NCBI GenBank assembly: GCA_907165275.2
Contig: OU015654.1
Span: 7,333,501-7,397,500 of the forward strand
Direction: 5' to 3'
Source of the DNA: Zygaena filipendulae
Lineage: Eukaryota > Arthropoda > Insecta > Lepidoptera > Zygaenidae
DNA length: 64,000 nt
Shown here: positions 1 to 64,000 of the stretch, in pieces
Layout of the letters: each line of letters opens with the position of its first letter
How positions within the stretch are numbered: the stretch's first letter is position 1
Notes under the pieces: model-generated
What the model was told of the DNA's origin: nothing
The model's database searches: none
The model's input: the letters and a program-made list of their open reading frames with translations, nothing else
Program-made: the position numbers and the translations under genes

Positions 1-774
1 TTTCTAAGTTTTTTTTTTAAATAAAATTTCAGAACATTTGGTCTGACTGATAGCAAGGTTGAAATAAGTAGGTATTCAAAGTGAAAATGCCGCATATTAT
101 AACTTACCATTTTAAACAAATAGTAGGTATTTCATGAATTTTTAAAATCATGTAGATTCTACCTATAGGACTTCCTTACCACAAATTAACATAACATGTC
201 TAAAGAAAATTAACTAAACCTAAGTCAAAACCTCAAGTCTAAACTCTAAAGAAAGACTGAGCCACAAAATAATTAGACTTATGTCTAAAGACTGAGCCAC
301 AAATTAACTAGACATATGGATTATGGACTGAGCACAGTAGACATGGGTAACTCCGGACCCGTATATATCTTTGGATATGCATCCCGAAGCGGAGTTGTTA
401 CAACTCCTTTACTTGTCAAATATTAAACATATCCCACACAAATGTCTTTTATAGATTAGATTATTATTTATTTATTCAGAAAATTCCAGAAAAAGTACAT
501 ACATTACACACATTACATTACACAACAATAACAATATGTACTTATTATCTAGAAAACTGGAGGTTGAACTAAGCGAAGCCTGTATTTCAACACAGTGCTC
601 CACAAAGACATCGTGTTGGTACACTAATTTTAACAAGTAAAAACAATGTTAGGTAGGTACAATTTTCATATTGATAGTGGCGTCGGAATAATTAGAGATA
701 ATTTATTTAAAACCTAAATATGTTTTTAATATTATTTTAATAATATTTATAATTAACTAGACTTATGTCTATAT

Positions 775-981
775 CCTATATCCAACCAACTCCGACCACT
801 CCGAGACCAACCGAACCGAGCGCCGATCGGAGCCGAGCGGAAGGAGTTGGAATGATAACGCCGCGACTTATCCCATATCCAACCAACTCCGGCAACTCCG
901 AGTCCGACGCCGACCGACTCCCGAACCGAGTAGGTACCGAAGCGAACCGAACCGACTCCAGCGGAAGGAGTTGGAATAGGT
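775..981. repeat. Imperfect tandem duplication of a GC-rich block bounded by inverted 'ccaactcc / ggagttgg'
   Basis: Two consecutive blocks each start with atatccaaccaactccg and end with ggaaggagttggaat, so each block is bounded by short inverted repeats. The interior is rich in cgaaccga and ccgactcc words, in sharp contrast with the AT-rich surroundings. Short open frames cross it on both strands, but the word repetition explains them better than coding does. I do not recognise the family. Confidence 0.5.
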
Positions 982-3852
982 ACAAGTCACGAGTCACCAC
1001 GAGTGGCCACGACCACCCACGACTTACGAGAGATTGGTACTTGGTAGGTATTCGTTTCTTTCTAGTTTCTAGGAGCACGTGCTCAAGACGAGGTCTTTTA
1101 AGCAGCAAAGAAGCGCTTTAAAAATATACGCAGTAAACGCACCCTTTCTTTTATGGATCGAATTTAGCTTTAAAGCGACAGAAGAACTAGTAAATTCCAT
1201 ACAAATTATTTAGACACCAACTAGCTTGCGAGTTTCTTCTTAGCTAGTATGTGTACTGTATAGTATTAAATTTTAAAATTAATAACTGTGATTGTAGTGT
1301 GTACTGTGTGTTCAAAAACCGTATCATGGTTTATTAATGTAAATTATAGGTAGGTTTAGGTATATTGGACTAAAAACTAATAAATGACAACAAACTAATA
1401 TACAGATATTACAAATATTATTAGTTTGGCAACAGTCAAATATTATATAACAATAATAACGTTTAAATAACATTGACATCCCGCCTTACAACATAGATTT
1501 ATTTTGAATCTGGCCACGTAGTGATTACCTTCTCTCTGACTGTACTGAATCTAATTTGTATTTTGTAACACTGATCTTTTGTACATTTCTCAGCTTAAAG
1601 GACTTGTATCCATGGCCGTTAAATAAATAAATAAAAAAAAAGTACATTTCTCAGAACAAACAGGTACAGGTGTCAGGTCAGGTACATTTGTTTCGATCGG
1701 AATAAAAAGAAAGTGACGAATAATGTTAAATAAAGCAAATAAAGTTATTATTAACTTAAGAACGACTGTGTCTTTATGTAACACCACTAACAGAACTTTC
1801 AAAAATTTTGGTCACAAAAAGCAACCTGTGCCTATGTTTACTTTTCTGTGGCAGGGTTTTCTAACGTTTTCTTTTATAGGCTTGGGTATTGAATGGAAAA
1901 GGTAAGTGACAAGTTTATTTACCAGAAATTTAGTAGGTGAAGGCTAATTAAGTACTATTTTAATTTGTATTGCGTCGTAGAACTATTAGGTAGGTACTCA
2001 AAATCAGAATGTAAAGTTTGGGCCGTGTATTATAAGACTGGATACGAGTATAGAAGATCCTTTTACCAAAGCCTTCTTGTACTTTAATGTCCTCACTGCA
2101 GGACTTTTTATTTCGTCTGAGCTGCAGGGGTGCAATTCGAACTTGCTGCTAAGGGTGTCATATAAGCTGGCCCAGTGTGAAATGGTGAACTTCATCCACA
2201 TTTTTAAATTGCATCTTATATTAAAATAATATTAGGTAATTATATATTAATAGGAGTTTAGATTTTTTTGTTACGATTTAAGATAAGATAAGAAAGATTT
2301 ATTTAAGCAAGAGGAGAAACACAACACAAATGAACACAATTTACAGAACAACACAAATCAAAACAACAGTAACAACAGTAACAGTAACTCAAAAACTACG
2401 AACCGATTTCAAAAATTCTCTCACTATTAGAATGCTACATTATTCCTGAGTAACAAAGGCTATATTGTAACCCGGAATTCCCATGTTATTACTCAGAAAT
2501 TACCTGAGATGAAACCAAAGGTAACAGCTATTATTTATTGTGTGCTAGTTTACTCAATCATTTCCTTCACTATAAAGCTTGATGTAATACTTTTGTAACA
2601 TATATGTATTTTTCTATGTCGTATTATATAGATTCACTGATCTTGTTCAAAGCCTTATTATTTTTATTTTACCTCTATCTTCCAAATAAAAGATGAAAAT
2701 TTGCATTGGTATGACTGGTGCAAATTTTCGCCTTTAAGTAATTGGATCAATCAGGCCCAATTCTCACTGAAAAAATAATAATATAGTAGGCTTGTGTATG
2801 CAGGATGGATGTACCTATTTCAAAACTTCTTTATTTTGTCCTAGGATTGGTAGATTTCTTTTTGGGGACAATGTTGAAAATCAAGAGCTCAAAGACAGTG
2901 ATTTGCTGATCCCTGATCCATTACGAAGCCAATAATGATCTCCACATTATTTGATGGGCTTTAACATATTGGTTATCAAGTAATTTTATAGTCATAAACT
3001 ATGTAGGCCTTTGCTATTAGGCACACAAAAAATAAAAGAGGGAGCTAACTTGTTACATTAATCAAAATAGTTTTAAGCAATTATGTTCTTCTGAATACAG
3101 GCTAATAAATAAAATAAGATAAAAAACACTATGTATACATAAACTCAAAACTTGGGTTGATAGTATTGTCAATTAAATAATTGTGTAAAGAGTTAATAGT
3201 ATAGCAGTATGTATATTTATGATCCATTATTATTATTATTATATTTATGTTTGAATAAATGATTGCTTAGTTGAATGTCCTTAATTTACTTTTTGCAATC
3301 AATACATTCAAACTCAAAATGACTTTAACTGTGGATTCCTCCCTGCTAACTTTTCCTTAAATATTTCCAATGTTATACAGCTTAGGTGGTTATTAGTGAT
3401 GTGCTGGATACCTTATCCGTATCCCTATCTGGAGATATCCGAGGGAGAAGAAAGATCTGTATCTGTTACTTTTTGTCATTTTTTACCTTATAAATGTTTA
3501 ATACTGTATTGTTCTATATATACAGGTAAATAAGTAACAATGCAAAACAATGCAAAGCCTGAAGTGGCGTAACTATTAATTCAATTTAACGTGCACCAAC
3601 ACCAATTGAGCAAAAAATTAAAAAGTATATAAAATGTATACCTATACATTTTTAACAATACTGCAAAAAAATTCGATACGAATTTCGAAATTTCGTCATC
3701 TTATTATATTTGATGAAAAAAGTATGATCATAAATGAAGTTTTTTGGGACAAAGGGAGACTGTCAGTACAAAGAGTTCCTGTGGAAACACTGAAATTTAT
3801 TGGTTGTATTATTATTATTAATTTATAGACTAGCAGCTTTTGCTGAGCCTAT

Positions 3853-4500
3853 ACATGGGGGTGGTGCGATCGATGGCCCTCTACGGGGCCCCTATCTGGG
3901 CGAATAGCCTGACGGCCCATACCAGACCCCTGCTGCGGAGACCGCAGAGGGTCCTGGCCGTCAGGGCTATTAGAGGGTATCGCACCATCTCCTTTGAGGC
4001 GGCGTGCGTCTAGTCGCTGTATTCGTGGCGAGCGGAGTGCCATGCCCGGGGGGAATACCCCCCGCCAAGGGCGGTTGAATCGCGGAGATCTCATCTTCGG
4101 CCGTCCCTGATGAGAGAGTGGGAGAGTAGGCTGGCCACTCCGTCTGCCGGCCTACGGACTGTCGAAACTGTCCGTCCGGTTCTGCGGGAATGGACGGACA
4201 GGCGGCAGGGCGCCACGACCTTCCGGCTGACGCAGGTGCTTTCCGGGCACGGATGCTTCGGAAAGTACCTGTGCAAAATCGCCGGAAGGGAGCCGACGGC
4301 CTCGTGCCAGCCTGCGACGAGGACACGGCGCAACATACTCTAGAAGAGTGCTCGGCCTGGGCTGAGCAGCGCCGTGCCCTCGTCGCAGTAATAGTAAGCG
4401 ACCTTTCGCTGCCCACAGTCGTCTCGGCCATGGTGGGCAGCGAAGGTGCATGGGCGGCGGTTCTCTCCTTCTGCGAGGACGTCATCTCGCAGAAGGTGTG
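3853..4500 (+). pseudogene. Degenerate non-LTR retrotransposon, C-terminal end of the reverse-transcriptase ORF
   Basis: Joined across frames, the conceptual peptide has the look of the C-terminal region of insect R1/I-group LINE polyproteins. It starts with ALYGAPIWANSL and RRPQRVLAVRAIRGYRTISF, then has VRPVLREW, then a knuckle-like segment CDEDTAQHTLEECSAWAEQR, and a final SLPTVVSAM block. The frame is broken: an in-frame stop follows FEAACV, and the reading frame shifts around 4310-4320 between GREPTASC and the CDEDTAQH segment. The catalytic RT core is absent, so this is a dead 5'-truncated copy. It is GC-rich relative to its flanks. The clade assignment is from memory and could be wrong; the LINE identity is fairly secure. 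Confidence 0.75.
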
Positions 4501-4603
4501 TCCACAACACAGTCAAATGGTACAGACGGTACCGATTTATCTTGTGCGAGCACCCACCACCACGCATTTTCTGTCCCCAGAATTTCTCAATATTACCGTT
4601 TTT

Positions 4604-4945
4604 TAACCGACTTCCAAAAAGGAGGAGGTTATATGTTCGATTGTATATATATGTTCTTTTTTTATGTTTGTTCACCGATTACTCCAAGACGGTTGGACCG
4701 ATTTGGAAAATTATTTTTTTGTTTGAAAGGGTAAACTCCCAATTAGGTCCCATTACCACCAAGTCAAGATCTGATGATGGGATCTTGGAGAAATCGAAAG
4801 AACTCTTCAAAAATTATAGGCACACCTATAGCGATTTTTGTATTTTTTAAAGTAAGTCGTTTATTTGCTTTGAAAACCAAAATTTTAAGAAGTGGAACTG
4901 ATGATAAAGACAAGAGATGGTCATTACTACTCAATAATAGGTATA
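4604..4945 (+). repeat. Interspersed repeat of the 'aaccgacttccaaaaaggaggagg' family
   Basis: Begins accgacttccaaaaaggagg and continues with 'gttcaccgattactccaaga', 'ttggaccgatttggaaaatt' and 'caattaggtcccattaccac'. The same series occurs at 31047-31710, and a short start also at about 27328. I know this kind of sequence as a common dispersed repeat of moth genomes, but cannot name the superfamily from sequence alone. It directly follows the LINE fragment. Confidence 0.75.
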
Positions 4946-5390
4946 TGCTACCACTGATCGGTATGAAGTCGGTGACAAGCCAAATATGGAGGGGATAGAT
5001 GGGCTAAGTCGACTCCCACCACCAGCTCTTCGTGAGCAGAACAACCCAAGAGGGCAGACACTAGCGGGCTTGTCACCGAATTCAAACCGATCAGTGGTAG
5101 CACAAACTGTTCAGGTAAAACGTGAACACACGGTGGTAACACTGATTGTTTTTGGTAATTTTAAGTTCTGCCTACTGGCAACTTCGCTTGTTCCATAAGA
5201 TGGCGTTCATGCAGCGTTTATTGTAATTTACTAAAAGTTGTATTCATGGAATAAACCAGTTAAATTATATAATAATATTACGCGTGTTTCTGTCTTTTGG
5301 ATTAAATCGGTATTTTGTTATATTTAGCTTTTTATTTATAGCTTTTTAGTTTTGTGTTTTTGGAAGATTTTTTAAAAACTATCGGTTTTT
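4945..5390 (+). repeat. Damaged copy of the foldback element seen whole at 31901-32326
   Basis: Positions 4945-5112 match the inner part of the intact foldback ('gctaccactgatcggtatga' through 'gatcagtggtagcacaaac'). About 150 unrelated bases follow, and then 5270-5390 match its right arm ('gtttctgtcttttggattaa', 'agttttgtgtttttggaaga'). The left arm is missing, so this copy can no longer fold along its whole length. Confidence 0.7.
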
Positions 5391-5420
5391 ACAATTGTAT
5401 GGTGACATATTATATAATAT

Positions 5421-6000
5421 ACTAGCTGACCCCCGCGGTTTCACACGCGGTAGTTCCCGCTGGAATGCCGATGTCACTTTAGCTTCTTATCTATTAAAAA
5501 TCGGTTCAGTAGATCCATAGATTAAAACCTCACAAACGAATAGAGTTCCTGCGGCAATTCCGGGATAAAAAGTACCCTCTGTCATTCAAGATCACTGTAG
5601 CTTCTTATAAGTGAAAGAATTTTTAGAATCGGTTCAGTAGATCCAGAGATTACCCCTACAATCTCACAAACACGCGAACTCACCAACTCCGGAGTTCCCG
5701 CGGAAATTCCAGGTCAAAAAGTACCCTATGTCACTCAAGATCACTGTAGCTTCCTATAAGTGAAAGAATTTTCAAAATCGGTTCAGTAGATCCACAGATA
5801 GCTGTTCCCCGTGGTTTTACCCGCGGGAAGTTCGGAATTCTCGCGGGAATTCCGAAATAGAAAGTACCCTATGCCACTCAGGATCACTGTAGCTTCCTAT
5901 AAGTGAAAGAATTTTCAAAATCGGTTTAGTAGATCCAGAGATTACCCCCTACAACGTCACAAACTCACAAACTTTTGCTGTTTATAATATTAGTACCTAT
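5421..6000 (-). mobile_element. Run of Lep1-like non-autonomous Helitron fragments
   Basis: On the plus strand it opens 'actagctgacccccgcggtt', the reverse complement of a Helitron 3' end (hairpin of CCGCGG words then CTAGT). Three partial units follow, each with 'aaaagtaccct', 'agatcactgtagcttc', 'tgaaagaattt' and 'atcggttcagtagatcca'. They look like nested or head-to-tail copies. No protein is encoded. Confidence 0.75.
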
Positions 6001-6089
6001 ACTTAGAAGTATTTAGTATACGATATACTATGGCCTTCTCTGTACCCCGACAACGTGTAGTATGCAAAAAGAGATTGCGCCGTAATAAT

Positions 6090-6387
6090 AGATAGAATGT
6101 CTTTGGCCGTAACATAATACAATATTAGTTCCGTCCCAAAACTTTGTGGATGATTTAGCTGTTCCGTGCAGTTTTACCCGCGGTAATTTCGGAGTTCCCG
6201 CGGTAATTCCAGATTACAATATAGCCTATGTTACCCAGAGATAGAATGTCTTTGGCCGTAACATAATACAATATTAGCTCCGTCCCAAAACTTTGTGGAT
6301 GATTTAGCTGTTCCGTGCAGTTTTACCCGCGGTAATTTCGGAGTTCCCGCGGGAATTCCAGATTACAATATAGCCTATGTTACCCAG
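6090..6387. repeat. Recent tandem duplication of about 149 bp
   Basis: The unit starting agatagaatgtctttggccg (6090) recurs at 6239 with only a few substitutions across its length, including the Helitron-derived words ttttacccgcggtaatttcg and 'agattacaatatagcctatg'. The low divergence suggests a recent local duplication inside an older Helitron-like insertion. Confidence 0.85.
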
Positions 6388-6389
6388 GG

Positions 6390-6745
6390 ATAATTTAGCA
6401 TTCTAACGGTGAAAGAATTTTTAAAATCGGTCCAGTAGTTTTTGAGTTAAATCGTAACAAACAAACAAAAAAACAAACAAAAACTTAATCTTTCCTCTTT
6501 ATCGTATTAGTAACTATAGATTAATAAGTTATCACTATTATTATATCTATTCTAGTTGTTCCCCGCGCATTCACCCGCGGTAATTTCGCAGTTCTGCGGG
6601 AATTCTGGGATAAAAAGTACCCTATGTCCTTCTCTGTATACCTGACAACGTGTAATACACCAAATTTTATGATGATCGGTTAAGCCGTTAAGGCGTGAAA
6701 TCGTAGCAAACAAACTCACTTTCGCCCTTATAATATTAAGTAAGG
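6390..6745 (-). mobile_element. Lep1-like Helitron fragments
   Basis: Two further partial units: one ending near 6520, and one from about 6553 ('gttccccgcgcattcacccg') to about 6740 ('ataatattaagtaagga', the reverse complement of the 5' terminus). No coding content. Confidence 0.65.
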
Positions 6746-7200
6746 ACTAACACCCCTTTCACACGGCAGTTCAGTTTTGCAGGATTCAGTAAAAAGCTGG
6801 TCCCGCAAAACTAGACTGCCGTATGAACACGGTTGCAGTTTTTTTACCATTCCTACGCCGGTTATCAGGTGAAATGGACGTGAATACTTTCCTAATTTTC
6901 TATTGGTATTATCGGCGTCGGCAGCGAAATAGAAGATTCTGGTTCTGGTCATCCTATTCTGACACAACGCTCTAATTTGGGTATTTTTCGGAATCTTATG
7001 AGCGATTTGAGAAGAGATGAGTCAACATTTTCAATTATTTTAGATTGAGTATGACCACATTTGGCATACATAGATTTGACGCGGCAGGCGCGGGGCGGGG
7101 GCTGTCAGCACTCCACTATCCCGCAAAAAACAGTGTCCAGCAAAAAGCCGCACGCAGGAAGACATTTTAAATTAGAATAGTCCCCTTTTAAACAAAATAT

Positions 7201-7206
7201 TTTATT
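7201..7206 (-). terminator. Possible poly(A) signal AATAAA, distal
   Basis: Minus-strand AATAAA about 780 nt beyond the long-frame stop at 7987. A nearer AATAAA lies at 7882-7887. Either could end Zasp transcripts. The hexamer is common in AT-rich DNA, so this is weak. Confidence 0.25.
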
Positions 7207-7881
7207 TTTAACTCACAATATTTTCATACTACATAAATATATTATACTAAAATAGGTAGTAAGTCATTAGTAAACATCCTTTGTCACTTAATTATTCTTA
7301 ATAATAACTTTTACAATTCCAAATTTAAAAAATTACATACTTTTGTATATGATTCTTAATTTCAACCAGCACAGTAACACTAAATCAAAAATAATATTAT
7401 TAAGTAAATTAAGTAATTTTATAAAGTCCATACATACCAATTATTAATGGTATTAAAATAATATTTCATTAACTAAAACTTTAAAAGCTAATACTAATAT
7501 AATTTGGTGCACCAATAACATAGTTAAATTTTACTCCCGAATTATGTTTAATAGCTTTAAAATTAAGCTATAAAAATTTAAGTTCTACAACAAATACCTA
7601 CTTATTATGTAGAAAAACGGTAAAATGGTTAATGTTAGTTAACAGTTTACTGCAACATTCCGAAAGCTGTATACAAAGCCTTATAATTAAAAAAACTGTG
7701 AAATATCACATCATCGCAAGCAACATAGGTAATAAATATAACTTAGCTCAAGTTGTTAAAATATTAATAAAAATAAATATATTTTAGTGCGTAGTTGGTT
7801 ACCTAACTAGGCTGTAGTTTGTCTAGTTATTTACATCTGCTTGAGTACATCTCTACCTAAATTTAAAGTAATGGTACATAT

Positions 7882-7887
7882 TTTATT
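7882..7887 (-). terminator. Possible poly(A) signal AATAAA, proximal
   Basis: Minus-strand AATAAA, 100 nt beyond the stop codon of the long reading frame (stop ends at 7987) and well beyond the LIM4 stop (9023). Its position fits the 3' end of a transcript carrying the terminal exon. It rests on the hexamer alone. Confidence 0.35.
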
Positions 7888-7986
7888 AAATCAAAATTAG
7901 TAGATACTAAAGTTACGTCTAGTTACCACATATTAAAAAGAAAAATATTATTTAAAAATTACAAAAAATAATAGTTTCATTCATCT

Positions 7987-9100
7987 TTATGTTTTGTTGC
8001 TGTGGCAATTTTGTTTAATATACTGATATATGAGATTATACACAATTAACAAGAAACACAATATGGCTGCGTGATAATGCATCGGCATATTTAATACGGC
8101 TCGTAGAACTCCGGGTGCGGGTCCTACTTTTAACATTTTGATGTTATTCTTTCTTTTTCTGTCTATCTGAACTTCCAACAATTTAGTGCTGTCGTCCATA
8201 ATTGTACTATCATTATTTTGGCAAATTTCTAAAGTATTTTTTGTATTGTAATTAAAATTTTCTTTTGTTAATTTTATTTCTTTTTTAACATCTGTCGTTT
8301 CACCCTCTTCCATAAGCTCTTTTTGTGTCGATTTAATACTGATTGTGTCCGTTGATGATGAATTTAAACTCTGTTGTAGGTAACTATCTATCATTGTTAG
8401 TTTTTCAGTTACTTGTTTATTTGCCAGCGGGCTACACGATCTTTTGACCAGATCTACATCCAGTTCTTTTCCGGATACGCCCAACTTACTTGAATCAAAC
8501 AAAGTTTCCTTACATAAGGAACTCACAATTTTATAGCTTTCTAAATCTTCAAAGTTGTCTTCTATGTATTCGATTGGCGGTTTTCCTGTTACTTCCGAAC
8601 TTGATTCGCGAGCAATATGCGACGGTTTGACAAGCCGGGGGACATCTAACTCCTGGGCGATGGGAGTGAACCTAACTTTAATGACGTCCTCGTTGGTTGT
8701 TGTTTCCATTTTAACAATGTTTTCAACAAACTCTTTTCTTTCATTATCCATAATTGAATCCTGTAAAAATGGCGAATCAGTGACATCGCGACGAGTCGAG
8801 CTGTGTACTCGATCGACGGTCACCGTGCTCAGTAACTTGCCGTCTTTACTTCTTATGTCGGAAAACAATCCTCTATCAAAGTGGAGGGGAGTTTCCAACT
8901 TTCTGGTTCTCTGCGGTGAGGACATTGTAATCAACGGTGGGGTGAGGGGAGAGGGTGAAACTGGACGAAATGATTTTGTCGAGTACACAGTATCTGAGTT
9001 ATAAATTATTTGCGCAGGACTTCTAGCGGGCGTGCGTTTTGCAGAAAGGTCTTCCTGCCTTGGCGAAGAAACTCTGTCCCTCGAGGTTCTTTTTGCATAC
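7987..9100 (-). CDS. Zasp52: Alternative-frame terminal Zasp exon: Ser/Pro- and Asp/Glu-rich region with C-terminal membrane segment (putative)
   Basis: The frame is open from the acceptor at 9101 ('gaaatttcag') for 370 codons, read in phase 2 (one base completes the incoming codon). The region is AT-rich, so chance openness over this length is very unlikely. The peptide begins YAKRTSRDRVSSPRQED, has a Ser/Pro stretch (VYSTKSFRPVSPSPLTPP), and continues as a charged, probably disordered region (KEFVENIVKMETTTNEDVIK). It ends with a hydrophobic segment AAILCFLLIVYNLIYQYI about 9 residues before the stop, like a tail anchor. The first 78 nt overlap the LIM4 end in another frame. Joined after either LIM2 first-half exon (both leave AG) it makes an Arg codon and reads straight in. 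It could instead be the last exon of a separate gene sharing the acceptor. Coding status is fairly sure; the splice partner is inferred. Confidence 0.7.
9023..9100 (-). CDS. Zasp52: Zasp exon 14: second half of LIM4 and stop
   Basis: Read in phase 0 after the CFNCT codon of the previous exon it gives VCKKNLEGQSFFAKAGRPFC, then KTHAR and TAG (9025-9023). This closes the second zinc knuckle of LIM4 and matches the conserved Zasp C-terminus. The acceptor is gaaatttcag. The same acceptor in another phase opens the long frame described separately. Confidence 0.92.
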   Translation of the reverse strand, partial: VCKKNLEGQSFFAKAGRPFCKTHAR

Positions 9101-12100
9101 CTGAAATTTCGTAAAAAGTGTTTATAAACGGTTAATATCATATCTAATCCTATGTGTGATGAAAATAAATGTGCATCTTGCTTTTCCAATATCTGTCGCC
9201 ATTATAAATAAAGAAAACAGATCACAATATTAATTTTCCATACATAATAAATCCTCTTATTATAAAAATTAACTATCAGTCGCCAGGCGTCCGCTGACAC
9301 AAGCCCTCTACAGTGAAATAATCCCTCATGAAAATAAAAAAATTATAATTAATGGTACACTATATGAAATATCACAAGCTTACAGACCTTACAGTACAGT
9401 AGGTACCTAATATAAATGCAAAATATTAAAATACAATCAAACAAACCAAAACTGTTGAACTAATTACGTAAATATAATAATACAATAAAATATATAATAA
9501 TTACAGAAAATTTCAAATACCATAAACATAAAATAGCAAATACAAACAAATGCATTTACAGCTTTGTTATCACTAAAAAACCCCATTCTCTGTCGATTTC
9601 CTCGTGAGCCTGCACAGCTTACGTTTTTAATATATTACACATTAGCTGATTTTCTTTGAAACTGTCGTGGTGGCACGTACGACAACTCCGAAGCTTCATC
9701 CCAATCGGATAATTGGAATAAGAATTAAGAACTCAAACGGGACAAACAAAAAACATTCTACATATAGTACAAGTATACAGGCCGTCCCACGGATATGCCA
9801 CGTGGAAGGAAAGTACCTTGAATATTGTAGATGGAACATTTTACTGAAAGAAGACATTATTTGAATTAAAAAAAAAATTTAAACTGCATTCATAGATATT
9901 TAAAAAATTACATGGTTGAACCGAGAATCGACCTCGTTACATGAGAAAAATAATCATACTGTAGCTTTATCCTTATGATGAAGCCTTTCGATCGGTATGA
10001 TGAAGCTGCAGGGTGATTATTTTTCTCATGTAACGGGTTCGATTCCCGGTTCAACCATGTAATTATATATATATCTACGAATGCAGTTTAATTTTTTTTT
10101 TAATTCAAGTAATGTCTTCTTCCAGTAAAACATTCCATCTACAGTATTCAAGGTACCTTCCCTCCATGTAGCATATCCGTGGGACGCCTTGTATACGTAC
10201 CTACATATGTTAAATGGTTGATTGAATTGATATCTTCCTGAACCACGAGAAGAAGTTACAAACTAAAGTTTTTAAGTAAACTGTACACTAATGGAAAAAT
10301 TAACACAAATGTTAAACACTAGTTTTATTATTATCAGTAGCTATAATGCAATGGGACACACAAAAACTACATTTTGTTAATCTATGATGTTGCATATTGT
10401 GTTTAAACTTCAATGTGGTATGTTATAAAAATGACCATTGATTCTGAATTGGAAATGATTGTTATTATTTCGTACCAAAAAATCAATAGAGTACCTATCG
10501 TTTATCTTATCTACATATATCTATATAACATGTGGTAAAATTAGCTGCAAATACTTACAGGGTTAAAAGTATGCACCGATATAAACATGTTCATTTTTTT
10601 TTCAAACAAACTAAATCAATCAAAAATAAAACAACCTGTGAAGGCACTCGCCCTCATCGCTAAATCGCTTTACACACACATCGCTGCACGCCGGTATCTT
10701 AAGTTCAATGACCTCAATCGAGGTCCATCGCTTTCGCTTGCTATGTGCGTGGTGCGTGCCTTATATACGTTTAAGTGAGCTACGTGTATTGTGTACCTTG
10801 TGAATGTAATTACTATAATGGTTTTTTCAATGAATTTATTTTCCTCATGTTCTGAAAAACTACCGAACTTAATACAATTTTTTCGCTTATCCTGCTTGTT
10901 ATAACGTATACTTTCAGCCCTGTAAATATTTGCAGTTAATTTTACCACACGTATAGTGTATACAGGTTGTCCCGTAAATCGACGTCAAGCCAGAACCGGG
11001 ATAGGCTAAGTCATAATTGTTAATAGAAAAACTTGAAAAAATGTTTTAAAAAAATGATCATTTATAAAAATTATAAAAATTTACACCCTGCGACGCGACG
11101 GTTCTTTAACTCCTGTTGCTACAAACCTTAACTTTTTTTAAATTTTCTTCTTATTGTGTAATCCAGAATCCTTAATAGTGTTTCTGAATACTACTGCTTA
11201 AAATTTAAGTTTTTGCCAAATAAGTTTTCAAGATTATTGCTTTCGTCAGTTTCTAATGACTGTCCTTTTTTTTTAAATAGGCATAGCAAAGATTTTTTTA
11301 TTTTTCTGTTAACAGCTGTTATGACTTAGCCTAACATCTGGTTCTGGCTTGACGTCGATTTACGGGACACCTGTATACCGAGCGAGGCATTAGGTGTGAT
11401 AGTGTCATTATTATTTTACACTATAGCTGTAGAATTTCGGAATAAAAAGTACCCTATCACTGTAGCTTCCTATAAGTGAAAGAATTTTCAAAATCGGTTC
11501 AGTAAATCCAGAGATTACCCCTACAATGCCTACAACTCGCAACGTCACAAACTCACAATTCACAAACTTTTTTGTGTTTGTTATTGTAAGGAAAAGAAGA
11601 ATAAATTAAGTTTTGAGTTCCTGCGGGAATTCCCAATCTCCGACACTGACATAGTTCCAACCGAGTGTTCCACGACCCTCACGCATTTTTTTTATTATTA
11701 GTAAAGATTACCTATTATAAATGTTCTTTTTATAATTTAAATTTTTAATATTTTGTAAAGGCCTATTTTATTCCCCATTACCTACTTATGGTCGTCGCCA
11801 TGAGTGGGTAGTTATACTTTTTTCATTCATCTATCCTACTGGTCGTCTCTGCCTTCACTTCCAACTTATGTCATTCCTCACACAAATCAACCATCATTTG
11901 GCGTTTCTCTACTCACATTGAATATGTATCACTTTTATGCTACTCCACCCCCCGTTCCAGTCACATGGCGCATGGATGTCAAGTCTTCAGTCTTCACATA
12001 CCGATATTTGGTATTATGCTTTACATCTCAACATTACACATATTGGTGCCATTTTTATACTCCCTCTAATAAGAGTATAAGGTAAAAAACTAAAAATGTG

Positions 12101-15100
12101 TGTGTAGTTTGTAATATTAATAATAAATCACGTCTTAGACAAACTTATATACATTTCGACTATTTTATGTTTATAAGAAAATATTTCTCATTCTTGTGTG
12201 TATTTGTATCAGTATGTATTTAGTAAGGCTCGCATCATACGCACCGTGCAGTTGAAGCACTGACTGTGGTAGTTATTGTTGAGCGCCTCGACCCACCTGT
12301 CGCCCGCCTCCACGGGGAACCCGCAAGCGAAACATTTGGTCGTAAACAGCTCATTCCAGTCTGGAACATTTTCACACGAGCAATACAAATATAACAATAA
12401 TATCAATCATCTTATCCATTTATCCAAGTTTGTAGGTAAAATTTTAATTACCTGTTTCACAATACGGTAGGCCGTCTTCTAAAAAGAACGGGTTATTACC
12501 GAACAACTTTCCGCAATACACGCAGTTGAAGCATTCCGGATGGAAGTGTTTTCCAATGGCGTTTAAGCAATCCTAAAAACAGGTTATTGTTTGAAATTCA
12601 TTATTTTTAGATTTTTAACAGTATTATTGTACAAAAAGTTTGAAATTAAATACTTACGCCTTTAATTTTAGCGTGACATTTATCGCATGGCGGTGCGATG
12701 TATTGCTCAAAACAGAATTCGCAATAAAGCTGGCCGTTTTCTTCAACGAAACCAATGTCTTGCAGAGGACGTCTGCATGTTGCATTGACGCAAATAAAGT
12801 GCTCCGGGCACCATATCCGTCCCAGGGCTGTTATGAACGGTCCCCTGATACATAAAAAAAAACAAAAATCATGAGAATCGGTCATCATATCACTAATTAT
12901 TATTTAATAATAGGTACTTCATTGCTTGAATATTATTACAGTAATTATACCTACTGTTCTTAATTGGTTTCATTATAAACAAAAATCGTGCGCTTCAAAT
13001 TAAAATCATGCTATTACGCATCAAACTTACTTACGAGAAATTTAAAAAAGCCAAATGCGGGGTTACCTTGTTAGCGCTTTATCACATTTGTGGCATACAA
13101 CAAGCCCGTCAATCATATCAATTGGTGCCACTGTACTCAGTGGTCGTGCTATTATATGGGAGTCTCTTCTGCCGTCGTTATTATTGTTATTTTTCTTTTG
13201 TCTACGTTTAACAACTACTTCAGTATTTTCTTGTTCATCCCCATTGTCGCTAAAGGTGGCAGTGTCATTAATTTTATTTTCTTTACTCAGTATGTTAGTA
13301 TTTGGCTTTTCTTGTTGTTTCATTGAGTATAATGTATTGTCATGCAAGTTGTGAGGGAATTCTTTTTTCCCAACTTGCTCAAATTTTGTCGTAACATTGT
13401 TCTTTTCATACTCTTCGTTTATTGATTTATCCATTGTACATGTTTTTGATGTCGAATTTGTGTCTAAAAGACTATTATTTGATTTAGAATTAACATTGCT
13501 AATATTATGAGAAACGTTCGGTGAATCTGTCTTTTTAAAAATATTTCTCTTCATTAGTGTGTCAGAGTAATTACCATCTAACTTTTGGACGTCACAATTT
13601 GATGTAATGTTCATACCGTTTAAAAAAGTTGTTTTATCTATAGCGTTTGTTTTTTTTAAAGTGTTGGTTAAATTACCGTCAGAATTTTCTTTGTAATCTC
13701 TGTTTCCACTGCCATTATATTGCAATTTAGTATTTAGTGCTATGTCATTGCTTTTGGGGACAGAGATGACAATTGCTTTAGATTCTAAATCAAACTGTTT
13801 TCTTGTATTATTTGTCATATTTTCAACGTTATATGTTGGTACAGGTGGTGGTACGGGAGGAGGTACAGGGACGTTACTGATGTTCAAGTTTTTAGTCGTG
13901 GGATGATTATTGACAATAGTTTCTCTAATTTTATCTCCTATACCTCCAATATTTGCACCTGATTTGTATGTTTTGTCATATGTTTTATTTAAAGAGCGTG
14001 ATAAACTTTTGTCACAATTATTCTCAGCGGAAGTTAAACTCTCCACGCTTAAGGGATGCTTAGTAACTACTGTGTCCTGAATTTTATCTGCCATTGATTG
14101 AATATGGTCAGCAGGTTTTATTTTTCTTTGAATACCAATCTCGTAACCATTTAATGCCATTTTAGCCATTTTTCTTATAAGTCTTTCCTCAGCTGGACTT
14201 TTGTACTCTGCTTTGTGAGGGCTGCTGTACGTAGTCATTTCGTTAGCTGTTAAAGAAATAAAACATTCCAATATAAACACTAATGTTAGAAGCTACTTTT
14301 GTTAAGGATACTGCTGATTAGTTATAAAACGTAAGGACATGGTTTTATGGATTACTTTAATCTAAGGTTCCTAAAATTGTCGGAAATCAATACTAAAACC
14401 AAATTGATCTCTTTATTTCATACATTTTACAAACATGTTTGCTATATACGTGGTCTTTATGTAGTTATTGTAAGAGTGATTTGAAATCCGCCACAACTTT
14501 GTATAATGCATGTATAAAATAAAGAGACTAACTCTTTACGAAAATCTAAATTTTATTCGGTTCAGTACTAATTTGCCAAGTATTTTAGGTTAAACTCAGC
14601 TTAAAGAGTGACAAACAGAATCACTGCGTGAAATTAAATTGATCACTAGTAGTAAATAACACAAAAACAACACAACCACACACATTCAAACTCATGCGTA
14701 AACAAAATCACCACTTCTCTAACAACCATTCACCTAATATTCCCATTACAGGAAGCGCAAAGAGGCACACGAGAGCCCGGCAGCGCAGCCTTGTTCAAAA
14801 TTCCTCTGCCTCGTTTTGGAGCTGATGATACTCCAAAAGTTTTGCCTCGAGCGGCAGCTCCTATTCTGGAACCTGTTGATGGGGTAGGATCACACACTGG
14901 ATCTTGGTTAGCACCAGAAATTGAAGGATTCGGTTCATCACTTTTTAGTTTTTTACAAGCTGTGGCAGTGGCATAACTTTCGTTAGTAGGGTTAATATCT
15001 TGAACATAATATGGATTTTGATGTTGCGAGTTTGTCAAACTCATGAAAGAAGGCGGAAAAACTTGCTTGTTATTACTAGATGGCCTATTAACTGCGTCGT

Positions 15101-18100
15101 TTGATTGATAAAGGTTGCGGGAACTCGATACGCCCTTTCTTATTTCTACTACTTTAGCAGTCTGAGTTTTTTCAAATTCTTCAAATGTTTTTCGAGTTTT
15201 TTGCACTGTTGTATTTCCATATTGCGATACGTCATGCGATTGCATTTCTTTTTGACCATAATTTTGATTGATCATGGAATCTTCTTTAATTTGCCAATCA
15301 CCTTTATTATAAGTTTCGTCTTTGTATATAATATTTAATTGCTTTTCTTCTTTAACAATTGGTTGATCTTGACTCCAGTTTATAATTTCTGTTCTTTTCG
15401 CCTCACTATCACTCACTACTTTATTTTGAATTTCGTGTTCTTTCCTGAGATTCGTTGTAGCCTTGGTTAGTAACGAATGTGCTCCTTGGCGTGTGGGAGT
15501 ACATTCTTTAATACGTGGTGCTTGCGCTTTTAATGGATTTGGGGGTGGACCTTGTGCTGGGGAACGTGATCTTGGTCTAGGTGTAGGTGATCGACTTGTT
15601 TCGGGACTAGACGGTTCATACGTGTAACTTTCTGGTGCCAAGTGTTCTACAGATACTAGGTTCATTTGATAATAAGGTATAATTGGAGCAGGCTTATTAA
15701 TTAAACTCGGTGTGGAAGGTCGACTGCGACAAGGAGAAACTCTTAAACAACTTTCATCAGAAACTGGTTGAAATGTCATAGAAATGGGGGTATCTCTACT
15801 AAGTTGAACAGTTTTTGATTTATGAGTTTCGGCCTGCACTAAATTTGTCGTAGCTGGTTGTGGGGCTGGAGTTACAGATTTTTGTTCGTGTAGTATATCT
15901 TTATGTTTAGATGGTGGGTCTGTTGTTGGAGTGACAGGTCTTTGAAGCACCGCAGGGGCGTTACAAATTTCCGGAGTAATGCCGCGTTGAGACGGTAATA
16001 AATCTATTTTTTTTTGATAAATTGGAATACTGTCAGGTTTGTGTAGGCCTGATTTTGATCGTACTGCCGTTGAAGATAAAGACTCTTTTTGGTCTAATTG
16101 CTCAAAATAACTTTGGGCTGATTTAACTGAAGAGAAACCTTGCATATTACTAGAAATTGAAGTTAGTGTATTATACTGTACTGACGACGTAGATTCTTTC
16201 TTAATAGTGTTTTGTTCTCTGTAACATTTTTCAAATTCAGATTTCATCTCTGTAGTTAATGGGGGAAAGTTGGTAAGTTTGCAAAAATCGTCGGATTGTA
16301 GTGATGGGAATACTTGTTTATTTACGGGCTTAAAAGCAGACAATTCTGAAGACGATTGTAAACTACAACTGTTATTTTGTAAAGTCGAAAATTCACAATG
16401 AACTTGTTCTTTAGCTTGAGATACCGATTGTGTTGCTATTGGTCTGATTATCTCCGATGTGATTGGTACATTTTCAGATATTTCAACGTTATTACGAGAC
16501 TGTTTATCAAAACTTTGCGGCAGAGGACTGTAGGGCCTTTCTGGAGCAGTAGTAACAGCATCTTTAAGAGATGCTCTTTCCAAAATGGGAATATTGACCG
16601 GTGTAAACGGACGTTCAGGCGCTATAGTGAGCGCCGTTATCATAGGAGAAGCCGCCTTCTCGCGTGGAATTTTGGGTTCAATTGTTATTTTAAAGTCTGG
16701 TGGAATATACGGTTTCGTTTCTTCAGGCATAGGGATTGGAATTTCTTTTGTTTCCGGAGGAATATATGGCTTTATAGGAGGTATTGGTGTGATACCACGA
16801 TTTGATGGCTGCGTAAACAGTGGCGATGGTTGTGTTTGTATTCGATTTCTTTGCGGTTCGTTTTTTTTTGTTTCTGTGACATTTTGTACATTTTGATAGA
16901 CGGTAATTTTATCAACAACATTATCTTTGGGTGGTGTTTGAGAATGGGTTGATTGAGAAAGTTGTTTTTCTGATAGTTTAGGCTCTGTGTTTGTAACTAG
17001 ATCTGTCGAATTTGAAACAGAACAAATTTGAGTTTCTATTGATGCATCGTGTTCAAAATATTCTTCTTGGGATAGTTCCGTTTTGACCTGTTCAATTTTT
17101 TTGTTCTTGTCCATATCGATAGCATCAGATAGTTTGTCTGATTTATAAGATATTTCAGTCTCTTGAAGATTATCCAAATTATCGGCAGATTCAATAATTT
17201 TCTTAACAGGCGTTTGTGATTGATAAATCATTGATATTTGACTTTCGGTGGATGCTTTCTCTGAAAAGGATTGAACAGTGCAACTAGTTTCATGTATCTC
17301 TTGCGATTTTTGTTTGTTTTCTATAGCAGATGATTCTATTTTAGTTGATGATTTAGCAGTTGACTTCAAGGCAGAGGCACAAGATACACTTGAGGATACT
17401 TCCGCCATCTTAGATGATCCTTCGGGGAGGTCTATAGAACTATTGTGTGCAATAGCCGTTCGGATCAAAGAGTTTGAGCTTTCGTCTTTTAATGACACTT
17501 CTGCTGTAGAAGTTTTTGGATCAACACCCATGTTAATGACATTAGATTTTGGATTCTCTGTAATTATATCATTCGAACTTTCATCTTCAGGGCGATTTGA
17601 TGGGGGCCACACAATACTCTTAACATTTTGGGCTGTTAGTACATTAACAGATTAAGGTAGGTAGGTCAGGTGGTGGGGGTTATTTGAAGAAAAAATGAAA
17701 AATTAGACTTTTAAAGCAATTATTTAAAGTAGCTTACTTAAATTTCTTGTTTTAGCTATCGGTAAAGGTGCTGGCTATTTTAAGTTGATATAGCTCGATG
17801 ATTGAACAAAATCGTTAGGTAAGAATATGTAATAAATAAAACTTCGATTACAATTTTTTTGCTCTCTGGTATAAGTAACATTTAAAGGTCGGTCCTGGTC
17901 CTTCTGTCAAAATATAAGAGTATATGATATATATTTCAAAATATCTAACTGATTAATGAATACAGCATCTAAAAAACGAAGAATATAGTCACTAAAAAAC
18001 CACAATGAATACAGCCATATCATTAGAAACGATAGAATAGATGAGCCATAAGTAGTGATGAAAACGATAACGTGATTTGCAACGAAATTCTAGTTGATCA

Positions 18101-21100
18101 TAATCTTGAATAAATCTTATGAACATAATATGTAGGTACAGAATTTATAAAATCTATTACTTAAACTAGGTTTTGCACGCGACTTCGTCCGCGTCGTAGC
18201 GTAACGTAGTAAGGGTTGAATTTTCAATAACCCTAGGATACGTTATTCTTTATTACTAATCGTTAAGCTAAAAACAAAGTTTCAGGCTTCTAGCTCTAAA
18301 AATGATGGACTTCCATACAAAATTGTAACCCCATTTTCACCCCCTTAGGGGGCAAACTTCCAAAAATCCCTTTCTTACCGAATGCCTACGTCATTACAAC
18401 TATATGCCAAATTTCAGCGAAATCCGTTCTGTAGTTTCGGCTGTGCGTTGATAGATGAGTCAGTCAGGTTTGCCTTTTATATATACTTATTACTTACAGA
18501 AGTTTATATCTGCCTGTCTATTCATGATAATCTTCGAATCTACAGAACGGATTTATCATAATTACTTTGATACGCTTTCGGCTTTGTACTCCCTTTCTAC
18601 TTAGATATGAAGTGTATCCTTATAATAGAGGGCAACTGGCGCCTTTGTGTAAAGCTGGTGTTGTGATTGGTGAACCGTTGCGTCGTAATTATAGTCTGAC
18701 TTGACTGCTTACAAATATTTATAAATGATAAAGATAGGAAAATAACACATTTAATTATTATAAATGAACAATATGAAGATTAGATTGCAAATGTGACTCG
18801 CTTACTTGGCGCATAAGATGTCGGTGCCAGGAGGGGTGCGGGCGCGGGGGCGGGCGCGGGCGCGGGCGCGGTGACCGGCCGCGCAGGCGACATCGGGGCC
18901 GAGCGCGGCGACAGCGATGGTGAGTATGCCGAGCCCAGCGACGAGCCGAATGGCTTCGGCCCTGACAGGTTGCTCGATGGCTGCAAATATCATACAAACA
19001 TAGGCTTTACACACTGAATGACGTAGAAGAACATATAACATAGCACTGAAGAACGAGAAACGACACTGGTTATTTAACATTGTCATATTGCATTGTTATT
19101 CAATCTAATGATTAGTCTTGTTATACGTAGCAATGTTGAATAATAATGTTCCATAATGTTGACGTGTTATATAACACAAGTTATCTTACATAGTCTGTAC
19201 GCACCCTGACGTCACGCGACATTTCGACTTTAATGTATCTTCGTTATTTTTTTATTACGTAAAAAATGAAAAAAATACGTGTTCAACATTTTTTATTAAT
19301 CTACAAGACGGACTAAATAGAATTTCGATTTTCATATCCGGGAAACAAGCCAGCAAAAGCAGTTTTGGGATAGTTAAAAGCACTAACACCTTTTGCGACC
19401 ATGATGCATCTGCCCCACTGCCCACAGATCTGCCCCGTCCACATGGCCTCTCTAATTATTAATCTATTTTCTCTGTAGGCTTACACAATATACTTGAAAG
19501 TGTAAGTGGACATAGATAAGCAATAGTGTGTTAACCCACATTGGAGAAATTTTGAGTAAATCGTGTTTTAAAAGTATAGTGCCATATTGTGTCAACATTT
19601 TTTATGTTCAATATTTAGTTACATATTTAAGCAATGTAACAAGGTAAACACATAATTAAAAAACGTTCCCTAACTCTCAATAAATCGTTCTGAATCAATA
19701 ACTTAATTTTGTGGGTTAACATGTTATTGCTTATCTGCGTCCAAGTGTACTTTTATACTACTATTACCTACAAGCCAACGATCTCCGAATAATTGTGCTC
19801 GCGTTAACTCAATATTATTTTTAGCGTGTACTTGTGACAACCTTAGCCATAGTCAGCGTTTATTATAAGATCAAAGGCGTCGGTCTACTGAATTTAGGTA
19901 CTTCTTAGCGTGCGGCGTGCCGTGTTACGATAGATGTAAATACGTTAATACACACTGTATATAGGAGAATATTGTTTTGTCTGCCACGAAACGTGTCTGG
20001 CACGCTCAATCTCTTTAGATGATTACCCTCTACAACGTCACAAACTCACCAACTTTTGCTCTTTATAAACGGACCTGGACTCCTTATATGTATAAGCTAT
20101 TAACTTCTATGTGAGATGGTGGTAGATTATCTACTCCCCAGATCTGATACTAAAGCATTTTGCTGCTGACAATGTTAAATTACAATACATAATATTATCA
20201 TCAGTCCAACATTTAGCTAATTTGACACTCTTCCCATAGGCATATAGCAAGAGCTATAGTTTTATTCAAAATTCCGTTGAAAGTGTGTGCGAAATTACGA
20301 TCGCATCGAGAGATGTCGTAATGTGGTTCCATCACAAGGATTCTTTTCCAAGATTGAATCCCGTTCTATGCTTATTAATTCTATGACTCTTTAATAAAAT
20401 GGAAAATAGTTACCCAAGAAAACTTACGCTAAAAAGTGACGATGATCCATTCGTGTAATTGTTCGTAGCGATAGGCGGCAACGGGGTAGAATACGTATTA
20501 GTTGGAATGCGACCGCCGCTAGAAGAAACGTAATCAACATAAATACGTAAATAGAAGATGTAGGTAGTATACATAATATAATTATAGCTTGTGTGTGGGA
20601 CAAGATGGAGTGATGGACGTGCCTTACGTCGGTCGCCCGCCAAGGCCCTTATTCACTAATGACCAATTACCAGTAACACGCGTCCCAAAAACAATCTCAA
20701 ATATTAGAAACTAGCAGTCCCTCGCGGTTCCATCTGCGGTAATTTCTGAATTCCCGCGGGGATTCACGTATAAACTATACGTAAAGTATAGTTAAAAGCG
20801 TACGAGACTCAAGAGGATGGTTATCCTCTTGAATCACTATCTATCCATGAAAACTGCATCAAAATCCGTTGCGTAATTTAAAAGATTCAGATCTAAGCTG
20901 ATACTACATATTTGAGCGCGAGGGAATAATAATTAAAGACCCAGAACATTGGTGTCACTGTCAACTCTTAGGCTTAGGCCACACTACAACGAACTTTGCT
21001 TATATCTAAAAGTCAAGCTAGTCGCTGCGTGACTAATCCTAGTGACACTGCAAGCGACGCCCCTAGGTGGATGCCTATCTAGTCACTATGCGATGCTAGT

Positions 21101-24100
21101 GTGGCCAGCTGCGATACCTAGTATGTAATATGTCTGTTCACTAGGATTAGTCTGTTCAGTAGTGTGGCCTTAACACTAGTGTGGATGTACTTACGGTGGT
21201 ACAGTAACGGGCTCCAGATTGGGTGCCGGCGGGTTCTGGCGCGCGACCAGCTTGGCGTGGATGTCGCAGTACAGCTTTCCGTTGATGTTGTAGTACCCTT
21301 GGTTCTTCAGCGAGGAGCCGCAAGTGGAGCACTTGAAGCACTCCACGTGCAAGTTCTTGTCCTTGATGCGCACGAACACTCCGCTACAATAAACATTATT
21401 TTCATGAAACGTCGATACCAACTTAATTATTTCTTAATTTTTTTTATATCGGAATAACTTGAAAGTACATGAACTAAAATAAATTAAAATTTATCAATAT
21501 ACCTACATAGTTTGTGATCGATAATATTGATACAATTACATACAACTACATAATTATGTACATAATTAAATTTTGACATATTTTGCACAATTATACGTCA
21601 TAATCATGCTCTTTAAGATTCTGTTCGTGCAAACGGTGTTTATAAAATAAATGACTTGTGTAAATGTGGTAAATTATAAATAATATGAAATAGTGAAATA
21701 GTGAAATAATATCATGCTTTACAAGTGCTACATTAATTACTATTTAGGTAGAATTTTGTGTAGAAATTAAGAAAATTACTGAGTATAGATATTAATGATA
21801 GATGATGAACAACGACTACTTACTAGCGTAAATCGTAACACAAATGCTTACAAAAATATACGAATAAAGTCTAATACTATTACGAACACATAAAAATATT
21901 AAATCTAAACAATAGAACTACTGTGCACAGGCCGACACGGTCGCAAACACGTCAAGGCATTCTGGAGGGCGTATCTTACGTAATATAGCGATTACAGTCC
22001 GTGCAATATGGCGTGTCGTTGACGACAGGCAGGGAGTCCTGCGGCGGCAGCGGCATGGCGGGCGCGCCGAGCGCTATACGCCCGTCCGGCAGCACCTGGT
22101 GGCAGCCCACCGGGATGCTGGGCCGATGCGGCGGCTCCGGGGCCAACTGCTGCGGCTCAGGCGCCGGCGCCGGCGTCTGCGTGCCGGTGCTGGCGCGCGC
22201 GGGCGCCGCGCCCGGCAGCGGAGAGCCCACCACGCGCGGCGTGCGCGACCGCGAGCGGTGCGTGCGGTGCAGGCTGCACGGCGTGCCGGCGCGGGCCACG
22301 CTCGCGCGAGAGTAAAAGTGACTCGGCTCTGCCGATCCCCAATACACGGTTATTTCACACAACAATAGAGAGGGAGGGGGGCACGGAACGAGAAGGACGT
22401 GTGCTGTGCGATGATGTAGGTTTATGATGGCAATATTTATCCCTAAAGTGACAATTTTGTGCCGTCATAAATTTTGCCTGTGGTTTTTGCGACCGTTTCG
22501 ACTCACGCTTAGTCGGACGACTTACGTGATGAGTCGTTCACATTCCTCGCAAATGTTTTGCCCCGGAGGCAAGCCTCCCGTATTGTTGACGGGAGCGTCG
22601 GGCCGCGTCACAGGCGCCTGCACGTGGCGAAGGCCGCTCACCGGGGGCGCCGCACCCGGACTGGCTACTTCTACTATGTGCCAATTTGGAGGTTTTTTAT
22701 TAATTTACTACTCTTCCAAAAATGATTTCTATTGAAAAGTAACTAATATAAACAAAATATTATAAGTATACAATTTACGGACAATGTAAAGTGGATAGAA
22801 TAGCAAGCATTATGCATGGTCGGTTTTCCTAGGTGAATGGTAAATATAAATGTGGATGGGTTTTTAGAAGACAGAAACTCAATAAATATTCGAATAGGTA
22901 GCTGTACCTATCTTCAATCGATGTGTGATCGATACGTGCAAATTATTTTGTGAGTACCTACCTATACATATGCATGTAAAGATTATATGGTTTTTTGAAA
23001 TAAATTATGTTTATCCTGAAATTGAAGGAAACTTGTACTGAAATTGAAGAAATCTGAGTTTTTAGTTTTACCTGGCTCCGGATCATTTTGCTCCTCCTGT
23101 AGTACCTTGAAAACAGCACTCTTCTCGGCGTCGTAAGTTTTCTCATTCTTTTTGAAATTAACACTGGAAAACAATCAATATGAGGTTGCTTTAATGTGCA
23201 TTTTCAGTACCAAGGGTATATCCCTTAATTAGTCCATAGATATCTTAAATTAATAAAGAAAAATAGAAGATCAGCTACATGCAAATGCCCGTTGCCCGTA
23301 ACCTCAGCGGAGAAAAAAGAGAAATACACACGTACATTGTTATCCTAGGGGTGAAAGTAACGATCTATTCGATCTATTACGCTCGGGCGCCAAACCCCGT
23401 CTCGGGACTAAATAAGTCTTTCTCCCGAGGATAACACTGCTTTTCATTACGAATGCAAGGAAAGTCAAAATAAAAATAGGAATTAGCTAAAGAAAAAATG
23501 AGTGAATTTTATTTTAATTAATACCTACTTAAACTTTACGTTATTTCAATTTTACATCGCGCTGGCTGTATAGAAAGTTGGAACATGGTTCAATAGAAAT
23601 GTGAAAATAGACCTAGTTGTTTTTAAATAATTTGACAGTTGTCAGTTGAAAGCGATTCTCCCTAGGGCTGAAAAGGGTTACTTTCAACCCGCTTCTCAGG
23701 CAACTTCAGACCTACTTTCCGAGTATGAGTAATGAAAAATAATATTAATGGAATGTATAAAGGACGGAACTAAACTCACCCGAGCACTCCGCCGGCGAGT
23801 ACCTCGGTCTGCGCGGAGAGAGTCTCGGCGATCGTTTTGTCGCTGTACATGTTCACAGGAGTGTTGTATTGCTTGTTCACCACACTCTTTACGGAGTCAT
23901 TGCCGTTCATCTGGAAAATTATAATAATAATATCTGTTAACTTAATGTACTGGAATGTGACGTTCAACGTACCGTATACCATTTGGCTTTGTCGTGACGG
24001 CTGTCCGTCGTTAGTGTGAATTAGGTACACCTAAGTGAGTTAAAAGAGTTGTGAAGCAACAAACTGTCTTCCAGGCTTTTTGGAAGCAGTTCCACTGTCA

Positions 24101-27100
24101 AACAAGGAAAAATTGTGGGCACAAGTTCACGACAACCCGTAAAAAATGGAAACAGTTGTTCAAAGACAAATAAAGAGATAATTCTGCTGTTGTTCAATCC
24201 GATCTAACTGTCCAATTCCAGCTAACCCAACCCTTATTTGGCAATTCTAATGGAGAATCTCCTTGGCCTAATAGCACTAAAACCTCCAAGTTATATATAT
24301 TTATCTACAGGATAAAGCAGTTGAATTGAATTGAAAGAACTTTATTTGACACAACACATGGATAGTTACAACATACATAAATTAAAAAAAAAAAGCATGA
24401 ATGAGGGACTGCTTCCCAACCGCCAAAAGATCACAACTGTACCGGGAGATCGCCAGCGCACCAATATCCCTCCCGCCAGGCGAGCCCCATTCGGCGACTG
24501 AGAAACAGTTGAGTAGGTAGATCGTATACTCACGTATCCAAAAGGTTTGGCGACGTTGTTGTGGCCAGAGCCGAAAGCGCGCGAGGGCTGCGGCGTGGCC
24601 TTCAGCGAAGTGTTTGTGACAGGCGTGGGTGTGCCGAGCAGGGGGCGCGACCCGGGCCGGGGCAGGCTGCCCGTCGCGGTGACCGTTGGCCGCCAGGTGC
24701 CTCCACCACTGGACAATTAATTGCGCTATATGAATCATTGATGCCCAGCCTATAATGCCCCTTAGGTACCAGTTAGGTACTTACATAACATTCATATGAC
24801 ATAATATCTACTTTCCGATTCCAATTTGGGGGTACATGGCTCCACCGGTTTGACGATGATTTTTAAAAATAAGAAAGCAAGACAGCACCCCCTCATACAG
24901 AATTTTCAATCTTCCTCCATATTTCGTCACAATAAATGAACGTCCCCGCAATGTGCAAGATGAGTACACTTAAGTATATCACTGGAGATGAGTAATATTT
25001 TTAAAAGTTATACCTAGATTTATTTATAACTTATAATTAACTGTGCACCGCGGTTTCACCCGCGTAAGTTTCGGAATTCTCGCAGGAACAAAAAATAGTG
25101 TGATTTACTCCTTATAACATCAGCTATTTGCCAGTGAAAGTCTCGTTAAAATTGGTCCAGCCGTTTCAGAGATTATCTGAAACAAACAGACAGACAGAAA
25201 GACAAAAATTTTAAAAATTTATTTTTTTGTCTAAGTCTTACCGTATACATAAGTACACCTACTTTCATATGCATTTAGTAAAAAGCTATTAATTTGGAAT
25301 TACAAACAGACACTTCAATTTGATTTTTGGCTAGATTACGATGGCCTTGAGGGGGGCGTAGTGGTCTCGGATGACTGATGGCACTTTGGGATGTTCTTGA
25401 ATGACCTGGATATCATTTGAGCTGACTGAATTTGTCATGCCACATAATTTTTATCCAGGAGTTCTCACGGGAACTCCGAAATAGACGAGGTTGAAACTGT
25501 GGGAGATCGACTATAGTGTGTGCAATGCGGTACCGTTGCACGGTGAGCTCGAGCGAGCCCCCGGCGGCACGGATGGCGTCCTGCGCCTCCTGGTGCCGCA
25601 GGGCGTATACGTCGGTGTTGTTGACGCGGATGAGCGCGTCGCCGGCCTGCAGGCCCGCCCGCTCCGCGGCACTGCCCCCGTTCACCTGGAACACCACATA
25701 TAATAATCTCTTTATTACAATAGGCTAGTTCAGTTTTTCTTAAAATGGGCGATAACGTCCCCTTGTGAGCGTTGGAGACCTAGAGGGGCGTTAAGGGGTC
25801 CAGATAAAAATGGGGTGCGCTGGCGTGGTTTAGGGGGCGATGGTTGATTTGTAGTTTCATTTACAAGTATTGAATTATGCTTATGCATGTGTATAGGTAC
25901 CAACTTAATTTGAATTCAAAAGGAATTCCTACCTACTACCAACAGACGGATTTCTATTTTCAGAGACTCGTTAAGTATTAATTTTTCTACAGAAAATACA
26001 TGTAGATACTACTACTTAATTGTTTATTAAAGTGATGAATGTTCTATATTTACGACCTCAATTATACTGTGTAATAGCGATGAATCGCGGTTTCACCTGC
26101 GGTAATTTCGGAGTTCCCACGGGAATTTCGGGATAAGAATTAAGAAGTACCCTATGACACTCAGGAACACTGTAGCATTCTAACGGTAAAAGAATTTTCA
26201 AAATCGTTTCAGTGGATCCAGAGATTATCTACAACTTCACAAACTCACAAACTACCTCTATATACATGTAGAAGTAGGTACTTAAAGGGCAGGCGGCTTC
26301 GTCCGCGTGAATTTGAACTCTCGAAATTAAAATAATAATAATGCTTGGACAATCATCATGCAGGCACCTGGTGCTAACTGCTAAACTAAGCGGAGCTTGT
26401 AGTTTAGGCATCGGACGGCTTTTTTTTTTGCAAATTAGGTACCTATACCTACCTACCTATAATAAATAATAAACACCCAGATTCAGGGAAAAGACGAATG
26501 TTCATCATAATATCGTTTACCATGACGTTTGGATTGAACTCGCCTCACCTAGCGTAGCTTCAGCTTCTCTACACCAAACGGGTCTGTTTGTACTTAGTAT
26601 CTCATCACTTCTATGTATAGTTACACTGTTTTCGCTCTCCGTGCTGCGAGTTTTCGATACATGTATAGTTCGTCATTTACGTAGCTGTCAAGTGTCTGCA
26701 TGTCAGTCACTTTAGCGAAAGATCACATTCTTTCCTTCTCAGTTGATTTTAAAGAGGACCTTGAAAATCCTAATTGGGGTTTGTTTTCAGTTAGATGTGA
26801 TTACAGTGATTAGTTTAGTGATTTTAGTTACATGTGATTACTTATTCACAGATAAGTACCTATAGGAATTCGAGAAAAATAAACCCCAATTTCACAGTTG
26901 CATGAGATATGAGTAAATGTATTTGAAATTTGAATAAAAATTATAAAGTAGATAAAATCCCATCAAAAACATAAATGTGAAAGTGGAAGTCAAGTTCAGT
27001 ATTAAGCTTAAGCTTAGTTGTCGACTTCACCGACAAAAGAATTGATATCTAAATAGGTGTCAAGTTCTGTAGCTAATCCTGAAATATATTCAAAGGAGCA

Positions 27101-30100
27101 TACAACTTGACTAGTTTTCACACACAAGTTATCTTATATTTACTATACTATAGTATTAACTATAACTATAGTATTAATATTTTTGATATTGGCTTGTTTT
27201 TACCAGCAAACCAAATATTAAAGGGGTAATATCTATTGACCTTACAGTATAAAAACAGTAACTTGCTCATAATAATATAAAGAAAATACATGATTTGTCT
27301 AGCTAAAGATAATCATTTTTTTACTAACCGACTTCCCAAAAAGGAGGTTCTGAATTCGACGCGTGTTTTTTTTTTTTTTACTTATTGAAATATTTAAATG
27401 GATTATTCAGCATGTATCGTTAACAGATGTCTTTGGTTAACAGTATGATAAATTTTTAACATTAGAGGCTAGAGCTAATGAGGTAAAGAGTTAAAAGAAT
27501 GTGGCAGTCCAGTAGATAAAGATGTGTTAATTTATTGTTATTAGTCGTTCAAGTCATGTTGCTTTACTAATTGACTTCAGTCGTGTATGAAGTGTTGTAT
27601 TGCTACACTCGTTCACAATCACAAGGAAACATTATTATTAGTAAGTGCACAGAGATTGATGGGCCGTGGCTAGACGAATTGATTATATTGTGTATAGATA
27701 TAGGTACGAGTACCTACCCACGTGTGAGGTTAATGTGTAACATAAAAATAATAATGAAACTGATTATTTCGCCCGCGGAAATTGCTTTATTGTTCCCCAG
27801 GCCTTCAAGCTATCTCCGGTACTTTTCCTCACCTATATTTCACTATCTATATGTAGTTACTTTTATAGGATATAGTATTAAATAATAATTGCTTAGTAGA
27901 GGGATCCTATTTGTTTTTTTAATGCACCAATTAGCCAATTGGTGCATTAAATGCTACGCTTACACCGAAACCGATTTTGTCGGCCGTTGACGGACAGAAC
28001 TACCCGACCGAGTAAAGGCTTAGGCTAAACTCCCGAATCACAATAAACCTCTATTTTTGGCGATACATATTGTTTTATTGTTTGCCTCACTAACCCTCGG
28101 TGACCCTGAGTACTGGCTTCATGGCTAATATTTTGCTGGTTAATGGTAAAAAAAAATGTAAATGGTTGGTGGTGTTGTAAATGGTTACATAAAAAGTTAC
28201 ATTGAATTGCTCTCAGACTCTTTTAATTCATTTAATTGTATTTGTTAATCAATAATTTGATAGTCATCAGCGAGTATTGTGTGTGTGAGATGTTATACAT
28301 ATACACGGACTTCAGCGAAGCTTTTGATCGTGTTCCTTATAGCTTGTTGGTCGCAAAATTATCAGCCTATGGTTTCACAGGTAATATTCTTAGGTGGATT
28401 GAATCTTATCTGGCTATGCGTTCATTTTATGTGGCTGCAAATGGATTTAATTATAATGCGTTTAGTTATAGCATCCGGGGTACCACAAGGCTCAGGAATT
28501 TTGGCCCTTTATTATTTAATGTCTTTGTAAACGACATATGTATTTAAGTGTTTCAGATTTTCAACGTCCTACCTTTTTGCAGATGATTTAAAAATATCCA
28601 AAATTATTGCCCCTGACTTGGATATATCTTTGCTCCAGAAAGACTTGGTTAGACTTTGAGATTGATGTACCTAGATTAAATAGGATGGATTTATACATTA
28701 ATAAGTGTTTCCATGCAAAAAATTTTCGAAAGCAGCTGTTATTAATTCCAGATACTATTTTGGTGGTTATTTAATTCAAGAAATTGACAGTATTAGGGAT
28801 TTGGGAGTTATTTTAGACAATAAACTTTTCTGCCTCATTTGGTTGTTGGAAAAGCTTCAAGAATGCTGGGATCTATTTTCAGAAATAGTAAAAGTTCAAA
28901 ACTTTAAAAATTAAGTTCAATTAAATCACTTAAATAAAAACTATACTTTAAGCACGCTGTGTCTACCTGTAAGAGAGGGTTAAATGTTTTTTTATTGTAC
29001 GATCATTGGTAATCCAAATAAAGAAAATAAATAAATAAAATAATGTATTGCGAAAAGGACTTCGAGTGCTCCACGACAATAACACGTTTTTAAATAAGTA
29101 ATAATAATTTTGATTATAGAACGAATCACGTACCAACTAATAAAAAATCTGGAACATTACCTATTCTTTGCTTGGGACTGGTTTTAATTAAGTTTTTGAC
29201 TGCATTCCTTGTGGGATCACGTCACTGCAATACTTTCACTCGATGTTTTTAGGGTGGGAAGAGCTAGCTAATTTTAAGAACATTCCTCCTGTAAGCGCTT
29301 TGTTTACTCCTTAATTACAATACTAAATAATCGTAGTAGATAACAATTATATTTGTGTAGACTGTAGTGCCTATATGTTTGTGGTAGTAAGGGATAAGTA
29401 GTCGTGGACCGTTAGACCTATATCTACTAGCGAAGATTTGAATTGGTTATTAGTTATTACATATAATAAACCAGACAATAGGTAGGTATGTAATATAATT
29501 AGTTTTAATAATATCAGTACTTACCTACCATAAATGTATTATAATAATGTATATTAAATGTTATTGTATTGACTTTCTGAGTAAGTATTGATAAATAATA
29601 GGTAAGTAGTTATAATCAGAATCGTGTTCAATTAGTCACATCGCAACGTTAGTATTACAATTTTGAACTCTATTCTCTGGTTACATAAGGTGCCTGCTTA
29701 TGTGTTATTTCAAGTAAACTGACATCTATCTGGTGGTCGGCAGATTATTACGCAACATGTTCTCCAAATGCTGACTGGACGGTTTAGTTGTCACATTGTG
29801 ACTCACGCTGCATTGTGGCTAGCTAAGGATTTGTTTTGAAACTATTTTCAATTTAGACCACTTCATGCTGCAATGCAACCTTTTCTTTACCTAAATGTTT
29901 ATCACTTACACACGTCGCTCCGTAATGAATATCTATTAATGCCAAAGTTTCCCGATTTTATGCGATTCTAATTTAAATTAGGTAAGAACATATCTATTGA
30001 TGAAAGTGTACAGTAGAGTAACGAAGACACTAACACACAAGGTATAAGAGCACTATCAGAATAGATAGTGCAAAGAAATCGTAGGTATATCTATTGATCA

Positions 30101-33100
30101 GGTAGAGAAAAAAATATCTTGACGAAGACAAATGTCACGAGCAATAGAAACTGACGGTAATGTATGCTTCAAATATGGACGCAGATAAGCAATAACATGT
30201 TAACCCACAAAATTAAGTTATTGATTCAAAACGATTTATTGAGAGTTAGGGAACGTTTTTTAATTATGTGTTTACCTTCTTACATTGCTTAAATATGTAA
30301 ATAAATATTGAACATAAAAATGTTGACACAAAATGGCGGTCCTACTTTTAAAACACGATTTACTCAAAAATTCTCCAGTGTGGGTTAACACACTATTGCT
30401 TATCTATGTCCATATGTGAACGAGTTCAGAATTCCAGAGTCTGACTATCCCACCGCGAGATAAACATGTGCTCATGTACCTAGGTACATATAGGCTCAGA
30501 GTAAATATACTAATATAGGTAAGTAGTTGAAATGCCTTTCGTTTTATAAGTATCGCTTTCCTGCTAACTGTTCCCCGTGACTTTGCCTGTGTGAATTTGG
30601 CGATTGCCGTGGCAACTTTTTTTTTGGGATAAAATGTAGCTTATGTTCTTCTCCAAGGTCCCATTTAACCCTAGATATAACATAATTCATTTAGGCTAAA
30701 ATAACCCCTATGGGTTTGGGCGTGAAAACGTAAGTTACTTTCGTATTTCTAATGATAATAATATAAGTAACATTTAATCCAAATCACAATAACTAAATCT
30801 AAATAATCTAAAAACTTAAATATTTGTCTATCACAAGTATCTACATATGTATATCATAGAGTTTGGATTACAGTTTAAAATTACAAAGATTCAAACAACC
30901 AAAAAAACAGAGTCACATAAACTGTCCTCGGAGTACTGCTAGCTATTAGCTAACGAAATATTAGGATGTCCTTTACAAGTTTTATCGTAAATGGTATTGC
31001 ACACTACCAAATTACTTGCACACATTTTTCACGTTTTGAAAGAATTTTTAACCGACTTCCAAAAAGGAGGAGGTTCTATGTTCGATTGTATGTATGTTTT
31101 TTTTTTTTTTTTTTATGTATGTTCACCGATTACTCAAAGACGGTTGGACCGATTTGAAAAATTCTTTTTTTGTTTGAAAGGGTTTACTCCCAATTAGGTC
31201 CCATTGCCACCAAGTCGGGATCTGATGATGCGATCTTGGAGAAATCGAGGGAACTCTTCAAAAATTATAGGCACCCCTATAGTGATTTGGGTATTTTTTC
31301 TAGTAAATCGTTCATTTGCTTTTGAAAAGCAAAATTTGAAGAAAAGGAACTGATGATGAAGACCACAGATGGTCATCGGAACTACTCAATAATAATACGT
31401 ATTTCACGGATTCCGATTGGAGCGATTTCAAAAATTGTTTTTTTGTTTGAAAGGGGATACTCCCAAATTGATTCCATTGTTACCAAGTCGAAATCTGATG
31501 ATGGGATCTTGGAGTAATCGAAGGAACTCTTAAAAAATTATAGGTACATCTATAGCGATTTTTGGATTTTTTATAGTAAATCGTTTATTTGCTTTTGGAA
31601 AGTAAAACTTGAAGAAGTGGAACTGATGATGAAGACCACAGATGGTCATCAGAACTACTAAATAATAGGTATTTCACAGATTCCGATTAGTTAACTTTAA
31701 TATGGTTTCTAAACAATTTATGCTTGTCACAATATATATGGTGAAGTGGAACTGATGATGATGTATCAGGAGAACTCCTCAATAATTAACGTCCCTGCGT
31801 CGGGAAAAGCAATATTTTGTAAAAGGTGATGAGCAGTTGACATAAGGCTATTGCAACTTAGAGAAATTACAAACTAAGTCACTTAAAAGCGAGAAATAAA
31901 CAAAATTTTAACAAAAAAATTAAAACCGACTTCCAAAAACACAAAACTAAAAATCTTAAAAATAAAACGCTAAAATAACAACATACCGATTTAATCCAAA
32001 AGACAAAAACACACGTAATATTATTATTGGTTTGTGCTACCACTAATCGGTATGAAGTCGGTGACAAGCTAAATATGGAGGAGGTAGATGGGCTAAGTCG
32101 ACTCCCGCCACCAGCTCTTCGTGAGCAGGACAACCCAAGTGGGCAGACACCAGCGGGCTTGTCACCGAATTCAAACCGATTAGTGGTAGCACAAACCAAT
32201 AATAATATTACGTGTGTTTTTGTCTTTTGGATTAAATCGGTATGTTGTTATTTTTAGCGTTTTATTTTTAAGATTTTTAGTTTTGTGTTTTTGGAAGTCG
32301 GTTTTAATTTTTTTGTTAAAATTTTTAAACAATGACTTTGACTTAAATATAGTGTGACCTCGGCGGTAAGCTTGCACTTAAGGTGCCATATAGGGCACGA
32401 CATGGAACTGGCGCCGCCGCGCCGTCGCGTGCAGTTCTTTAGCCTCATGATCGTCATATATATTCACGTACTTATAACATACACACACACCCACCACAAC
32501 ACACTTGGGTTTATATTTTTACAACATGCTACACTGGTGCACTTATTTACCTATGGTAAGTGGAGAATTCCAAGTACATACTGAAATAACATCTTCTAAC
32601 CTGCCTTACATATTAAACCTACATAGTTTCAAAAACTTAGCGTTTTTAAGGATTTATTAGATAATACTTTTTAGTATATTCTCATTGTCTATCCATTGTT
32701 ATTAATTTCACAGTGCCTAAGATTAGGTATTGTAATTATGTGATTTTATTTGTTAAATAAATAAATAAGTTTACATTATTTATAGGTTATTTATATATAG
32801 GTAATTAATTTTAAAAAAATAGTATCTGGACAAACTGTGTAAGTATTAATTCGGAACTATTAATTTTTATAGATAATGGTACGGAATCCTTTGTGCGCGA
32901 GTCCGATTCGCACTTGGCCGGATTTTCCTGACACATTAGACAAGTTTAGGAAAGTAAAATTAAGATTTAAGACCCATATCGATATAGATTACTTACTTTT
33001 CTGTCCACTAAGCTGATTGATCGACACACAACCGAAATTGCAAAAGTTTTTATTTTTACCATAACACAGACTCACAACCTTTAATAATTATAATATTATC

Positions 33101-36100
33101 ATTGCTAACAAAGGATTTTTGGAACTTCAACCCAAGGCGGTAAAAAGTTTTGTATGAAGTAGGTACTCTGTCAGTAGTAGGTGTCTCAATTTGCTAGTTT
33201 TGCTCTCAGACGAAATAAAAACTCAAGTCGGAGCGCTGTCAACAACAGAGATGTGCAAAATAGGTTATAAAATGTATTTAAATACAAAATGCAAATACTT
33301 TATTGCAATGCAAATACTTGTAAGTATTTTGTTATTTCAAATACAAAATAGTTTTTCATTTTATATTTAAAATACTAAATGCAAAATACGTATTTACAAA
33401 ATGCTTGATTAAAATAAAATACTTTTAGTTTTAGTTAATTTTGCAGGTATAGATAAATCAATGTATTAATTAAAGTATTTAACGATCGTTGTCTGTTTTA
33501 ATCTACGGCCCTTGCAAACCAGTAGGTGCAGATACTTAGGTAGGTCCTACCTAATTGAAATGTAAATCAATGCTCATTTTATGTTTTCAAACTTAGTGGT
33601 CTTCGAGTAGGTATACCTACTATTAAATAGGACGGATGTGATTTGAAGACTTCGCATTCACACTCGTTTTTTATCAGTGCACTAATGTCTAAAAGGTAAA
33701 TATTTTAACCGTATACCATCCGTATACTATCTGCCTAGATAAGTAGGTAGATACCTACTTACTACAGTGGTTAATTACCTACCTAAACAAAGCTTTCTTA
33801 TCGAACTTCTGTTTGGTTTATGTCGGACTTGCCCAATTAATTTTACTCAGTACCTACATGTCGTAAATACACAAGAATGTCAGATTCGTAGGTACATCTA
33901 TTTTCACTTAACAGCTGCCTGCAACAGCCGAAGGTTGAGTTCAATGTCGACGACTGTCGTATAGTTCCGCCACCGGAAAAAGGTTGTCACGATGCAAGAT
34001 CATTAAAATATCCACACGAGATTATCGACAAGGACTCAGGATGACTTGTGTTGTCATATTGTGTCCTACCTACCTACCAAACTTATAACGGACGGAACCT
34101 AGCGGATTTTTACGTACAGCATAGACCCCAATTAAAAAATTAATTGGTCCATGCTACCAATCTCACACTAACATACAAGCAACGCATATAAGCGATGGAG
34201 ATAATTTTAGAGCAGAGTGAATTAGATTTTTGGCATCAAGATCGTCTTAAAATAAGTCTCATACGTTACGTTAACGTTATAGGTACCTACCATCTACGTA
34301 CGAGTAGGTATATTATGTAGAGTAGAATTATAAAATATTTCAGTCTCACAATCTGACGAAGATGTATATATGGATATTACTCACTTATCTAGTTAATTAC
34401 GTTTATATTGAATTAAACAAGATTTAAGACATGAATTTTGTTTATTTTACAATGAAATTATTATTATTATTATTCACAGTTCAGAAGTTTTTCTCAGATA
34501 ACCCTTGGCAAACATTTTCCTGTAGGAGTTTTCATAGCAAATTTTATCGAAGAAAAGAATTTTTTTTAAAGAGAAAAAATTGCCTATTCGGATTCCACGA
34601 TCTCTAACGGCCGCACTCAGAGTCGACTTTAATGATTACTTAGTTAAGTATAGATTTTTAAAACAAACCTGCCGCAATCAGAGACGTTCAGTAAATTAAT
34701 GTTAATTGGCATTTAATGAGGTGTAACTTAATTAGTTTAGCACAAACCAATATATATATTATACAATATAATATAATTATGGGGTACATAGGGTACTTTT
34801 TATCCCTGAATTCCCGCGGGATCTCCGACATTAACGCGGGTGAAACCGCGGGGCACAGCTAGTACTTTCATGATATTATGCATTCAGTGAAAAGCTGTTA
34901 ATTTGGAATTACAAACAGACACTTAAATTAATTTTTTTGGCTGATAGCTGATGTTATAAGGAGTAACTTAGGCTAGGTATTTTTATTATAGAAAAAAATT
35001 GTTCCTGCAGGAATTCCGAAACTCACGCGGCTATAACCGTGGGGCACAGCTAGTGTTATATAAAGTTACTAGTTGTGCCCCACGGTTTCACCCGCGTTAA
35101 TTTCAGTTTCCGCGGGAATTACGGGATAAAAAGTACCCTATGTGTGTGGTATCTGATGTACATAATATAAGCTATATTATTGTAAAGTTTCATTTAAATC
35201 CATCCAGTAGTTTTTGCTTGAAAAAGTAACAAACATCCATCCATAGGTACATACAAACTTTCGCATTTATAATATTTGTAAGGATGGGGGAACAGCTAGT
35301 ATGATACGTATGTAAAGTTAGTCATGACATACTTAGCAGTAGCAACTAATAATTCTAAATACATGTTTTTGTAGCACTATCATACATGTCAACTTTTTGT
35401 CGAACGGCGGTTCGTTAACCGTGTGTGGGCAGTATGTACATTTCTATCTAATCTTACTTTGAAATTACGGTGTACTTAACTACTTTAACTAAAAAACATC
35501 AAGTACCTACCTACCGACTATTAATCTGTATGTTTACTTTATGAGCCAGAAGTCAGAACCAAGAAGGAGTCTATAATTTGAACGATCATTACCAAAAATA
35601 TCTGATTTCAATGCAGAAACTACTAACTACGTACTACGTAGGTAGTATGATTCCCACTATTACTTGATTTTTTTATACACAACGGTATTTCTCTATGCTA
35701 ATCTTCTTTATACATAATATAAACATTAATTTCTGTTCGTTAGTCTCGCTAAAACTCGAAAACAGCTAGGCCGATTTGGCTAATTTTGATCTTGAAAGAT
35801 TTGTAGAAGTTCAGGGAAGTTTTAAACGGTGAGAAGTTCGGAGTTCCTTCGGGAATTCCGAAACTCATGCGGGTGAAACCGCGGGGCACAGCTAGTAAGT
35901 AACATTATAAAGAGGTAAAGTTTGGAAGTTTGTAAGGGGTTTTCTGAACCGGATTTACTGAACTCCGGATTTACTGAACCGATTTTGAAAATTCTTTTGC
36001 CAATAGAATGGTACATTGTCCCTGAGTAAAATAGGCTACCCGGGATTCCCGCGGGAACTCTGAAATTACCGCGGGTGAAACCGTGGGGAACAGCTATGGT

Positions 36101-36442
36101 ATACCTATATTTTTTATCGAAAAGTTACATAATCAATTTTTACCACATTGTTGTGGACATTTTTATTACTTGTTATGTCTCGTTTCATAATTAATTAGGT
36201 ACATATTTAACATATTATTACAAGATGTGATTTTCAGCTTTTTATCTAGGAAAATATGCCGTTAACTATACATATAGGTATATAAGAAGGTAGATCAGCT
36301 ACTCAGGTGTTTAAACTAATTTTCATTTAAAACTCACCTTTTGAACGACGAGAGGTGTGCCGAAATCCTTGCCGCCTTGTAGCCGGAAGCCCAGCGGCTG
36401 TTGATCAGACTTGCTTAGTCGCACAGTTATCAACTGTGCCAT
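9023..36442 (-). CDS. Zasp52: PDZ and LIM domain protein Zasp (Zasp52 orthologue), complete coding span, multi-exon
   Basis: Alp/Enigma-family scaffold of muscle Z-discs and integrin attachment sites; by homology the PDZ domain binds alpha-actinin and the LIM domains bind partner proteins. Fourteen exon positions chain in phase: 36338-36442, 25534-25685, 24534-24708, 23780-23910, 23072-23163, then 22526-22673 or 21980-22328, 21195-21383, 20428-20518, 18806-18980, then 14734-17632 or 13067-14246, 12658-12844, 12452-12572, 12245-12360, 9023-9100. The main form is 4,659 nt: 1,552 residues and a stop. Order: PDZ about residues 3-86, ZM motif about 150-176, LIM1 about 260-315, Pro/Ser-rich spacer 421-1375, LIM2-LIM4 about 1376-1552. 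Using 13067-14246 instead gives about 979 residues. Start ATG 36442-36440 (MAQLITVRL) matches the fly start. All introns are GT-AG. Confidence 0.93.
9770..10197. repeat. Long near-palindrome (foldback element), about 205-bp arms
   Basis: The left arm from 'aagtatacaggccgtcccac' (about 9772) matches the reverse complement of the right arm ending 'gtgggacgccttgtatac' through about 205 nt, with roughly one difference in ten. The centre is near 9984. Each arm carries a tRNA T-arm-like word; on the plus strand the right arm reads gggttcgattcccggttcaa followed by cca. Read the other way this resembles the primer-binding site of an LTR retrotransposon. No coding content. Confidence 0.9.
10531..10949. 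mobile_element. TIR element A, copy 1 (about 420 bp)
   Basis: Ends are inverted: left gtggtaaaattagctgcaaa, right reverse complement gtggtaaaattaactgcaaa, with similarity for about 45 bp. A second copy in opposite orientation lies at 57451-58182. There is no open frame of interest, so it is a MITE-like non-autonomous element. Confidence 0.85.
10963..11373. mobile_element. TA-flanked TIR element B, copy 1 (Tc1/mariner-like MITE)
   Basis: Inverted ends 'caggttgtcccgtaaatcga' and 'tcgatttacgggacacctg' (reverse complement), continuing through 'cgtcaagccagaacc', with TA on each side. It pairs with 50757-51093. The interior has paired words such as 'taagtcata' and 'tatgactta', so most of it can fold. 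The superfamily is guessed from the TA flanks. Confidence 0.8.
11405..11600 (-). mobile_element. Lep1-like Helitron fragment next to TIR element B
   Basis: Reads 'ggaataaaaagtaccctatc', 'ctataagtgaaagaattttc' and 'atcggttcagtaaatccaga', the standard inner words of the family, without the hairpin terminus. The same Helitron piece abuts TIR element B at 50553-50750 in the opposite orientation. Confidence 0.8.
12245..12360 (-). CDS. Zasp52: Zasp exon 13: first half of LIM4
   Basis: After the split Asp codon it reads WNELFTTKCFACGFPVEAGD and then RWVEALNNNYHSQCFNCT. The CxxC and HxxC ligands of LIM4's first finger are intact. Acceptor 'atgttccag', donor gtgcgtatg. It leaves phase 0, as the LIM4 end requires. 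Confidence 0.93.
12452..12572 (-). CDS. Zasp52: Zasp exon 12: body of LIM3
   Basis: Reads DCLNAIGKHFHPECFNCVYC, then GKLFGNNPFFLEDGLPYCET. It supplies the HxxC and the second knuckle of LIM3, whose first CxxC (CDKC) ends the preceding exon. Enters phase 0, leaves phase 1. Donor 'gtaatt'. Confidence 0.93.
12658..12844 (-). CDS. Zasp52: Zasp exon 11: rest of LIM2 and first knuckle of LIM3
   Basis: Reads GPFITALGRIWCPEHFICVN, ATCRRPLQDIGFVEENGQLY, then CEFCFEQYIAPPCDKCHAKI and KG. It is very close to the fly protein as I recall it. It enters phase 2, so it can follow either 14734-17632 or 13067-14246, both of which leave AG. Acceptor 'tatgtatcag', donor gtaagta. Confidence 0.95.
13067..14246 (-). 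CDS. Zasp52: Zasp exon 10b: alternative spacer and first knuckle of LIM2
   Basis: 392 codons. Enters phase 1 after 'tttctttaacag' (A plus CT makes Thr: TNEMTTYSSPHKAEYKSP), followed by AEERLIRKMAKMALNGYE, a long Asn/Ser/Thr/Lys-rich low-complexity stretch with PPPVPPPVPTYN, and at the end VVCHKCDKALTR. The last segment supplies the CxxC of a LIM2 first knuckle and leaves AG at the donor gtaaccc. Entry and exit phases equal those of 14734-17632, so the two are interchangeable but cannot be joined in frame with each other. The YSSPHK segment sits apart from the ZM motif, and its function is unknown to me. Confidence 0.85.
14247..14733 (-). other. Spacer between the two alternative LIM2 first-half exons
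   Basis: 487 bp without a recognised exon or repeat. AT-rich. No third CxxC-plus-donor segment was found here. Confidence 0.5.
14734..17632 (-). CDS. Zasp52: Zasp exon 10a: large Pro/Ser/Thr-rich spacer exon and first knuckle of LIM2
   Basis: 965 codons in a single exon. Enters phase 1 after 'tactaacag' (A plus CC makes Thr: TQNVKSIVWPPSNRPEDESS). The middle is disordered, with repeated proline motifs: KPYIPP twice, APERPFTP and APERPYSP, then several R/QRPxTP words. It ends AAARGKTFGVSSAPKRGRGI, LNKAALPGSRVPLCASCNGN and IR. The CASC pair is the first knuckle of LIM2 and runs into GPFITALGR in the next exon, as in fly Zasp52. Leaves AG at donor gtgaatgg. In muscle isoforms such a spacer sets the distance between the PDZ/LIM1 part and the LIM tail. 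Short plus-strand frames inside it are shadows. Confidence 0.93.
17633..18805 (-). other. Intron 9 of Zasp
   Basis: Contains a dispersed repeat from about 18170 to 18490 beginning 'taggttttgcacgcgacttc', with 'aaaatgatggacttccatac' and 'ccaaatttcagcgaaatccg', a type common in moth genomes. A related start is near 26288. No exon seen. Confidence 0.5.
18806..18980 (-). CDS. Zasp52: Zasp exon 9: linker with Pro-Ala repeat
   Basis: 58 codons: PSSNLSGPKPFGSSLGSAYS, PSLSPRSAPMSPARPVTAPA, then PAPAPAPAPL and LAPTSYAP. Enters phase 0 after 'atatttgcag', leaves phase 1 at gtaagc. The alternating Pro-Ala run is encoded by a GC-rich microsatellite (plus strand about 18838-18873) whose length probably varies between individuals. 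Confidence 0.85.
19199..19316. mobile_element. TIR element D, half copy
   Basis: Matches one end of the elements at 40770-41030 and 61736-61995: 'ctgacgtcacgcgacatttc', 'aaatgaaaaaaatacgtgtt', ending 'acaagacggact'. The other terminus is absent. Confidence 0.6.
19508..19742. mobile_element. TIR element C, copy 1, with AAGT target duplication
   Basis: Ends ggacatagataagcaatag and, inverted, ggacgcagataagcaataac. AAGT is present on both sides. 235 bp, non-coding. The opposite-orientation copy at 30177-30411 is flanked by ATAT on both sides, which supports a 4-bp target duplication. Confidence 0.88.
20428..20518 (-). CDS. Zasp52: Zasp exon 8: short linker
   Basis: 30 codons after a split Pro: GGRIPTNTYSTPLPPIATNN, YTNGSSSLFS. 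Enters phase 2 after 'cgtttcttctag', leaves phase 0 at gtaagt. No domain. It is placed by phase and by the Ser/Pro/Asn composition typical of the region between LIM1 and the spacer. Confidence 0.8.
20710..20900 (-). mobile_element. Diverged Lep1-like Helitron fragment
   Basis: Starts 'actagcagtccctcgcggtt' (reverse complement of a CTAGT end with hairpin words), then aattcccgcggggattcacg. The remainder differs from the usual family, so this is an older copy or a subfamily. Confidence 0.6.
20977..21169. mobile_element. 193-bp TIR element with TTA target duplications (PIF/Harbinger-like MITE)
   Basis: Ends ggccacactac and, inverted, gtagtgtggcc, with TTA directly outside both (20974-20976 and 21170-21172). 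The 3-bp TWA-type duplication is characteristic of PIF/Harbinger. It sits 23 bases beyond the donor of the LIM1 exon at 21195. Confidence 0.82.
21195..21383 (-). CDS. Zasp52: Zasp exon 7: main body of LIM1
   Basis: Reads GVFVRIKDKNLHVECFKCST, CGSSLKNQGYYNINGKLYCD and IHAKLVARQNPPAPNLEPVT. It carries HxxC, CxxC and CxxH of LIM1 and is almost identical to the fly sequence as I recall it. It enters phase 2, so it accepts either upstream LIM1 first-half exon (22526-22673 or 21980-22328, both ending AC). Donor gtaagtac. Confidence 0.95.
21980..22328 (-). CDS. Zasp52: Zasp exon 6b: alternative linker and first knuckle of LIM1
   Basis: 116 codons. Enters phase 1 after 'gggatcggcag' (G plus AG makes Glu: EPSHFYSRASVARAGTPCSL). 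It continues with an RS-like stretch (HRTHRSRSRTP) and an Ala/Pro-rich region (QTPAPAPEPQQLAPEPPHRP), and ends PYCTDCNRYIT. The CTDC supplies a LIM1 first knuckle. Leaves AC at gtaagat, the same phases as exon 6a. GC-rich compared with its surroundings. Including 6a and 6b together would break the frame. Confidence 0.85.
22526..22673 (-). CDS. Zasp52: Zasp exon 6a: linker and first knuckle of LIM1
   Basis: Reads EVASPGAAPPVSGLRHVQAP, VTRPDAPVNNTGGLPPGQNI and CEECERLIT. The CEEC and the GGLPPGQNIC lead-in match fly Zasp52 as I recall it. Enters phase 1, leaves AC at gtaagt. The acceptor area reads tag-tag-aag in succession, so starts at 22673, 22670 and 22667 all keep frame. Confidence 0.9.
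23072..23163 (-). CDS. Zasp52: Zasp exon 5
   Basis: 30 codons after a split Gly: VNFKKNEKTYDAEKSAVFKV, LQEEQNDPEP. It follows the ZM-motif exon exactly as in fly Zasp52 (GGVLGVNFKKNEK). Enters phase 2, leaves phase 1. Donor 'gtaaaa'. Confidence 0.93.
23331..23735 (+). repeat. Dispersed element E, copy 1 (about 400 bp)
   Basis: Begins 'gttatcctaggggtgaaagt', passes through 'gcgccaaaccccgtctcggg', 'tttttcattacgaatgcaag'-type words, 'ttttacatcgcgctggctgt' and 'cagttgtcagttgaaagcga', and ends 'tttccgagtatgagtaatga'. Further copies lie at 54189-54783 (same strand) and 38021-38540 (opposite). No protein is encoded. Confidence 0.8.
23780..23910 (-). CDS. Zasp52: Zasp exon 4: ZM motif
   Basis: Reads MNGNDSVKSVVNKQYNTPVN, MYSDKTIAETLSAQTEVLAG, GVL. 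VVNKQYNTPVxMYSD is the Zasp-like (ZM) motif that in this family helps bind the alpha-actinin rod. Enters phase 0 after 'aattttccag', leaves GG (phase 2) at gtgagttt. Confidence 0.95.
24534..24708 (-). CDS. Zasp52: Zasp exon 3: linker after PDZ
   Basis: 58 codons: GGGTWRPTVTATGSLPRPGS, RPLLGTPTPVTNTSLKATPQ, PSRAFGSGHNNVAKPFGY. The G-STWRP and NNxAxPF landmarks are shared with fly Zasp52. Enters phase 2 after 'aattgtccag', leaves phase 0 at gtgagt. Confidence 0.93.
25040..25215 (-). mobile_element. Lep1-like Helitron fragment
   Basis: Reads gcaccgcggtttcacccgcg, then words of a subfamily with 'tccttataacatcagctatt' and 'attggtccagccgtttcaga'. Internal and 5' parts are divergent from the main group. 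Confidence 0.6.
25534..25685 (-). CDS. Zasp52: Zasp exon 2: second half of the PDZ domain
   Basis: Reads VNGGSAAERAGLQAGDALIR, VNNTDVYALRHQEAQDAIRA and AGGSLELTVQ plus split Arg. This is the alpha-2 to beta-6 part of an Enigma-type PDZ (AGLQxGD, HxxAQDxI). Enters phase 0 after 'ggtgttccag', leaves CG (phase 2) at gtaccg. Confidence 0.95.
26080..26275 (-). mobile_element. Lep1-like Helitron fragment
   Basis: Reads 'aatcgcggtttcacctgcgg', 'ttcggagttcccacgggaat', 'agaagtaccctatgacactc', 'acaacttcacaaactcacaa'. It lacks the CTAGT end. Confidence 0.7.
28290..28912 (+). pseudogene. Broken Jockey-like non-LTR reverse transcriptase
   Basis: The peptide pieces in order are YTDFSEAFDRVPYSLLVAKL, AYGFTGNILRWIESYL, then in the next frame SGVPQGSG, then FADDLKIS (the catalytic YxDD-type motif, near 28576), then IRDLGVILDNKLF near 28790-28830. 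The order matches RT palm motifs of Jockey-type LINEs. At least two frameshifts and lost bases separate the blocks, so it is inactive. The 3' side ends near a poly(A)-like 'aataaataaaataa' stretch at about 29027. Confidence 0.85.
30177..30411. mobile_element. TIR element C, copy 2, with ATAT target duplication
   Basis: Reverse complement of 19508-19742 through almost its full length, with the same ggac(a/g)(t/c)agataagcaata ends and ATAT on both sides. Confidence 0.88.
31047..31710 (+). repeat. Interspersed repeat of the 'aaccgacttccaaaaaggaggagg' family, internally tandem
   Basis: Starts 'ttaaccgacttccaaaaagg' and 'ttcaccgattactcaaagac'. The block containing 'gtttgaaagggtttactccc', 'aaattataggcacccctata' and 'gaactgatgatgaagaccac' recurs at about 31420-31690, so this copy holds at least one and a half units. 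Confidence 0.75.
31901..32326. repeat. Near-perfect foldback element, about 170-bp arms
   Basis: Left arm 31901-32070 and right arm 32155-32326 are reverse complements with only about one indel and a few changes (for example left tttgtgctaccactaatcgg, right ccgattagtggtagcacaaa). The loop is about 85 bp with 'ccaccagctcttcgtgagca'. Such low arm divergence points to a young insertion. A damaged copy lies at 4945-5390. No open frame. Confidence 0.92.
32868..32930. repeat. Fragment of the 'ggccaagtgcgagtcgg' interspersed repeat
   Basis: Reads 'tttgtgcgcgagtccgattc' and 'gcacttggccggattttcct', a widespread insect repeat type. A longer copy in the opposite orientation is at 36599-36760. Confidence 0.65.
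34775..36095. mobile_element. Cluster of Lep1-like Helitron 3' ends and partial copies
   Basis: Five pieces: 34785-34862 (plus, ends gcacagctagt), 34930-35052 (plus, ends gcacagctagt), 35064-35285 (minus, from actagttgtgcc to 'tttataatatttgtaagga'), about 35735-35898 (plus, ends cacagctagt), and about 35905-36085 (plus). The hairpin words CCGCGGGTGAAACCGCGG are visible at several ends. The cluster sits just upstream (lower coordinates) of the first coding exon. Confidence 0.8.
36338..36442 (-). CDS. Zasp52: Zasp exon 1 (first coding exon): start codon and first half of the PDZ domain
   Basis: 35 codons: MAQLITVRLSKSDQQPLGFR, LQGGKDFGTPLVVQK. It contains the GF-type carboxylate-binding loop (PLGF) and GGxDF, as in Alp/Enigma PDZ domains. 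The ATG directly follows a possible acceptor 'cattgttggtag', suggesting that the 5'UTR lies in a separate upstream exon. Donor gtgagtt, phase 0. Confidence 0.95.
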
Positions 36443-36598
36443 CTACCAACAATGAAACGTTTTAGGTTAGCTTGACTTAGATTATGTTAGCTACATATTT
36501 CAAAATCTATACATAGTAGATAGGTATAATAAAATTAAACTTGACATCTCACATCAGTAGTGTACTGACATAGGTAGGTACATGGAGAATATTAAAAT

Positions 36599-36760
36599 AA
36601 TATAAAAACCGGCCAAGTGCGAGTCGGACTCGCACATGAAGTGTTCCGTACCATTATCTAGAAAAGCTGTAAAATCATGTCAATCAAAAAATCATGTCTG
36701 TTGTATTCCCATACAACATAGCCCCTAGCCCTATTTTTAAAGTGAATATACATATTAGTC
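36599..36760 (+). repeat. 'accggccaagtgcgagtcgg' interspersed repeat
   Basis: Starts accggccaagtgcgagtcgg and continues 'actcgcacatgaagtgttcc' and 'taccattatctagaaaagct'. This start is familiar from many insect genomes. No ORF. Confidence 0.7.
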
Positions 36761-36862
36761 CGGGAGCCCCCGTAGGTACTTGTTTTCTCAGTGACCAATA
36801 ACAGGCTGCAACTTCGTAAATAGATTTAGTTCGACAAGACGCAAAAGCTTTTCCCCTGAGAA

Positions 36863-37241
36863 AATTCTCGAAACGGGTAGCTAATGAAGTGAGCAGGTGA
36901 CAAACATTTCGATTTGGTGGGGTGTCGAAATTGAATGAGTAACAGTAAAATTTATCAGTGAAATGTTAAGATAATTGGATGATAAACCCGGAAAAATAAT
37001 TGTACTCCAAAATGGTTGGTTTGACTGGAGAGTCCTCCATTCCGAATATGTACAAATTACGAGGTCATAAAAATTGATTAATAACCGGCTGAATTTTTGT
37101 ATGCAGCTTAGTAAATATTTGTATCAGTTTAGTAAATGAAATGGCCACACAGTCCTACAAATTTAGTGGTGCGTTTTCCCAGTCCTACGCTTCGAAGTTT
37201 TCGATTCCATGGAACATTTTCAGCTACCCGTTTCGAGAATT
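36863..37241. mobile_element. 379-bp element with exact 20-bp terminal inverted repeats
   Basis: aattctcgaaacgggtagct at the left end and its exact reverse complement agctacccgtttcgagaatt at 37222-37241. No clear target duplication, so these may be inner rather than outer ends. Non-coding. Confidence 0.65.
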
Positions 37242-38020
37242 AACAACATACATCTAACATTTCGTAGATATTGTAAGACAAGTACCTACGGCTTATTATA
37301 AGCGAATGTTATTTTTTCCTTAAAAACTTCAAAAAATAAAAGAATAATGCCAAATTGCGATTCGGTAATCGCTATAATAATTGCTATGAATAAAAAAGTG
37401 TTTTCTTATGTCCCAAGAACGAAAGTGAAACGTGAACTTCATTCAATACATGCGTGATTAAGTATTTCGCCAAACATTAGATAGACTTGGCATTTGATCG
37501 ACCCAATTGAAGATTTATTTTCTCTCGCCGCCGCCAACAGCCTCAGCTTCAGACGAGGCTTGCGGCTGCGCCCGCACGTCATAGAATAGACTGATAAAGT
37601 ATTCATTGGACATCGTGCGATCTATTTTATCTAATATCAACATCTAATCCGAACTAAAAGACATTAGTGAAAGGAGGTTGCGAGAAAGACTTTCGTTTGT
37701 TTTTATAAGAACCATAAGAACAATTTAACTATTCAGTGTAGTGTTTTGGCCTTTGACCGAGGAAAAGAATTTTATTTCAATAAAAAATAATTAAGTTTTA
37801 TACACAATACTTTCCTATGTAGGTAATTGGTATACCTACTTACCTATGTATTTTATGTACTTACCCATGTAGGTTGTGTTTTAGTAGTGAACTTCTACAA
37901 TGTTAGTCAAAAAGGGGTAACCGAGCCGCGAGTTTTTTAGGCTACATTGATTCTAATAATTACGTAAAATCAAGGTGTTAAAAGAAACAATGTAGAATTA
38001 TTTTTTTCACTACCTATCAA

Positions 38021-38540
38021 CTCATACTCGGAAAGTAGGTCTGAAGTTGCCTGAGGAGGGGGTTGAAAGTAATATTTTTCAGCCCTCGGGAGAATTAGTT
38101 TCAACTGCCAGCTGTCAAATTATACATAAAACTAGTTCTATTGTCCATTTGTATTGAACCATGCTCCAACTTTCTATACAGCTACTCAATTACGACGCGA
38201 TGTAAAATTGAAATACCTAACATATAGTTAAGTATTAATTAAAGAATATATTATTTTTTTAAATAACCTTACTATAATTTATTTTCAACTATTTCTTTAA
38301 AATAACATAATGTGTGCAAAATATTTACCATTTTTCAATAATGAAAATGAAAAATAATGGCTGAATAGCTGGCTGACCACAGAAAAAAAAAAACAAAATA
38401 CGCAGTAAAGCGGCAATCATTTTTACTTGTACTTTTTCGTAATGAAAAGCACAGTGTTAAAACACAGGGTTAAAACTTATAAAGCAACTTATTTAGTCTC
38501 GGGACTAAATAAGTTACTTTCACCCCTAGAGTAACAATGT
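38021..38540 (-). repeat. Dispersed element E, copy 2 (reverse orientation)
   Basis: Reads 'ctcatactcggaaagtaggt', 'ctgaagttgcctgaggaggg', 'ctttctatacagctactcaa', 'cgtaatgaaaagcacagtgt' and ends near 'ctaaataagttactttcacc', the reverse order of 23331-23735. Confidence 0.75.
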
Positions 38541-39795
38541 AGGGTCAAGTGGGAAATATCTCTGTTCTTCTCTTATTTGCCAATGGTCTCTCTTGAGGTG
38601 TTTTATAAGAGTCATAAGCCGCCATCATGAACAGGTGTGATCAAACGTGAAGTTGCCGAGTAAACGGAAAAATACTCGAATTTATGTTTTTGTGAAAAAA
38701 TTGTGTCAATTTTGACTAGTAAAGTTTTACTCTTGTTGAAAATCTATTTATTACTGGTGAGTAAATACATGTTCCCCTTATCTTCAATTAATAGGTGTTT
38801 AAAATAGTAAAGAAAGTTTCTTGAATTTTCTCACCCATAACAGTTTAACAAATGTTTGTATTGAATAGTGGGATATGAGGCACAATGTAACGGGGTAAAG
38901 TTTAACATGTTATAGTACAAACATGTTATACAAAGGTTGCTCCCTTTGTTTTTTTTTCTAGGCGTGTTACACACAAAATGGTACGAGATCGGAAAAGATA
39001 GACAGAACTTGGCTTACAAGATGCTAATGATATGAAAGAACTGGAGCTAAGATACTGAAGCATTTCAATCTAGGCTAAGAAAAGATAACATTTTGATAGT
39101 AAATATATATATATATATTTTTTTTTTATTTCAATACTCAAAACATGTTATAACACAAAATTGGGGTTAAAAGTTTATTATTTTTCATATTTTATTTTGT
39201 TTAATGTATGTTTAATTTATTATTATACTGTACCCCTATGGCTGTTAAACTGTACCCCACCCCTGGGGCACACTATAACAAATGTGTGATCTCACAAAAC
39301 AAAAAAAAAGTAATTTCTGAGTATAATTTTGACATTACTTCAAGTGTAATAAGAAGATTAAAGACTGCTGATTTTATAGTAAATATTAAGAAGAGGATAA
39401 AATTAATAGTTTTTTTTTTCTAAAAATAAAAATAACTTTTGTGTAACACTGTCCCCCATTTGACCCTACTGTTGCAATTTACAAAATACGATACACAAAT
39501 TGGGTGTCCCCATATATTTTCCTTCTATTATATAGAAACGTCTATATTTCTTTTTGGTTACAGTTTTATTAGGTATCTACATACGTATGTAAACATAATA
39601 TCTGTAGAGAAGTCGTACACTTGACCGACATGCACTCGCGCAGTGCAAATCGCACTAATCAAAAAGCCTTTGTCGCGGTGAGTTGGTAAATAGTGCGTCT
39701 GACATCTTCATCAATTCAATGACGTGTTCAATATTCACAATAAAATTAAATAACGTCAATATATCTAACGACCAAGTCCGTCAGTAGGTATAGGC

Positions 39796-39851
<56 letters not shown>
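39796..39851 (+). repeat. (AAT)n microsatellite, about 18 units
   Basis: Uninterrupted aat/ata triplets for about 55 bp. Probably polymorphic. Confidence 0.95.
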
Positions 39852-40769
39852 ACCTACCTACTAAGTACATAACCATGAATACACTAAACTTCAATTCAAC
39901 TGGCTAACTATATATTAATAGACTAACTAGTTTTTGTTACAAATGTTACAAGTTGGTTTTTGTGAGTTGTGAATTGTGATCACTACATACTTGTACCTAA
40001 ATCCGACGAAACTTATAAATCATCTTACGAAGCTAAAACAAGAAATTCTTGTTACGAGCTGAATGTTTACCATGTATTAGTGTCTCATCACTATTCACGA
40101 GGTTGTTTGGCCCCTACCTAGTACCTAGCTATAATTGCAAATCTATCTGCATATTCGTGCAATAAAATGTTAATAAAATGTAAAAATTTAAAATGATGAG
40201 CTTTTGTCGTTTCTCATGCTATTGATTTCCTGCTTATTCAAAGCAGTATTATATTATCTGTGTTCAAAGTTAATCGTGTACCTAATAGTGTAATTACAAT
40301 ATCTACAATGTCCTTTAGAATTCTTTGTTTGTTAATGATAGAACAGAGTGCGAAGTTTATACACGGTATTACTTTATTTAAGGTAAGTACCTATTAAATT
40401 GCATACATAGTATAAAAACACCTGCCAGCAGCTAGGGCAGTGGGCACATTAGGTACTTGGTAGGTATCTACAAGTAGTAACATCGGAAAAAAATATTCAG
40501 AGCGCAAATTACGGAATCCGCGGCAAACTCGGTCCCAGGATAGTTGATACTGAACAACTTTCTATGGATGGCCTGCGGCCAATCCTGAAAGCTTGGTAGG
40601 TACCTACCTACATTGTTGTTTCATCTTGTAATTTTGCCAATGATATACGTACCTATTGTAAGTATTAAATTACATAAAATTTCCCTTTCATTTCAAGGTA
40701 TGTCAAAGTATGTGTGTATACCTACGTGTGTGTATTAGTAATAGGCTATTTGACAAATTTTTTTTTTTT

Positions 40770-41030
40770 ACTCCGTCTTATAGATTAATAAAAAATATTG
40801 GACACGTATTTTTTCTTTTTTTACGTAATCAAAAAATAACAGTGATACATCGAGTTGAAATTTCGCGTGACGTCACTAACTAGTGCAGTTTGTATGGCGG
40901 CTTGTAGTGGTAAGTGACGTCACGAGCCCCCACCCTAAACTTTAATGCGCTTTATCTCTGTGTATTTTCATTTATTTGAAAAATAAAAAAATACGTGTCT
41001 AATGATTTTTAATTTTCTAAAAGACGGACT
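40770..41030. mobile_element. TIR element D, copy 1
   Basis: Inverted ends 'actccgtctt' and 'aagacggact', with paired subterminal words 'ttggacacgtattttttc' and 'aaaaaatacgtgtctaatga'. It holds two TGACGTCAC words (about 40869 and 40916). Other copies: 61736-61995 and the half copy 19199-19316. Confidence 0.75.
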
Positions 41031-42495
41031 AATTAAAATTTTGATTTTCAATAGTTGTCAACATCCCTATTGTGTGTGTTTGTCGATCCACTGAAATGTA
41101 TACCTAGTGTATACTGTATAAATATATTAATAGCGGTGGCTATCTACTCTGTCTGGCAATGTTTTACGCTATTTAGGTGTTTTAGCTCCAGGAAGAAAGT
41201 AACTTTTCAAACAACTTCTATTTTTAACAAGCTTTGATGAAACACTAAATTGTAAATATTTTTTGCTGCTCTCCATGCATTTAGCTAAATATATTTCACG
41301 AATTTCAATATTTTCATACTAGTAGGTGCAACCAGTCTTTATGAAGTCTTTATTTAAGTAATGTCAAATATTAAAAAGTATTTGCGTTCGTCTTTCGAAA
41401 GTATGTTCGCCTGTTGGCGGGTCAACGCTGACATCCGCTACTTCGTCTTACATAACAAAATTGAGGATTGAATCAAATAGTTTTCCGTCATCAATGTGTT
41501 GTTCTGAGAAGCGTAAATCAATATACATGCATACCTACTTAGGTTTTTTTATTATTTTGTTGCTCATGCGATGCGCTGTAACTTTGTAATCGATGACGTC
41601 ATATACACACATGAGTAATCAAAAGTGACCGCGATGTTGCCGCGACAATTTGCAGTCCTCATCGTATATAAGTAGGTATCTATATACAACCCGAATATCA
41701 TCTTTTAATTTATGTAAAGTACATTGAGTAAATGGAATAAACAGATGGAAATTAACTTGCTGTTCTGTGGTTTCTCTCCGCTTGCTCTATATACACCCTA
41801 AGAATGCACCTTCACAGTCAATTGGAAGGACCAAGAAATGTGTCACATCTCCTGGAAGGATCGCCCACATGGATTTAAATATACAAATATCAAATCTGTT
41901 GGTAATGATGTGGTTCAAGTAATAAAATAGGTACCTCGTATTAAGGTGGGTGACTAGGTGGTATCTTGATAAAGATAGACATAGAGCGTGCGTCTGACTG
42001 CAGCACTTCTAGGCCATCTAGGTAAAGATCAGCAGTAGGTAGGTATACTCAAACTGCTCAAGAAGACAGTTATCATTCAGTCCTTTCGTCACTCAGTTCA
42101 ACAGTTCAGCAGAGAGTTTCATCTACTGCGAAGGTGTTCAAGGCAAATCTTGAAACAGAGGCGTCTTTATCTATATGGTGCGGGGTTAAAGATACAGGGT
42201 GTGCGTTGCACACAGGCGCGACGCAGCGGCCCTAGGGGGCGCCGAACGCCGCCCGCTACGGAGCCGCAATAGGCGTGCGCGTTGGCCGGCCGCGGCACTT
42301 TCAATGACCAACGTAAAAAGAGCTCCACTTTGCATAGATTTTATATAGCATCTGGAGCACTCCTTATATTTACTTACTAAACGCTAGGGTAACATTAATT
42401 GCACACGGACGCTACATGGGCTAGAGACGCCTCTGACTTGATAATAACTGTTTCAGATTGGACAGCCTTGGGTTTTACCGATTAGTGGTGAAGAA

Positions 42496-42717
42496 CGACT
42501 CATCATTATTATCATATTAGCCGACAGACGTCCACTGCTGTACGTAGGCCTCCCCTAAGGTCCTGCGTCTCCCGCACCCAAGAATCATTGGCACAAAATG
42601 TGAAAAAAATCTAAAAACCAGTTCTTTGATCTCATGCTCACCACCCACGCATGACGCAATTGCTATGTGAATGGACTCGATCATTGTCATAAAACTGAGC
42701 CCGTATTTTTTTAACAA
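42496..42717 (-). pseudogene. 3' tip of an RTE-like LINE (tail of its polyprotein)
   Basis: On the minus strand a frame ends RRRTLGEAYVQQWTSVG and a stop, the typical end of insect RTE-like ORF2 proteins (compare AYIQQWMDTG at 50220), followed by 'tatgataataatgatga', a 3' microsatellite tail. The part upstream of the motif is not recognisable. Confidence 0.6.
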
Positions 42718-44984
42718 GGGTTTAATTTTTTACATTGACGCAAGGTTACGGAAGGTACCTATCGACTGGGAAATAGGTAGGGAATACGATGAGGCCTCGT
42801 TTAATTTTCACAACCAACTGGATCGAATGCTCGCTGAAACAACAGCTACGGCGAAGATTACTGTAACTCGGAACAGCAACAATATTATGTCTTTTAACAA
42901 AGGTTAGTACTTATCGTTAGTAGGTATCTACCAAATAGATATTTAATAACAGTTAAAAGAAAAATTATACGTACCTATATTTAATAAATTTATCAAAGTT
43001 TTCTTCAATGCGTTTTTGCAATTTCGCATGAGAATACAAGACGTGATGATGTCATAGTGTTAGACAGTTAAAATATATCTACCTTGATTCGGTAAGCATA
43101 GTGAGGTGTTGGTTTGTTTACTCAGCTGCGGCCTTCTGAGGTCGACGGCAACCGCCTAACAATGCCGTGCTATGCAATGAGGTTTCGTCGTGACTTTATA
43201 AAATGTCGATATTTAAAATCACAAAGAACATCACCAGCTTTCCTCCAGCTACGACAATACGAGCTCATTACTACGTAGATATCATTGCGTATTAAAGTTA
43301 AAAGACATTGTAAACACATTGCATGCAAACTTATGTCCGCCCAATGATATTACAAATAAAAAAGAAGTTAAAAGAGGTGTCGGTTGCATAAAAATGAAGG
43401 TAACCATACGTATTAACAATTATTTTCGCATGCACATCATTACGTTTATGTTTGATCTCTGCCTCTTCCGATACTTCATCATTCAGTTTTACCCTTAGTT
43501 TTACCTGTGCCTAAGAATTCGTTCTTAATAGAACCGTGTCGTTGTCACTTTGTTTTATTGTTAGTTAATCTGAAATTTTTTGGTGTTATAAAGAGGGAAA
43601 ATTTGTTTATTATTTGTTAGGCAATCTTTGGAACCTACTGGATCAATTTTAACAACTATTTCGCTCATCAATTCACGCGCGTGCAACCGCGGACAACAGT
43701 TTATTAATTAAGTAATAGACTTACGTAAAAATAGTAGGTGTTGGATAACTATACTATAATCTAGATACATCACGTAAATATAACTACATGGGTAGCTACT
43801 TAATGTCACGTAGTGGTATTTTCAGCATGGGCCAACAACTAAGTAGGTACATAGTAAATTAATCTGTGTGGTCGGTGTAGGTCGCCGGCTGGCGGCTGCG
43901 CACTCGTAAACTTGGCACTCCACGAACCTTGCACCACGCCGCGCGTCGTCATCACCGTCGCATCGCCACTTTCGATGCATTGTCCACGAAAATTGAAAAC
44001 TGTTCAGAATTACGTATGTCACTCTCAACGTTAGATAATCCAACAGTGGGTAGTGTCAATAACCCCCAAAACATGTAGTAACAGCCTTGGGAGGTTCCTA
44101 AAAATAGGATAGTGGTTGCGAAAAGATTGGCAGTCAGCCATTGCGATGCACGACTCTGATAAGCGATTTTCACCCGAGCATATTATTTATTTTCGGAAAT
44201 TTTGTATTTTTATATACTTACCTATATAATTATGTATAATATCTACCTAGTACCTACACATAATATTATTATAGTTATTAGTTAGGTAGGTACTTAGGAA
44301 TATTATCTCAAATAAATAATAATAATCTATTTCCCAACACACAGATCTACTTGATTCCACACTAAGCTACAAGCTTGTGTTGTGGAAACCAAGTAAACAT
44401 GGTAAGTATATACTATTTATTATATTATTACATAATACATATATATTATACTATAGATATATATACACACCCAGACTGGAAAATACTTAGTAAAATACCC
44501 AAATCGCTATAGATTAGCCTAGAACATTGGAAGTCTCTCGATTTCTTTATAAGATCCTGACTTAATGGTTACACGTGGACCCGTGGACACGTATCCTCTA
44601 GGACTGCTGCTGCTATTTTAGCCTACTATACCGGCCGATATCAACTTTTTCAAAAAATATCAAAGCGTCGGAGTTTCGACTACTGCGAGTCACTGAATTT
44701 TATGAATTTGGCGCATTGCAGTTGAAAATCAATTTCTATTCATTCTACTCGGATAATTATATTATGAAATACTGGCACATCCTATAAACCTGAGTTTATA
44801 TACGCGGCTGTGCAAGACTATACTTATTAAAAATATCGAGACAAAGAGGGAGCGGTCTAATTGAGATTACGCAATGCTGTTGACAGCATAGTACAGCTAA
44901 GAATATCGATTCTTTGGTCGATAATGTAGAAAACTAGACTCATCCAAGTGCCTAGTATGCACTGTCCAATGCAAAATTATAACA

Positions 44985-45195
44985 ATACCAGGTGTTCCCC
45001 GCGGATTCACCCACATCAAGTTCGAAGTTCCCGCAGGAAATCCGTGATAAAAAGTACCCTACTTCCTTCTCTGTATCTATCCCTGAAAACGTGTGTATGC
45101 GTGTATGTAAACGTGTATTTTATGATGATTGGTTGAGTCGTTAAGGCGTGAAAGAGTAACAAACAATTTCACATTCGCATTTATAATAGTAATAA
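44985..45195 (-). mobile_element. Lep1-like Helitron fragment
   Basis: Reads 'ggtgttccccgcggattcac', 'gataaaaagtaccctacttc', 'atgatgattggttgagtcgt', 'gtaacaaacaatttcacatt', 'cgcatttataatagtaataa'. The 3' terminus is degraded (no clean CTAGT). Confidence 0.75.
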
Positions 45196-46219
45196 TTACA
45201 ACTTAGTTATAATATTTTTTGTAACTAGCTTGTTTCCCACGGTTACACGGACACCCGTGTAACCGTGATTCTGATTCTCTCTACTTCCCCTAAATGGCTT
45301 ACCTACCAAATTTCAGCTTCATAGGAATCATGAACATGTAAAAATATAGCAGCATAGAAGCTTTGAACCCCCATTTCACCCTCTTAGGGGTTGAATTTCG
45401 AAAAATTACCCCTTTGTGCGTGCCTACGCTATGTAAGCAATCAAACTTCCAAGGTAACTACCTAAACTTCTAGATTTAGCAGTTTAGTCTGTAGGTACGA
45501 CGTTGATAAGTTAATAAACCAGTAGGTAAGTCAGTCTCAGTCACTAGTCGTGCTGGCACTTGCGTTGGCTCGTGAGCGCTGAAGGTCGTGATTCGTGAAT
45601 TCGATTCCGTCTGAGCATCGAAAGAAGAATTTATTCTCAAAAAAAGAAAAAGCTATTTATATGATATTAATAATATGAATATTTAAGGTAAAATGTTAAC
45701 AACGTCGATTTAGATGTAGATAGGTAGGTAAATACCTTTTTTAAATACCTAGTACCTAAGTACCTCATAACAACAAACGCTTCTGCTAATTTAAAAAAGA
45801 TTGCATTATCTTTGGATAGAATATCAACAATCTAGACGTCAACCTCAACGTACCTGCACCATACGCAATACCTATATGTAAAAGACGTGTTCTTTCAATC
45901 ACCTTCAACGAGTTTAACGCAGCGAAAAAGTGCTCGTGTGAACAGGGCTTTAATGTTATAGTCGTTCGATAGGTATACATGATTTTTTACAGGGTCGATC
46001 GTAAAAATCATGTGTCTTGACCTAAAAAATATCGATGTGGCCGAAATTTGCATGAATTTAGGATATTTTAAGACAAAATGTCAACCTAATTAGTTAAGTA
46101 ATTATAATACTGAATGGAAATTTTCTTAGATCAACTTGAATCAAGGATAATTACAACATAATTACCAAGTTTAATATTCATAAATTATTTTCATTCAACA
46201 TTATACTAATATTTTAGAC

Positions 46220-46856
46220 AATAGGGTACTTGCATGAAATTCATAATGAGAAATTGTGTCAATATTTCAAAAATAGAGCCTTAGAAAAGCGTTATCGTAA
46301 AAGATTTACTAAAAAAATTTCAATAGTTTCCAAAATATTCAACTTTTAATTTTGTGAAACGGAACGTTGCAACGAAACACCAATCACAGCCAAGCTTAAC
46401 ACATGACGTCACTTTTATTTTTTTAGGAAACATTTACCTCTTTCAAAGAAGGCAAAAGAAACTAAGTGCATACAGTCAACGCATATTTTCCATTTTCTGA
46501 AGTTTTTTACTTTAAAATGCATCGGTAACATGCATTTCGATTCTTTACTGGAACTTTTGGAAGTAAATCGACACAGTTCAACCTTAATTTCGCTTTTGGA
46601 TATTGAAGTTATCTGTCTGTCAGTGTCACATGACCCTGTCAATTCGACAGTGACATTTCTATCACAGATTAATAAGGCGTAATTTTAAACAAGTGACGTC
46701 ATTCCGCGTTTCGGCGGTAAGGTTTAAAGTAGGAACTTTGAAACGCTCTATTTCATTAATTTATGCATATATTTTTTTTCTTTTTCTTGCTTTGTTTAAG
46801 TAGGCCATATATCTTTAAAATAGACTGAAAAAAAAAATTCATGCAAGTACCCTATT
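46220..46856. mobile_element. 637-bp element with exact 19-bp terminal inverted repeats
   Basis: aatagggtacttgcatgaa at the left and ttcatgcaagtaccctatt at the right. The interior holds a minus-strand frame of 75 codons (46415-46642) with no domain that I recognise, possibly a transposase remnant. No obvious target duplication. Single copy in this window. Confidence 0.75.
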
Positions 46857-47924
46857 CATACAAATCGGGACGCTCGGTTCCGCCCGGCGCGGCGTTAAAA
46901 CGAATTGATATCTTTTGTCATAATAGGTAGGCAATTAGGCATGTAATTGTCATCTTGTTTTCTTAGTGTTTTATTTCTTTGCAACTGAAATAAAAAACAG
47001 ATTACGTAGGTATATCAAACAGATGCCATTCTTGTGTACAATCTTTACTTATATTACTCTACTCTACTACTCATTAGGTATAAAAAGTCAAGACTACAAT
47101 TTATTATGACCGAGAAATTACCGGCTTGTCAAAATAATTCCACATATACATATATTATATTAAATGTTATCAAGTAAAAGTTATGAGTCCTCTATGCACT
47201 ATGTAACGTGTTTGCGTGTCATTAGACCTCTACGAGCTACGTAACAAGCTCGCCCTAAGTTGACTCATCCAAACGAAGAATTCGACAAAACCGGTTTCTA
47301 AGTGACCGCAGACATTGATGTAGGTATAACTTATTATTACTAGGTACGTACATACTAAAAGTATCTAATTGCCGAAAAATAAATAACATTGTTGATTAAT
47401 AATGTAAACACAGTAAACAGACGATTGAAATAGTGGTATTAGAAGAAAACCATTGACCAATGCATACACAGGCAATGACATAGGTACCTACTTAAATATA
47501 TTATAGGATAGAGGTGAAACTAGCGTCACTCTTTATAAAAAATCATAATGTTCTTAAATATTTGCTCTGCTTTTCACTTCGATTAGGAGGAAATAAAACA
47601 GTAGGGGGAGCACGAATTTTTTCGCTCTCGTCCTTTCGATACCGAGCGTTTTTTTTTTCTATGGAAAATATGTATATTAACGGTATTTGTTGTATTAAAG
47701 TAAATATTATAAAATAACAAATTATATCTATGAACTTCTTATTGTGTTTGGCTGTATGCCTCATTGTCTTTGCCTTCATATAGATACATTAGATACGTTA
47801 ATGCACTCGTGCACAAAGTTCGATTTTGTGAAACCTATAGGTATCCTGCACAAATAAGCACTTTCAGAATCATCTTTGTTTGGGTTTTAATTTTTTTCTC
47901 TACCGAGCATTACTAACATCTTAC

Positions 47925-48115
47925 TGATAAATGCGAATGTGAATTTGTTTGACTTTGTTTGTTATGCTTACTCAACCGCTCATCATGAAATTTTGCACAC
48001 ACGTTGTCAGGGGTACAGAAAAGGAAATAGGGTACTTAATTACTTAGGTATATTCCAGAATTCCCGTGGGAACTCCGAAATTAATTCAGGTACAACTACA
48101 AGGAACAGCTAGGAG
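47925..48115 (+). mobile_element. Lep1-like Helitron, near-complete but diverged
   Basis: From 'ttactgataaatgcgaatgt' to 'gaacagctagg', with 'gaaattttgcacacacgttg', 'tcaggggtacagaaaaggaa' and 'gaattcccgtgggaactccg'. The hairpin words have decayed. Confidence 0.75.
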
Positions 48116-48424
48116 TTTTTATTTCGTCTGAGCTAGGTAGTTGTTATTTCATATTTTAATAATATCTGGACGATCGAGCTTCGCTCTTAGCGCCATCTGT
48201 TGTTAAGTAGAAAAGCAGTACCAAACACTTATTTTTCATTGCCCGAAAACACGAATAAAACGACGTTTTCTAAAAATTAAACCTAGCTAGATCGATTATC
48301 TGTGGGCACAGATAATACAATATGTACTATACTAGTCCCATACTAAATTTCATTAAAAATTGTTGGAGCCGTTTCCGAAATTCAGATTATAAAGGTACAT
48401 AATATACATAGTAGATAGATATAG

Positions 48425-48910
48425 GCTACGAGTTCCCTCGCAGTTTAACCCGCGTTAATTTCGAGACTTTCTCGGACACTCTAAAACTTGGAGGACGACT
48501 AAAAGTATCCCTAAAAGTATCCAGTGTCTCTCAGGGATACTGTAGTTTCCTATCAGCAGAACAAGAATTTTCAGAATCAGTTCAATCGGTAGCTCCAGAG
48601 ATTAATTTCCCCTATACATCCAAATTATGAAAGCTAATCGAAAATGAAGTTTAGTCATAACGCGAAGTAGTCGTCCTGCGTATTAGGTATACCCTGCGTA
48701 AAGGATTATATCTACTAGTTGTTCCCTGCGGTTTCAACCGCGTTAATTTCGGCGTTCCCGCGAGAATTCCAGAATAAAAAGTCCTTTTCTGCACCCCTGA
48801 CAACGTGTATGCATAATATGATGATCGGTTGAGCTGGGTTGAGTCGTTAAGGCGGCGAAAGCGTAACAAACAAACAAACAAAAAAAACACATTCGAATTT
48901 ACAAGTAAGG
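48425..48910 (-). mobile_element. Two adjacent Lep1-like Helitron copies
   Basis: The first (about 48430-48610) has 'ctcgcagtttaacccgcgtt' and 'gatactgtagtttcctatca'. The second (about 48713-48910) has 'gttgttccctgcggtttcaa', 'aattccagaataaaaagtcc' and 'atgatgatcggttgagctgg', ending in 'cacattcgaatttacaagta'. Confidence 0.75.
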
Positions 48911-49163
48911 AAAGGACGCGTATAACTATTATTTAACCAATATATTATTTAAAACTTTTGTTTAGTTTTATAATTTAATTAATTTATGTTGAAGTAAATA
49001 ATACTCAAATATAAATATTGAAACTTTATGGTTTAGAGTGCCAATTTTAGTGTTCATTTCGTTACGTTTCATCTCACTAAAATCATTACAAACTATTAGG
49101 TCTTATTAGGTACGACACAGTAGGTATAATAGATGTAAATTAATAAAAGTAAACATGCAATAA

Positions 49164-49377
49164 TCCTACTTCCTACTAATATTATAAATGTGAAAGTGTG
49201 GATGTTTAGATGTTTGTATGTTTGTTACTTAATCACGCAAAAACGGCTGAACGGATTTGGATGAAATTTGGCATGCACATTGTCAGGGGTACAGAGAAGG
49301 ACATAGGGTACTTTTTATCCTGGAATTCCCGCGGGAACTCCAAAATTACCGCGGGTGAAACCGCGGGGCTCAGCTAG
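49164..49377 (+). mobile_element. Complete Lep1-like non-autonomous Helitron
   Basis: 5' end tcctacttcctactaatatt preceded by A. 3' end 'ccgcggggctcagctag' followed by T, with the CCGCGGGTGAAACCGCGG hairpin just before. This fits Helitron rules (TC start, hairpin, CTAG end, insertion between A and T). About 214 bp, non-coding; it would depend on an autonomous Helitron for movement. Confidence 0.88.
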
Positions 49378-49566
49378 TCATATTATAAGTCCTCCGCCGC
49401 GTCTGTCTGTTCGCTCTAAAGTCAAAAACTTTAATGAACGGATTTTTATACGGTTTTCACCAATAGATAGAGTGATTCAAGAGGAAGGTTTATTCGTATA
49501 GTTTATCCTGGAATTCCTATGGAAACTCCGAAATTATTGCGGATGAAACCGCGGGGACAGCTAGTG
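49378..49566 (+). mobile_element. Second Helitron directly abutting the first
   Basis: From the junction to 'gaaaccgcggggacagctag' with T next. A different internal sequence ('cctccgccgcgtctgtctgt', 'acggttttcaccaatagata') shared with the copy at 52385-52585, so it is a second subfamily inserted end to end. Confidence 0.8.
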
Positions 49567-49932
49567 GTAGATAAATTACTTGATGTCTTTGCTTGACACG
49601 AAGATGCGAACCTCTTTTAACCCTTTCACCGCCATCCCCGTAATATCACGATCTACGAAAGGTCACGTGCTCCTGGCCCTGGCGCCACACAGGTAATATC
49701 CCGTTACTAGCAAACCACTGCACTTTTAGTTATTTATTTATTAAAGTACACAATTCAGATTACGTGTATAGGACACACACACACAGTCCTTGTAGTTTTA
49801 TATTGATTTGACTTAATAATTGATTTTAAGCATTCCCAATACTAGGAGAAAACCTTAAAATGTGGCGCTGGTTTTAAGTTAAGGCTACCAAAACATGACG
49901 GTGAAAGGGTTAAGTAGGTATAAGTCGATAAT

Positions 49933-50220
49933 GTGACCATAAGGAAAAGAACTAAGGTTGCGGACATCGGGGACAAAATGGCATCCCTGAAATGGAGATG
50001 GGCTGGACACCTGGGAGGTATGGATGTAGATAGATGCGCCCTGAGAACCACGGTATGGAGACCCCGGATAAGACGTAGAAATGCGGGAAGACCGCCCATG
50101 AGGTGGGCCGATGGCATCGCGCGCGCTGCTGGGAAGACCTGGATGCGAGGAACAAGGTGTCGGAGCGGATGGAAACGCGATGAGAAGGCCTACATCCAGC
50201 AGTGGATGGACACGGGCTGA
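49933..50220 (+). pseudogene. RTE-like LINE, C-terminal remnant of the polyprotein
   Basis: Open frame with RTKVADIGDKMASLKWRWAG, HLGGMDVDR, RRRNAGRPPMRWADGIARAA and AYIQQWMDTG followed by TGA. This is the familiar end of insect RTE-like ORF2 proteins. The stop is followed by a (gaa)n tail. Everything 5' of it is missing: a typical 5'-truncated LINE insertion. The surviving 95 codons have no stop, so it may be fairly young. Confidence 0.85.
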
Positions 50221-50552
50221 AGAAGAAGAAGAAGAAGTCGATAATAATCTTATTACCTCTGTGAACGAAACTAAACAAATTAATAACACTATTCTAGCCT
50301 CAAATCAGTTCTATACCTATCCTACGTATATAAACTTCATATTTACCTATACTTATTTCTCTTCATTGTTTCTGAGCCTTTCGTCATATCTATTTATGAA
50401 TATTGTGTCTATTGTATTCAGAGTAAATTAACATATTAAACGTTTTTCTTTGTATTTTCCTGTTTATGTCGCATCTATAGAAGTACCTACACTGAAACTC
50501 CATATCTATAGGTACTTAATAATAATAATATTATAATATATAATAATAGTAT

Positions 50553-51093
50553 TATAAAGAGCAAAAGTTTGTTTGTGAATTATGAGTTTGTGACGTTGTA
50601 GGGGTAATCTCTGGATTTACTGAACCGATTTTGAAAATTCTTTCACTTATAGGAAGCTACAGTGATCATGAATGTCATAGGGCACTTTTTATTCCGGAAT
50701 TCTACAGCTATAGTGTAAAAAAATAATGACACTACTACACCTAGCGCCTCGGTATACAGGGTGTCCCGTAAATCGACGTCAAGCCAGAACCAGGTGATAG
50801 GCTAAGTCATAACAGCTGTTAACAGAAAAATATAAAAATCTTTACTATGCCTAGTTAAAAAAAAGGACAGTCATTAAAAAGTGACGAAAGCAATAATTTT
50901 GAAAACTTAAATTTTAAGCAGTAGTTTTCAGAAACCCTATTCAGGATTAGATACACAATATGAAAAAAATTTAAAAAAGTTAAGGTTTGTAGCAACTGGA
51001 GTTAACGAACCGTCGCAGGGTGTAAATTTTTATAAATTTTAAAGATAGCCTATCACCCGGTTCTAGCTTGACGTCGATTTACGGGACACCCTG
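50553..51093. mobile_element. Composite: Helitron fragment plus TIR element B, copy 2 (50757-51093)
   Basis: The plus strand carries 'cgttgtaggggtaatctctg', 'actgaaccgattttgaaaat', then 'ctacagctatagtgtaaaa', then TIR element B from 'cagggtgtcccgtaaatcga' to 'tcgatttacgggacaccctg' with TA on both sides. The whole succession is the reverse complement of 10963-11590. Confidence 0.82.
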
Positions 51094-51185
51094 TATACTT
51101 TTTCTATTGTAACAACATAATATCTGCTTTCTGCTTATGATACATGCTAAATATCCAGACTCAGTGTACCTAAACATAACTATTC

Positions 51186-51290
51186 AACACAATATTATAT
51201 TTACCCTGAAGCCGCACGAGGATCAAACTTGCGACACCTGCCACCTGGTTCGCTAACCACTAATTCAACGGTGCTGTATAAGAACTTATA
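51186..51290 (-). repeat. tRNA-derived SINE-like head
   Basis: On the minus strand: 'ttagtggttagcgaacc' resembles a pol III A box, and 'cgcaagtttgatcctcgtgc' resembles a B box, with about 35 bases between, inside a tRNA-sized block ending 'gcggcttcagggtaa'. It does not fold into a clean tRNA by eye. Confidence 0.5.
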
Positions 51291-51299
51291 GTTACAATA

Positions 51300-51740
51300 A
51301 GTAAAAATTTGTGGGCTGGCAAACTCGTCGTGTATGTGACACATTAAAACACCCTTTGGTTTGGGCCGTTGCACTCGCTGTATGCGGAGTGCAGACTGAG
51401 GGTCAATTCTGCTCGCGCAAAACGCAAAACTGCGCCGCTCCTGCCGCCTGCATACATGGGTCTTCCTACATATACCCCCGCTGCGACGGCCTATCGGCAT
51501 AATGCGAGTATTCTGGTATCTGTATGCGTGGGCATACCCTTATGGGAGCGGCGGTGGTGCGGTCTTGTGTTTTGCCTGAGTAGAATCGGCCCTATGTGCG
51601 GAGTGGGCACACGGACCCGTCTAACCGGCCCGCTATCGGTCCGAGGGCCGATTCATCGCGTACCCCTCCCGCCTCCTGTCCCCGAGCCCTCACTGCCACC
51701 TTGGGCCTTAGCCCTTAGACCTTGGCCAATGTCCTGGGAG
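51300..51740. other. GC-rich segment of unknown nature
   Basis: The base composition jumps relative to the flanks. Both strands are open for 60-120 codons without any recognised domain (for example a plus-strand frame with a Pro-rich end PLPPPVPEPSLPP). It could be a fragment of a GC-rich LINE. I would not call it a gene. Confidence 0.35.
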
Positions 51741-52384
51741 TAAGCCAATGTTAAACTACATCACATTATTATAGATATTATATACCTACAATGAACTTAT
51801 GACAAGTTTGAAAAAGTATAAAAAATGATAAGTCGACTTTATTTCACAATAGGTAAAAAACCAAGACATCCACTGTGCATTATTTGTTACAAAATTAAGC
51901 AATTAGTAATTTGTGTAAGACTTTTAAGAGCCGCCAATATCATATCAATAAAATTAGTAGGTATCAAAAAATTTAAGCAATTAGAAACGAACACGAAACG
52001 AAATTGCTTCCTTTCCTTCGCGCATTTGTTTCATGAACAGGGGACGCAAAAATAAAAATTCTGTAGTTATTGGTGAAGTTCATTATAATATCCTGCGCTA
52101 ATAGTGATTGTGAAAAATAAATTATACTTAACCACAGACTTAACTGTCATTAACTTGGCCATGACTTGTGGCCTATTTACGTTTTTCTTATAGGTGAGTT
52201 TCTTATAAGTTTATACTTACTGCGACCTCAGACTGCGACAAGATATTAGATAGGGAACCGAAAGTACCTGGGTATTTTTTCTATGTAGGAAAACAAAAGC
52301 GAAATAGACTATGCAAGTAGGCAGCTCAGACGAAATAAAATCTGAGGTAGGCAGGTATGAGTCGGTTCAAAATTCAATAGTTAG

Positions 52385-52585
52385 CTATTAAAGTTTCAAA
52401 ATATTATAAAGCGCGCGTCCGTCTGTCTGTCCACGATTGACTCTAAAACTACAGAACGGATTTTCATACGGTTTTCATCAATAGATAGAGTGATTCAAGA
52501 GAAAGGTTTAGTATAGGTAAGGTAAAGTTTATTCTGGAATTCCCGCGGGAACTCCGAAATTACCGCGGGTGAAACCGCGTAGGAA
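52385..52585 (+). mobile_element. Lep1-like Helitron, second subfamily
   Basis: Reads 'gcgcgcgtccgtctgtctgt', 'catacggttttcatcaatag', 'gaattcccgcgggaactccg' and 'taccgcgggtgaaaccgcg'. The CTAG end is damaged. Confidence 0.75.
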
Positions 52586-53508
52586 AGGCTGCTGTTATTC
52601 TATAGGTAGGTACTAGGTAGGTATATTACTAGGTACCTACTTGATGGCTGTGTATTTCTAACTACCTACATTATGTAGGTAGGTACGTAGTATGTACAAA
52701 AATTCGATCGTTCCTGAATAAATTATGTAGTTAGGTACATTGTTAAATATTTACCTGCCTGGGTAAAACAGCCAATTAGTTCAGCATGTTTTTGCCAACC
52801 ACAACTGACTCATTGGCGAGCCAAGTGTCTTAAATTCCTAGCTGACTATAGGTACATATAATATCCTTCAGCGCGTAGGTATGTTATGTATGATTTATAC
52901 GTTTATAAATTGTGTTAGGCAGGTAAATGAAGTTTTGATCCGAGATCATGTTTACTTACGCGCTAAAATTCGTTAATTTTGTAGGTAGTTAGGCCGTACC
53001 TATACAGGTATAATATTATGTTGTACATATTATACCTATCTACTGTACCTATTTAGCTTGTAGGTTTAATTTCAATACATTAAAATTAGGTATGTAAATT
53101 AATAATAAACAAAAACAACTAGCTAGAAAACAATATGTTACCAAATCTTAATGCAGGCTTACAATGTAAAAATACTACAAATATAATATCTATCTCAAAA
53201 TATGTAGGTAGGTATTTTCGACGAAAACGTAACAAAAAATATCGCTCAATAACATAAACAAATTCAAAAAAGGTATGAGTTACCTATGACTTAGATCATT
53301 CGTCTCCAATTTCTCAAAACCTCGGACGAATCGCGCAGTCCCATTTTAGCGCTGGGAGTTGCGTTAGGTAGGTACCTATTCCATGCGCTATCGATTCCAC
53401 GAAACAGCTGTTTATTTTAAAACAGCGATACCATACTTAATATTTATGATAAATACAAAACATGCATTGGGTAGTTTCGACACGGTCGGCATTCATGGGG
53501 ATACGCAC

Positions 53509-53730
53509 CTCGGTGGTCCAACACTCGGTTCAAGAAAAACTTCTTCACTCGACACTGTCAATCACTGCTTCAAAACACGGCGCGCGATCGTTTCTAAATA
53601 GGCGATCGCGCTCGATGTTATATTTTTAGAGCTGTAATACGACACCGGCGGTGGTCGCGGTATCGGCGTCGCGTCGCGTCGGTCGTTCGGTCGTGTGCGT
53701 GTGGCGCAAGTGCGGGCAGCGGCGCGCGAG
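53509..53730 (-). promoter_or_regulatory. Zasp52: Candidate Zasp 5'UTR exon and promoter region
   Basis: A GC-rich island (about 53580-53870) in AT-rich DNA. Minus-strand transcription through it would give a leader ending 'gttggaccaccgag' at the donor gtgcgtatcc (exon end 53509). That donor is strong, and an upstream noncoding exon is expected because the first coding exon begins right after an acceptor. The transcription start is not defined; the upper boundary here is a guess. It could instead serve another transcript, including a divergent one. Confidence 0.4.
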
Positions 53731-53886
53731 TGATCACTGCGCGGGCGCCGGGCGGCCGAGTGCGGCACTGCGGCCCTGCCTGCCCCCGCCCCCGCCGCCC
53801 GCCGCGCAGCCTCCCCCGGCTCCAGACAGACCCGCGAGGACGATACCCTCCAGCCCTCACCAAACCGTGCGCTACTTTATAGTTTA

Positions 53887-54101
53887 CTAGTTGTGCCCCG
53901 CGGTTTCACCCGCGTTAATTTCAGAGTTCCCGCGGGAATTCCGGGATAAAAGGTATCCTATGTGTTAATCTGATGTATAAGCTATGTTATTGTAAAGTTT
54001 CATTTAAATCCATTCAGTAGTTTTTGCGTGAAAGAGTAACCAACATCCATCCATCCATACATTCTTACAAACTTTCGCGTTTATAATAATTATTAGTAGG
54101 A
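53887..54101 (-). mobile_element. Complete Lep1-like non-autonomous Helitron
   Basis: Read on the minus strand: preceded by A, starts tcctactaataattattata, ends CCGCGGGGCACAACTAG followed by T, hairpin before the end. 215 bp. The A-T insertion site and both termini follow Helitron rules. It lies immediately next to the GC-rich candidate promoter. Confidence 0.88.
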
Positions 54102-54188
54102 TAATATGTAATATGCTACCCTGGCTTTAACTACTAAATATTTTGAACGAGAGATCCTTTTATAATGTGGATAAGCATTAAATAGTAC

Positions 54189-54783
54189 ATTGTTATCCAA
54201 GGGGTGAAAGTAACTCATTTAGTGCCGAGACGGGGTTTGGCGCCCGAGCGTAGCGAGGGCGCCAATAGTTCGAGGCACTAAATAAGTTACTTTCTCCCGA
54301 GGGTAACACTGTGCTTTTCATTACGAATGCAAGGAAAGTCAAAATAAAAATAGGAATTAGCTAAAGAAAAAATGAGTGAAGATCGGATAGTCGCTTGACA
54401 CTTTCCCACCTATTTCTTTTTCTTTGGCCGGCTAGCTATTCAGCCAGTATTTTTTATTTACATTGTGGCGACCTAAAAAAAATATTTTCTTTAATTATTA
54501 AGTATTAATTAAAGGAAATAAAAAATATAAATAGGAATTAGCTTAAGAAAAAGTGAGTGAATTTTATTTTAATTAATACCTACTTAAACTTTACGTTATT
54601 TCAATTTTACATCGCGCTGGCTGTATAGAAAGTTGAAACATGGTTCAATAGAAATGTGAAGACCTAGTTTTTTTTAATTTGACAGTTGTCAGTTGAAAGC
54701 GATTCTCCCTAGGGCTGAAAAGGGTTACTTTCAACCCGCTTCTCAGGCAACTTCAGACCTACTTTCCGAGCATGAGTAATGAA
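54189..54783 (+). repeat. Dispersed element E, copy 3, with internal duplication
   Basis: Starts 'tgttatccaaggggtgaaag' and 'gacggggtttggcgcccgag', ends 'gagcatgagtaatgaaaa'. The segment 'aataggaattagctaaagaa'/'aatgagtgaa' appears twice (about 54350 and 54533), so two copies have been joined or one is nested in the other. A short perfect stem (ggcgcccgagcgtagcgagg with gcgcc following) lies at 54240-54272. Confidence 0.75.
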
Positions 54784-55439
54784 AAGGATTTTTATTAAAC
54801 AAACATTAAGAAATTACTCTGGAGGTGGAAAGGGTGAAACCGCTGGTATTACCTACCTTTTATGTATTTTATGAATATTATTACAGACTTAGTTCTTGTT
54901 TTTAATAACTTGCATACCTACTATGAATACGGTCAAGCCTAAGCTTCTCTTGTAATTAATAGATTTTTAATATACATTAATTTAGTTTTGATTAGCACGC
55001 ATAGAAAACAACTTACAATGGATCACGTAGGTATCTAATTAAGAGGTTAACGTTGGGTCTATCGCATCACGCATGAGGCATGACGTATCATAAGACTGCC
55101 CTCTTTTGATTCGCAACATACGTAAATGTCGACGGTTATTGCGAACTCAACAGCTTAATAGGAACGATACATACGAGTAGTTGGTTTGGTCGTAACACAA
55201 CAGTGCCTAGTTGCCTACTGTATAGTGTACAGCCCTCAATCTTCAAAGTACATGAAAATATCAATCAGTTTTCTCGTCACTGCGATTCTAGAATATCATA
55301 CCTCTGGTGCTGGGCCCTTATTCAATATCAAAGAGTATATAACCACTACGTTTCACTATGACGGATGATCAACAACATTCCTTGCCCATAACGCTCGTCC
55401 CAAAAACACAATCCCAAACGCTCCAGATGTTAAAATATT

Positions 55440-55752
55440 AGAAATTTATATCTATCTATACTATAATAAAAGAGTAGAATCCGCGATTCTGTATATTGAA
55501 TATTTTTACCTAAAATTGAGAGGGGTGATAAAAGAAGAGTAACCAAGCACAAAAAAAATGTTTTTTAATTCTTTCTGCCTGTCTGTCTGTTCGCGATAAT
55601 CTCCGAATCTACTGAACAGATTGTCATGCGGTTTCCACAGGTAGATTAAGCTTAGCCTGGAGCTACATGCTTTGTTTCATTGAAATCGGATGTCGGGAAA
55701 AAAAGTTGTATAAAAACCTTTCGCGCGGGTGAAACCGTGAGGCACAGCTAGT
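55440..55752 (+). mobile_element. Lep1-like Helitron, second subfamily, longer copy
   Basis: From 'atctatactataataaaaga' through 'ctgcctgtctgtctgttcgc', 'aatctactgaacagattgtc' to 'gaaaccgtgaggcacagctag' plus T. Confidence 0.7.
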
Positions 55753-56309
55753 TCTTTAATATGACAAAAGAAACGTTGTAATGTAAATGTATTTTTTTGA
55801 AGTGAAACTTTTTTGAATACGAGTGAATATCAATTCAAGTTGCGTGTTATCTTAACGCGACGCGTTATGGTCATAGTGGTCTCATACAGACTAAGCGGAG
55901 TCACTTCATAAAAAACGTATCTTCAAAGTTTTAACCGGACCATAGAACCCGTAAGAACTACCAAGTATTTTGAAAATTCGAATTCATCGTTTTAATTAGG
56001 TAATTGTTAAAAACTAGAATTTCCCCTATTGTTTAAAATTAAATTCATCAAATAAATTGTATTGTAAAAGCTTGCAATTAATGTCTAAAAATAATTTAAT
56101 AAAAATTGCATTCAAAATGCTATAATCAAATTAGGATGTATCTACCTAATTAATAAAAAATACATTGAATTTATAATTAAAATACTTTATGATTTTAAGA
56201 ATTGAATAAAACAATATTTGGATAAAAAACATAATATCCATTCACTCCCAGATCATACATTAACTTACACCACGGTAATAGACTATATAAAAATAATTGA
56301 TTTAAACCC

Positions 56310-56360
56310 CTACTCCTCTTCCACTTCGTCGTCTGTTGTGAACTCGCTTTCGTTGCCACC
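56310..56360 (-). CDS. Sec63: Sec63 last exon: acidic tail and stop
   Basis: 17 codons: GGNESEFTTDDEVEEE and TAG. Acceptor 'gttattccacag'. It joins in phase 0 to DSDTDNNEQ of the previous exon. Acidic C-termini of Sec63 bind Sec62 and are casein kinase 2 targets in other species. Too short for a gene finder to see alone; the phase, composition and acceptor support it. Confidence 0.85.
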   Translation of the reverse strand, partial: GGNESEFTTDDEVEEE

Positions 56361-59300
56361 CTGTGGAATAACAAACGCTTCAAATAAATACATATTATTT
56401 AAATTTGATTCCTCCAATGACATCGTAGCTAAAGTAATTAAAACGAAAGAAATAATTTTTTGTATAGGGATTTCCTTATTGGTACAGACAACAAAGGGTG
56501 TCGAGATGACTCATAGGCGATTCGACAAACACGCGCGCGGTGTGTACCTGGGCCGAGGCGAGCATACGGACCTGTTAATATTGTAAAATATTTGTTTAAA
56601 AAAATCTTAATGGTTTGCCGGTGGACAAAAAAAAGAATGGATATGTTTAAATGTGTTATCAGGGGTTTGTTCAAACTTCATTCATTGGAATGGCATAGAA
56701 ACACAACATAGCGATAAATGGATGGACAAGCGCGTGCTATCTTCATCGGTATTGACTGTCACATTATGACCACTCTCAGAGCGTGCCTTCACGAATTGAG
56801 AGCTATTTTTTATTTTAAAGATACTACCTTAACCAAACCGTGAAATGTCACATATTTTTTTTAGATTTCTTTAAATCCTGACGCTTGTTCAAGTTCGGTC
56901 AAAACATAACCAATATTATCTTCTAAATAGGAGTTGAAAAGTAGGTTATCAACGCGATAAGAATTGGCTAAAAATATTATTTTAATATTTGACGTTTTAA
57001 AAGTTTTGTAATATCGTTATGAAATTTTGCGATTGGTAACACTTTTTTTTTTAAACCATTAATAATCCCTTTCTGCAAGGTTCTTTAAGAAGATAATGTA
57101 TACTGGTATTATACGTATAAATTAAATGTACCTACTGCGAAATTTCGTTGAACATAATCTTGCGTGACCCTGATTAAAACACTATACCTACAGGTTGCTA
57201 CAGAAAGATGTATGGTTATATTTGAAAATCGTCTGCTGGTAAACATCGTGAGGAAACCTACACACGGGTTAATTTTCACGTGTATAATATTATTATTATA
57301 TTTTTACTTTTAATTAACAAATGGATATGCTTTACGTATCGCAATAAAATGAATGTAATTTCTTAGAAGCTTTGCGAAAGCGTATATAAAGTGCACCAAT
57401 CTATACCTACTGGACTCCTATGGATGGCGCGTGGTTGACTGAATATAACATGTGGTAAAATTAACTGTAAATATTGACAGGGCTGAAAGTATACGTTATA
57501 ACTTATAACAAACAGGATAATATGCGAAAATTAGTATATTTCATTACAAGTGCGGAAAGCCTGTTCCGCACGTGTACTGAACAACTATTTTTAATACAGT
57601 TGCGAAAAAATTAAGCAATTTAATAAAATATCAAAAACACAACAAACTCAACTAAGTTCCAACTGTGATCAAGAGATGGCGCTAGTCGTATTAGTAATTC
57701 GAAACCTACGTTTCGCAATGCAAAGAGTGTGTCAAAGTCGTGTCGCCATTTTTGACAGTTGGCAAAGAGAACGCACGAGTTCGGGAAAGCTCGAGTATGT
57801 AATAGCCCACATCCCGAACGCTAAACGTCCCTGCAATACGCCACTTTTTGAGCAACTGTATTAAAAAATAATATGTAATCATAGGTTCGATAGTTTTTCA
57901 GAATATATATACGTAATTCATTAAAATTACATTCACGAGGTACACAATAAACGTAGCTCACTTATACGTATACAAGGCACTCGCCACGCACACACCGAGC
58001 GATGGATCAGCTGTTCAACTCGATCGAGGTCATTGGCGCGCGGCGATGTGTGTGTAAAGCGATTGAGCTGCGAACGCCTTCACAGGTTATCTTTTCGATT
58101 GATTTGTTTCGTTTGAAAAAAAAATATCTTTCTTTTTTCTAACTTTCAAGCCTGTAAATATTTGCAACTAATTTTACCACATATACATTGGTCGCCCATA
58201 CTCCCTCAAACGCTACCACCATCCTCTATAGCCGTACTAGGTGTTCCCCGCAGTTTCACCCGCGTCAATTTTTGAGTTCCCATGGAAATTCCGGGTTAAA
58301 AAGTACCGGTAGGTATTTAATGTCCGTTTCTGTACGCCTAACAATGATATGACAATGACATAATTTCATGATGATCGGTTGAGCTTTAAAGGCGTGAAAG
58401 CCTAACAAAGAAATAAATCGGTTTTTCGTCTATCGAAAATTCAGCCTTGTGTGCTTCGGTTAAGGTCGAAATTTTGAGGGACAAAATGCGAAGTGTGATA
58501 AAACTAATCCTAACAAATGCAAAAGTGAGTTTGTTTGTAACGCTTTTACGCTTCAACGGCTCAACCGATAAGCATGAAATTTTGCATACACGTTGTTGGG
58601 GGTACAGAGAAGGGGGCATAGGGTATTAGTATTCCGAAATTCCGCGGGTAAAACCGCGGGAAACCGCTATTACTGCTATAAAAGATGGCGGCGAGGGGTC
58701 ATTGCACGTGTGAACATGCGTTACCTGTTCATTGTTGTCGGTGTCCGAGTCGCTGATGTCCCACTGCGGGTGCTCGGCCGGCACCGCCGCCGCCTCCTTC
58801 ACGTCCAGCTTCATGTCCTGCTGCTGGTCCATGCCCAGGTACGAGTCTGCACCGACAAACAACGTTGCGTTACAACCGACGCGACGGCTCGGACCAGATG
58901 CACACACAACTCCGATAAGAAAAAAGTCTTTCTTTTGCGTTTCTTAACAAAATGTGCAGTGAAAAACACTATAATTGATACCACCCTACAGTGGATAATT
59001 TTAGTATAGTGGCACAGCGCGGCACAGCGCGGACATGTCAATAAATTAGTAAAAACACGTTTTCACACAATGAGCGAGACACAATATAATAATAATAATA
59101 ATAATAAAGTTTTATTATTATGTTGAGAGCGTAAAGAGAACGTTTATTAACACGAATTATCGTCATCATATATCAGCCGGAAGAAGTCCAGTGCTAGACA
59201 TGGGCCTCCCCCATCCTACCCAAGCCTTGGTCCACCTTGTAGCGGATCTACTCACGCTGCGTCTTCCGTTGCTTGGCCTACTAATTAAAACGTATTATTT

Positions 59301-62300
59301 ACTTTTATTTTATTTTAATAATAATATAACGACACTTCACAACACAGATCTGCTTGATCCCACACTAAAGTATAAGCTTGTGTCGTGGAAATCAAGCAAA
59401 GTGGTATATATAAATTATATATGTCCGTGTATATGTCCGTGGTAATTATTAACCACTAAAAACCCTGGGGTGTTCCTCCTCGGCGCCAAGGCCGCCGAGC
59501 AAATCGCTAGCGCATGCCCCGCGGAGCGCCGCGCGGTACGTACCGGACCTCAGGCAGCAGGCGAGCGTGTACAGGCCGGGGTGGCGCGGCGCCGTGAAGC
59601 GCAGCTGCAGCTCGTGCGCGTCCACCAGCGCCGTCACGTGCGCCGGCGCCGTCAGCAGCGTGTGCGACTTGCGGTCGCAGATGTAGCACCACCAGTACTC
59701 CTGCTTCTCCTGGCGCGCCGCACCACGCCACACAGAGCAAACAAATCAACATGTAGGCGGGGCAAGCGCGCTACCGTTACAAACGAAGTTAGAGCGAATG
59801 CTCTGACTTGCCCGAAACTTATTTCCATACCATCCCAAGTACATTTACCACAATATTCCCAAAACTACCCTATTCGTTCCTATAGTACGGGCGCCCAAGA
59901 GGGGATTTATTTGCTAAAGCGCGTCAGATGAACATAAGGTATCTTGCACCATGTTGAGTACCTCCACCAAATATAGGCCCTCTACACTGGTGGGTGTGTC
60001 TAGAATAACCGATCAGATTAGTAAAAAAAAATCGAAATACTCGAGCGCGTCAGATTAAGATATGGTGGGTTAATTACATACTGAGAAGTGTGTATATGAA
60101 TAATCTGACGATTTGGATGTGACGTAAGGGAGTTAGAGGATCACAAACTTGCAAAAAAAAAACGCAACCTCGACATTCTCGAGCGCGGTAGATTTTTTTT
60201 TTATTTTGAAATCTACCCTAAAAATAGGGTTCACTTAACATCCCCTTTGAATATCAGATGCGCTGGAGTAATTTTTTTTTTTTTTCATTTTCTCCCCTTC
60301 CGGATGGCCACCCCCACCACGCAAATCGGCAGATGAATATATTTTCGATAACAGAGACACCTTGGAGTATCTAAACTACAATATCTGACGCGCTCAAGTA
60401 TTTCCATGTTACTATTTTTTTTTACATTTTTGAAAGCCTGTAGAAGCTAAACCCACCGGTGAATGAAAAAACATCATATAACCTTATTTTGTTTATACCT
60501 CCTAATCTTCAAAACCCAATAGGTCCCAACGACGCTCGAGTTAATCCCGAATTAGCATCGGTATCTCCCGTACTACTACCCTCGCTATTGTATTAAAATA
60601 TCACTTTCTTGTCAGTAGTTTTGTAACTGTTGTTCTGGTTAATTTGTGATTGTATTGTCTCGAGTCTTGCCATGTTTGCTTGCTCAAAGTTTTGCGATTT
60701 CTAGATTTACATATTTAAGTGACACTGCTTGGTTAATTGTAAATGTAAATTTCTGTTTTTGATGTTCCATTACAATGTATATAACCGTTTGTTGTCATAA
60801 AGGTGTCTACACAACAAAGCCGCCGGCCCGGCGGCACGAACCCGGCGGGCAAGGCCGGCGGCCTGATTTTGAACGACCGGCCGGCGGGCGTATGCCGCCG
60901 GCCCGGCGGCATGCGCCCGCGCGCGGCACGCCCGGCGCGGCGCCCCCCGCTCAGTTACCCACCGACTTTCGAGTAGTGACGTGCGTGACTGTGTTTTTTT
61001 ATCAACTAACACAATATGGAATGGGAAGAATGGGAACTGGTTAATGACATAAATGTTTTGAAAGAAACGGGTCTCTGTAAAACCATGTCGTCTTTTTTTA
61101 AATCACTTAATCTTTCACTAGTACTATAACAACTGCGACTCATTAAGCTTGGCCTGACCCAACAATTCCGCGTTTTGAGGGATCTACTCGTACCTATAAT
61201 AACTGCAGAAGCTGCTATAATTAGATCACTATCGTCCTCGTCCATGTCAAATATTGAAAATACGTAGTAATAATTCGAAACACACGCGCAACGTCTCCGA
61301 ACACTCGGCAATCACTAATTGTGAACGATGCCGCGAATATCATGCCGCCGACTCGGCGGCATGTTCGTGGCTGGTTTGTAGAAGCCGCCGGGTTTACCCG
61401 CCGGCATTAACCGCGGCTTTGGTGTGTAGACACCTTAAATAAATAAATAAAAAAAAAAAAAAAACTGTGAGTTTCGAAAACAGTGACTAAGTAAAAACAT
61501 AACCATAAAGCGTTTAATACATTTCTTTACGTTAATGAATGTTTTAGTACGTTATGAATAGTTTTGTGTGCGAAAATCACCCGGCGACACTGGTTTTCAT
61601 CTGTTGTTCAAGTTGATGTCCCTTCTATCTGTTATTTTATGTTCTGTGTCACGCCACCACAACCGCGAGACACTCCGTGCGAGCGAACCGATTTTAACTC
61701 CCTACTATCGACTAGTATACTCAACTTTAGTTTTTACTCCGTCATGTAGATAAATAAAAAATTTTGGACACCGATTTTTTAACTTTTTACGTAATCAAAA
61801 AATAACGGAGATATACATTAAGTCAACATTTTGGGTGACGTCACGCCGTGCTTCAGTTTATACGACGTTATGACGTCACGAGCCTCCACTCCTAAACTTT
61901 TGATGCGCTTTACCTATGTAAGTATTTTTTCATTAAATTGAAAAACCAAAATATACGCGTCTATTATTTTTTTAGAGTTTTGATTTTAATACCCCCGAAA
62001 CAAGCCTATTACTCAAAGTGAGGCCATTTTCTAGGACATGCGCCGGAGTGCGGTGAGAGACGAAGTTGGAGTTCGAAATTCACACCCATAGGCGGATATG
62101 TATAGACGCGGGCCCGGTTGGCCGGGACCACCCCAAGATGGTCTACCCCAGGATATATAATAATAATAATAATAAGGCTCTAGGCTCATGGCTACGTCGC
62201 GGAAATGGATAGAACATGTTTTAGACTAATACATAGGATACTTTTATTCCAGAGAGATTCTGTAATGTAGGCGGACAGAGGCGCAGCGAAAGTTCCCTTC

Positions 62301-63250
62301 ACCAGTCAGTGCATACTTGCGGGAAGTAGGGGCAGTGGACGGGGTGCGAGCTCTTGGAGCGGCCCTCGAACCGCTCGCGCTTCTGCAGCCGTTTCTGGAA
62401 CTTGTCCCACTGGTCGTCGTCGTCCTCGGCGCCAGAAGACTTGTCCCGCGACTCCTCCTCCGAACCCGAGGGCCCGCTGTGAGACCCCGACTCCTCCATG
62501 CTGCCCTCCTCGGATTCCTCACCTGTATACAGGCTGTAAGGTTACACGGGTACGCATCGAAAGTGGGTATTATTTTTTTTTGGTATACGATTCTCGTCTT
62601 AAATATCTAAAAAGACATAAGGTTAATTTTTTACCAAATTATCCAATAAAAACAATATTTGTGAAATTTGAGCGCCCAAATTGCCGACGCGTTGGCCCAT
62701 CGTTCCCTAAACTCGGCTGCACACATCATGATTCGATACGATTTTAAGCGTCCATTTTTAATCAGATAAGTGGTATAAATACTATCATGAGACACATCTG
62801 ACTTTTGATAAGTGTCAGAGATTCTAGCATTGTTACGGTAGGATGTTTTTATTTTGATCAATTCCCCTTTACCTTCATCCTCTTTTTTCTTAGGTTCTTT
62901 ACCCTTCTTGGGCTCGCTGCCGGGCGGCGGGGGCGGCGGCGCGGGGACGGCAGGCGCCGCCTTCGTCGGCTGCTGCTTCACCGCTGGTTTCTTTGCTTTC
63001 TTAGACGTGGTGTGCTTCTTGCCCTGCTTCATCCAAACGGGCCTCTTGAATGCATCCTTCTTGTCGTTCTTGTCATTTTCAGTTTTCTCCCCATCCTCGC
63101 CGCCGGCCCCTTCTTCCTCATTCTTTATATCATTTTTTTCTTTCACTGAAGTATCGCCGAAAAGTTCCCTCATGTTTGTACGTTGCAGCAAGACTGTCAC
63201 TGTCACTATCGCACTTGCAGTCACCACTGTTGAGTTTTCATCATCAATCA
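56310..63250 (-). CDS. Sec63: Translocation protein SEC63 homologue, 3' part of the gene (5' part beyond the right edge)
   Basis: Sec63 is an ER membrane J-protein that recruits BiP to the Sec61 channel and pairs with Sec62 in post-translational import. Five exons are seen: 62873-63250, 62317-62522, 59544-59709, 58725-58846, 56310-56360 (923 nt, all phases compatible). Recognisable segments are IDDENSTVVTASAIVTVTVL, DQWDKFQKRLQKRERF, SSHPVHCPYFPQ joined to EKQEYWWCYICDRK, PRHPGLYTLACCLRS joined to DSYLGMDQ, PAEHPQWDISDSD, and the acidic end EFTTDDEVEEE. These match the SEC63 (Brl-type) domain C-terminal part and the Sec62-binding acidic tail as known from the family. J domain and transmembrane helices are not in the window. 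The insect-specific linker is lysine-rich with a polyproline run. Confidence 0.93.
57451..58182. mobile_element. TIR element A, copy 2, carrying a nested insertion
   Basis: Same ends as 10531-10949 in the opposite orientation (gtggtaaaattaactgtaaa at left, 'tttgcaactaattttaccac' at right). About 350 extra bases (roughly 57530-57885) interrupt it. They begin near 'tttcattacaagtgcggaaa' and end near 'aataatatgtaatcat', with internal inverted words 'taatacagttgc' and 'gcaactgtatta'. So a second element jumped into this one. Confidence 0.82.
58236..58672. mobile_element. Two Lep1-like Helitron fragments in opposite orientation
   Basis: 58236-58400 reads minus ('ggtgttccccgcagtttcac', 'ttccgggttaaaaagtaccg'). 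58480-58672 reads plus ('gcaaaagtgagtttgtttgt', 'acgttgttgggggtacagag', 'gcgggtaaaaccgcgggaaa'). They end about 50 bases from the Sec63 exon at 58725. Confidence 0.75.
58725..58846 (-). CDS. Sec63: Sec63 exon: end of SEC63 domain
   Basis: Split Asp then SYLGMDQQQDMKLDVKEAAA, VPAEHPQWDISDSDTDNNEQ. Matches the family block DSYxGLDQ...LKLxVxEA...PxxHPQWD. Acceptor 'gtcggtgcag', donor gtaacgc. Enters phase 1, leaves phase 0. Confidence 0.95.
58847..59543 (-). other. Sec63 intron with an RTE-like LINE 3' scrap
   Basis: About 59161-59275 on the minus strand resembles the 3' end of an RTE-like LINE ('catgtctagcactggacttc', 'ttccggctgatatatgatga'). (aat)n lies near 59089-59106. Otherwise unremarkable. 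Confidence 0.5.
59544..59709 (-). CDS. Sec63: Sec63 exon: SEC63 domain core beta-sandwich part
   Basis: Reads EKQEYWWCYICDRKSHTLLT, APAHVTALVDAHELQLRFTA, PRHPGLYTLACCLRS. The EKQEWWW-type start and the PGxPGxYxYxVxLRSD-type end are signature blocks of the Sec63 C-terminal Ig-like domain. GC-rich codon use, unlike the Zasp exons. Acceptor 'gcggcgcgccag', donor gtacgtac. Confidence 0.95.
59915..60405. repeat. Spaced array of a 'ctcgagcgcgtcagat' motif (three direct, two inverted)
   Basis: Occurrences: 'aaagcgcgtcagatgaac' (about 59917), 'actcgagcgcgtcagattaa' (about 60040), 'tctcgagcgcggtagatttt' (about 60173), then inverted 'atcagatgcgctggagtaat' (about 60253) and 'atctgacgcgctcaagtatt' (about 60382). 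Intervals are roughly 125, 130, 80 and 130 bases. The sequence between repeats is A/T-homopolymer rich and not obviously repeated. Family unknown to me. Confidence 0.6.
60801..61435. mobile_element. PIF/Harbinger-like element with TAA target duplications and GC-rich subterminal repeats
   Basis: TIRs aggtgtctacacaacaaagc and, inverted, aggtgtctacacaccaaagc. TAA is directly outside both ends. Next to each TIR lie clusters of GCCGCCGG-type words (for example 'gccgccggcccggcggc' at left and 'gccgccgactcggcggcatg' at right). A minus-strand frame ending near 61006 includes MDEDDSDLIIAASAVI and RNCWVRPSLMSR, like the N-terminus of Harbinger transposases, but most of the transposase is missing. A non-autonomous internal-deletion derivative is likely. 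Confidence 0.82.
61736..61995. mobile_element. TIR element D, copy 2
   Basis: Starts actccgtcatgtagataaat, includes 'ggacaccgattttttaactt', two TGACGTCAC-like words (about 61838 and 61870) and 'aaccaaaatatacgcgtcta'. The right terminus is eroded. Confidence 0.7.
62317..62522 (-). CDS. Sec63: Sec63 exon: acidic linker and start of the C-terminal domain
   Basis: After a split Gly it reads EESEEGSMEESGSHSGPSGS, EEESRDKSSGAEDDDDQWDK, FQKRLQKRERFEGRSKSSHP and VHCPYFPQ. The KRER...HPVxCPYFP block is diagnostic of Sec63. Acceptor 'cctgtatacag', donor gtatgc, leaves phase 0. The acidic stretch is longer than the basic part. Confidence 0.93.
62523..62872 (-). other. Short Sec63 intron
   Basis: 350 bp without recognised features. 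A minus-strand frame reads through it only because the upstream exon frame happens to stay open for some codons past the donor. Confidence 0.6.
62873..63250 (-). CDS. Sec63: Sec63 exon: conserved strand block and Lys/Pro-rich linker
   Basis: Enters phase 1 after 'tttttttacag' (incoming base plus TG), then IDDENSTVVTASAIVTVTVL, LQRTNMRELFGDTSVKEK, an acidic/Lys-rich run, VPAPPPPPPGSEPKKGKEPK and KKEDEG. The first block matches the V(L/I)DD...VTVTVTLxR strand of the Sec63 domain. The Lys-rich linker occupies the place of the lysine-rich insert in animal Sec63. Donor gtaaag, phase 1. The plus-strand frames across it are shadows. Confidence 0.92.
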
Positions 63251-64000
63251 CTGTAAAAAAAATTCATCGCTTTGTACAGACAAAACTGGAGTTGTTAGCA
63301 AACCTGCATGCTATACCGGGTGTAGCCGGTTCGATTCCCGCGACAGGGTTAAACATTTATGTGATCACCCTCAGTCTGGGTGTTTAGTATGCACCGTATG
63401 CACTTACATTACATACATTTGGGGAATTTACACAGGTCGAATTTCAGCGTTCGGCTAATCACTTCACATATCGCCTCACACAGCCGCATCGCTTCTCCAT
63501 TTATATAGTTAACTGAAATCTCTAGTGACTAGGCCAATTTCTTCGAAAATGTTAAAAAGAAGAGATGTTTTTGTGTTAGCATCGAAGAACAATTAAGACT
63601 TCTTGCCGTAAAGTATTGTAGAAAATTATTAAGAAAAATAAACCTTTCTCTCTTTCATGCAGCAGGCGATCGCCTGCAACTGATCATTTGCAGATTTACA
63701 CGGTGGATTTTAATCACCAGCCGCATGCGGCCGCTTGACGCGCGGTTAAAATCGGACGTTAGTCTACTTTGGAGCTTGCGACTTTAGTCATCTGCGACCT
63801 ATCCGAAGCCCGAATTGGCATAATTGAATTTAGACAGAGCGGCGATAAACGTGCGACCCAACAGACACCCATGTAAACTCCCCATAAATATGATATTATC
63901 AGTTATAGTACTGTGCAATAATGACCAAGTTATTATTACATTTTATGTCAGAAAGTCGAAGCCTTACTAATATTATAAATGCGAAAGTGAGTTTGTTTGT
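63251..64000. other. Sec63 intron, right edge of window
   Basis: No upstream Sec63 exon was found. About 63295-63350 on the plus strand carries a tRNA B-box-like word 'ccggttcgattcccgcgaca' in a SINE-like context. 63962-64000 is the beginning of a Helitron ('cttactaatattataaatgc', 'gaaagtgagtttgtttgt') cut by the window end. Confidence 0.5.

What the first reader, a model, noticed from the sequence alone, without database searches (positions are those of the whole stretch)
7987..9100. Dual-frame terminal exon: LIM4 end in one frame, a 370-codon tail-anchored extension in another
Seen: one acceptor (9101) serves two open frames. In phase 0 it completes LIM4 and stops after 25 codons (9023). 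In phase 2 it stays open to 7987 and ends with AAILCFLLIVYNLIYQYI close to the C-terminus. The first 78 nt would be translated in both frames. Phase arithmetic: 14734-17632 and 13067-14246 both leave AG, so skipping the three LIM2-4 exons (12658-12844, 12452-12572, 12245-12360) lands exactly in the long frame. The inferred product is a Zasp with PDZ, ZM and LIM1 but, instead of LIM2-4, a disordered region and a membrane tail. That could tether Z-disc or attachment-site scaffolds to sarcoplasmic reticulum or another membrane. I know of no such isoform described for Zasp52.
Basis: partly seen in the sequence, partly recalled or inferred. Interest (0 to 1): 0.9.

Follow-up and report, generated by a model that had tools for sequence, protein, structure and literature searches.

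The report
Membrane-tailed muscle scaffold isoform in moths
In moths and butterflies the muscle Z-disc scaffold gene Zasp appears to make, by changing reading frame at a splice site inside its last LIM domain, a second version of the protein that ends in a predicted membrane anchor.

Summary
One terminal exon (9100-7987, minus strand) carries the last 25 codons of LIM4 in one frame and an open 370-codon frame in another. The long frame is coding: three searches gave 85 proteins with all or part of it. The 28 that bear a name come from 20 species, all Lepidoptera. The terminal helix motif is present in 81 of 86 sequences, window included.

Six of 18 gene models with both LIM domains and tail, from five species, enter the frame through an alternative 5' splice site inside the LIM4 exon. 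The window has that donor (12297|12296, CAG|GTGGGT): strongest U1 pairing of 299 exonic GTs, -10.9 kcal/mol against -4.5 for the exon's canonical donor. Its use drops 52 nt, destroys LIM4, keeps PDZ, ZM and LIM1-3, and adds a mostly disordered linker and a C-terminal helix.

The other 12 models use other joins. No RNA read across the junction was seen; membrane and function are inferred. Predicted isoforms exist in databases; my searches found no paper.

The parts
7987..9100 (-). Terminal exon read in two frames
   Evidence: Acceptor and both frames translated; Diatraea and Plodia tails map from 9102 to 7993
9023..9100 (-). End of LIM4 in phase 0 with stop; shared with the long frame
7987..9099 (-). 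Long frame, 370 codons plus TAA: alternative C-terminus
   Evidence: 85 proteins with all or part of it
8800..8919 (-). Most conserved block, residues 61-100 (SPQRTRKLETPLHF...VTVDRVHS)
   Evidence: Mean frequency of the commonest residue 0.94 over 45 sequences
8017..8070 (-). Predicted membrane helix, residues 344-361, followed by a 9-residue basic tail
   Evidence: KD mean 1.97; AlphaFold helix 340-365, pLDDT about 96 in 341-360
12245..12360 (-). LIM4a exon, canonical form
   Evidence: spliced to the terminal exon in 7 unnamed contigs and one Iphiclides model
12297..12360 (-). LIM4a exon, short form: alternative 5' splice site GACAG|GTGGGTC after 12297; removes 52 nt
   Evidence: the homologous joint GDR|CAKR in 6 gene models
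12452..12572 (-). LIM3 exon (kept)
12658..12844 (-). LIM2 exon (kept)
13067..14246 (-). Exon B, alternative start of LIM2
14734..17632 (-). Exon A, alternative start of LIM2
23780..23910 (-). ZM-motif exon, by similarity to Plodia and Diatraea Zasp
   Evidence: tblastn 93-98% identity; donor
25534..25688 (-). Second PDZ exon (limits approximate)
   Evidence: PDZ Pfam hit E=8.9e-13 in the surrounding frame; tblastn
36338..36442 (-). First coding exon, MAQLITVRL... (limits approximate)
   Evidence: tblastn 95% identity; donor
7882..7887 (-). AATAAA polyadenylation-like signal downstream
   Evidence: further ones start at 7552 (ATTAAA) and 7206

Best explanation
The long frame is the C-terminus of an alternative splice form of the lepidopteran Zasp52 orthologue. 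An alternative 5' splice site inside the LIM4a exon (12297|12296) is joined to the ordinary last acceptor (9101|9100). This removes 52 nt, cuts LIM4 before its third and fourth zinc ligands, shifts the frame, bypasses the LIM4 stop and reads on to TAA at 7987. The protein keeps PDZ, ZM and LIM1-3 and gains a mostly disordered linker with conserved blocks, one C-terminal helix and a short basic end. I infer that it inserts after translation as a tail-anchored protein and ties Zasp complexes to an organelle membrane (mitochondrial outer membrane or ER/sarcoplasmic reticulum). Shown: the open frame, its conservation, the donor, the phase, the junction in six gene models, the predicted helix. Inferred: use of the junction in this species, membrane insertion, tethering.
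For: Conservation of the frame in 85 proteins, 28 named and lepidopteran; the strongest conserved block lies outside the LIM4 overlap (0.94 at residues 61-100). Junction GDR|CAKR in 6 of 18 models with LIM domains and tail, from Diatraea, Hyposmocoma, Colias, Plodia (2) and Spodoptera exigua. Homologous donor in the window, in phase, U1 pairing -10.9 kcal/mol, strongest of 299 exonic GTs, canonical donor -4.5. In 8 of 8 sequences where the LIM4a exon shows in the other frame, selected without regard to it, the letters imply an Arg codon ending GG before TGG, which keeps GGT. Terminal helix motif in 81 of 86, confident helix in the model. Plodia and Diatraea models are colinear with the window.
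Against: No RNA read or peptide across the junction was seen in any species; the models are predictions. Of the 18 models 12 use other joins (4 full LIM4a plus an intron in the terminal exon, 6 irregular at one Choristoneura locus, 1 Iphiclides, 1 Eumeta), and Colias has both kinds. One of the six (P0083) lacks the terminal helix in its model. AlphaFold mean pLDDT is 55. Membrane insertion and tethering are untested.
Confidence: 0.78

Rival explanations
1. One reading: LIM2, LIM3 and LIM4a exons are skipped, joining exon A or B (or a LIM1 exon) straight to the terminal exon, giving PDZ-ZM-LIM1-tail.
For: Phases fit for exons A and B.
Against: 0 of 85 proteins show it; the fit is a 1-in-3 event. 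My searches would have allowed lengths of about 200-2280 aa, so such a form was not excluded by size.
Confidence: 0.05
2. LIM4 is kept almost whole and a short intron inside the terminal exon removes the LIM4 stop, entering the long frame further down.
For: 4 of 18 models: Chilo (2), Colias, Leptosia.
Against: The window has no GT at the matching place (TTCTGCAAAACG), only GC; the conserved residues 36-60 would be spliced out.
Confidence: 0.06
3. The frame is a separate short protein, made from its own promoter or by internal initiation on the ordinary mRNA (for example from the ATG 37 codons upstream of the exon in the LIM4a alternate frame).
For: Helicoverpa and Papilio models start at MYNSDTVYS; the other frame of LIM4a is open for 48 codons back with one ATG; 7 unnamed contigs show ordinary mRNA carrying the frame.
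Against: Met before YNSD in 16 of 39 listed sequences (one of the 39 is a stray match), Ile or other in the rest, window included; P0043 lacks the LIM4a ATG (onward; seen); the internal donor explains entry without it.
Confidence: 0.08
4. A chance open frame in the 3' UTR of ordinary Zasp mRNA.
For: It does lie in what is the 3' UTR of the LIM4 form.
Against: Protein conservation in 20 named species; 0 of 2000 shuffles open.
Confidence: 0.01

Closest known systems
Drosophila Zasp52 growing and blocking isoforms (ALP/Enigma family)
   Same: Same gene family and domain order PDZ-ZM-LIM; alternative splice forms that change the number of LIM domains, including alternative LIM1 and LIM2 first halves (PMC6910826, abstract and passages).
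   Different: The fly forms described there vary LIM number; the words transmembrane and Lepidoptera do not occur in its text. Here LIM4 is replaced by a membrane tail in another frame.
Predicted Zasp isoforms of Plodia (X2, X7) and Hyposmocoma (X4), and models of Diatraea, Colias, Spodoptera exigua
   Same: Same exon structure, same internal-donor joint and tail.
   Different: Automatic predictions; I found no paper that describes them.
Tail-anchored membrane proteins (general class)
   Same: A single hydrophobic helix close to the C-terminus with a short basic end.
   Different: No sequence family shared; insertion untested.
Small ankyrin 1 - obscurin link of sarcomere to sarcoplasmic reticulum in vertebrates (recalled; related abstracts listed)
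   Same: Works as a membrane-to-sarcomere tether, the role proposed here.
   Different: Unrelated proteins; an analogy of function only, and the function here is inferred.

Membership tests
ALP/Enigma (Zasp52) gene | PDZ domain | tested here: met
   Pfam PDZ E=8.9e-13 at 25416-25724
ALP/Enigma (Zasp52) gene | ZM motif | tested here: met
   By similarity: window 23779-23910 matches Plodia and Diatraea Zasp at 93-98%; those proteins carry PF15936
ALP/Enigma (Zasp52) gene | LIM domains | tested here: met
   Pfam LIM E=7.3e-12 for LIM1; LIM2-4 by translation and similarity
Alternative 5' splice site | GT donor at the joint, reading frame kept | tested here: met
   CAG|GTGGGT, 52 nt removed, frame open
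Alternative 5' splice site | Transcript reads across the joint | not testable with these tools
   Only gene models were reachable
Tail-anchored protein | One hydrophobic helix near the C-terminus, short end after it | tested here: met
   Residues 344-361 of 370; 3-15 residues after it in 81 sequences; helix 340-365
Tail-anchored protein | No other hydrophobic stretch or signal peptide | tested here: inconclusive
   None in the long frame; the rest of Zasp was not scanned
Tail-anchored protein | Inserted in a membrane | not testable with these tools
   Needs an experiment
KASH protein | Ending PPPX (recalled) | tested here: not met
   Window ends HSNKT; relatives end mostly HGNKK-like
Zasp blocking isoform | None or one LIM domain (PMC6910826) | tested here: not met
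   The form keeps LIM1-3 in the internal-donor models

The most novel reading that the evidence does not exclude
Ditrysian Lepidoptera evolved an order-specific, membrane-anchored Zasp: the sequence downstream of the LIM4 stop became a second coding frame reached through a frame-switching splice donor inside LIM4. The form physically ties Z-discs or attachment sites to mitochondria or sarcoplasmic reticulum, a new kind of sarcomere-organelle tether whose dose is set by the choice of one 5' splice site.
Probability: 0.4. Interest if true: 0.82.

Novelty: new variant of a known kind. Interest (0 to 1): 0.63.

Why it matters
Zasp proteins set Z-disc and myofibril size through ZM-LIM binding (PMC6910826, abstract and passages). 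A conserved form that loses LIM4 and gains a membrane anchor would let one gene make both the Z-disc scaffold and a link to a membrane. It is also a clear case of a long second coding frame lying in what looks like 3' UTR; databases hold it in part as separate or oddly named proteins (Helicoverpa LOC126055982, Papilio 'Zonadhesin'). How myofibrils are held to organelles would become directly testable in a moth.

Tried and rejected
Known families: no Pfam hit for the window frame; over 45 members only stray hits, best E=0.007; two NCBIfam hits at E 0.12 and 0.16 far below cut-off; no PDB sequence match; no PDB fold match at E<=0.001, with a low-confidence model, so uninformative. Skip of LIM2-4: not seen, 0 of 85. 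Chance frame: rejected. KASH: rejected on its ending. dN/dS: not done; I had only proteins of relatives and did not scan the contig collections for moth DNA. Rfam: nothing in the window. I first took the internal donor for the strongest of all Zasp donors; one search shows the ZM donor is equal (-11.0), so I claim only the strongest of 299 exonic GTs. The count of 8 of 8 conserved GGT first came from a pattern that contained it; I repeated it with a selection free of it, same result.

Full report
What is there. The gene on the minus strand is the Zasp52 orthologue of what is, by its relatives, a lepidopteran. Full-length models from Diatraea and Plodia map onto the window exon by exon, from MAQLITVRL (36442) through PDZ, ZM, LIM1, the two long alternative exons A (14734-17632) and B (13067-14246), LIM2-4 and the terminal exon. 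The terminal exon 9100-7987 reads in two frames: 25 codons finishing LIM4 with a stop at 9025-9023, and, one base on, 370 codons to TAA at 7989-7987.

Is the long frame real. Three protein searches gave 85 proteins carrying all or part of it. Twenty-eight bear names, from 20 species: Diatraea, Chilo, Plodia, Hyposmocoma, Choristoneura, Colias, Leptosia, Pieris, two Papilio, Iphiclides, Parnassius, two Danaus, Euphydryas, Helicoverpa, Spodoptera, Arctia, Plutella, Eumeta. I know all these genera as Lepidoptera; for two I looked it up, and Eumeta (Tineoidea) and Plutella (Yponomeutoidea) spread the frame across Ditrysia. The other 57 are unnamed. In the profile search the weakest of 68 hits had E=1.8e-63, with nothing further to E=10. 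Identity to the window is 41-56% for the 44 relatives that I aligned out of 85. Mean frequency of the commonest residue by block: 26 codons shared with LIM4, 0.80; residues 36-60, 0.80; 61-100, 0.94; 101-150, 0.76; 251-325, 0.40; 326-361, 0.83. The strongest block lies outside the LIM4 overlap and cannot be a by-product of LIM4. Shuffles and codon usage agree, though one antisense frame also scores weakly positive.

How it is reached. No protein joins exon A, exon B or a LIM1 exon directly to the terminal exon (0 of 85). Eighteen models hold both LIM domains and tail. Six of them, from five species, read ...TTKCFACGFPVEAGDR|CAKR or CARK...: an alternative 5' splice site within the LIM4a exon. 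The window has GACAG|GTGGGTC there: the last exon base is 12297, 52 nt are dropped (1 mod 3), and the long frame follows in phase. By U1 pairing this donor scores -10.9 kcal/mol against -4.5 for the canonical LIM4a donor, and none of 170 GTs in exons A and B is as strong. Over 299 exonic GTs it is the strongest, the next -8.3; among ordinary donors of the gene the ZM exon's is equal, -11.0, and the first PDZ exon's is -10.2. In all 8 sequences where the LIM4a exon appears in the other frame, the letters ATGG imply that the Arg codon ends in GG before TGG, so the GGT of the donor is kept.

Results against this. Of the 18 models, 12 use other joins: 4 keep the full LIM4a exon and splice out a short piece of the terminal exon (Chilo twice, Colias, Leptosia), 6 are irregular models of one Choristoneura locus, and one each come from Iphiclides and Eumeta. 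Colias has both main kinds. The intron in the terminal exon would need a GT that the window lacks. One of the six supporting models, from Spodoptera exigua, ends without the helix. Seven unnamed contigs of 1,688-2,349 bases show the full LIM4a exon joined to the terminal exon, that is, ordinary LIM4 mRNA carrying the long frame; the window has a 3144-nt intron there. I take the label lgn to mean assembled sequencing reads; the tool does not say so. No read or peptide across the alternative junction was seen.

The product. LIM4 is cut at GDR, before the His and Cys of NNYHSQC, its third and fourth zinc ligands by the recalled LIM consensus, so LIM4 is lost while PDZ, ZM and LIM1-3 stay. AlphaFold (mean pLDDT 55, pTM 0.22) gives mostly disorder, a weak hairpin (89-108 and 130-146), a helix at 229-249 and a confident helix at 340-365. 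The best 18-residue stretch is AAILCFLLIVYNLIYQYI, 9 residues from the end, KD mean 1.97. Over the 81 sequences with the motif the KD mean is 1.96 (1.46-2.23), 3-15 residues follow, and their mean net charge is +2.5. Five gene models with deviant 3' ends lack the motif. By recalled rules of thumb a short, moderately hydrophobic helix with a basic end suits the mitochondrial outer membrane at least as well as ER/SR; this was not tested.

Function. In flies, ZM-LIM binding builds Z-discs and forms with two or more LIM domains make them grow (PMC6910826, abstract and passages). A form with LIM1-3 and a membrane anchor could join the Zasp network and fix it to an organelle; this is inference. Fly Zasp52 splicing is controlled by Bru1 and Rbfox1 by fibre type (PMC8742874, passages), so a regulated donor choice is plausible. 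A butterfly proteome study reports one Zasp phosphopeptide (PMC12737199, passages); similar sequence in four relatives lies upstream of LIM2, not in this tail.

Print. Searches in an open-access library listed no paper on a membrane-tailed Zasp. The listings were capped, subscription papers are not covered, and I opened passages of four papers only (PMC6910826, PMC9751615, PMC8742874, PMC12737199). The ALP/Enigma review PMC9751615 does not hold the word transmembrane. Predicted isoforms are in databases.

Verdict. Observation confirmed, interpretation partly supported: a conserved alternative C-terminus of Zasp, most likely reached by a frame-switching internal donor in LIM4, with a predicted membrane anchor.

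Noticed in passing
22674-22526 and 22329-21980 (minus strand): Two alternative first halves of LIM1 (ending ERLIT and RYIT), and exons A and B as two alternative first halves of LIM2; they parallel LIM1A/1B and LIM2A/2B of the fly.
   Followed up: partly
9773-11369: Last intron holds several inverted repeats, among them nested arms of 110 and 103 nt (88-89%) and a perfect 30-nt pair; they look like mobile-element remnants.
   Followed up: no
28236-28544 (+): Weak reverse-transcriptase match (PF00078, E=7e-05, below the curated cut-off) in a Zasp intron region.
   Followed up: no
P0025, P0084, P0085 (Choristoneura): Models that run from the Zasp tail into another protein (PF01214, recalled as casein kinase II regulatory subunit): a neighbouring gene or a fused model.
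   Followed up: no
P0015, P0023, P0024 (two of them Papilio) and P0011, P0020: The middle of the tail carries expanding short repeats in some species (such as RPITPLNVPMTLFD, VFRAPSEGL, EPIKRSPSPLANL).
   Followed up: no
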